Virus record (IMG/VR): IMGVR_UViG_3300038954_000614
Location: 1 to 28,284 of that record
Length of the DNA stretch: 28,284 bases
Strand: one strand, 5' to 3'
DNA from: a virus
Made by a program: the position numbers and the translations under genes
Shown: in pieces, positions 1 to 28,284 of the stretch
Layout of the letters: the number at the start of each line of letters is the position of its first letter
Numbering within the stretch: position 1 is the stretch's first letter
Notes under the pieces: generated by a model
Database searches by the model: none
What the model saw: the letters and a program-made list of their open reading frames with translations, nothing else
What the model was told of the DNA's origin: nothing

Positions 1-1
1 C

Positions 2-151
2 GCTTCAACAATTGAAAATGTTGGTTACGTTTACGGTGGATATGGCGGCGGCTACCTCCAAGATTGTGACGCTTATGATCCGGATACTTGGACCAGTAAA
101 TCTGACATGCCAACGCCTGCGAGACGCTATTTAGCCGCATCAACAATATAG
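2..151 (+). CDS. Kelch-repeat tail/adhesin protein, C-terminal fragment (5' end outside window)
   Basis: Frame 2 is open from the window edge to a TAG at 149-151 and encodes the last 49 residues of a larger protein. The fragment reads as the end of a Kelch beta-propeller blade: a Gly-Gly turn (YVYGGYGGGYL), then DAYDPDTWTSK with the conserved Tyr-Asp-Pro and Trp, then MPTPARRY, the usual start of the next strand set. Kelch propellers in phages are generally parts of tail fibres, tail tips or adhesins that contact the host surface. The next gene starts only 8 bases after this stop, and the GGAGG of its ribosome site lies between, so they are probably co-transcribed. The Kelch assignment is seen in the residues; the tail role is inferred from position ahead of the lysis cassette. 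Confidence 0.65.
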   Translation, partial: ASTIENVGYVYGGYGGGYLQDCDAYDPDTWTSKSDMPTPARRYLAASTI

Positions 152-159
152 GAGGAAAA

Positions 160-822
160 ATGAACCACGATCTGAACACACTACTATCTGACCATCAACT
201 CGGCATGTCGAGTTTTCAAGACGACTACCTTGTCACCGCCCGCGATGGGGGAACGCTTTACGGCCAATACAAACAAGCATTGCGCGAGCTGTATAAACGA
301 TTGCGTGGATTAGTCGATGAAATTTATGGAGAACATGGAATCAAAAGACTTGAACAAAAACTCGAAAAACCAACAGATGAGATCGAAGAAACCCATACAC
401 GGCTTTTACTTGACCAAGCGCGTTTTCACGTTCAAAACACCTACCGCGAGTTTGTTCGATTTTGGCAACAGGCGTCGGTTTTGAAAGACAAGATTGGTGA
501 ATTAACACCCGAGAAACGACGCCAATTTGACGAAGAAATGTGGATTTATCGTATCAAGGAAATGGCGGTTATAAACTACATGCAGCACAGAAGACTGCAA
601 AACAACACCATCGGGTTTTTATCTTCGATGCCGCAGCGCATCCGAGAGAAATTATATCCGCAAATACTTGAACCCGAAAACCATCAAAGCCTCATCGACG
701 AATACATGAACAGGCCCTTGGAGCATGTCGAATACGAGGAATTACCGTTACCGGAAACGGTAACAATACCGCAAATCGAGAGCACGATTCTGGAGGCACA
801 AAAATGTCTAATTACTGCCTAA
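160..822 (+). CDS. Unrecognised 220-aa protein, tail-region gene
   Basis: ATG preceded by GGAGG at 151-155. I do not recognise the family. The protein is largely helical and charged, with a predicted amphipathic stretch at residues about 35-130 (ALRELYKRLRGLVDEIY, then LLLDQARFHVQNTYREFVRFW) and an acidic, proline-containing tail near residues 185-205. There are no signal peptide, membrane segment or Cys clusters. It sits between the Kelch-repeat gene and a small tail-associated gene, and its 3' end overlaps the next start by 19 bases, so translation of the two is likely coupled. A structural or chaperone role for the tail fibre is an inference from position only. Confidence 0.6.
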   Translation: MNHDLNTLLSDHQLGMSSFQDDYLVTARDGGTLYGQYKQALRELYKRLRGLVDEIYGEHGIKRLEQKLEKPTDEIEETHTRLLLDQARFHVQNTYREFVRFWQQASVLKDKIGELTPEKRRQFDEEMWIYRIKEMAVINYMQHRRLQNNTIGFLSSMPQRIREKLYPQILEPENHQSLIDEYMNRPLEHVEYEELPLPETVTIPQIESTILEAQKCLITA

Positions 823-1217
823 TCGAAAACGGACAAATCATAAAATACCCCGGACCTTTGCCTAAAAATTGGGGCCATGTTTCCAACTTACGGGCCTTGT
901 CTGAAGCCGACCTCAAAAAGCACGGATGGCTGCCAGTCGAGGACGTCATTGATGATTGGGACCCCAAGACTCATCAGATAGGCGACCCGACGTATGAAAT
1001 CCGGGACGACAAGGTGATTCGCCGACGCCGGGCCGAGCCTCTGCCTGAGCCCGAACCCGAAGCAGTATTGGAGCAAACCGATACCAAAATGATCCGAGTC
1101 ATTGAGGACCTGTTCGACGCGCTGAAAGCCAAAGGTGTGTTGGCGGACGGTGATCTGCCCAAGGAAGCGGTGGACCGGATCGAGGGGCGGAAGACGGCGC
1201 GGGGATCGATGAAGTGA
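804..1217 (+). CDS. Small tail-fibre-associated protein (137 aa)
   Basis: ATG at 804 with GGAGG at 791-795 inside the end of the previous gene. The N-terminus has the pattern of short phage proteins found after tail fibre genes: NYCLIENGQIIKYPGPLPKNW, then LSEADLKKHGWLPVE, then YEIRDDKVIRRR. The Leu-Pro-x-x-Trp and GWLPV segments are the recognisable part. A Pro/Glu-rich linker (residues about 78-90) leads to a helical C-terminus. These proteins are often annotated as tail fibre assembly or chaperone-like, but their role is not firmly established. The stop codon overlaps the GTG start of the next gene (GTGA), indicating coupled translation. Confidence 0.55.
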   Translation: MSNYCLIENGQIIKYPGPLPKNWGHVSNLRALSEADLKKHGWLPVEDVIDDWDPKTHQIGDPTYEIRDDKVIRRRRAEPLPEPEPEAVLEQTDTKMIRVIEDLFDALKAKGVLADGDLPKEAVDRIEGRKTARGSMK

Positions 1218-1702
1218 GATATCACTACGACATATTCCTGCTCGTGTCCAGCCTCGCCCACAACCTGGCCTTTTGGCTGACGCACTTCTGGCGGCTTCCG
1301 GCGGCGCTGCGCGAGAAAAAGCGAGTCCGGATGTCGGTATTGGCGGCGGGCATCCCGGCGGTGGAGCGCGAAGTCAAGCGGTGGTCACCTCGGAGCGACA
1401 AGGGCGGCGACTGGCGGCCGTGGGTGGTGACGTATCTGGCCCGTGGGCGACGCGACGACTGCGACGGCGCGGCGGTATTCGGCCAGTGGCTACTCGGCCT
1501 GGCCGGCCACCCGGCCGACATTTGGAGCCTCAAGGGGCCGAGCAGCAGACACGCCGTGGCGGTGGCGCGGGACCTGTCGTGGTGGGTGACCAATGACGAG
1601 CTTTTGCGGCTTCCCGCGACCGCCAAGCCGGCCTGGAAAGAGCATATCATGAGGGCCTGGGAGCCGCGCGCCCACTATACCGAGATGATCCGGACGGGGT
1701 GA
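1214..1702 (+). CDS. Transglutaminase-like cysteine enzyme
   Basis: The start is GTG at 1214, overlapping the upstream stop as GTGA. The 162-aa protein carries a transglutaminase/BTLCP-type core: DDCDGAAVFGQWLLGLAGHPADIW with the candidate nucleophile Cys in a helix start, RHAVAVA about 25 residues later with the candidate catalytic His, and an Asp/Asn-containing strand (WWVTNDELL) as possible third residue. In this fold the order Cys-His-Asp is typical. The N-terminal 45 residues are hydrophobic and aromatic (IFLLVSSLAHNLAFWLTHFW), possibly a membrane-interacting helix. The coding stretch is visibly GC-richer than both flanks, which suggests separate acquisition. Substrate unknown; a protease, amidase or structural processing role near the tail/lysis boundary is possible. 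Confidence 0.55.
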   Translation: MRYHYDIFLLVSSLAHNLAFWLTHFWRLPAALREKKRVRMSVLAAGIPAVEREVKRWSPRSDKGGDWRPWVVTYLARGRRDDCDGAAVFGQWLLGLAGHPADIWSLKGPSSRHAVAVARDLSWWVTNDELLRLPATAKPAWKEHIMRAWEPRAHYTEMIRTG

Positions 1703-1741
1703 CGTGGCGGTCACAGGGGTTGTAAAAAAGGGGGTAGCATT

Positions 1742-2293
1742 TTGGATGCGATCAATATTGTGCTTGGGGCGGCGTTAACTGTCATTATTTCAGCCGGGGG
1801 GTGGTGGCTGAAAAATGTTAGCGCCCGCATTAATAAGATGGAGACAGCTTGGGGGAAAATAAGTGCCAAACTGGACACAATTCAATCCTGTTCTCCAGTG
1901 GGAGAAGAAAAATGTAAGTTGTGGAGGGAACAATGTGACCGGGAAATGAAGCACAGGGAGGACGCCATGAATGAGCAAGTTGCCCGCTTGGATGAGCAGG
2001 TGGAGCGGGTAAATAAGCGGCTGGAGGAGGGGAATAGCGTGATGAGCCGCCTGTCAGAGAGCATCATTGGTTTTACCAAAGAGATGCAGGAGCAAAGGCG
2101 GTTTTCAGTGGAATTACATAAATCCTCTGTTCAACGGGACCTTGTTTTTGTCCAAGCGGTCGAATCTGCTTTTGAGGCGGCGGGAATTGAGCATGCCGCC
2201 CTTTTGCGCTGGAAGGAGCTTCTTGAAAAAAACGTTAATCAAAGTATCATAAAGGCAGGAAAGGATATTGGAGACTTTATTAACGGTGAGTAA
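1742..2293 (+). CDS. Membrane-anchored coiled-coil protein upstream of endolysin
   Basis: The start is TTG at 1742, supported by a run of G at 1730-1734 seven bases upstream; no in-frame ATG lies near. Residues 4-24 form one transmembrane helix (INIVLGAALTVIISAGGWWLK). The rest is charged and heptad-like, notably residues 70-115 (MNEQVARLDEQVERVNKRLEE), indicating a coiled coil, with Cys at about 50, 58 and 65. No catalytic motif is seen. The single helix with a long coil, directly ahead of the endolysin gene, fits an accessory lysis or membrane protein, or an atypical holin. That role is inferred from position. Family not recognised. Confidence 0.6.
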   Translation: MDAINIVLGAALTVIISAGGWWLKNVSARINKMETAWGKISAKLDTIQSCSPVGEEKCKLWREQCDREMKHREDAMNEQVARLDEQVERVNKRLEEGNSVMSRLSESIIGFTKEMQEQRRFSVELHKSSVQRDLVFVQAVESAFEAAGIEHAALLRWKELLEKNVNQSIIKAGKDIGDFINGE

Positions 2294-2331
2294 ATTACGA
2301 GGGTATATTTAAGACCGGGCAGGAGGGAAAA

Positions 2332-2874
2332 ATGGCCGAATATTCGAATTGGTTTGATGAGGCATTTGAAAAGTTGCTTTTTCTCGAGGGTGGGTATGTC
2401 AAACATCCAAGCGACCCCGGAGGGGCTACAAATTTTGGGGTTACCCAGGTTGTTTTTAGCAAACATTTTCCTGGACAAGATGTGAGATACGCGACCCGAG
2501 AACAGGCAAAGATTATCTATTGGCGCGACTATTGGAAGCCGATGAAGCTGGACAATGTTGCGGACAAAAAAATCGCCATGGAGCTCTTTGAGCAGGGGGT
2601 AAATCTTGGCCCGGCGCGTGCAATCAAACACGCCCAAAAGGCCTGCAACTTTCTGTCCGGGAGCGCAGGCCGCGCAGAAATTGCGGTTGACGGGGTAATT
2701 GGCCCCCAAACATTGGAGGAGCTGGGTTACTGGGCGGATCGGAATATCAAGGCATTGATAAATTCGCTCAACGGCCTCCAGTTTTTGCACTATTACCGAT
2801 TGGTGACCGAAACTGACTGGGCCGATCCGTTCGGGGCTGGGTGGGCTGGACAAAGGACGGGAAGTGATGACTGA
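2332..2874 (+). CDS. Endolysin, GH108-type N-acetylmuramidase with C-terminal peptidoglycan-binding region
   Basis: ATG at 2332 preceded by AGGAGGG. The N-terminus has the glycoside hydrolase 108 signature: FLEGGYVKHPSDPGGATNFGVT, where the Glu of EGGY (about residue 20) is the catalytic acid in this family. It is followed by YWRDYWKPM and the aromatic ELFEQGVNLGPARAI helix. Residues about 115-135 (VDGVIGPQTLEEL) match the DG-x-x-G-P-x-T pattern of the PG-binding part. It should cleave the glycan strands of host peptidoglycan after holin action. At 180 aa the length is usual. There is no signal peptide, so release needs a holin; a candidate follows immediately, overlapping the stop by 8 bases. 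Confidence 0.9.
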   Translation: MAEYSNWFDEAFEKLLFLEGGYVKHPSDPGGATNFGVTQVVFSKHFPGQDVRYATREQAKIIYWRDYWKPMKLDNVADKKIAMELFEQGVNLGPARAIKHAQKACNFLSGSAGRAEIAVDGVIGPQTLEELGYWADRNIKALINSLNGLQFLHYYRLVTETDWADPFGAGWAGQRTGSDD

Positions 2875-3196
2875 GCCAACCCCGTCCAAGGTGCGAAAAG
2901 TTGAGCGCAGGCTGTCGAATTTGTGGACCGATGAAAAGGGCATGTTTTCGCAGTCAAAAATTATGCTGTGGATTACATGGTTGGCATTTTTGGCGGCCGT
3001 CCTTGGGATCACGGCGCGGGCTATGTTTTCGGCCTGGTCGATAAAGCCGGTAGCGGCCGCCCTTGTGCTGGGCGGCTTGTTTGGTTTGTTGGGGCTTTGC
3101 CTTTTTAATCGCCATGACAGCCGGGCATTCACCATCAAAGCGTCCGCCAAAGGCGCGGAAATAACGGTGGGGGAGGAATACGACAATGGGGCTTGA
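2867..3196 (+). CDS. Holin candidate, two transmembrane helices
   Basis: I chose ATG 2867 (AAGGA at 2854-2858); a GTG at 2864 in the same frame would add one residue. The 109-aa product has a basic N-terminus (SKVRKVERRLS), two hydrophobic helices at about residues 32-54 (IMLWITWLAFLAAVLGITA) and 60-80 (VAAALVLGGLFGLLGLCLF), and a charged C-terminal tail. Size, topology and place between endolysin and spanins fit a holin that permeabilises the inner membrane. Holins are too diverse to confirm by eye, so the TM-coil gene at 1742 is an alternative holin or partner. The gene overlaps the next start by 11 bases. Confidence 0.65.
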   Translation: MTEPTPSKVRKVERRLSNLWTDEKGMFSQSKIMLWITWLAFLAAVLGITARAMFSAWSIKPVAAALVLGGLFGLLGLCLFNRHDSRAFTIKASAKGAEITVGEEYDNGA

Positions 3197-3491
3197 CATA
3201 ATGCTATATTCCGCTGTCGCCATTGCGGTATTATTTGGCGGCGGGGGGTTGTGGCTTGGAAACAAGATTAAGGCCGCTCAGCTCGAAAGAACCAGGCAAC
3301 AACGCAACCAGGCGGTCGAAGCGGCCAACCAATACAAGCGCCAACTTGACAAGCGCAACAAGGCCGACAAGATCAGCCGGGAGGTCCGAGAAAATGAGAA
3401 GGAAATCATGGAACAAAAAGAGCCTGACGATATTGTTGATGGTCTCAATGGTATGTTTGGCGGGGTGTCAGACAAAACCGGCGGTGACTGA
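3186..3491 (+). CDS. Inner-membrane spanin (Rz-like)
   Basis: ATG at 3186 with a GGGGGAGG site at 3169-3176. The protein has one N-terminal transmembrane helix (residues 4-25, IMLYSAVAIAVLFGGGGLWLG) followed by a long, highly charged helical region (residues 28-80, repeated Lys/Arg/Gln/Glu) ending in a Gly-rich tail. This is the layout of an i-spanin, which spans the periplasm from the inner membrane and joins the outer-membrane lipoprotein partner to fuse the envelopes at the last step of lysis. The partner gene begins inside it in the +1 frame at 3394, the classical Rz/Rz1 overlap. Confidence 0.75.
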   Translation: MGLDIMLYSAVAIAVLFGGGGLWLGNKIKAAQLERTRQQRNQAVEAANQYKRQLDKRNKADKISREVRENEKEIMEQKEPDDIVDGLNGMFGGVSDKTGGD

Positions 3492-3669
3492 ACCGATTCC
3501 GTTGCCGCCCCCGCCCGTGCTATTGGATGTGGGCGACTGGCAAGCGCAAAATGGACTTTATTGCATTGACGCCGATCAGGCCAAAGCATTACAAATTAAT
3601 GTCGAGCGCCTGAAGGGCCATATAAGGACCCTAAGAACGATTTGTGGCCCGGCTCAGCCCAAACCATAG
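3394..3669 (+). CDS. Outer-membrane spanin lipoprotein (Rz1-like), overlapping the Rz-like gene
   Basis: I place the start at ATG 3394, with GGGAGG at 3379-3384, rather than at the far upstream ATG of the same open frame, because residue 1 onward then reads as a lipoprotein signal: MRRKSWNKK, hydrophobic LTILLMVSMV, then the lipobox LAGC with Cys25 as the lipidated residue. The mature part begins with a proline-rich stretch (PIPLPPPPVLLD), typical of Rz1 proteins, then a helical C-terminus. The 91-aa product shares 98 bases with the i-spanin gene in another frame and extends 178 bases beyond it. The lipobox implies a host with an outer membrane. Confidence 0.8.
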   Translation: MRRKSWNKKSLTILLMVSMVCLAGCQTKPAVTEPIPLPPPPVLLDVGDWQAQNGLYCIDADQAKALQINVERLKGHIRTLRTICGPAQPKP

Positions 3670-3670
3670 G

Positions 3671-3928
3671 CTAACCATCCTCGTCCCTTGTGTGTTCCGA
3701 TTTGACGTCATATTGGGCGCGAATCAGCCGGCTGAGTCTTACTTTTAGCTTGATGCGCATTCCACCTGCTTTTCGATAGCGTCTTATCCTTCTGCGGACT
3801 CGTGCGCCTTGCTTTTGGTTTCGCAGTTCTTTGAGCATGGATTCCGTAGGGAAATTGAGATCCCAATGGCCGCTTGTCGATTTGCAATTTTCGATTTGGT
3901 TCCGGAACCAAGATTCAAAAGTTTTCAT
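3671..3928 (-). CDS. Small basic hypothetical protein (85 aa)
   Basis: ATG at 3928 overlaps the upstream TGA as ATGA. The C-terminal half is very basic (GARVRRRIRRYRKAGGMRIKLKVRLSRLIR), suggesting nucleic-acid contact, with an acidic last segment. Family not recognised. Its TAG (3671-3673) lies one base from the stop of the convergent o-spanin gene, so it is the last gene of the - strand block and no intergenic terminator can separate the two transcription units here. Confidence 0.55.
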   Translation of the reverse strand: MKTFESWFRNQIENCKSTSGHWDLNFPTESMLKELRNQKQGARVRRRIRRYRKAGGMRIKLKVRLSRLIRAQYDVKSEHTRDEDG

Positions 3929-4155
3929 TCTTGTCCCTCGGGTTTGGCGGGTCTTTTAGAGTTGATCATGGTAACAAAACTTTTGGATATCTCTGCCAAC
4001 GCTTCTTCTTGCCCCCTTAGAAACCCCCGATGTTCAACGCAATCGCAGGGCTCAATGGCGATGTCGATATATGGGGTTGTGTCGTCGACGCTTACTTTTA
4101 AAGACTCGCCGCAATCTTGACAGCGAACCGTGAACTTTACTTCCATTGTGGCCAT
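3925..4155 (-). CDS. Small zinc-ribbon-like protein (76 aa)
   Basis: Start chosen at ATG 4155 because GGAGGAGG lies 4-11 bases upstream; a longer open frame extends to 4212 without such a site. The product begins MATMEVKFTVRCQDCGESLKV and later has PCDCVEH, so a Cys-x2-Cys plus Cys-x-Cys arrangement can bind zinc. The remainder is helical (GQEEALAEISKSFVTMINS). No enzymatic motif. Neighbours are other small phage genes with overlapping ends; function unknown. Confidence 0.6.
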   Translation of the reverse strand: MATMEVKFTVRCQDCGESLKVSVDDTTPYIDIAIEPCDCVEHRGFLRGQEEALAEISKSFVTMINSKRPAKPEGQE

Positions 4156-4376
4156 TATTCCTCCTCCTTTGGCTTTTCGCCGGCCCAGATATAAATCCGA
4201 CCAAATCTCCATGAATAGGATGAGTCGCGATTAGCTACATAGAGAGCTATTTTCTCCGCGGAGTCGTTTATGTCTTGCGATGATAGCTTCGCTTCGAGCC
4301 AAACGATTCGCCCTCGCAAGTAGGCGGCTACGATTGCGAGGGCAATCATACCAACAAATGGAATAATCCAGGGCAT
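4155..4376 (-). CDS. Small membrane protein (73 aa)
   Basis: Start at ATG 4376 supported by AAGGAGG a few bases upstream. One N-terminal transmembrane helix (residues 2-20, PWIIPFVGMIALAIVAAYL) is followed by a short charged helix and a C-terminal segment rich in aromatic residues (SYSWRFGRIYIWAG) and Lys/Glu. The stop TAA shares a base with the next start (TAATG). Family not recognised. Confidence 0.55.
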   Translation of the reverse strand: MPWIIPFVGMIALAIVAAYLRGRIVWLEAKLSSQDINDSAEKIALYVANRDSSYSWRFGRIYIWAGEKPKEEE

Positions 4377-4390
4377 TGTTAGTCCTCCTT

Positions 4391-4606
4391 CTATTCCAGG
4401 CCTAAATAAGTAGGAACAGCGTCCGGGTTCCACCAAGCGCCGCCTACATTCAGCATCAACCCGACACGGTAGACATTTTTTATGTAGTTGTATCGCCTCA
4501 GCTGATAGATATCGGCTTCTACCTTGAGGAACCATGTGCGCTGTTGTTTACGATTCGGTTTTTCTTTCAGGGTTGAGTGGTTTCGAATTATTTCATCTCT
4601 TGTCAT
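4391..4606 (-). CDS. Hypothetical protein (71 aa)
   Basis: Two in-frame ATGs exist at 4615 and 4606. I choose 4606 because AAGGAG (4616-4621) is then nine bases away, whereas it abuts 4615. The sequence is basic in its first half (KEKPNRKQQRTWFLKVEADIYQLRRYNYIKN) and ends WWNPDAVPTYLGLE. It overlaps the end of the DUF6378 gene by 14 bases. No domain recognised. Confidence 0.5.
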   Translation of the reverse strand: MTRDEIIRNHSTLKEKPNRKQQRTWFLKVEADIYQLRRYNYIKNVYRVGLMLNVGGAWWNPDAVPTYLGLE

Positions 4607-5705
4607 CGCCCCCATCTCCTTCTTTTACCATATCCGCCGCCAGGGCCAGGTATCCGCAAGCGTCGATGAGGTTGTCTTTTTTGTGTTGATGCTTCTGGCG
4701 AGCGATCTTCATCAGGGATAGCATCACGGGCACTTGGTGGGTGAAGATGTCGCGCCCCAGGTATCCGGACCACAGCTCGGCGATCAGACCGAAGCTGTCT
4801 TCGGGGTTGCCATATTGGTCCTGGCGCTCCCCGTTGATGATGGCCTTGGCCTGGTCGAGGATTGTTCCGCGTTGGGGCCTTTGTGCAGCCTCAACCTTAG
4901 ACTCTTCAACCTTTTCTACCGGCGCAGTTTCAAGACCTTTTGCCCAGCGCATTAGGTCACTATATTTTTCTTCCCAAAAGGACACGCCCTGCTCAGTTTT
5001 GGTCCAGTCGAGAGCCATTGCCAACAATGCCGCCATTTCTTTATGCTGTTCGGCTGTTGGATCTTTGACCTTTCGAGGCTCAAACTTAGCCACCGCATAA
5101 TCATGTTCCAAAGCTATGTCACGTAGAGTGTCATAAAGGTTGCTCCAATAGTTGTTGCCATCTATACCTTCGTCCCAATTGAAACCATTTCGGAGTATAT
5201 TTGTCAGGAGGTAGAACCCATCCGGATCAACTACCGGGTCCACCATCTTTCTCTCCGCTTCCGCTTCCGGACAAGGCGGCGCTGAGTGTTGTTCGTTGCA
5301 GTCGGGGCAGGGCTCCGCCCGCCCTTCTTTCTCGCGCAATTGTTCGGCCATCGTCTGGAAGTCAACATTATATCTGTTCCAAAAACCAGCGCCCTGTGGT
5401 GAATCTCTCCATGAAAACGCATCGTCCAGCAATTCAACCAACCTGCTGTAGTCATCGGCCGATGGTTTTCTCAATTTAACATGGTCCAGCAATTCAACCA
5501 ACCTGCTGTAGTCATCGGCCGATGGTTTTCTCAATTTAACATGAACATCGATTCGTGGCCGTTCTTCGTCTGCGGCGTCTACCACTTTTAGGAGTTCGTT
5601 GTAAAAGGATTCCCAATACTCGTTACCCTCACAGGACAGACCCCAAGGAAACCTCGTATGCACCAGATTCAAGAGTTCACTCATTTTCTCGTGGTTATAT
5701 TTCAT
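4593..5705 (-). CDS. DUF6378-type protein with four N-terminal Trp/Tyr repeats
   Basis: ATG 5705 overlaps the ASCH-gene stop as ATGA, with GGAGGGGG upstream. The C-terminal 95 residues (ILDQAKAIINGERQDQYGNPEDSF through MLSLMKIARQKHQHKKDNLIDACGYLALAA) match the phage domain annotated as DUF6378, of unknown function; its Asp/His-rich helices and KIAR...DN-x2-D pattern resemble phage MazG-like helical proteins. The N-terminal part holds four copies of a degenerate module, F-x-W-x5-G-x2-[FY]W-x3-Y, at RFPWGLSCEGNEYW, AFSWRDSPQGAGFW, GFNWDEGIDGNNYW and ALDWTKTEQGVSFW. Two copies flank an exact 60-bp duplication. A Cys-Pro-rich linker (PCPDCNEQHSAPPCPEAE) separates copies two and three. Function unknown. 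Confidence 0.7.
   Translation of the reverse strand: MKYNHEKMSELLNLVHTRFPWGLSCEGNEYWESFYNELLKVVDAADEERPRIDVHVKLRKPSADDYSRLVELLDHVKLRKPSADDYSRLVELLDDAFSWRDSPQGAGFWNRYNVDFQTMAEQLREKEGRAEPCPDCNEQHSAPPCPEAEAERKMVDPVVDPDGFYLLTNILRNGFNWDEGIDGNNYWSNLYDTLRDIALEHDYAVAKFEPRKVKDPTAEQHKEMAALLAMALDWTKTEQGVSFWEEKYSDLMRWAKGLETAPVEKVEESKVEAAQRPQRGTILDQAKAIINGERQDQYGNPEDSFGLIAELWSGYLGRDIFTHQVPVMLSLMKIARQKHQHKKDNLIDACGYLALAADMVKEGDGGDDKR
5424..5543. repeat. Perfect 60-bp tandem duplication inside the DUF6378-type gene
   Basis: Bases 5424-5483 and 5484-5543 are identical over all 60 positions. The length is a multiple of three, so the reading frame is kept and the peptide HVKLRKPSADDYSRLVELLD occurs twice in a row. 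Exact identity points to a very recent slippage or recombination event, or to an assembly error. Confidence 0.97.
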
Positions 5706-6382
5706 TTTGCCCCCTCCCCTTCCGGCGCATCGGCCAGCTTAAATTCATAGACAAAACACCATCTCGTCTTATCAAGTGGCCAAAAGCCTTTTTTGTTGGT
5801 TTTTTCCCATATGGAGGCAAAGTCGTTGATGTTATCCACCCCTTCCGCCTTGGCGTCAGCCTCGCTTATATCCCCGAGTTTTTCCGCTCGAACACCAGTG
5901 ATTTTGATCCAATGGCGGGCGGCCCATTGGGCCATATTGGTAGAAGGTCGCCATCGTCCGGGAGATTCGCCTGGTTTCCATTTAAAGTCAGACATTTTGG
6001 CGTCTTGCCTGGTTTGATCCACCAAGCGGTCAAACGCCACTCTATCGTTGACGGATATCCATTTTTGGCGCGTACCATCGGCGTAGTCGATTGCCAAGAT
6101 TCGTTTATTGCAGTTCCATGCCGCGACCCGCCATTTTTCCGGAAGCCAAAGCAGGTCGCCCGGTTCGTATTTTGGAAAGCGCTCCACCAAGGCCGGGCTT
6201 TCTTCCGGTGGCCCATCGATAAAAAAGAAAATATTAGATTTCACGGCCCCAACATGCCACTTGGACGGGCTCTTGTTTATTTGCCTGAGTTCTTTCCCCA
6301 TCCTTCGCGTTTGCGTTTTGCGTCCCGTGGCAACCTTGTCCAGGTTTTCAGCCGTGAATATCGGTCCACGCTTGACAGTCAT
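5702..6382 (-). CDS. ASCH-domain protein
   Basis: ATG 6382 preceded by AGGAG. The 226-aa product shows ASCH/phage morphogenetic-type features: RGPIFTAENLDKVATGRKTQTRRMG at the N-terminus with the conserved TGRKTQTRR, YEPGDLLWLPEKW in the middle, and ITGVRAEKLGDISEADAKAEGV followed by FASIWEK and WCFVYEF at the end. ASCH is a beta-barrel fold related to PUA and thought to bind RNA or modified nucleosides; one bacterial ASCH protein is reported to hydrolyse a modified cytidine, so this one cannot be assigned a reaction. It lies between ThyX and the DUF6378 gene, overlapping the latter by four bases. Confidence 0.8.
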   Translation of the reverse strand: MTVKRGPIFTAENLDKVATGRKTQTRRMGKELRQINKSPSKWHVGAVKSNIFFFIDGPPEESPALVERFPKYEPGDLLWLPEKWRVAAWNCNKRILAIDYADGTRQKWISVNDRVAFDRLVDQTRQDAKMSDFKWKPGESPGRWRPSTNMAQWAARHWIKITGVRAEKLGDISEADAKAEGVDNINDFASIWEKTNKKGFWPLDKTRWCFVYEFKLADAPEGEGAK

Positions 6383-6408
6383 TATGAATCTCCTGTATCG
6401 CTTCCCCG

Positions 6409-7122
6409 CTAATACTTTGCCAGCTTGCCAAGCTCGAATAATTCAGGCAAAAAACCAGCCATTTGCGACCAAAACGGCAGGGCAATTTGCCGCATTTGTG
6501 GGTGCGCGGCTTGTGATATTCTTAGCTTGAAAAAATGCCCAAGCTCTCGCAAGTTCATCGTTACGACGACTTCAGTTTTCAAAGAATTGGGAAGAACAGA
6601 ACGGGCTTCCTGGGCGGTAGCGCCACTATCTAATAGGAGCATATATTTTTCTTCAGCCATTTTCATGGCGGTATACCAAACCCAATATTCTTGGCTTTCG
6701 TCCGGGAAAAATGGAGGGCGAATTACTGTAATTTCATGGCCGAATTTCCCGTGAGAATAGTTGCAATATCGGGTTGATTCCTGGCTGTAAGAGGCCAGGC
6801 GGTGACGAACCAATTCATGAGAAACACCCCGGTCACAGACGGCCAAAAACGTAATTGAGTAGTGTTCGATTACTGACAAATGCCCCTTGTCAACGATTTT
6901 ACCTACAAAAGCCTCCAAGGCTTCCAGGTCTTCATCAAAATCGGTTTTGTAACAAGTTTTCCCGGCCATGGTTAAGATTGAATAGATATGGGTTTTGAGC
7001 CTGTCTCTTTCTTCGAAGGCTTCGGTATATGTTTGATAAAGAGCCGGTTCTCTGAGTGCCGCAGAGGGGAAGGTGGGGATGTTGGGATTTATGACTTTGA
7101 TGAACGGTTCAATGATTCTCAT
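6409..7122 (-). CDS. thyX: Flavin-dependent thymidylate synthase
   Basis: I start at ATG 7122, which has GGGGAG 5-10 bases upstream; the frame stays open to 7215 but that extension reads through a strong hairpin. The 237-aa length is normal for ThyX. The signature RHR-x2-S is present at residues 106-111, continuing to SYSQESTRY at 111-119, with HLSVIEHYSITF (81-92) before it as the FAD/dUMP-binding helix and strand. The enzyme methylates dUMP to dTMP using methylene-tetrahydrofolate and FADH2. It would supply thymidylate, or in principle a related 5-substituted pyrimidine, for phage DNA. It lies at the end of the recombination genes, after a leader with a 10-bp hairpin. Confidence 0.93.
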   Translation of the reverse strand: MRIIEPFIKVINPNIPTFPSAALREPALYQTYTEAFEERDRLKTHIYSILTMAGKTCYKTDFDEDLEALEAFVGKIVDKGHLSVIEHYSITFLAVCDRGVSHELVRHRLASYSQESTRYCNYSHGKFGHEITVIRPPFFPDESQEYWVWYTAMKMAEEKYMLLLDSGATAQEARSVLPNSLKTEVVVTMNLRELGHFFKLRISQAAHPQMRQIALPFWSQMAGFLPELFELGKLAKY

Positions 7123-7141
7123 TTTTTCTCCCCTGAAAAGT

Positions 7142-7169
7142 GACCGGGGGCCGACGAAAGCCCCCGGTC
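7142..7169 (-). promoter_or_regulatory. GC-rich hairpin in the thyX leader
   Basis: Bases 7142-7151 and 7160-7169 are perfect inverted repeats (GACCGGGGGC / GCCCCCGGTC) with an 8-base loop. On the - strand it is followed by ACTTTTC and then the thyX ribosome site at 7128-7133. The T tract is too short for a convincing intrinsic terminator, so it may be a weak terminator, an RNA-stabilising hairpin or a translational control element. The rest of 7123-7233 shows no gene. Confidence 0.55.
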
Positions 7170-7233
7170 TGCCACAGGCTAACCACGTAATAGGGTTAGT
7201 ATAGTCTCCATACACGTCAGATTCTTTTTTCTG

Positions 7234-7359
7234 TTACCGCTTACGCCGGCCCAAACGGCGCGCGGTATGGTTTTTCACTCGTTCCTCATAGCGCCTCCCT
7301 TTTTTATGCCTATTGGGGCGATTGGAGCCCCGGTTAATGTTTACCCCACCCTGACCCAC
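7234..7359 (-). CDS. Possible small, very basic protein (41 aa)
   Basis: In the gap between the Rad50 C-half gene and thyX there is an open - strand frame ending in TAA at 7234-7236 that reads MGQGGVNINRGSNRPNRHKK, then GRRYEERVKNHTARRLGRRKR. If real, the start is GTG 7359; no good ribosome site precedes it, and the same frame stays open back into the 3' end of the upstream gene, so a frameshifted extension of that gene is another reading. The high Arg/Lys content would fit nucleic-acid binding. Supported only by composition and open frame. Confidence 0.3.
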   Translation of the reverse strand: MGQGGVNINRGSNRPNRHKKGRRYEERVKNHTARRLGRRKR

Positions 7360-7408
7360 CGCGTTAGCTTTTATTTTATTATCGGGTAATTGATCCCAAA
7401 AAGGAAAA

Positions 7409-8026
7409 TTATTTTGTGGCCCGAGGCGCAGTTATTCCGTTTTCATTTTGCCAGAATTCAAAAAGGCAGTCGGCATACTCGGTCAACTGCGAGCTATGAG
7501 TTACAATGATAAATTGGAGCCCCAATTTTTCACTGAGTTCTTTCAGCATTTGGGCCGCTTTTGGCCTCAGGTCCAAAGATAGAAACCGGAAGGGTTCGTC
7601 TAAGACCAGGGTTTGTCTCGGGGCCGGGTCCATCAATGAGATAAGCGCCAGGCGCAATGCGAAGGCGGCAATATCTACGGCTCCGCCCCCGGCCGCGTCA
7701 AGTGGGCTGATTCGGTTGCCGTTTGAATGAACAAAGTATATGTCGGCCTCAGTTTTATTCCGCCGTTGAACAAAATCGATTTCAAATGAATAAGCGGAGC
7801 CGAATGTCAACTTTAGTGCGGTCGTGACCAACGAATTAACGTGAACCTGGAATTCGTCTTGTGTGGCTTTGGCAACCGTGATTATAATGTTTTGGGCCTC
7901 TTTTGTGTGTTCTAAACTTCGTTTCTCTTTTTGGAGGTCGGCTTTTAACTTGGAAAGTTGCCTTTCAAGAGCTTCCTTTTCGCCCTTAAGGCGCTCTATT
8001 TTATTCCGCATTGCACGTAAATTCAT
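7409..8026 (-). CDS. SbcC/Rad50 C-terminal ATPase half (split gene)
   Basis: The 205-aa product starts with about 45 residues of coiled coil (NKIERLKGEKEALERQLSKL) and then forms the C-terminal lobe of an SMC/Rad50 ATPase: signature motif DAAGGGAVDIAAF (residues 110-122; usual SGGE-type Ser replaced by an Ala-Gly-Gly-Gly run), Walker B TLVLDEPF (139-146) and the H-loop His in VTHSSQL (H177). There is no Walker A; that lies in the separate gene at 10029-10940. The two halves must associate to build the nucleotide site and work with the SbcD/Mre11-like nuclease at 9169. The start is ATG 8026, two bases after the stop of a coiled-coil gene; its ribosome site is weak, suggesting translational coupling. 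Confidence 0.85.
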   Translation of the reverse strand: MNLRAMRNKIERLKGEKEALERQLSKLKADLQKEKRSLEHTKEAQNIIITVAKATQDEFQVHVNSLVTTALKLTFGSAYSFEIDFVQRRNKTEADIYFVHSNGNRISPLDAAGGGAVDIAAFALRLALISLMDPAPRQTLVLDEPFRFLSLDLRPKAAQMLKELSEKLGLQFIIVTHSSQLTEYADCLFEFWQNENGITAPRATK

Positions 8027-8028
8027 GG

Positions 8029-8289
8029 CTATTTCTCAATCAGGGCTGGGTAGTCTTGCTCGAATTTATCGAGCTTCTTCTGGAGTTCCCGGCTCTGTTT
8101 ACCAAGTTTTTTCTCCAGTGATTTGATATAGTCTTCTACTTTGCCAATGTCGTTAACCCCAGTTTTTTCAAGTAACATCTCGTCAATTCCCTGGAGGCGA
8201 CCGTGAAGCCGATCAATTTCCTGCTTTTTACTCAACAACGCCCTTTTTAATTCTTGAATTTCCCTGGCCAAATTTTTGTTTTTGCTCAT
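8029..8289 (-). CDS. Small coiled-coil protein, possible distal arm of the split Rad50
   Basis: ATG 8289 with AGGAGG ten bases upstream. All 86 residues look helical and heptad-like (LAREIQELKRALLSKKQEIDRLHGRLQG, then VEDYIKSLEKKLGKQSRELQKKLDKFEQDY) with one break near GVND. There is no catalytic motif. It ends two bases before the Rad50 C-half start. The N-half arm between lobe and hook is about 135 residues, while the C-half keeps only about 45; this protein's 86 would roughly make up the difference, so it may be the missing ascending arm. That is an inference. A fused frame is excluded by a TGA just ahead of ATG 8026 in that frame. Confidence 0.65.
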   Translation of the reverse strand: MSKNKNLAREIQELKRALLSKKQEIDRLHGRLQGIDEMLLEKTGVNDIGKVEDYIKSLEKKLGKQSRELQKKLDKFEQDYPALIEK

Positions 8290-8416
8290 CGCTCAACCTC
8301 CTCCAGGCCGGGCACCCCCGGCATTGCTTGTATCGCCAGCGGCGTATATTGATAACACTATACCAGCATTCACGGGCCGGTTCGCGCGGGCAAGGTATTT
8401 GTTTATCTTTAGTCAA
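8228..8416 (-). CDS. Possible small Cys-containing protein (62 aa)
   Basis: The open frame reads MTKDKQIPCPREPARECWYS, then VINIRRWRYKQCRGCPAWRRLSDEQKQ, with four Cys that could bind zinc. The likely start is TTG 8416, which overlaps the upstream gene's TAA (TTGACTAA), so translation would be by re-initiation; there is no separate ribosome site. It overlaps the following coiled-coil gene by 62 bases, which is long for this window. The amino-acid pattern looks coding but start and reality are uncertain. Confidence 0.45.
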   Translation of the reverse strand: MTKDKQIPCPREPARECWYSVINIRRWRYKQCRGCPAWRRLSDEQKQKFGQGNSRIKKGVVE

Positions 8417-8594
8417 AATCAATTGAGAACGCGCAACAAATATGAAAAATCGCGCAATCTTCCCGAGTGCATTCTTGCCCGGTTGCTTGGCATTTAAAGG
8501 TAGGGGCAACCCACTCGGCTTTGTAATCCTCATACCGCCAGGGGCAATTTTTTATAAATTCTTCAAAACCCGGTATAAAATCTTTTTCTGCCAT
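8409..8594 (-). CDS. Small Cys-rich protein (61 aa)
   Basis: Start at ATG 8594 because AAAGGAGG lies nine bases upstream; the frame is open further to 8678 without a site. The product reads MAEKDFIPGFEEFIKNCPWR, then a C-terminal cluster KCQATGQECTREDCAIFHICC with six Cys in all, suited to metal binding. No family recognised. It opens the gene cluster leading to the Rad50 arm and C-half genes. Confidence 0.55.
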   Translation of the reverse strand: MAEKDFIPGFEEFIKNCPWRYEDYKAEWVAPTFKCQATGQECTREDCAIFHICCAFSIDFD

Positions 8595-8797
8595 TGTTTT
8601 CCTCCTTTCATCCCTCGTTAGCCAGACAGAAATGTGAGAATCAAAAAGGGTGGCCGCTCTCGACCTTTTAAAGGTCAAGACTTGCGTCTTTTGGCAACCT
8701 GCATTGAGGGGCAGCTTTTCGCTTCACGACACAACACCACAACGGGTTAGGTTGAGAAAAGCTGGATCTGCAATTACCCAAAAGAACGGCCATAGAT
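8595..8797. other. 200-bp intergenic stretch with inverted repeats
   Basis: Unusually long gap for this block, with no supported gene. It holds a 9-bp perfect inverted repeat, CAGCTTTTC at 8712-8720 with GAAAAGCTG at 8756-8764, enclosing a 35-base loop; a 15-base palindrome GACCTTTTAAAGGTC at 8662-8676; and a 5-bp hairpin AAGAC/GTCTT at 8677-8690 directly beside it. The ribosome site of the 61-aa gene is at 8604-8608. A small RNA, processing site or internal promoter with operator are possibilities; none is proven. Confidence 0.5.
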
Positions 8798-9172
8798 TTA
8801 AGCCCATTCTACCCCATTGGTAACGGGACAAATAGGACAGTTTACCGGCCAATCTTTACAATCGATTGGGCAAGCCTGGGCTTGTTTGTTTTCTTCCCGG
8901 TCGAGGTAAGATTGCCATAAATCCTCCTCAACTTTTTGGGGGCGGTGCGTTTGGATCGCGGTTATTGTAATCGTTACTTCGCTATGAGAAAGAATGGTTT
9001 CTTGCTTGCCGCCGGGAAAGGACAACTCGTCCACGTTTTCCTTTGATTCCATGTTAAAGCCCGTCAGGGTATAGGGCGGCTCTTGGCTCAAAATTGATTT
9101 TAATATTTCAGTAAAGGCCGCCACCTCTTCGGGCTCTAATTCCTTCTTGTAAAAATCGTGATACGTTTTCAT
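8798..9172 (-). CDS. Hypothetical protein with C-terminal Cys cluster (124 aa)
   Basis: Start at ATG 9172, overlapping the SbcD-like gene's TGA as ATGA; the alternative upstream start at 9187 would lie inside that gene. The N-terminal 85 residues are mixed helix/strand (YHDFYKKELEPEEVAAFTEILKSI; SEVTITITAIQTH). The tail has ACPIDCKDWPVNCPICPV, a C-x3-C-x6-C-x2-C set suited to zinc. It is coupled to the SbcD-like gene, so it may belong to the same repair complex, but no family is recognised. Confidence 0.6.
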   Translation of the reverse strand: MKTYHDFYKKELEPEEVAAFTEILKSILSQEPPYTLTGFNMESKENVDELSFPGGKQETILSHSEVTITITAIQTHRPQKVEEDLWQSYLDREENKQAQACPIDCKDWPVNCPICPVTNGVEWA

Positions 9173-10032
9173 TTGAGCGCCTCCCACACTTTGATTTTTA
9201 CCGAATTTGAGGTTTTGTTTTGGTCCATAAACGCCTCCAATTTTCTTGGAAAAGATACTTTTTTGGTTCCGGTTTTTATCTGCTCCACGTATGCGCTAAA
9301 ATCAAAATTCCGCTCTTTGGGTTTGTCTTTTTCCAAATTTAGAACCTTTTTTCCCGGTTTGATTTTTAGCTTCACGATTTCAAATTCGCTTGTTTCCTCG
9401 TCATATAAAACCACACACGGTTTGTGGTTGGCTTGGTCGCTTCTCATTCTCATCATACTGCCGGGGCTTATTAATGTGGTTTTCCCTACTTGCTTAACAA
9501 AGTGCTCATGGTTATCTCCCACCACGATTAACTTGTAACCTCGGTTTTTTGCTATGAATCGGGTAGCCCTATCCGCCCCTGGAAATTCATCCGGCGTTTG
9601 AGTTACCAGGGTATGGCAAACTAAAATTCCATCTTTTCCAAAAGCAACCGGTATTGGCTCTCCGTAATCAACAAGGTAAAAGTTGTCTATTGTTTCGAAG
9701 GACGGACGAATTCTCCCGGCGGCGTAAAGCGTAAACAGAGTTGATTGTTCAAAATTCCCCATGTTATTTCCTGGCAGGTCATGTTGGCCTGCAATCGAGT
9801 ATATTTCGACTGTGGGAAATTCGCGGTTCAGGATTAAGAGCAATTGGCTGATAAGCCAATCCGGGTTTTCATGTGAGTTGAAAAAATCGCCCGCCACAAC
9901 AAGCGGAGCATGGTTCTTTTTGCATATACTGAGGATTTGGCGTAGCTTATCCCATTGGGCACTCAAATAATCATCGATGCGCTTGCGCGGAGCGGTTGCC
10001 CGGATATGGAGGTCAGCGGCGAAGACAATCAT
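9169..10032 (-). CDS. SbcD/Mre11-like nuclease
   Basis: ATG 10032 overlaps the Rad50 N-half stop as ATGA, with AGGAG upstream; an earlier in-frame start at 10062 has no site. The 287-aa protein shows the calcineurin-type phosphoesterase series: AADLHI (D7, H9), VAGDFFNSH (D49), AGQHD (H84), CHT (H140) and GDNHEH (H175, H177). These bind two Mn2+ ions in Mre11/SbcD/gp47 nucleases that process DNA ends with Rad50. Two positions differ from the textbook motifs: Gln83 replaces the usual Asn of GNHD, and Asn52 stands where many have Asp. The C-terminal 60 residues are Lys-rich and may bind the Rad50 coil base. Confidence 0.88.
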   Translation of the reverse strand: MIVFAADLHIRATAPRKRIDDYLSAQWDKLRQILSICKKNHAPLVVAGDFFNSHENPDWLISQLLLILNREFPTVEIYSIAGQHDLPGNNMGNFEQSTLFTLYAAGRIRPSFETIDNFYLVDYGEPIPVAFGKDGILVCHTLVTQTPDEFPGADRATRFIAKNRGYKLIVVGDNHEHFVKQVGKTTLISPGSMMRMRSDQANHKPCVVLYDEETSEFEIVKLKIKPGKKVLNLEKDKPKERNFDFSAYVEQIKTGTKKVSFPRKLEAFMDQNKTSNSVKIKVWEALK

Positions 10033-10940
10033 TTTGCTATCTCCTGACCGCAAGTTGGGCAAATGTCGGGCATGGCGGTTTCGAGTTGTTGTTTGGTGGT
10101 TTCATATTCTTGGGTTAGGCTTTTGGTTTTGGCTTGCGTTGTTTTTCGCCTTTCAAGCAGGGCCTTAATCTCTTCCAGGTCATTTTCAGTTGATAGTAGG
10201 GTTTCAAGACTCCCCAAAATGAGTTCGATGGCTGCAAGGGCCTCCTCAATGTTATATTTGCTTACCCTTTCCAGTTCCATTTCGATATTTTTTTTAGATT
10301 CAACCAAGCTGTGCAGTTCGCCTTGAAATTTTTGGCCCTTGAATACAGCCCCCTGTATAGATTCAATGGCTTGCAGCTCGGCCTCGGCGGCCCCTACAAA
10401 TTCCAGCCCTTCTAAGCCCGCCTCCGCTTCGGCGATCTCATCAACCAAATTTTTGATTTCGGCGGATTCGAGCCGGTGTGTTCGATTGATACTTGATAAG
10501 GCGGCATCGACCAAATCCAGATTTATGGCCTGGTTTATTTGCCGGGCAATTTGGCCCGGCGGGTCAGCAAGCAAAAAGGGGCTGTCCATTTGGTGCTGAA
10601 AATTTATCTCCTTGAGGTTTAGGGCCGCCGATACTGCTTCTGGGACTTCCGCCCCCATGTTTGACCACTTTTTGCCATCCAGGGTATACGCGTTCACCTT
10701 TTTGCTTTTTGTTCTGGTTATGGTGCTTTTATCGGTTGTAATCTGGACAACTGCCTGAGACATATCGTGGTTGATAAAAGCCTCCCCGCTTGGGCGGTTG
10801 AAAGTGACAAAGCGCAGAGCCCGGATGATTGCAGTTTTACCGACATTTGATGGGCCGAGGATAAAGTTGATACCCGGATCAAAATCTAACCGGGTATCTT
10901 GATGGCTTTGGAATCCGCTTAGGGTTAGGGATTGTATCAT
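10029..10940 (-). CDS. SbcC/Rad50 N-terminal ATPase half ending at the zinc hook (split gene)
   Basis: ATG 10940 with GGAGG nearby. The 303-aa protein begins with the Rad50 N-lobe: LSGFQSHQDTRLDF, then Walker A GPSNVGKT at 29-36, and NFQHQMDSPFLL near 115-126 (Q-loop side). From about residue 155 it is coiled coil, and it stops six residues after the hook motif CPTCGQE (C294, C297). A normal Rad50 would continue back down the second arm to the C-lobe; here those parts are separate genes at 8029 and 7409, with the nuclease gene between. The stop lies immediately after the hook, so the split looks organised rather than a random truncation. Confidence 0.88.
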   Translation of the reverse strand: MIQSLTLSGFQSHQDTRLDFDPGINFILGPSNVGKTAIIRALRFVTFNRPSGEAFINHDMSQAVVQITTDKSTITRTKSKKVNAYTLDGKKWSNMGAEVPEAVSAALNLKEINFQHQMDSPFLLADPPGQIARQINQAINLDLVDAALSSINRTHRLESAEIKNLVDEIAEAEAGLEGLEFVGAAEAELQAIESIQGAVFKGQKFQGELHSLVESKKNIEMELERVSKYNIEEALAAIELILGSLETLLSTENDLEEIKALLERRKTTQAKTKSLTQEYETTKQQLETAMPDICPTCGQEIAK

Positions 10941-10941
10941 T

Positions 10942-11109
10942 TTACCTCCGCCAAAAATGTAGTTGCGCCAAATGGAGGCTAAAGCCCGTGATGGCCAACC
11001 CCAAAATGTTTGGAAGGGGGAAGGCCCGGCCTTCCGACCCGACCAAAAAAAGCCCGCTCCCCAACATGATGCCGATTAATCCGATTTTGAGGGCTTTATG
11101 CCGGATCAT
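10942..11109 (-). CDS. Small membrane protein (55 aa)
   Basis: ATG 11109 overlaps the upstream stop (ATGA) and its TAA runs into the next start (TAAAATG). Two hydrophobic segments are seen: residues about 8-24 (KIGLIGIMLGSGLFLVG) and 35-52 (ILGLAITGFSLHLAQLHF), joined by a short polar loop. The last codons (TGG CGG AGG) supply the ribosome site of the Rad50 N-half gene. Family not recognised; the tight overlaps on both sides support a real gene. Confidence 0.65.
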   Translation of the reverse strand: MIRHKALKIGLIGIMLGSGLFLVGSEGRAFPLPNILGLAITGFSLHLAQLHFWRR

Positions 11110-11624
11110 TTTTTGAAAAGGGCCTTCATGTAACGGGGGTCAATTCTGGAAAACCCAGCCGATGCCCAGGCTTCATCAGTGTCGTGAATAGCCATGGCGG
11201 TTATGCTGTCGAGCTCTTTGTCCACGTCCGACATGATCACGCTTGCCGGTTCTTCCCCGGAAATCAGCTTATCAAAGGTTCGCCAGGCGCAATCATTTAG
11301 CATTTTGGACAATTGATCATGGTTTTGATCTCGCCAATCGCGGTATTTTCGAAGGTCTTCGATGTGGGGGTAATCGAAAAGGAAAAGAATATGGAATCGA
11401 TAATCTCCTTTGTTCCTCATTTGAGATTTAACCATTTCACAGATTTCAATTCCGGATTTGACAACGGCCAAGTCTCGATCAATGCAATATGCCTTGTATT
11501 CTGGGTCATTCCTGAACGGGTAGTTGTTTAAGTAGGCGCGTTGACAGTCCACAATTTTCTTTTCAACGCGGCCCTTAAAATAATCGAAACGGGCTTTAGC
11601 GTTTGCAATTAGAGCTTTACTCAT
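11106..11624 (-). CDS. Hypothetical protein (172 aa)
   Basis: ATG 11624 preceded by AAAGGGGAG. The protein is mostly helical and charged, with LIANAKARFDYFKGRVEKKIVDCQRAYLNN at the N-terminus, RFHILFLFDYPHIEDLRKYRDWRDQ in the middle and SAGFSRIDPRYMKALFKK at the end. No catalytic or metal motif and no membrane helix. It lies in the recombination operon between a 144-aa unknown and the small membrane protein. Function unknown. Confidence 0.65.
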   Translation of the reverse strand: MSKALIANAKARFDYFKGRVEKKIVDCQRAYLNNYPFRNDPEYKAYCIDRDLAVVKSGIEICEMVKSQMRNKGDYRFHILFLFDYPHIEDLRKYRDWRDQNHDQLSKMLNDCAWRTFDKLISGEEPASVIMSDVDKELDSITAMAIHDTDEAWASAGFSRIDPRYMKALFKK

Positions 11625-11638
11625 GGCGTTTCTCCCCT

Positions 11639-12073
11639 TTACTTTTTGGGTCCCCGTTTGGCCGCTTCGAACCAGCGGCTATCATAGGCGAATAAGCGAT
11701 ATTCGGGTTTATTTGCGTTCGGCTCATCCGGATCAAAACCGCTGTCGCTGGGCTTTTTTTCTTTCATAACCTGCACAATACAGCGGATATCGTTTACGTC
11801 GCCGTAATGGGTAGTGGCGTCTTGGGTGTTCATTTCGGGGTCATCAACGAGTTCAAAAAGGGTTACGGTTTCGCCGGCGTAGGCATTGGGCCATTTATGG
11901 GCGAAAAGGCCGGCGAGTTCAGGCTTAACCCGCAACTTCATGCCGAGGCTCAATTGATAAATTCGGCATTCATGAAAGGCCTCGACAGCGGCTTGTTCGT
12001 CGACTTGTCCTGTTCCGTTAAGGTTTTCATCGTGGGTGGCTTCCGTTTTGAAAATTTTTCCGATCAAAGCCAT
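11639..12073 (-). CDS. Hypothetical protein (144 aa)
   Basis: ATG 12073 preceded by AAGGAGG. The middle reads CRIYQLSLGMKLRVKPELAGLFAHKWPNAYAGETVTLFELVDDP, a beta-rich segment with a small-barrel look, and the end is RLFAYDSRWFEAAKRGPKK. No catalytic motif. It follows the predicted nuclease gene and may be part of the recombination unit, but no family is recognised. Confidence 0.65.
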   Translation of the reverse strand: MALIGKIFKTEATHDENLNGTGQVDEQAAVEAFHECRIYQLSLGMKLRVKPELAGLFAHKWPNAYAGETVTLFELVDDPEMNTQDATTHYGDVNDIRCIVQVMKEKKPSDSGFDPDEPNANKPEYRLFAYDSRWFEAAKRGPKK

Positions 12074-12090
12074 GGCGTCCTCCTTAGGGG

Positions 12091-12555
12091 TTATTTTTCT
12101 CCTGTTAGCATTTCCTGGATTTTTTCATGATTTCTCTCGCCATATTCTTCATCGACCCTTGTAATGGCCTCTTTGTATATGTTGAAAAACACTTCGGCGT
12201 CTACCAGGACAAAACGCCGCTTAAAACTGAGGGCTTTCATCACAACAAGCCAAAAAGGATACTTTGCTTTTTTCTGAGCTTCCTTGGCTTGCTTTACTGC
12301 CGCCTGCCACCCGATATTCTGTCCATGTTTACATTCGACCGCAAAAGGGAAACGCCTTTTCGCCTCCCCATGTAAAATTACGTCAACTCCCGCTTGCCCC
12401 ATGGGCCTGGATTCGATAGCCTCATCTTTGCCGTCCGGGATATTGATGGCCTTGGCGATCTCATGGGCGGTCCATTTTTGGAGTTCTCGAGAGTTGTGCT
12501 TGGCTCCCTGGACGCTTACGCGGGGCTTTCTTTTTTTGCCGTCGTTTCTTTTCAT
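12091..12555 (-). CDS. PD-(D/E)xK nuclease, Holliday-junction or recombination type
   Basis: Start at ATG 12555; the AGGAGG that serves it lies in the last codons of the RecA gene. The 154-aa product has the core of the restriction-endonuclease-like fold: helix with RELQKWTAHEIAKAI, then PMGQAGVDVIL (D58), then RFPFAVECKHG (E74, K76), then a helix with WQAAVKQAKEA. D...ExK residues bind the metal. Basic N-terminus (KRNDGKKRKPRV) suits DNA binding. Placement just after RecA suggests resolution of recombination intermediates, but end-trimming nucleases share the same core, so the exact substrate is open. Confidence 0.75.
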   Translation of the reverse strand: MKRNDGKKRKPRVSVQGAKHNSRELQKWTAHEIAKAINIPDGKDEAIESRPMGQAGVDVILHGEAKRRFPFAVECKHGQNIGWQAAVKQAKEAQKKAKYPFWLVVMKALSFKRRFVLVDAEVFFNIYKEAITRVDEEYGERNHEKIQEMLTGEK

Positions 12556-12556
12556 T

Positions 12557-13630
12557 TTAAAACCTCCTTTTCCGGTTTGGCTTAAACGCAAGTTCAATCT
12601 CTTCCCAAAGGTCAATGACGGTTGCCTTTAATTCCTCTTCCAGGTTGTGTTCTTCGACATTCTCTATCGCTTTTCCCAGGGTGCCGCCGAGCCTTTCCCT
12701 TCCATCTCCAGATTTGAGCGGGAGGCTAAAATCGCCAAAATATTTTTTGACAAAGAGCAGGTTCTCGGTAAGATCATCCACGCCGTAATCGAATCTGATT
12801 CGGACGGGCGCTTGCCGGTATGGCTTACCTACAGAGGATTTTATCACTTCAATTTCAAATTCTGTTCCGATTGTTTTTGTTGTTTTTACCCCACGAATTG
12901 TTTTCTCGGCCTTGATTTTTTTCACCCAAGTGATTTCCAGCCGAAGGCTGAATTGGTGCAGGGCGGCGCGAGATGCACCTGCTGATTTCGTTTTTTTTGC
13001 CCATGGAGCGGGGGTGATATTATCCCGGATTTGGTTCGAGCACACGGCAAGGACTGATTCTGCCCGGATGATGGGGGCGGTTCGGCGTATTTGATCCGTA
13101 AAAACAGCCGCGCGCCTGGCCCCAGAAAAGCCGCCTTCTGTATCGGGTTCATCAAGGCCAGCGAGGGAATCGATCAAAGCGACGCGGAACGGGGCTTCTT
13201 CTACTTTCCACCCTTCTCTTAGATGCGAAAACGTTTCTATGATCGAGTTTGTGGGTTTGACCGGGTTTTCTGGATATTCAATTTCGGCGTCTCGCCTCGG
13301 GATGTTAAATCCGAATGTTTTGGCAAACGGTGGGTCAAGCCTCCACTCTGTATCATTATACCAGACTTCGGCATTTTCCCGTTGCGCCTGCCCGGCGATT
13401 TGCAGGAGCATTACTGTTTTCCCTGCGCCCTCCGGGCCAAACACTTCAACCATAATCCCCATTGGGAGCCCGCCGCCGCGAATCCTTTCCCCGGAAATGG
13501 CAAGGTCTAATAATGTCGATCCTGTCGACATTACATGGCTGAAATCGCCGTCGTATTCGGGGCGGGAGGTGGAGTTCATATATTCGTCCATCTGATCGCG
13601 GAGCGGTTGTGCAGGTTTTGTCCTTCTCAA
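12557..13630 (-). CDS. recA: RecA/UvsX-type recombinase
   Basis: The protein has the RecA core: FSHVMSTGSTLLDLAISGE, Walker A GPEGAGKT (residues 65-72 from this start), VALIDSLAGL as Walker B, the L1/L2 regions with AVFTDQIRRTAP and the SNQIRDN motif followed by SAGASRAALHQFSLRLEI. It coats single-stranded DNA and drives strand exchange. I favour TTG 13630, which overlaps the upstream TGA as TTGA and has AAGGA seven bases ahead; the same overlap style is used by the clamp-loader gene. An ATG at 13654 is the alternative but has no spaced ribosome site. The C-terminus is basic (KPNRKRRF) rather than acidic as in bacterial RecA. Confidence 0.9.
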   Translation of the reverse strand: MRRTKPAQPLRDQMDEYMNSTSRPEYDGDFSHVMSTGSTLLDLAISGERIRGGGLPMGIMVEVFGPEGAGKTVMLLQIAGQAQRENAEVWYNDTEWRLDPPFAKTFGFNIPRRDAEIEYPENPVKPTNSIIETFSHLREGWKVEEAPFRVALIDSLAGLDEPDTEGGFSGARRAAVFTDQIRRTAPIIRAESVLAVCSNQIRDNITPAPWAKKTKSAGASRAALHQFSLRLEITWVKKIKAEKTIRGVKTTKTIGTEFEIEVIKSSVGKPYRQAPVRIRFDYGVDDLTENLLFVKKYFGDFSLPLKSGDGRERLGGTLGKAIENVEEHNLEEELKATVIDLWEEIELAFKPNRKRRF

Positions 13631-13881
13631 AGCCCTTTCCTTTCTTCTTCCCATCTTTCGAGCAATTTTAAGGCCTCGGGGTCATTTTCTCTCAACCCCT
13701 TTAATGCGATGAGAAATTTTTGTTTGTGAAAATAGACTGGGCTGGTTTTTCCTTTGCCCGTGATTTTTCTCCCCAGCCCATACCGCTTGGCCCACGATAG
13801 GATTGTAGCACGAGTCACGGGATGGCCCCGTGACTCGGCCAGCCCTATCGCTTCATTTGTGCGAATGAGGGCGTCTTGCAT
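13627..13881 (-). CDS. Small HTH DNA-binding protein (84 aa)
   Basis: ATG 13881 with AAGGGG upstream, two bases after the SSB-like gene. Residues about 8-35 form a helix-turn-helix of the excisionase/MerR-like kind (EAIGLAESRGHPVTRATILSWAKRYGLGR), followed by a likely wing (KGKTSPVYFHKQKFL) and a helical end (EALKLLERWEEERK). It may regulate the operon or act on DNA structure. Its coding sequence carries an 11-bp perfect inverted repeat at 13811-13837. The stop overlaps the preferred RecA start. Confidence 0.65.
   Translation of the reverse strand: MQDALIRTNEAIGLAESRGHPVTRATILSWAKRYGLGRKITGKGKTSPVYFHKQKFLIALKGLRENDPEALKLLERWEEERKGL
13811..13837. repeat. 11-bp perfect inverted repeat within the HTH gene
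   Basis: CGAGTCACGGG at 13811-13821 pairs with CCCGTGACTCG at 13827-13837 over a 5-base spacer. It encodes the ESRGHPVTR segment of the HTH. It could form a stable hairpin in the mRNA or serve as an operator. Confidence 0.8.
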
Positions 13882-13883
13882 TA

Positions 13884-15134
13884 TTACCCCTTTAGGCGCT
13901 CCATTTCCAAGGCGCAGTTGTCGAATACTTCATCGGGGCAGGTTTCGCAGTCTTCGGTTTCGTTGCAATCCTTACCGAAAGTGTGCCCGGCCGGGCAGGT
14001 GCCGCTTTCGCCTTTGGCGGCCGGTTTGTCTTTGTCTTTCACCTTGCCTTTGGCGGCCGGTTTGTCTTCTCCCTTGCCTTTGCCCTTGCCTTTGCCTTTG
14101 GCGGCCGGTTTGGGTTTGGGCGGCGCGAGGCCATAAGACTGGAGGGTGGCCCAATGTTCCGGTTCGAATTTTTCCTCGTCGCTTTCGTCGAGGGGTTCAT
14201 CGCTTGTGATTGTTTGGAGCTGCGCGATGATTCCGTCCTCGCCTTGGTCGCTGTCGAAATCCTGCTCGACGTCCAGGCCATAATAGACAACCACGGCCAG
14301 GGCGGCATTGATTAATTCGCTGTCGCTGTTGTCGTCGCTGTTGTCGTCGCTGTTGTCGTCGCTGTCCGGCTCTCGGACATAGGGGTGGTGTTCATCGTCG
14401 TCATCATCGTCATCCGAGGGGGCACCTTCGAAAATTTCCTTGATTTCGCCGTAAGTCGGCTTCCGGACCATTTGGTCCAGAGGAAATGCGGCCTCTACCT
14501 GGGCGAGTTCAGGGCCTTTCCATTCGAGAATTTGGAAGGATTTATACCGCAGGAATTTGTTCTTGTTGAAGGTGTCTTCTTCCCCCCGAAATTTAATACC
14601 GACCGCGCTGAGGTCGCGCACCCCTTCGGCGACGGCTTCGCTGTAGGCTTCACGCTCGAAGAAATACCTGTTCGCGCCGAAAATCGCGGGCTTGGCGTTT
14701 TTATCCTCCAAGTCCACCACGTTATAATAAACGATAGGGTTGGGCGCGACCCCGATTTCCTTGGCGGCGTCTTTGTCCGGGAGAGTGCGAACGTATTCGC
14801 AAATGGGGCAAGCCTCCCCAAATGTTTTTGCCAGGCAAATAACCCTTTCGCTGTTCACCCCGATGTTTTTGTGGTGATAAATCTGGATTTTCGTCCAGAA
14901 TTCCCCCCTTTTGACCACGGTTTCATCGGCGTAGCCATATCGGCCCAACACCCCCGAAACTTTGAAGGGGACAAGCCCGATTTTGTATCGTTGCCCGGCT
15001 TCCGTTTTGAAAAATTTGACGTCTTTGTGGCCGGATAAATCAAGGAACCCTGGCCCCCGTTCACTGGACCGGGACTCCTGCTCTTGTTTTGCCCGCATCT
15101 TGGCCAGATAGGCTTCATACTCTTTTTTGTTCAC
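13884..15134 (-). CDS. Single-stranded DNA-binding protein, T4 gp32-like, with acidic and Gly-Lys tracts
   Basis: GTG 15134 with GGGGGG upstream. The core (residues about 28-230) has SGHKDVKFFKTEAGQRYKIGLV and a zinc set H87-x12-C100-x8-C109-x2-C112 (CPICEY), nearly the spacing of T4 gp32 (H-x12-C-x9-C-x2-C), then YYNVVDLED as in phage SSBs. The C-terminal half is unusual: an Asp run and SDDN repeats near 240-275, an acidic segment to about 345, then GKGKGKGKG and two more PAAKG copies, and a last Cys-rich segment (CPAGHTFGKDCNETEDCETCPDE). The acidic part parallels the SSB tail that recruits partners. Lying between the mediator candidate and RecA, it fits replication and recombination. Confidence 0.78.
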   Translation of the reverse strand: MNKKEYEAYLAKMRAKQEQESRSSERGPGFLDLSGHKDVKFFKTEAGQRYKIGLVPFKVSGVLGRYGYADETVVKRGEFWTKIQIYHHKNIGVNSERVICLAKTFGEACPICEYVRTLPDKDAAKEIGVAPNPIVYYNVVDLEDKNAKPAIFGANRYFFEREAYSEAVAEGVRDLSAVGIKFRGEEDTFNKNKFLRYKSFQILEWKGPELAQVEAAFPLDQMVRKPTYGEIKEIFEGAPSDDDDDDDEHHPYVREPDSDDNSDDNSDDNSDSELINAALAVVVYYGLDVEQDFDSDQGEDGIIAQLQTITSDEPLDESDEEKFEPEHWATLQSYGLAPPKPKPAAKGKGKGKGKGEDKPAAKGKVKDKDKPAAKGESGTCPAGHTFGKDCNETEDCETCPDEVFDNCALEMERLKG

Positions 15135-15146
15135 TTGCCCCCCTTT

Positions 15147-15350
15147 TTATAGGCCGTTTTTGATGTCTTGGGCGATTTGCCTGGCCAGTTTACAACTTTT
15201 GGCCATGTTTCCCAGCTTCTTACGCCCACGGGCGCAAGCGGACTTATTCCCCTTTTCGATAAGGGCTTCAAGGTCCGCTTTGGCGCTTGCCAGGTCTTCA
15301 TCCATGGAATGGATTACTTGCCGTAGTTCGTCCTGTTTGCTCAACACCAT
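15147..15350 (-). CDS. Histone H1 (Hc1)-like small protein
   Basis: ATG 15350 with AAGGAGG. The 67-aa protein has the pattern of Hc1-like proteins known from Chlamydia and phages: a helical acidic N-terminus (QDELRQVIHSMDEDLASAKADLEALIEKGNK) then a conserved basic helix (ARGRKKLGNMAKSCKLARQIAQDIKN). Hc1-type proteins bind DNA, though this one lacks the very basic tail. It is encoded directly upstream of the SSB-like gene, so a role in phage DNA packaging or replication structure is plausible. Family match is by pattern only. Confidence 0.6.
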   Translation of the reverse strand: MVLSKQDELRQVIHSMDEDLASAKADLEALIEKGNKSACARGRKKLGNMAKSCKLARQIAQDIKNGL

Positions 15351-15351
15351 T

Positions 15352-15531
15352 TCATCCTCCTTTGTTTTCGAAAAATGATTCTACGTGAATATTCTCCACT
15401 TCCAGCTTCTTGCCTTCCAGCGTAGAATTCCCATCGGCCCAATCGACATTCACGCTCTTGATTATGACGCCGGTTTTTTGATAAATTCGGCGAATCATTT
15501 CCAAAATATCCTTGTGGATGTTGCCTTCCAT
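15352..15531 (-). CDS. Small hypothetical protein (59 aa)
   Basis: ATG 15531 with AGGTGA upstream; TGA at 15352-15354 directly precedes the ATG of the histone-like gene. It reads MEGNIHKDILEMIRRIYQKT, then GVIIKSVNVDWADGNSTLEGKKLEVENIHVESFFENKGG: one helix then three strands. An overlapping frame with a GTG start at 15541 exists but is Arg/Gln-rich and less protein-like. No family recognised. Confidence 0.6.
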   Translation of the reverse strand: MEGNIHKDILEMIRRIYQKTGVIIKSVNVDWADGNSTLEGKKLEVENIHVESFFENKGG

Positions 15532-15537
15532 CTGTTG

Positions 15538-15660
15538 TCACCTGTATTTATCTTTCTCAGCGAACCAGGACTTCGCAACGGCCATGGCCCCAATTCGGCA
15601 GAGGATATAGAAAAGAAGAAACCCCCCGGCCGCGAGGGGAATATACATTAAGAGCTTCAT
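15538..15660 (-). CDS. Very small membrane protein (40 aa)
   Basis: ATG 15660 overlaps the upstream TGA as ATGA. One hydrophobic helix (LLMYIPLAAGGFLLFYILCRIGAMAVA) and a short charged tail. The AAAGGC repeat at the end of the preceding gene provides an AAAGG ribosome-site-like sequence. Function unknown. Confidence 0.5.
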   Translation of the reverse strand: MKLLMYIPLAAGGFLLFYILCRIGAMAVAKSWFAEKDKYR

Positions 15661-16205
15661 TTTTTGCCTTTGCCTTTGCCTTTGCCTTTGCCTTTTTCTT
15701 CTTTGCCGTATTTTTCGGCCATGGCCTGCTTTTGGCCCGATTCCATTTCCCGGGCAACTTGGCGGTCGAGGGTCCACCTGCGGCCGGGCTCAGTTTCAAC
15801 CCCTAATTCCGGCCCCGCCCAATATTGAGCCAAAAGGGTTTGGACCGCCAACTCAAGGGAGGTCCTTTTCCGCCGGATAGTTTCCAGCGCGATCTTTGCG
15901 TCGTTGAGGTCTTTTTTGGCCTCTACGACTTCATCTTGTGCGTCTTGAACGGCTTTATTGACGGAAACGGCCGAAGCGATAACCGCTTCGGTCACTTTGG
16001 GCAAGTCGTGCCCGTCCGGGTCTTGTCTGATATCCAATTCCACCTCCGCCCTTGTCCGTTCAAGGCGGAGTTGCGCTTTGTCAAAAGCGTTTTGGGCTTG
16101 GCTTTCATGGAGGCCGTAGGCGTAAACCTGGTTCGGATATCGGAAAATGTCTTCCGCCAGTTGCCAAGGATCCACTCCCAAATCTTCTTTGAAATTCAAC
16201 TCCAT
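15657..16205 (-). CDS. Probable recombination-mediator-like helical protein with Gly-Lys tail (182 aa)
   Basis: ATG 16205 with AGGAGG. Residues 1-35 (LGVDPWQLAEDIFRYPNQVYAYG) lead into a long helical region (AFDKAQLRLERTRAEVELDIRQ, KVTEAVIASAV, AVQDAQDEVVEAKKDLNDAKIALETIRRKRTSLELAVQ). This pattern (helices with KxTEAxI and a late RR-x-x-LE) is common in phage proteins next to SSB genes and sometimes annotated as UvsY-like mediators that load the recombinase. I infer that role from pattern and position. The last 12 residues are a Gly-Lys repeat (GKGKGKGKGKK) like those in the SSB-like and 24370 proteins. First gene after a candidate promoter. Confidence 0.6.
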   Translation of the reverse strand: MELNFKEDLGVDPWQLAEDIFRYPNQVYAYGLHESQAQNAFDKAQLRLERTRAEVELDIRQDPDGHDLPKVTEAVIASAVSVNKAVQDAQDEVVEAKKDLNDAKIALETIRRKRTSLELAVQTLLAQYWAGPELGVETEPGRRWTLDRQVAREMESGQKQAMAEKYGKEEKGKGKGKGKGKK

Positions 16206-16225
16206 GCCGTCCTCCTATTTAATTT

Positions 16226-16231
16226 ATTATA
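16226..16231 (-). promoter_or_regulatory. Candidate -10 box for the recombination operon
   Basis: A perfect TATAAT on the - strand lies in the only gap (16206-16258) between the clamp loader and the mediator-like gene. It is preceded by TTTTGAC without a clear -35 at 17 bases. Transcription would start about six bases before the AGGAGG of the gene at 16205, giving a very short leader. Confidence 0.4.
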
Positions 16232-16258
16232 GTCAAAACGAACCTAAATGGGAAAATT

Positions 16259-17185
16259 TTATGTAACCGCTTGCCGACAACAAGCGACGAGCTTTCCCCA
16301 TCCACTATGGTAGAATGCCTCTGACGAAAAAATCGCCAGGTTAATGTCAGCCTGGGCCGGGGGATTATCGCTGCCCAAAATTACGGAAGTGTTGTAACCC
16401 ACAATAGCCAGCCGTATTTTTTCGGGGTCTTCTTTTTTTTGCAATCCCTTGATAATATCTTTTACCTTTTTCCAGCTACCCTTTTTTAAGAGCAGCCGAC
16501 AAAGGTCGATGACTTCCGGGATTTCCTCGGCTTTTTTGAAATCATAATTCATGATTTCCCGCTTTGATAATCCAACCAGGTTGTTCATCCAGACCAGGAG
16601 CTCCCTGGGGGACCCTTCAGCGGCCGAGATTAAATTGTCAAGGGCTTTCGATGGGACTTGTAACCCGATCTGTTCAGCGGTCCGATTTGCGAGCTCCATG
16701 AGTTCATCGGATGTCAACAATTCCAACTGATAGATTTGGGTCCGGCTCTTCAGTGGCGCAATGACCTTTTTGGGTTCGGTTGTGCAGAGAAAAAAGAAAA
16801 TCCTGGGCGGAGGCTCTTCAGTGGCTTTGAGCAAGGCATTTTGAAAGCCTTTGCTTGCCATATGGACTTCGTCCAGGATGATCGCCTTGTTCTCCCGCTT
16901 GCTCATCAGCGGGTGCGAGTTAAGAGATTCAAGGATTTCTCTGGCGGCTGAAACCCCGCTTTCGTTGCCAACGTTTACCTCTTGCTGAAAGCAGTCAAAT
17001 TCTCGCGCGAGAATGCGAGCCGTTGTAGTTTTCCCGCATCCCCTGGGGCCATGGAATAGGTAGCTGTGGGGTGGGTCTTCCCCGGAATTGAAAGCCTTGA
17101 CAAATGACCGTAAAGAGCTTGTCATACTCTTGTTTCCGATGATTTCATCAAGGGTTTGCGGCCTAAAATCGGTATGCAACTTCAA
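16259..17185 (-). CDS. Clamp loader ATPase (DnaX/RFC/gp44-like)
   Basis: TTG 17185 overlaps the polymerase stop as TTGA, with AAGGGG upstream. The 308-aa AAA+ protein has FRPQTLDEIIGNKSM, Walker A GPRGCGKTT (46-54), ILDEVHMASKGFQNALLKATEEPP (Walker B DEVH at 105-108 and the arginine-finger helix region), sensor 1 LCTTEP and LKSRTQIYQLE in place of the SRC box. It lacks the zinc module of bacterial DnaX and has the length of gp44/RFC small subunits. It opens and loads the sliding clamp on primed DNA, probably as a homo-oligomer since no second loader subunit is seen here. Confidence 0.88.
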   Translation of the reverse strand: MKLHTDFRPQTLDEIIGNKSMTSSLRSFVKAFNSGEDPPHSYLFHGPRGCGKTTTARILAREFDCFQQEVNVGNESGVSAAREILESLNSHPLMSKRENKAIILDEVHMASKGFQNALLKATEEPPPRIFFFLCTTEPKKVIAPLKSRTQIYQLELLTSDELMELANRTAEQIGLQVPSKALDNLISAAEGSPRELLVWMNNLVGLSKREIMNYDFKKAEEIPEVIDLCRLLLKKGSWKKVKDIIKGLQKKEDPEKIRLAIVGYNTSVILGSDNPPAQADINLAIFSSEAFYHSGWGKLVACCRQAVT

Positions 17186-20100
17186 AATTTTTCCCCTTTC
17201 GCGAAGTCTATTGTTCTAATGAAGTTTTCAATCCCAGCCTGGAACAGTGGGCGGTTTGCCTTTTCGTTTCTCAAAACAGAGCTCGGGTGGACACACCAAC
17301 AAACCCACGCCTTCAATGCTGGCAGGTATTCTGTCTTACCGCTGCGCTTTGTAATGCCGCCCTTTTCCCCGGTCAGGGCTTGTAAGGGGATGTTCCCGAA
17401 TGAAAGGATGATTGGTGATTCAAGCAGTTCAACCTCCTGCTTGAGCCATGTAAAGCAGGCTTCAATATGCTCCGCCTTGGGGGTCTTGATTTGGCCGGGG
17501 TAACATTTGCAAGTGTTGCTAATGTGAAAATGCCGCCTTTCCCACCCATATGGGGCTATTTCTTTCCAAACCAAGTTGCCAGCGGGGCCGATAAATGCCT
17601 TACCTGATTTGTCTTCCACCCGCCCGGGAGCCTCCCCGAGGACCATGGCGTTATATATTCCCGGGTGCAGCGGGATTGGGCGGCGGCATTGATTATAGAG
17701 CTCGCATTTGTCGCATCGTTTTGCTTCTGGCAAAGAGCGCCTTATCCTGACAAGCTGTTGCTCCGCAATGTGCCCGCCGGGAAACTTAAAATCAAAGTAG
17801 CTTAAGGCCTCACTTGGCAAGTCAACAAGGCTCCTATCATAGGCTCCGATATTTTCCATGATTTGGTTGAGCTTTTTGTTTTTTAAAGGCTGAGAACCCC
17901 CGCCTTTCTGGCCCTTTAAGAACCCCGTTTTTTTGCTTTTGGGAGCTTGGAGGCTACATTGACCAGCGGTTTTTTCTCCCACACCCTTGATTTCAATGAA
18001 AGGGCAAACAAGCTGCCCGCCGTTGACCTCCCATTTGAAAGGGTCAGAAAGGCCAATTTTGGGGGGGATAATTTGTAAGCCCAGCCTGGAGGCTTCCTCT
18101 AAGAGCTCCTCTTTTTGGGATTCTTTCCCGCAAGTCAAGGCGGCGCAGATAAATTCCTGAGGATAATTTACTTTCAACCAAGCTGTCCAATACCCAATAA
18201 GAGCATATTCAACAGAGTGAGCTCGGTTGAAGGAATAATGGGCATGGTTCTTAAGGTCTTCCCAAAACCGGGTGGCCTGTCCCAGGGTGATCAATTCTAA
18301 CTCTTCAGCCCCTTCCAGAAATTTTTTCCGATATGGTTCCAGCTTGGCCGGGTCTTGCTTTTTTGCCAAGATTTTCCGAATCTTGTCGGCTTCTGAGAGT
18401 GTCATCCCGGCCAGCCTATGAAGAAATTGCATAACCTGTTCCTGATATACAATAAGGCCGAAGGTATCATAGGTGATTCTATCATATTCGTAAATTTCAC
18501 CATGGCCATTCCAGCCACTGCCATGTCGCCTCTCGATATATTGGTCCGCCACCCCACTATCGGCCGGGCCGGGCCGGACCAAGGCGATTGCGGCCACCAT
18601 ATCCGCAAAATTCCTTGGCTGGAGCTTTTTTGCCAAAGAGGTCATGGCATAAGTTCCCCACTGAAAAATACCGGTTGTTTCCCCTGCAGATAGGGCGTCA
18701 AAAACCTTCTGATCGTCAAGTGTAATATGGTCCAGGGCTTGCCCGGCGGGGGAAAGATAAACCGACTCGTCGGAGTCCTCAAAATCGAAAAAATAAGAGC
18801 AGCTTTCGGGGTGATAGTAAAATCCATCTCCCCGGTTTTTTTCTATCAACTGTAGGGTTTCTGATAGGATTGACAAGGTGTTTAACCCCAGAAGGTCTAA
18901 CTTTATCAACCCCATGTATTCGGCGTCTTCCATATCCCAATTAACAAGTATTTCTTCCCGACGCTTACAAAGGTGCCCACGGCCAGAATTTTGGATTGGC
19001 TCTGGCGAAATAACGACTGCCGCCGCGTGTTGAGAGGCGTGTCGGGCCTTGCCTTCCAGCATTGCAGAATGAAAAATAACTTTGGGGAATTTGTCGGCGA
19101 AAAATTTTCCTTCGCCTTGAGCATGGGTCAAGACGACCATTCCTTTGTTTTCGTCCTCGTATTTTATACCCTTGGCAAACTCGTCTATTTCGCTAAATTG
19201 GATATCAAGTTCCCTGTCGAAAACGCGGGCCACGTCCCGAATAACTGCCTTCCCCTTCATCCTCCCAAATGTCGAAATCCCCGCAACACAATCTTTGCCA
19301 TAGGCCGATTCGAGGTATTGTTTAACGGCCCCCCGTTTGCGGTCTTCAATGTCAATGTCGATGTCTGGCCAATCGTTACGGTCCGCAGAAATAAACCGCT
19401 CAAACACAAGGTTATGCTTGATGGGGTCTACCTTTGTTATCCCCAAACAGTATGCCACCAAAGACCCGCCTACTGATCCTCGGCCTGGGCCAACCCAAAT
19501 CCCAGATTTTCGGCACCATAAGATCAAGTCCAAGACAATTAAAAAATACCGGGAAAACCCCTTTTCCTCGATTATAGATAGCTCATGTCGAAGGCGGGAG
19601 CCATATTCGTCCATGGCAAATTCTGGGATTGGAAGGCGCTCTAACCCCTCTTGGGCTAAAGATTCGAGCTCTTTCTGGTCAGCCCCCGGCCCTTCTGCTT
19701 TGTTTGGATTATGTTGGCTCATAGGCGGGGAGGGTAATCGGCTTTTCTTCTGGGCCAAGGTGAACCCGGAGCATTGCTTTGCAATCCGCATGGAATTCCT
19801 GGCTCCAGTCACGATTTCCCGGTTTGTCCAAAACCCTTGGCGATCAAACGCCTCTTGCATTTCTTCATATGACCGAAGATGAAGGCCAGTAAACCCAAAA
19901 CGGAAGCGATCTGGGTCATCCCATTTGCGCCTTGTTTGTATTGCCAGGAGGACCTCTTGGCTTTCCCAATCTTCTTTGTGGGCGTAGTGGCAGTCGTTGG
20001 TAATAACCAATGGAAAATTGCCTTGAAACTCTTCAATGGTTTTGTTTAAAGAATTTTGGGCTGGGATATCATGCGGCATGATTTCCAGGTAAAGCGGGGT

Positions 20101-20571
20101 GTTGTGGTCTTTCATTTCCCAGGCGAGGTTTTGGAGGTCTTCATTCCGCAAAAATGACCCGGCGCAGGCGCTTCCGAACACAAGGCCAGTGCGATTTTTG
20201 ATATGCTCCATCAACAGGCCAGAATCTATTCTGGGCCGCTTATAGAACCCTTCTGTGTGGGCCTTGGATAGCATATAGCAGAGGCTATTCCAGCCGTCCT
20301 CATTTTCAATCCAAATGGTAATGTGGCGTCGAATTTCTTTTTCTTTTTTATACCGGTTTGGAACAAGATAAGCCTCGCACCCGAAGATGGGAGTTATTTC
20401 GTTTTCATGGCACGCCCGTTGAAATTTGATCAAGCCGTCCAGGCTTCCATGGTCTGTGCACCCGAGGTATTCAAACCCCATTTCCTTGGCGCGGGCCGCA
20501 TATTCGGCGGCGGTGCCCAGCCCATCCAATAGGCTATATTCGGTATGTAGGTGCAAATGGCAGAACCGCAT
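17182..20571 (-). CDS. DNA polymerase III alpha (family C) fused to a family 4 uracil-DNA glycosylase
   Basis: ATG 20571 with AAGGGG. Residues 1-200: PHP domain (HLHLHTEYSLLDGLGT, TDHGSL). Residues about 330-830: DnaE polymerase core with GPGRGSVGGSLVAYCLG (361-377), WPDIDIDIED (catalytic D403, D405), IKLDLLGL (D559), ALVRPGP and YQEQVM. HhH IKGVGEKTA at 861-869. The usual OB-fold and C-terminal clamp region are missing; instead, after a Lys/Gly linker, residues about 935-1129 form a UDG4: C953, C956, GEAPGRVEDKSGKAFIGPAG (979-998), C1021/C1023, C1039 for the 4Fe-4S cluster, and HPSSVLRN (1095-1102). One reading frame, no stop between domains. It would copy phage DNA and excise or sense uracil. 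Confidence 0.93.
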   Translation of the reverse strand: MRFCHLHLHTEYSLLDGLGTAAEYAARAKEMGFEYLGCTDHGSLDGLIKFQRACHENEITPIFGCEAYLVPNRYKKEKEIRRHITIWIENEDGWNSLCYMLSKAHTEGFYKRPRIDSGLLMEHIKNRTGLVFGSACAGSFLRNEDLQNLAWEMKDHNTPLYLEIMPHDIPAQNSLNKTIEEFQGNFPLVITNDCHYAHKEDWESQEVLLAIQTRRKWDDPDRFRFGFTGLHLRSYEEMQEAFDRQGFWTNREIVTGARNSMRIAKQCSGFTLAQKKSRLPSPPMSQHNPNKAEGPGADQKELESLAQEGLERLPIPEFAMDEYGSRLRHELSIIEEKGFSRYFLIVLDLILWCRKSGIWVGPGRGSVGGSLVAYCLGITKVDPIKHNLVFERFISADRNDWPDIDIDIEDRKRGAVKQYLESAYGKDCVAGISTFGRMKGKAVIRDVARVFDRELDIQFSEIDEFAKGIKYEDENKGMVVLTHAQGEGKFFADKFPKVIFHSAMLEGKARHASQHAAAVVISPEPIQNSGRGHLCKRREEILVNWDMEDAEYMGLIKLDLLGLNTLSILSETLQLIEKNRGDGFYYHPESCSYFFDFEDSDESVYLSPAGQALDHITLDDQKVFDALSAGETTGIFQWGTYAMTSLAKKLQPRNFADMVAAIALVRPGPADSGVADQYIERRHGSGWNGHGEIYEYDRITYDTFGLIVYQEQVMQFLHRLAGMTLSEADKIRKILAKKQDPAKLEPYRKKFLEGAEELELITLGQATRFWEDLKNHAHYSFNRAHSVEYALIGYWTAWLKVNYPQEFICAALTCGKESQKEELLEEASRLGLQIIPPKIGLSDPFKWEVNGGQLVCPFIEIKGVGEKTAGQCSLQAPKSKKTGFLKGQKGGGSQPLKNKKLNQIMENIGAYDRSLVDLPSEALSYFDFKFPGGHIAEQQLVRIRRSLPEAKRCDKCELYNQCRRPIPLHPGIYNAMVLGEAPGRVEDKSGKAFIGPAGNLVWKEIAPYGWERRHFHISNTCKCYPGQIKTPKAEHIEACFTWLKQEVELLESPIILSFGNIPLQALTGEKGGITKRSGKTEYLPALKAWVCWCVHPSSVLRNEKANRPLFQAGIENFIRTIDFAKGEKF

Positions 20572-20573
20572 CT

Positions 20574-21344
20574 TTACCCCTTATTGTAAGCCTGTTTCCA
20601 GGCGATGTTTACGTCAACCCGTTCATCCCCGATTCCTTCCCATGCCTTTTTGCTTTTTTTGATTTTGATTTTTACAAGGCCGGGGTGGAGGACTTGCAAG
20701 GCCTGGGCGGCTTTTCTTTGCATATCCCAAGTTCGGTATAAAGAACATCCGCCTTCGGCCCCGCTTTGGCCTTGCCCCCAAGCGTAATCGTAAGTCACCC
20801 GGTTCTTATATCCCTTCCGAAGTAGCTGAAGGGTAAGGTCAAAATCTTCCATCACTTTAAGTCGGTCGAAGCGGCCGCCAACTTCTAAAATTTCCTTTGA
20901 CCGAAAAGCATACACGTTATTCATCCTTGTGGTTTCGACGAAGGGGGATTTGATTCGATTGTTCCCGGCCCGTTGACTAACTCCGACATGCAGAAACCCT
21001 TCATCAAGCCAGGATTCAAGCAAATCAAACATTTTTTCGATATCCGATGGGGTGGCTTTTTTCAGCGCAACCCCGTCTCCGGTCCGAGCGGAAAACGTCA
21101 TATCGTCATCTAACATACACACCTTGGGTTGGAAATTTTCCAGCACCCATTGTCTGGTGGCGGCAACCCCCTGGACTGCGGCTGGGCAGGAAATCACCTG
21201 ACAATCTTTTTTCCACTTCCGGTAAACCAGCCGGTCTTCTTTTCGGACGACGAGGAAAAGCCGCCCCCTCAGCGAATTTATTGGCATGGCTTTTAGGGTG
21301 GGTTGTTTGTCTGGCCTACCTGCCGACGGTATCACGATATACAT
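20574..21344 (-). CDS. Glycosyltransferase, TET-associated (TAGT) type
   Basis: ATG 21344 with GGAGG ahead of it. The 256-aa protein matches the phage family called TET-associated glycosyltransferases: MYIVIPSAGRPDKQPTLKAM at the start, GVAATRQWVLEN (59-70), the metal/sugar-nucleotide DDDM (79-82), HVGVSQRAGNN, VMEDFDLTLQLLRKGY (164-179), GGCSLYRTW (198-206) and LHPGLV near the end. The family was proposed to add sugars to oxidised or otherwise modified bases in phage DNA. No TET/JBP gene is visible here; the neighbours are a radical SAM enzyme and a Cys-containing protein, which may make the acceptor group. Target and sugar are unknown. Confidence 0.75.
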   Translation of the reverse strand: MYIVIPSAGRPDKQPTLKAMPINSLRGRLFLVVRKEDRLVYRKWKKDCQVISCPAAVQGVAATRQWVLENFQPKVCMLDDDMTFSARTGDGVALKKATPSDIEKMFDLLESWLDEGFLHVGVSQRAGNNRIKSPFVETTRMNNVYAFRSKEILEVGGRFDRLKVMEDFDLTLQLLRKGYKNRVTYDYAWGQGQSGAEGGCSLYRTWDMQRKAAQALQVLHPGLVKIKIKKSKKAWEGIGDERVDVNIAWKQAYNKG

Positions 21345-21345
21345 T

Positions 21346-21831
21346 TTATATCCTCCATCCTACGATTGCAATGTGGCGGCACGTTTTCATGTGGCGGATT
21401 GAGTCTAATTTTAGCTCAGATTTAAACGCGGTTGCATAGAGGTGGACGCCATAGGATTCCCCCATAGCAATGATTTTGTTGGCTTTGATTCGTTTGGCGA
21501 ATTCGATGGACCGCTCTTTCATTTGTTTTCTTGACCGCGATTGCCAATAGAGCACGTTGCGAAGCTGGCGCTCAGACCAATGAGGGTGTTTTGTTCTCAT
21601 TTTTTCAACGTGCCCAGCCAAGTCAAATTCTGAGAAAACCAAATAGCAAGGCTGGGTCAGGTCAAGTATTTCTGTAATATATGGCGTGTTGTAGGGGCAT
21701 TTTGCTTTCCCTGGTTTGTCAAAATTCGGGCACCCCTTCGGGTGGCCGGGGTATGGTAGGCCACACCAATCTTTGACCTTTGGGTGGTGAACAAGCTCTT
21801 TGACTTCTACAACCCAAGGCGGAGTGGTCAT
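21346..21831 (-). CDS. Cys-containing protein paired with the radical SAM gene (161 aa)
   Basis: Start at ATG 21831, overlapping the radical SAM stop as ATGA. Residues 20-50 read WCGLPYPGHPKGCPNFDKPGKAKCP with three Cys in a DUF2284-like arrangement that could hold metal, followed by YLVFSEFDLAGHVEKMRTKHPHWSERQ, a helix with RNVLYWQSRSRKQMKERSIEF, then KIIAMGESYGVHLYATAF and a His at the end. No known catalytic set. Strict coupling on both sides (radical SAM before, glycosyltransferase after) suggests a shared pathway. Function unknown. Confidence 0.6.
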   Translation of the reverse strand: MTTPPWVVEVKELVHHPKVKDWCGLPYPGHPKGCPNFDKPGKAKCPYNTPYITEILDLTQPCYLVFSEFDLAGHVEKMRTKHPHWSERQLRNVLYWQSRSRKQMKERSIEFAKRIKANKIIAMGESYGVHLYATAFKSELKLDSIRHMKTCRHIAIVGWRI

Positions 21832-23249
21832 TTGGTCAGGTCGATACCTTCTTTGATCCATTCTTTTTCATACTCCATCGGCATATATTTGAAAATAAAA
21901 TTGCCGTCGCCGTCTAACCCAACCGGGGCGAGTTTCCCGTGAAAATAATTCCGGGGGTTCGCCGGTGACCGGAGATTATTCCAATGTTCTTGAAGGAAAG
22001 CCCTTTGAGACATGTTTTGTCTTTCGGCATTGCACCGACCTATCACTCCCACATGGTCCTGGGCAAATCTCCAATCGTCGAGATATTTTTCTTTACCAAA
22101 AGTGGTTCCAAAATGGAGGTATTGGTCCTCGCCTGTTAGGTGGTATTTTCGCCGGCATTCCTTGAGATGATATGTAAGCTGAGATTTAGTCCAATTCTCC
22201 AATCCAGGATTTTCCGGATAATGGGCGGGCATCCCGCAACAAGACCCGCTCATGTTCAGCTCTTTGAAATCTGGGTCACTACATGAGAAAACGATCCCAT
22301 TTTCTACGCAAAATCGATACATGAGTTTAATGCTGTTTTCCTTTACTTGCCGGTTCAGTCGCATGTAGCCGCCCCGCTCATGCGGTGATAATGCCGAGAA
22401 GTATTTAATCAGCCCCTGAGAGCCCCCTTTGACCCCCACCAGATGAGAGATCCATTCATACCGTTTTTTCATGCCTTCGTTGGACCGGGCGTCAAGGGCA
22501 AAATATTCCGTAGAAATTGCCGAAATGCCAGCGTCTCTCGCCCGCTCTAATAGCCCCAAAAGGCCATCATCTGTAATCCCGTGGATAAATGGCCTTAGTC
22601 TCAAGATGGTCCAATACCCAAGCCCGCTTAGCCGCTCAATGGCCCTCAGTCTGATGGAAGTTGGCGGCACTCCAATCTCAATTTTTTTAGACATTTCGTC
22701 TGATGGACTGACGATGCTGATTTGGAAGGCAAAGTTTTTTTGTTGAGCGGCCCCTTTCCAAATTGGCATGTATTCTCGATATGCTGTGCCTTTAAAGGAA
22801 AACAAGCATGGGTAATTCTCGCTGGCCAAGGCCTCTATTAGGGGTTTGCCTGCCCGGTTCGTTCGTTCAAAATTGCAAAAAGGATCTGCCAAACCACCCC
22901 AATGTAAGACGAATTTATGCTGCAAAAAATTATCATATAACAGTTGCCAACGAGAACCGGGCGGGTTCCCTTGAATTGCTTTTGCCATAGCAGAAGTGTC
23001 AACAGATTTCAGTTGCATTTCTGCCATGGCCGGGTTGTTGCTCTTGAAAAAGTAAGCAAAACAATATTGGCAACCTAACGAGCAGTAAGAATATTGGTCA
23101 AATGTCATGGGCATAGAGCAGTCCATAATCTCGCTGCTAATTCTGGGGGAGCTGTATCCGGGCGCGGCTTTGACTTGTGTGTTGCTTTCAACCCACTCCC
23201 GGTTTTCTTCTTTAATCTCCCGCTGTAAAACTTCCAGACTTTTCGTCAT
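21828..23249 (-). CDS. Radical SAM enzyme, spore-photoproduct-lyase-like
   Basis: I choose ATG 23249 (AAGGAAAG upstream); a TTG at 23270 would add seven residues. The 473-aa protein has the cluster motif C56-x3-C60-x2-C63 within FDQYSYCSLGCQYCFAYFF, the arrangement of SplB-like radical SAM proteins, then WGGLADPFCNFER and a TIM-barrel pattern (FQISIVSPSDEMSKKIEIGVPP, TILRLRPFIHGITDDG). More Cys in the second half (FCVENGIVFSCSDPDFKELNMSGSCCGMP) may hold an auxiliary cluster. It would generate a 5'-deoxyadenosyl radical; substrate unknown. Options: repair of a pyrimidine photoproduct or modification of a DNA base or nucleotide, supported by the adjacent glycosyltransferase. Confidence 0.8.
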   Translation of the reverse strand: MTKSLEVLQREIKEENREWVESNTQVKAAPGYSSPRISSEIMDCSMPMTFDQYSYCSLGCQYCFAYFFKSNNPAMAEMQLKSVDTSAMAKAIQGNPPGSRWQLLYDNFLQHKFVLHWGGLADPFCNFERTNRAGKPLIEALASENYPCLFSFKGTAYREYMPIWKGAAQQKNFAFQISIVSPSDEMSKKIEIGVPPTSIRLRAIERLSGLGYWTILRLRPFIHGITDDGLLGLLERARDAGISAISTEYFALDARSNEGMKKRYEWISHLVGVKGGSQGLIKYFSALSPHERGGYMRLNRQVKENSIKLMYRFCVENGIVFSCSDPDFKELNMSGSCCGMPAHYPENPGLENWTKSQLTYHLKECRRKYHLTGEDQYLHFGTTFGKEKYLDDWRFAQDHVGVIGRCNAERQNMSQRAFLQEHWNNLRSPANPRNYFHGKLAPVGLDGDGNFIFKYMPMEYEKEWIKEGIDLTK

Positions 23250-23550
23250 ATTCCAGCTTTCCTTCTTCAAGCGCCTTTAAAAAATCGACAAGCATCTCCA
23301 GTTTATAGCACGAGTTCTCGACGTATGTAGACACGGAAAAGTGGTTAGAGAACAGGTTGACTTCCGCCTCACTTTTGAAGACGAGGCGAACAGTTTGTTT
23401 CTCCATGGGTTTTTTTGCCTTCAGCGGGGGCTCTGGCCCCACGTATTTTTTTAGTTTGGCCGGGCGCAAGTTGGCTTGTTCAAAATCCCGCGTTTCTTCC
23501 TTAGAAAGGCCCTTCGGAACCTTTGTCTTTTTTGGGGAGAGAAATGCCAT
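23212..23550 (-). CDS. Hypothetical protein (112 aa)
   Basis: ATG 23550, four bases after the previous stop with GGAAGAA as weak ribosome site. The N-terminal 50 residues are Lys/Pro-rich (SPKKTKVPKGLSKEE, PPLKAKKPMEKQ), the rest a compact domain (VRLVFKSEAEVNLFSNHFSVSTYVENSCYKLEMLVDFLKALEEG). No catalytic residues are evident. It overlaps the radical SAM start by 38 bases. Possibly a small clamp- or DNA-associated protein; not recognised. Confidence 0.55.
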   Translation of the reverse strand: MAFLSPKKTKVPKGLSKEETRDFEQANLRPAKLKKYVGPEPPLKAKKPMEKQTVRLVFKSEAEVNLFSNHFSVSTYVENSCYKLEMLVDFLKALEEGKLEYDEKSGSFTAGD

Positions 23551-23551
23551 G

Positions 23552-24313
23552 TTATTCTTCCATCGCCTTCAGTGTTTCCATGAAAACGTCGTCTTTGGCA
23601 ATCAGCCAGAGTGTCTGTTCGTTGGCGTCAGAAATAAGTGCTTCCGATTCGCCCGTGGAAATCGTAACCTCTTCAAATCGGGCAGCCCGCTCTAAGATTG
23701 GGATCAAGTATTGGGATAGGACAGAAACCCCCCGCTCGAACGAAACCGGCCTGCCCTTTCCTTTTTGGATTGGGAAGTTCCATTGTGTCTTGTCGAGGAC
23801 TGTTCCGCCTTGCACTTCAACGAGATTGCCGGATTCACTTGGGAGGATGGTAGTCAATGGGTTTTTGAACCTGGAATGAAGGTTCACAAGCTGCGCAACC
23901 TTTTCGCCGGGCAGGGTGGCTTTGTTGCCGGAGTGGTTTGGGATGCTGTCCCGCTGTTCGTCGACGTAGTAATTTTGGGGGGTGTTATTGTCAACCAAAT
24001 CAAAAGTAAATGCAACCCCATTGACCCTCGATTTGGCCTTGGACCCGTCGGGGAATTGGATTGTGATTTCGTCCAGCCCCTGGGCCAATTCAAAAAAATT
24101 TAAGAGCTTGTCTAAGTCGGGAAAGGCGCTTTGAAAAACGCACTCCGGGAATCCACTCACAAACGTATGGACGCACACATTTGGCATGTGTTTGTTATCC
24201 ACGGCCAGGATTTCCCCGCCAGGGTTTAGCGGCAGGGACTTTATGAGCCCCTTTAGGTAAATATCCTTGAGATGTTCGAGAAATTCTTTGGGGGCTATTT
24301 TGATTTTTTCCAT
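23552..24313 (-). CDS. Sliding clamp candidate (253 aa)
   Basis: ATG 24313 with GGAGG just after the T run of an upstream terminator. The protein is strand-rich with short helices and no catalytic motif: an N-terminal unit with APKEFLEHLKDIYLKGLI, GGEILAVDNKHMP and DEITIQFPDGSKAKSRVNGVAFTFDL, and a second with PGEKVAQLVNLHSRF, GNLVEVQGGTV, FEEVTISTGESEALISDANEQTLWLIAKDD. Two repeated domains with a final strand-to-strand end and this length resemble PCNA/gp45-type trimeric clamps. The phage encodes a clamp loader and a polymerase but no other clamp is seen here, which supports the idea. Sequence similarity alone is too weak to assert it. Confidence 0.4.
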   Translation of the reverse strand: MEKIKIAPKEFLEHLKDIYLKGLIKSLPLNPGGEILAVDNKHMPNVCVHTFVSGFPECVFQSAFPDLDKLLNFFELAQGLDEITIQFPDGSKAKSRVNGVAFTFDLVDNNTPQNYYVDEQRDSIPNHSGNKATLPGEKVAQLVNLHSRFKNPLTTILPSESGNLVEVQGGTVLDKTQWNFPIQKGKGRPVSFERGVSVLSQYLIPILERAARFEEVTISTGESEALISDANEQTLWLIAKDDVFMETLKAMEE

Positions 24314-24322
24314 TGGTCCTCC

Positions 24323-24352
24323 AAAAAAATATCTCCCCGGTTGCCCGGGGAG
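24323..24352 (-). terminator. Intrinsic terminator ahead of the clamp-candidate gene
   Basis: On the - strand CTCCCCGG/CCGGGGAG (24333-24352) forms an 8-bp GC stem with a 4-base loop followed by ATATTTTTTT. It ends right before the GGAGG of the gene at 24313, so it lies in an intergenic gap of 56 bases and would reduce read-through from the 24370 gene. Confidence 0.8.
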
Positions 24353-24369
24353 GGTGATGTTCTTTTGTT

Positions 24370-25125
24370 TTAGGCGGCTTTCGCTTGGGCCTTGACCTTG
24401 CCGTCTTTTAGGGTTTCGATAGTGTGCCCTTCTTTGGTGAGGGCCCGGATGTGCCCCTTGACGTGGGCGGGGGTGAGCTGGGCTTCTTTGGCGGCTTCTT
24501 CCGGCGTAAATTCCCCGGAGGCGAGGAGCTTATTCAGGGCGGCGGTTTTGCTCCCCAAGCGACGGCCAAACTCGTCTTTCCCTGCCGGGCTTGAGTCCCC
24601 TTTGCCTTTGCCTTTGCCTTTGCCTTTGGTGCCTTTTGCCGCCGCGTTGATGCCGAATTCCCCGCAGAGCCCTTTCGGGACGCTTGAAGGGTTGTCTTTG
24701 GCGATTTCGGTCATTACTGACCGGGTGTCGTCGCCGACGTTGTCCATATCGCCCTGAGCCATTACTTTCTGGATAAAGAGTGAGATGTTCGTCTTGACCT
24801 GGGCCAAGGATGCGCGCAAATCGTCCAGCTTGTTGGATTCCGGTTCAACCCAAAGCGGGGGGTCTTCGATCCCGAAATTTTCCGTTATCTCCTGCGCGGC
24901 CGCATTGAAGCGGGCGAATTCCTTTTTGGTTTCCGCCAAGGTCGGTTCCTGGGGCCGGGTTTCTTCCGGGGGCTTGCCGGCGGCGGGTTTGCCTTTGGTG
25001 GCCTGGTTGGTGGTTCCTTTGCCTTTGCCTTTGGTGGCCTGGTTGGTGGTTCCTTTGCCTTTGCCTTTGGTGGCCTGGTTGGTGGTTCCTTTGCCTTTGC
25101 CTTTGGTTCCTTTTGTCGTGGCCAT
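24370..25125 (-). CDS. Gly-Lys-repeat protein with C-terminal HTH-like domain (251 aa)
   Basis: ATG 25125 with AAAGGAGG. The N-terminus is a perfect tandem repeat of TKGKGKGTTNQA (three 36-bp copies), then a Pro/Glu linker, a helical middle (LAETKKEFARFNAAAQEITENFGIEDPPLWVEPE, LDDLRASLAQVKTNISLFIQKVM), a second Gly-Lys tract (GTKGKGKGKGKGDSSPAG) and a C-terminal domain (EFGRRLGSKTAALNKLLASGEFTPEEAAKEAQLTPAHVKGHIRALTKEGHTIETLKDGKVK) that looks like a winged helix with DNA-contacting turn. It is the first gene after a promoter with operator-like repeat and is followed by a terminator, so it is likely expressed on its own, perhaps strongly. Function unknown; a DNA-binding structural protein or regulator. 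Confidence 0.65.
   Translation of the reverse strand: MATTKGTKGKGKGTTNQATKGKGKGTTNQATKGKGKGTTNQATKGKPAAGKPPEETRPQEPTLAETKKEFARFNAAAQEITENFGIEDPPLWVEPESNKLDDLRASLAQVKTNISLFIQKVMAQGDMDNVGDDTRSVMTEIAKDNPSSVPKGLCGEFGINAAAKGTKGKGKGKGKGDSSPAGKDEFGRRLGSKTAALNKLLASGEFTPEEAAKEAQLTPAHVKGHIRALTKEGHTIETLKDGKVKAQAKAA
24995..25102. repeat. Three perfect 36-bp tandem repeats in the Gly-Lys protein gene
   Basis: Copies at 24995-25030, 25031-25066 and 25067-25102 are identical. Each encodes 12 residues (TTNQATKGKGKG in phase). Identity suggests recent expansion. Each unit contains the hexamer GCCTTT in tandem, shared with tracts in the SSB-like and mediator-like genes. Confidence 0.95.
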
Positions 25126-25163
25126 GATTTCCTCCTTTGACCTTGTTTGTTTCCTTTTATCCT

Positions 25164-25192
25164 ATTATAGGGAATTCATCCCTGTAAATGAA
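25164..25192 (-). promoter_or_regulatory. Candidate promoter with an operator-like inverted repeat
   Basis: On the - strand TTCATT (25187-25192) and TATAAT (25164-25169) are 17 bases apart. The spacer holds an inverted repeat AGGGA-N5-TCCCT (25169-25183) touching the -10 box, with two further pairs outside. The -10 is perfect, the -35 poor, as often with activated or repressed promoters. It would serve the gene at 25125; a short AT-rich 5' leader of about 30 bases follows. Confidence 0.5.
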
Positions 25193-25207
25193 AAAAAATC
25201 AAAAAAA

Positions 25208-26488
25208 TTATTCCCCTGAAGGCGGGGGGTCTGGAATGAATTTCCATTTTACGCCCCCATTGTTACTTTCAAGCCGGAGCCCGAATGAGAGCGCCACCTT
25301 GCCGGGGGCTAAATTCCTTGCCTTTTCAAACGAAATGTTCACCCCCTCTTCTGCCTTCTTTTTCTGTTGAAGGTGAATTACGGTGTCCATTGGGTCAGAA
25401 TGCCCGCTTGTTCCCCGCTGTTTCCTATTCTTCCCGGCATGGTGGATGACAATGACAGCCAGCCCAAGATGGCGAAGCGATAAAAGCCATTGATTGATGG
25501 GGTCCCATTCTTTTTTGTCGTTCTCATCTCGGCCGGGGGTGAGGGAAGAAAGGTTGTCTATAATGATCACTTTGATCCTTGGCCGCTTGGCAATATACTC
25601 ATAGATGGAGTCCCGCCATGATTGGTGCGTAAGGTCGATTTGTTTCCTGGAGATTTTGGCGTGGCGATTTGCAGAGAATAGCACAAGAGGAGCCCGAATA
25701 TTCGCCTCTTCCCCATAGGCTTTCAATAATCCTTGGAACCGTTCTTGGATGGCATGCTCCCCCATTTCTCCATCGATATACAACACTCCGGCGGGGTTGT
25801 TTACGGTCCAAAGGCCGATTTCGGTTTCATCCCAATTTTTTCTTGTCAGGCCAACGGCGATGGCCATTGCCAACCACGTTTTGCCCGCTCCGGGGGCGGC
25901 GAATATCATGTTCAGGCTGTTGGCATTCAGCCAGGGATCCAGCAGTCGCTTTGGGACCGCGATGTTTTCGGAGACAAATTTCTGGCATTCAATGGCGGAT
26001 TTGGCGAACTCTTTTTCAAGGGAGACAGCTCCAATTGACTCCATATCCAAAAAGAGCTTTTCAGCCTCATCATATTTGCCCGCCTTGCGTAGCTCATTGG
26101 CGGCGTTGATTGTATCTTCCAGTTGAGACGACCGGAGGTATTCAAGCGCCCTTTGAAACTCAAATTCCGGGTGGAAATCAGCCTCGGCTGATAGGTATTG
26201 TCGGTTTAAGTTTTCGAGGACCTGCTCGAGAATATCGGCTTCGCCCTTAAAAACCTCGCCTTTGTTCTGGGCGTCTTCCCAGATTTGCAAAATTGCGGTT
26301 TTTGGGGCCTCTTGGAATTTATTCCAATGTTGAAGGCACCAATGAATAACCCGGTTAATCCCGTTTGCGCGGAACAATTCGGGGCGGTGAACGCGGCTGT
26401 ATTCTGCCAAAAAATCGTCGCTAACAATACAGCCAATTGCTATTTGTTTTTCCTTCTCAACATAATCCGGGTTTGACAATTTAGGCAT
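25208..26488 (-). CDS. Replicative DNA helicase, DnaB/RepA (AAA_25)-type
   Basis: ATG 26488 with GGAGGGGG inside the end of the initiator gene. Residues 5-115 form a DnaB-like N-terminal helical domain (EKEKQIAIGCIVSDDFL, RPELFRANGINRVIHWCLQHWNKFQEAP). The motor has Walker A AAPGAGKTWLA (197-207), GVLYIDGEMGE (H1a-like), VIIIDNLSSLTPG (Walker B, about 302-314) and VIVIHHAGKNRKQRGTSG (H3/H4) with ALSFGLRLE near the end. It should unwind the phage fork as a hexamer. It follows the initiator, matching the initiator-helicase order of many phages. Whether a primase is fused or encoded elsewhere: none is visible here. Confidence 0.85.
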   Translation of the reverse strand: MPKLSNPDYVEKEKQIAIGCIVSDDFLAEYSRVHRPELFRANGINRVIHWCLQHWNKFQEAPKTAILQIWEDAQNKGEVFKGEADILEQVLENLNRQYLSAEADFHPEFEFQRALEYLRSSQLEDTINAANELRKAGKYDEAEKLFLDMESIGAVSLEKEFAKSAIECQKFVSENIAVPKRLLDPWLNANSLNMIFAAPGAGKTWLAMAIAVGLTRKNWDETEIGLWTVNNPAGVLYIDGEMGEHAIQERFQGLLKAYGEEANIRAPLVLFSANRHAKISRKQIDLTHQSWRDSIYEYIAKRPRIKVIIIDNLSSLTPGRDENDKKEWDPINQWLLSLRHLGLAVIVIHHAGKNRKQRGTSGHSDPMDTVIHLQQKKKAEEGVNISFEKARNLAPGKVALSFGLRLESNNGGVKWKFIPDPPPSGE

Positions 26489-27920
26489 ATGTTACCCCCT
26501 CCCAATGCAACGTGACTAACCCCGGATCGCCAAAATATTCGTCGCAGTTATCCGCGATCATGAATTTCCACGATTTGTGACGCGGGCCTACCCCTCGGAC
26601 GCTTACTGTAATTTGATCCAGGTCTCTTCTTTCTTCGCACCATTCGGCATATGTCTTGGCAACTGTTACGGGATCATGGAAGGCCATAATCCCGGCGAAT
26701 TTGCGGTAATAGATATCTTCGCTTGCCCGGCAATAACGATCCGCCCAAGCTGACCACTGTATGATATCTCGTGTCACGCGATAGAGAGCCTGCAATTCGG
26801 CTCCTTGCGGGTTGGGGTCGCTAATACAACCGCGCAGATAGTTCGTTATTTCCGGATTTGGGTCTTCTGTGATTTTTGTGAAGTCGTGCGGATTGTCAGA
26901 GGCGGCTATTTTTAGGAACCAACTCGTTACTCCTGATGGGTGGGTGGGATTGTATAGCATAGATAGGAGGCTTACCTTCGAGCGGAACCCCATTTGGGAT
27001 ATGGTGTCCAGTATTTCTTTGATTTCGTTGGCGGTCCATTTTTTCTTAGCCAATGAAATTGGGATGTTTTCTTCCTTGCAGAATTTACGCAAGGCCTTTC
27101 TGGAGGTTATGTATGTGCCGTTGGCCATGCTGTTAAGGATTTTTACGGTTTCTTTGTATGTCTTTGTTTCTTTGTTTGTGTGGCGGCAAATTGCATTGCC
27201 TGGGGAGCTTTTGTTTGGACTGTAGAGGCTATTCCAAAATTGGATAATCCTGTGGGCAAATGGGAGGGGTTCGCTGGGCTGGGTTTGTATGGGGGGATTC
27301 CCGTTGGTTGGAGGTTCGGGTTCCTCCCCATCCGATTCAGAGGAGGGGCTTGCCCCCTCCCCTATGAAATAATAATATGAAATATTATTATGAATAGGTG
27401 GAATACACCCTACGCTCGTAGGGTGTATTTTTGTGTCTCTAATTTCAGTCACTTGCGAATCTGGCTGGGTTTTCGCCCCCCCGTCCGTAGGGTGTATTTT
27501 TTTGAGCCGGGCGGGAATTTTATTTTCCGGCCCATAGTGGTGGTTTAAGAAGATTCTGCGATATTTTGATTTTTGATTTTGGATGATGATCAGCCTGTTG
27601 TCTGTCAGTTCTTTTAGGTGCTTTTCTACTGCTTTTACCCCCAGGCCAATGACGCGGCCCAAATATTCGTTGGTGGCTGTGCAGCCCTTTTCTGAGATTT
27701 CAAGCTGGTTTATGGCTGCCAGCAGCAGCATTGTTGATTGGGAAAAATCGCTTCGGAGCCATAGGATGGGGACAGTTAGGTATTTTGACATTTCTTCCGG
27801 GGGCATAGAGGGGTTTCTCTGGGTGCGGTTGTTGCGGCCGTCTGGCGTTTTGGTTCGTTGGTCAACCGCCAGCTTTTCTCTCATTTTTTGGATTTTGGTT
27901 TGATTTTCTAAATAGGCCAT
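26481..27920 (-). CDS. Replication initiator candidate, winged-helix protein with iteron-like repeats in its gene
   Basis: ATG 27920, with GGAGGT four bases ahead; the open frame continues to 28040 but that part is the structured leader. Residues about 44-115 are a HTH_36-type winged helix (LTVPILWLRSDFSQSTMLLLAAINQLEISEKGCTATNEYLGRVIGLGVKAVEKHLKELTDNRLI), as in RepA/lambda-O-like initiators. A low-complexity linker (residues about 130-225: KIHPT repeats, Pro/Ser/Glu-rich) follows, encoded by DNA with iterons. The second half is a helical domain (FRSKVSLLSMLYN, SGVTSWFLKIA, RVTRDIIQWSAWADRYCRASEDIYY) of unknown family. It sits ahead of the helicase gene and could recruit it to the origin. Confidence 0.6.
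   Translation of the reverse strand: MAYLENQTKIQKMREKLAVDQRTKTPDGRNNRTQRNPSMPPEEMSKYLTVPILWLRSDFSQSTMLLLAAINQLEISEKGCTATNEYLGRVIGLGVKAVEKHLKELTDNRLIIIQNQKSKYRRIFLNHHYGPENKIPARLKKIHPTDGGAKTQPDSQVTEIRDTKIHPTSVGCIPPIHNNISYYYFIGEGASPSSESDGEEPEPPTNGNPPIQTQPSEPLPFAHRIIQFWNSLYSPNKSSPGNAICRHTNKETKTYKETVKILNSMANGTYITSRKALRKFCKEENIPISLAKKKWTANEIKEILDTISQMGFRSKVSLLSMLYNPTHPSGVTSWFLKIAASDNPHDFTKITEDPNPEITNYLRGCISDPNPQGAELQALYRVTRDIIQWSAWADRYCRASEDIYYRKFAGIMAFHDPVTVAKTYAEWCEERRDLDQITVSVRGVGPRHKSWKFMIADNCDEYFGDPGLVTLHWEGVTYA
27369..27503. repeat. Iteron-like repeats and AT-only palindrome (candidate replication origin)
   Basis: The 16-mer CGTAGGGTGTATTTTT occurs at 27417-27432 and 27486-27501, and its inverted 13-base form at 27402-27414, so copies one and two make a hairpin with 12-13 bp arms. 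Next to them, 27369-27378 and 27382-27391 are a perfect 10-bp AT-only inverted repeat (ATAATAATAT/ATATTATTAT). The set lies inside the linker of the initiator candidate gene. Iterons beside an AT-rich block inside the initiator gene is the layout of the lambda origin. Confidence 0.6.
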
Positions 27921-28046
27921 GGATACCTCCTGTTTTGAGGTGTAAGGGAGCCCCTTGAAAGAAACAGACCCGCCTACCGGGGAGGCGGCGGCAGACAAGG
28001 GGCCGGGATAACCCAACACCGACGGCCAATCGGTGCCCACCCTGAA
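27921..28046 (-). promoter_or_regulatory. Structured 5' leader with mutually exclusive helices
   Basis: About 125 bases of leader between the promoter and ATG 27920. Perfect helices seen: 28030-28035/28017-28022 (6 bp); 28016-28020/27939-27943 (5 bp, GGTGT with ACACC); 27997-28003/27950-27956 (7 bp, GCCCCTT); 27983-27988/27970-27975 (6 bp); and 27937-27941/27925-27929 (5 bp, ACCTC with the GAGGT of the ribosome site). The last competes with the second, and the first competes with the second, so the leader could switch between open and closed ribosome site. Confidence 0.45.
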
Positions 28047-28052
28047 ATTGAT

Positions 28053-28081
28053 ATGATAACCGGTTTAAATCCAAATGTAAA
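28053..28081 (-). promoter_or_regulatory. Near-consensus sigma-70-type promoter for the initiator gene
   Basis: On the - strand TTTACA (28076-28081) and TATCAT (28053-28058) match 5 of 6 consensus bases each, with an ideal 17-base spacer. The spacer contains AACCGGTT (28058-28065), an 8-base palindrome that could be an operator. Transcription would begin near 28046. Confidence 0.6.
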
Positions 28082-28093
28082 GGTTTTTTTTAT

Positions 28094-28284
28094 CTAACGA
28101 TTCCGACCGATTAAATCGGCCATGATTAATTGGGCCTCTTCTGGCCTTAAATCGGCCGGGTCGTCAGCTTCCCATTCCCATTCGACTATATATGCTTCGA
28201 TTTGGTGCCTTTCGCGTAGTGCGGTATGCAGTTTGAGCGCCTTTTCTTGTGCTTCCGGTGAGCTCTTGGGGTTGTCGTAAAAAA
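28094..28284 (-). CDS. Unrecognised protein, C-terminal fragment (5' end outside window)
   Basis: The - strand is open from the window edge to TAG at 28094-28096 and encodes 62 residues: FYDNPKSSPEAQEKALKLHT, then ALRERHQIEAYIVEWEWEADDPADLRPEEAQLIMADLIGRNR. It is helical and acidic with no recognisable motif. It ends just upstream of the promoter of the initiator gene, without a terminator between. Confidence 0.55.
   Translation of the reverse strand, partial: FYDNPKSSPEAQEKALKLHTALRERHQIEAYIVEWEWEADDPADLRPEEAQLIMADLIGRNR

Follow-up and report, generated by a model that had tools for sequence, protein, structure and literature searches.

A family C polymerase that ends in a uracil-DNA glycosylase domain

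We analyzed a whole virus record of 28,284 bases, which may itself be a fragment and is called the window below. It carries a replication block with an initiator, a helicase, a polymerase, a clamp loader, a small conserved protein, a probable single-strand DNA-binding protein, UvsX, SbcCD-like genes, and ThyX (Table 1). The polymerase gene lies on the minus strand (the earlier note named none). That note had read from it a DnaE polymerase and a family 4 uracil-DNA glycosylase (UDG) in one frame. This was borne out: all the motifs it quoted were found, and Pfam, NCBIfam, and AlphaFold agree.

Table 1. Replication genes of the window and domains of the fusion polymerase (positions in the window)
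Feature	Position	Strand	Basis or remark
Replication-initiation-like protein	26481..28040	minus	
DnaB-like helicase or primase-helicase ATPase	25208..26488	minus	
DnaE-UDG4 fusion polymerase P0001	20571..17182	minus	Single open frame, 1129 aa, ATG start
PHP domain, residues 5-136	20164..20559	minus	Pfam PF02811 3e-30; checked metal-ligand-type positions retained
PolIII alpha catalytic domain, residues 301-562	18886..19671	minus	Pfam PF07733 (DNA_pol3_alpha) 1e-75; D405, D407, D559
Finger domain, residues 610-757	18301..18744	minus	Pfam PF17657 2e-41
Candidate clamp-binding motif SYFDF, residues 924-928	17788..17802	minus	Between HhH region and UDG domain
Family-4-type UDG domain, residues ~945-1126	17194..17739	minus	Fe-S cysteines, pocket residues, Pfam, predicted fold
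Clamp loader ATPase gene	16259..17185	minus	Overlaps polymerase gene end by 4 bases; Pfam DNA_pol3_delta2 1e-18; PHROG clamp loader 3.5e-57; homologues in 11 related loci
Conserved small protein of replication block	15657..16205	minus	Homologues in 15 related loci; PHROG category unknown
Probable single-strand DNA-binding protein	13884..15134	minus	PHROG ssDNA-binding 4e-5; homologues in 18 related loci
UvsX/RecA-like recombinase	12557..13654	minus	Pfam RecA 3e-23; PHROG UvsX 4e-33
ThyX-type thymidylate synthase	6409..7215	minus	Pfam Thy1 5.5e-46

P0001 has the PHP, PolIII alpha, and finger domains and the three aspartates of a family C DNA polymerase. Its score against the NCBIfam model TIGR00594 (polc) is 727.9 bits, which passes the cut-off of 434.35. 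Among 28 aligned polymerases, the catalytic aspartates D405, D407, and D559 are identical throughout, and the PHP positions that we checked are retained almost universally. The AlphaFold model of P0001, made with 28 relatives as input, has a mean pLDDT of 87. In this predicted model residues 1-937 resemble PolIII alpha structures (Z 35-44), and the nearest solved structures are bacterial PolIII alpha.

The C-terminal tail matches the Pfam UDG family (PF03167) at residues 975-1109 with an E-value of 4.3e-25. It also matches the NCBIfam model TIGR00758 (UDG_fam4) at residues 953-1109 (3.9e-26), where P0001 scores 91.8 bits against a whole-protein cut-off of 125.3. Judged by sequence, the domain is family-4-like but divergent. 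Residues 944-1126 of the AlphaFold model superpose on family 4 UDGs with Z 22.6-23.6 and 1.9-2.7 Å. The nearest solved relative of the tail is a Thermus family 4 UDG; against 1ui1, the predicted model gives Z 23.4 and 1.9 Å over 179 residues. The four Fe-S cysteines C953, C956, C1023, and C1039 align to C13, C16, C84, and C100 of 1ui0, and the pocket residues E980, E986, F993, N1019, and H1095 correspond to its E41, E47, F54, N80, and H155. Thermus F54 and N80 are the counterparts of F55 and N82 in the Sulfolobus enzyme, where F55 is described as stacking on the base and N82 as reading it (PMC11078745). Each Fe-S and active-site position tested in P0001 is thus intact and the predicted fold matches family 4, in agreement with the initial description of the tail as complete-looking. 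The same fold (Z about 23), four Fe-S cysteines, and pocket are found in standalone enzymes of the family (Thermus 1ui0, Thermotoga 1vk2, Sulfolobus 4zby). The tail differs from them in being fused to a polymerase, in its identity of 29-34%, and in falling under the NCBIfam subfamily cut-off. We also considered UdgX, whose hallmarks we take to be a GEQPG motif and a KRRIH loop. P0001 has GEAPG, lacks a KRRIH insertion between C1023 and C1039, and scores 88 bits against TIGR03914 (cut-off 189.95), and we rejected this identity.

Since the polymerase aspartates, PHP positions, Fe-S cysteines, and pocket residues are all kept, both ends of P0001 look functional at the sequence level. In this phage-like virus, the replicative polymerase and a C-terminal Fe-S UDG domain form a single chain.

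The fusion recurs in independent contigs

The fused architecture was found in dozens of other virus contigs. Scanning with the window protein gave seven relatives: six carry both domains in a single frame, and the seventh, L005, has them in overlapping frames. A scan based on polymerase motifs contributed 14 additional fused loci, not counting one duplicate, and also seven tail-less forms. The UDG-motif scan returned 80 loci, with both domains in one frame in 67 and an interruption by the contig end in 7. Loci partly recur between these three scans, i.e., the sets overlap. The same fusion, adjoining a clamp loader, is present in a Syntrophaceae metagenome contig. The fusion is thus genuine, since it occurs in many independent contigs. 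An assembly join or a frameshift between two genes is already refuted and retains practically no probability: nothing counted for it, L005 alone having its parts in overlapping frames, and the architecture recurs in 22 further loci from the whole-protein, polymerase, and bacterial-genome scans, as well as in the 67 loci above (overlapping sets).

Some loci depart from the usual gene structure. In L005, the core (4287-6968) and the UDG tail (6871-7980) overlap, which may reflect a sequencing error or a programmed frameshift giving short and long forms. The DnaE-UDG frames of L008 (5926-14352), L166, L187, and L191 reach about 1700-2800 aa, probably because of inteins within the polymerase.

Linker, OB fold, and clamp

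Around 60 residues separate the polymerase core from the UDG domain; the OB fold is missing and no OB domain was detected in P0001. Some DnaE variants without OB are already known (PMC3919608), and P0001 is such a variant rather than an exclusion from family C. Its linker holds the sequence SYFDF, which resembles a clamp-binding motif and may act as one; [YL]FxF-like forms of it are found in most relatives. Five tail-less DnaE proteins of about 900 aa (L032-L036) have FIF as their exact C-terminus, at the same place. The UDG domain had been said to stand in place of both the OB fold and the clamp-binding tail. The first half holds, as the OB fold is missing, but the second is doubtful, as SYFDF remains as a candidate. 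Six longer relatives (L004, L006, L007, L031, L038, L042) have an extra ~120 residues before the UDG domain. Among them only L006 gave a weak Pfam OB match, and an OB domain in these proteins was not confirmed by profile comparison with unfused phage DnaE tails, by a PDB profile search, or by a low-confidence model (pLDDT 62).

We found no clamp-like gene within the 28 kb window. In close relatives, a gene that lies upstream of the polymerase and encodes about 340 aa matches beta clamps as a profile (2e-18). This highly divergent beta-clamp family, for which PF00712 stays below the cut-off, includes L021:4650-5696, L026:2199-3206, L003:4820-5833, and others. Given the clamp-like gene in the relatives and the clamp loader gene after the window polymerase, the tail probably does not replace the clamp. 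Hence, the suggestion of a processivity module is weakened insofar as it meant a substitute for clamp function.

Origin of the tail and relation to known systems

The polymerase cores of UDG-bearing viruses group together at support 98, with the seven tail-less polymerases nested inside, and a fused-only clade excluding the latter was rejected (p 0.004). The clade therefore probably acquired the tail early, and some members lost it later. The UDG domains of the window clade form one clade (100/99), apart from standalone UDGs and family A fusions. With UDG domains grouping at 100/99 and cores at 98, tail and core appear to have been inherited together. A second clade comprises phage-plasmids and two cultured phages with degenerate tails. 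Its cores are adjacent to those of the window clade with a support of only 37, and a joint UDG clade was not rejected (p 0.226).

The architecture is a rare design that has been known since 2013, and the novelty first attributed to it does not hold. Timinskas, Kazlauskas and Venclovas described a DnaE variant (DnaEX) with a PF03167 domain replacing the OB and CTD regions (PMC3919608). P0001 shares with this DnaEX-UDG variant a UDG superfamily domain placed after PHP-Pol3-HhH, with OB and CTD missing; its PF03167 domain, too, stands in their place on a family C polymerase. The literature search for DnaE-UDG fusions after 2013, of partial coverage, returned nothing. The degenerate relatives that we inspected are phage-plasmids of Cupriavidus, Aeromonas, Klebsiella, Acinetobacter, and Providencia and the phages RHph_N1_15 and ZY21. 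Host range and gene order suggest that the phage-plasmid clade is probably the class of Timinskas et al. In the clade of phage-plasmids, RHph_N1_15, and ZY21 the active site is degenerate and the Fe-S cysteines are partly or wholly lost, whereas the window clade retains the cysteines and, mostly, the active site. In the Aeromonas and Klebsiella phage-plasmids (L103:4010-8204, L104:3992-7595) the DnaE gene is broken into two pieces within the finger region, and in Aeromonas these flank a NUMOD4 gene. The C-terminal piece carries the annotation of a uracil-DNA glycosylase family protein.

A UDG superfamily domain is also built into viral replicases of family A, at the N-terminus, as in PaBG gp205 (PMC7412058) and in further cases, phiLo (9qhs), LysYB1, and PMBT14. 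These fusions differ from P0001 in polymerase family and in domain order, which is reversed, as the earlier note had pointed out. Its view that the two kinds of fusion are independent agrees with these differences, but the UDG tree is indecisive (AU p = 0.36) and family A UDGs are not firmly grouped with the window clade. In vaccinia, too, a UDG is linked to a viral DNA polymerase: D4, which works with A20 and the E9 polymerase (PMC3946371, PMC4450493). Unlike the tail, D4 is a separate protein of another UDG family and serves a family B polymerase; it takes the place of a clamp, whereas the window clade has a clamp-like gene.

Conservation and decay of the tail

To describe the conservation of the tail, we used 22 UDG-bearing members, among them the window but neither of the two cultured phages, from the whole-protein or polymerase-based scans, which did not single out UDG motifs. 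Every member keeps all four cysteines. The pocket residues E41, E47, N80, and H155 (1ui0 numbering) are all kept in 14, and at least one is lost in the remaining 8, each of which keeps every cysteine. This difference shows a stronger constraint on the Fe-S site than on catalysis within the window clade. For comparison, among 70 distinct domains from the UDG-motif scan, a set biased toward intact motifs by the way it was selected, all 70 retain the cysteines and 61 retain the four pocket residues. In four pairs, the amino-acid-changing distance of the tail was about as large as that of the core or somewhat larger, and synonymous sites were nearly saturated. Both tail and core appear to be under purifying selection, with dN/dS limited by these saturated sites. 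The tails of phage-plasmids have lost cysteines to varying degrees, partly or wholly, so some DnaE-UDG proteins can do without the cluster; degenerate tails are nonetheless retained in these elements and in the two cultured phages.

Repair and modification genes

None of 19 fused records has a second UDG, and 13 unfused plus 4 tail-less ones lack any UDG. A dUTPase is missing from all 11 fused records tested and from 12 of 13 unfused phage records, and no EndoIV-type AP endonuclease lies above the cut-off in 16 records. Because many of the records are fragments, these absences are weak evidence. The SbcC-like gene of the window (7409-10940) is apparently split, with its N-terminal ATPase part before the SbcD-like phosphoesterase gene and its C-terminal part well after it; L004 and L042 also have a separate SbcC N-terminal part.

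A TAGT-type glycosyltransferase gene (20574-21344) sits immediately upstream of the polymerase, and a radical SAM gene at 21828-23270 shares 54% identity with a radical SAM gene upstream of the L023 fusion. Together they look like an exchangeable DNA-modification cassette. TAGT was found in only one other of the 26 records tested, one without a UDG tail, and is absent from the 10 other fused records. No thymidylate-synthase-type hydroxymethylase above the cut-off was found in any of the 26 records. The co-occurrence of TAGT, thymidylate-synthase-type, and ThyX genes with the tail revealed no association.

What the tail may do

In complexes of PolIII alpha with DNA, the OB domain is close to the single-stranded template. 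If positioned there, the tail could reach the template. We propose that it serves the replicase as an accessory domain in contact with DNA, still able to sense uracil and, in the window protein, probably to excise it; we give this proposal about an even chance. Scanning for uracil and template binding, two of the roles suggested in the earlier note, belong to this reading that we favor. The UDG domain would lie beside the polymerase core, at the position of the DnaE OB domain, hold on to DNA on its way into or out of the active site, and there flip out and bind uracil. As the pocket is kept in most of the clade, recognition, and probably excision, of uracil would still be useful to most members. 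The DNA-contacting structural role would be primary and the glycosylase chemistry secondary, because the pocket decays in some members and the Fe-S scaffold never does in the window clade. The tail would work alongside the clamp and clamp loader, not in their stead. The seven nested tail-less polymerases count against this proposal, since they imply that the domain is dispensable. Dispensability, the mostly kept pocket, the lack of downstream repair genes, and the decay in side branches together fit a DNA-contacting domain to which uracil sensing, and probably excision, was added. Excision would have to rely on host repair, as no EndoIV-type AP endonuclease passed the cut-off in 16 records, and removing a template base at the fork would be harmful, which argues for binding without cutting. 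That this family C replicase has a built-in, catalytically live uracil sensor checking DNA at the fork is a more tentative idea, and we doubt it somewhat. If true, such a sensor would be an independently evolved bacterial-virus counterpart of the pocket with which archaeal family B polymerases read ahead for uracil.

The tail might instead serve co-replicative repair, mainly excising misincorporated or deamination uracil and so offsetting an absent viral dUTPase. We consider this rather unlikely. The tested active-site positions are intact in the window and in 14 of the 22 members, neither a dUTPase (11 fused records tested) nor another UDG was found in fused viruses, and the window encodes ThyX, all of which would suit a repair enzyme. 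But the other 8 members lost at least one of the four pocket residues while keeping all cysteines, and no AP endonuclease above the cut-off accompanies the tail in 16 records. Moreover, phages with this polymerase type seem to manage without either enzyme, since 12 of 13 unfused phage records lack a dUTPase and 13 of 13 a UDG.

Still less probable, in our view, is a purely structural module: a dead glycosylase fold that, much like poxvirus D4, only holds DNA or partner proteins to aid processivity or assembly. Against it, the pocket has stayed intact in the window and in most of the clade, beyond what drift alone would allow, and relatives encode their own clamp. Such a module would account for Fe-S cysteines that outlast the catalytic residues and for the degenerate tails that persist in phage-plasmids and cultured phages. 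D4 offers a precedent, as it acts in processive synthesis independently of catalysis (PMC1936997, PMC4450493, PMC3946371).

The least credible role is that of a modified-base reader telling the virus's modified DNA from host DNA, which we regard as highly improbable. It was suggested by the TAGT and radical SAM genes upstream of the polymerase, by family A polymerases with an N-terminal UDG-like domain, which often adjoin thymidylate-synthase-type genes, and by the phiLo polymerase, solved with a modified template (9qhs). As a general explanation it fails on the rarity of TAGT, missing from the 10 other fused records, and on the lack of a thymidylate-synthase-type gene above the cut-off in 26 records.

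Significance

What is new here is a separate virus clade of DnaE-UDG polymerases with an intact Fe-S site and a mostly intact active site, together with two trends in the window clade: catalytic residues have decayed repeatedly while every cysteine was kept, and the entire tail was secondarily lost in some members. Attached UDG domains recur on unrelated viral replicases, of family A, family B (via D4/A20), and family C. The clade provides a graded natural series on one polymerase, from an intact pocket, through a decayed pocket with Fe-S cysteines, to the loss of the tail. This series makes it testable whether the domain is a glycosylase for repair, a sensor of uracil, or a mere grip on DNA.
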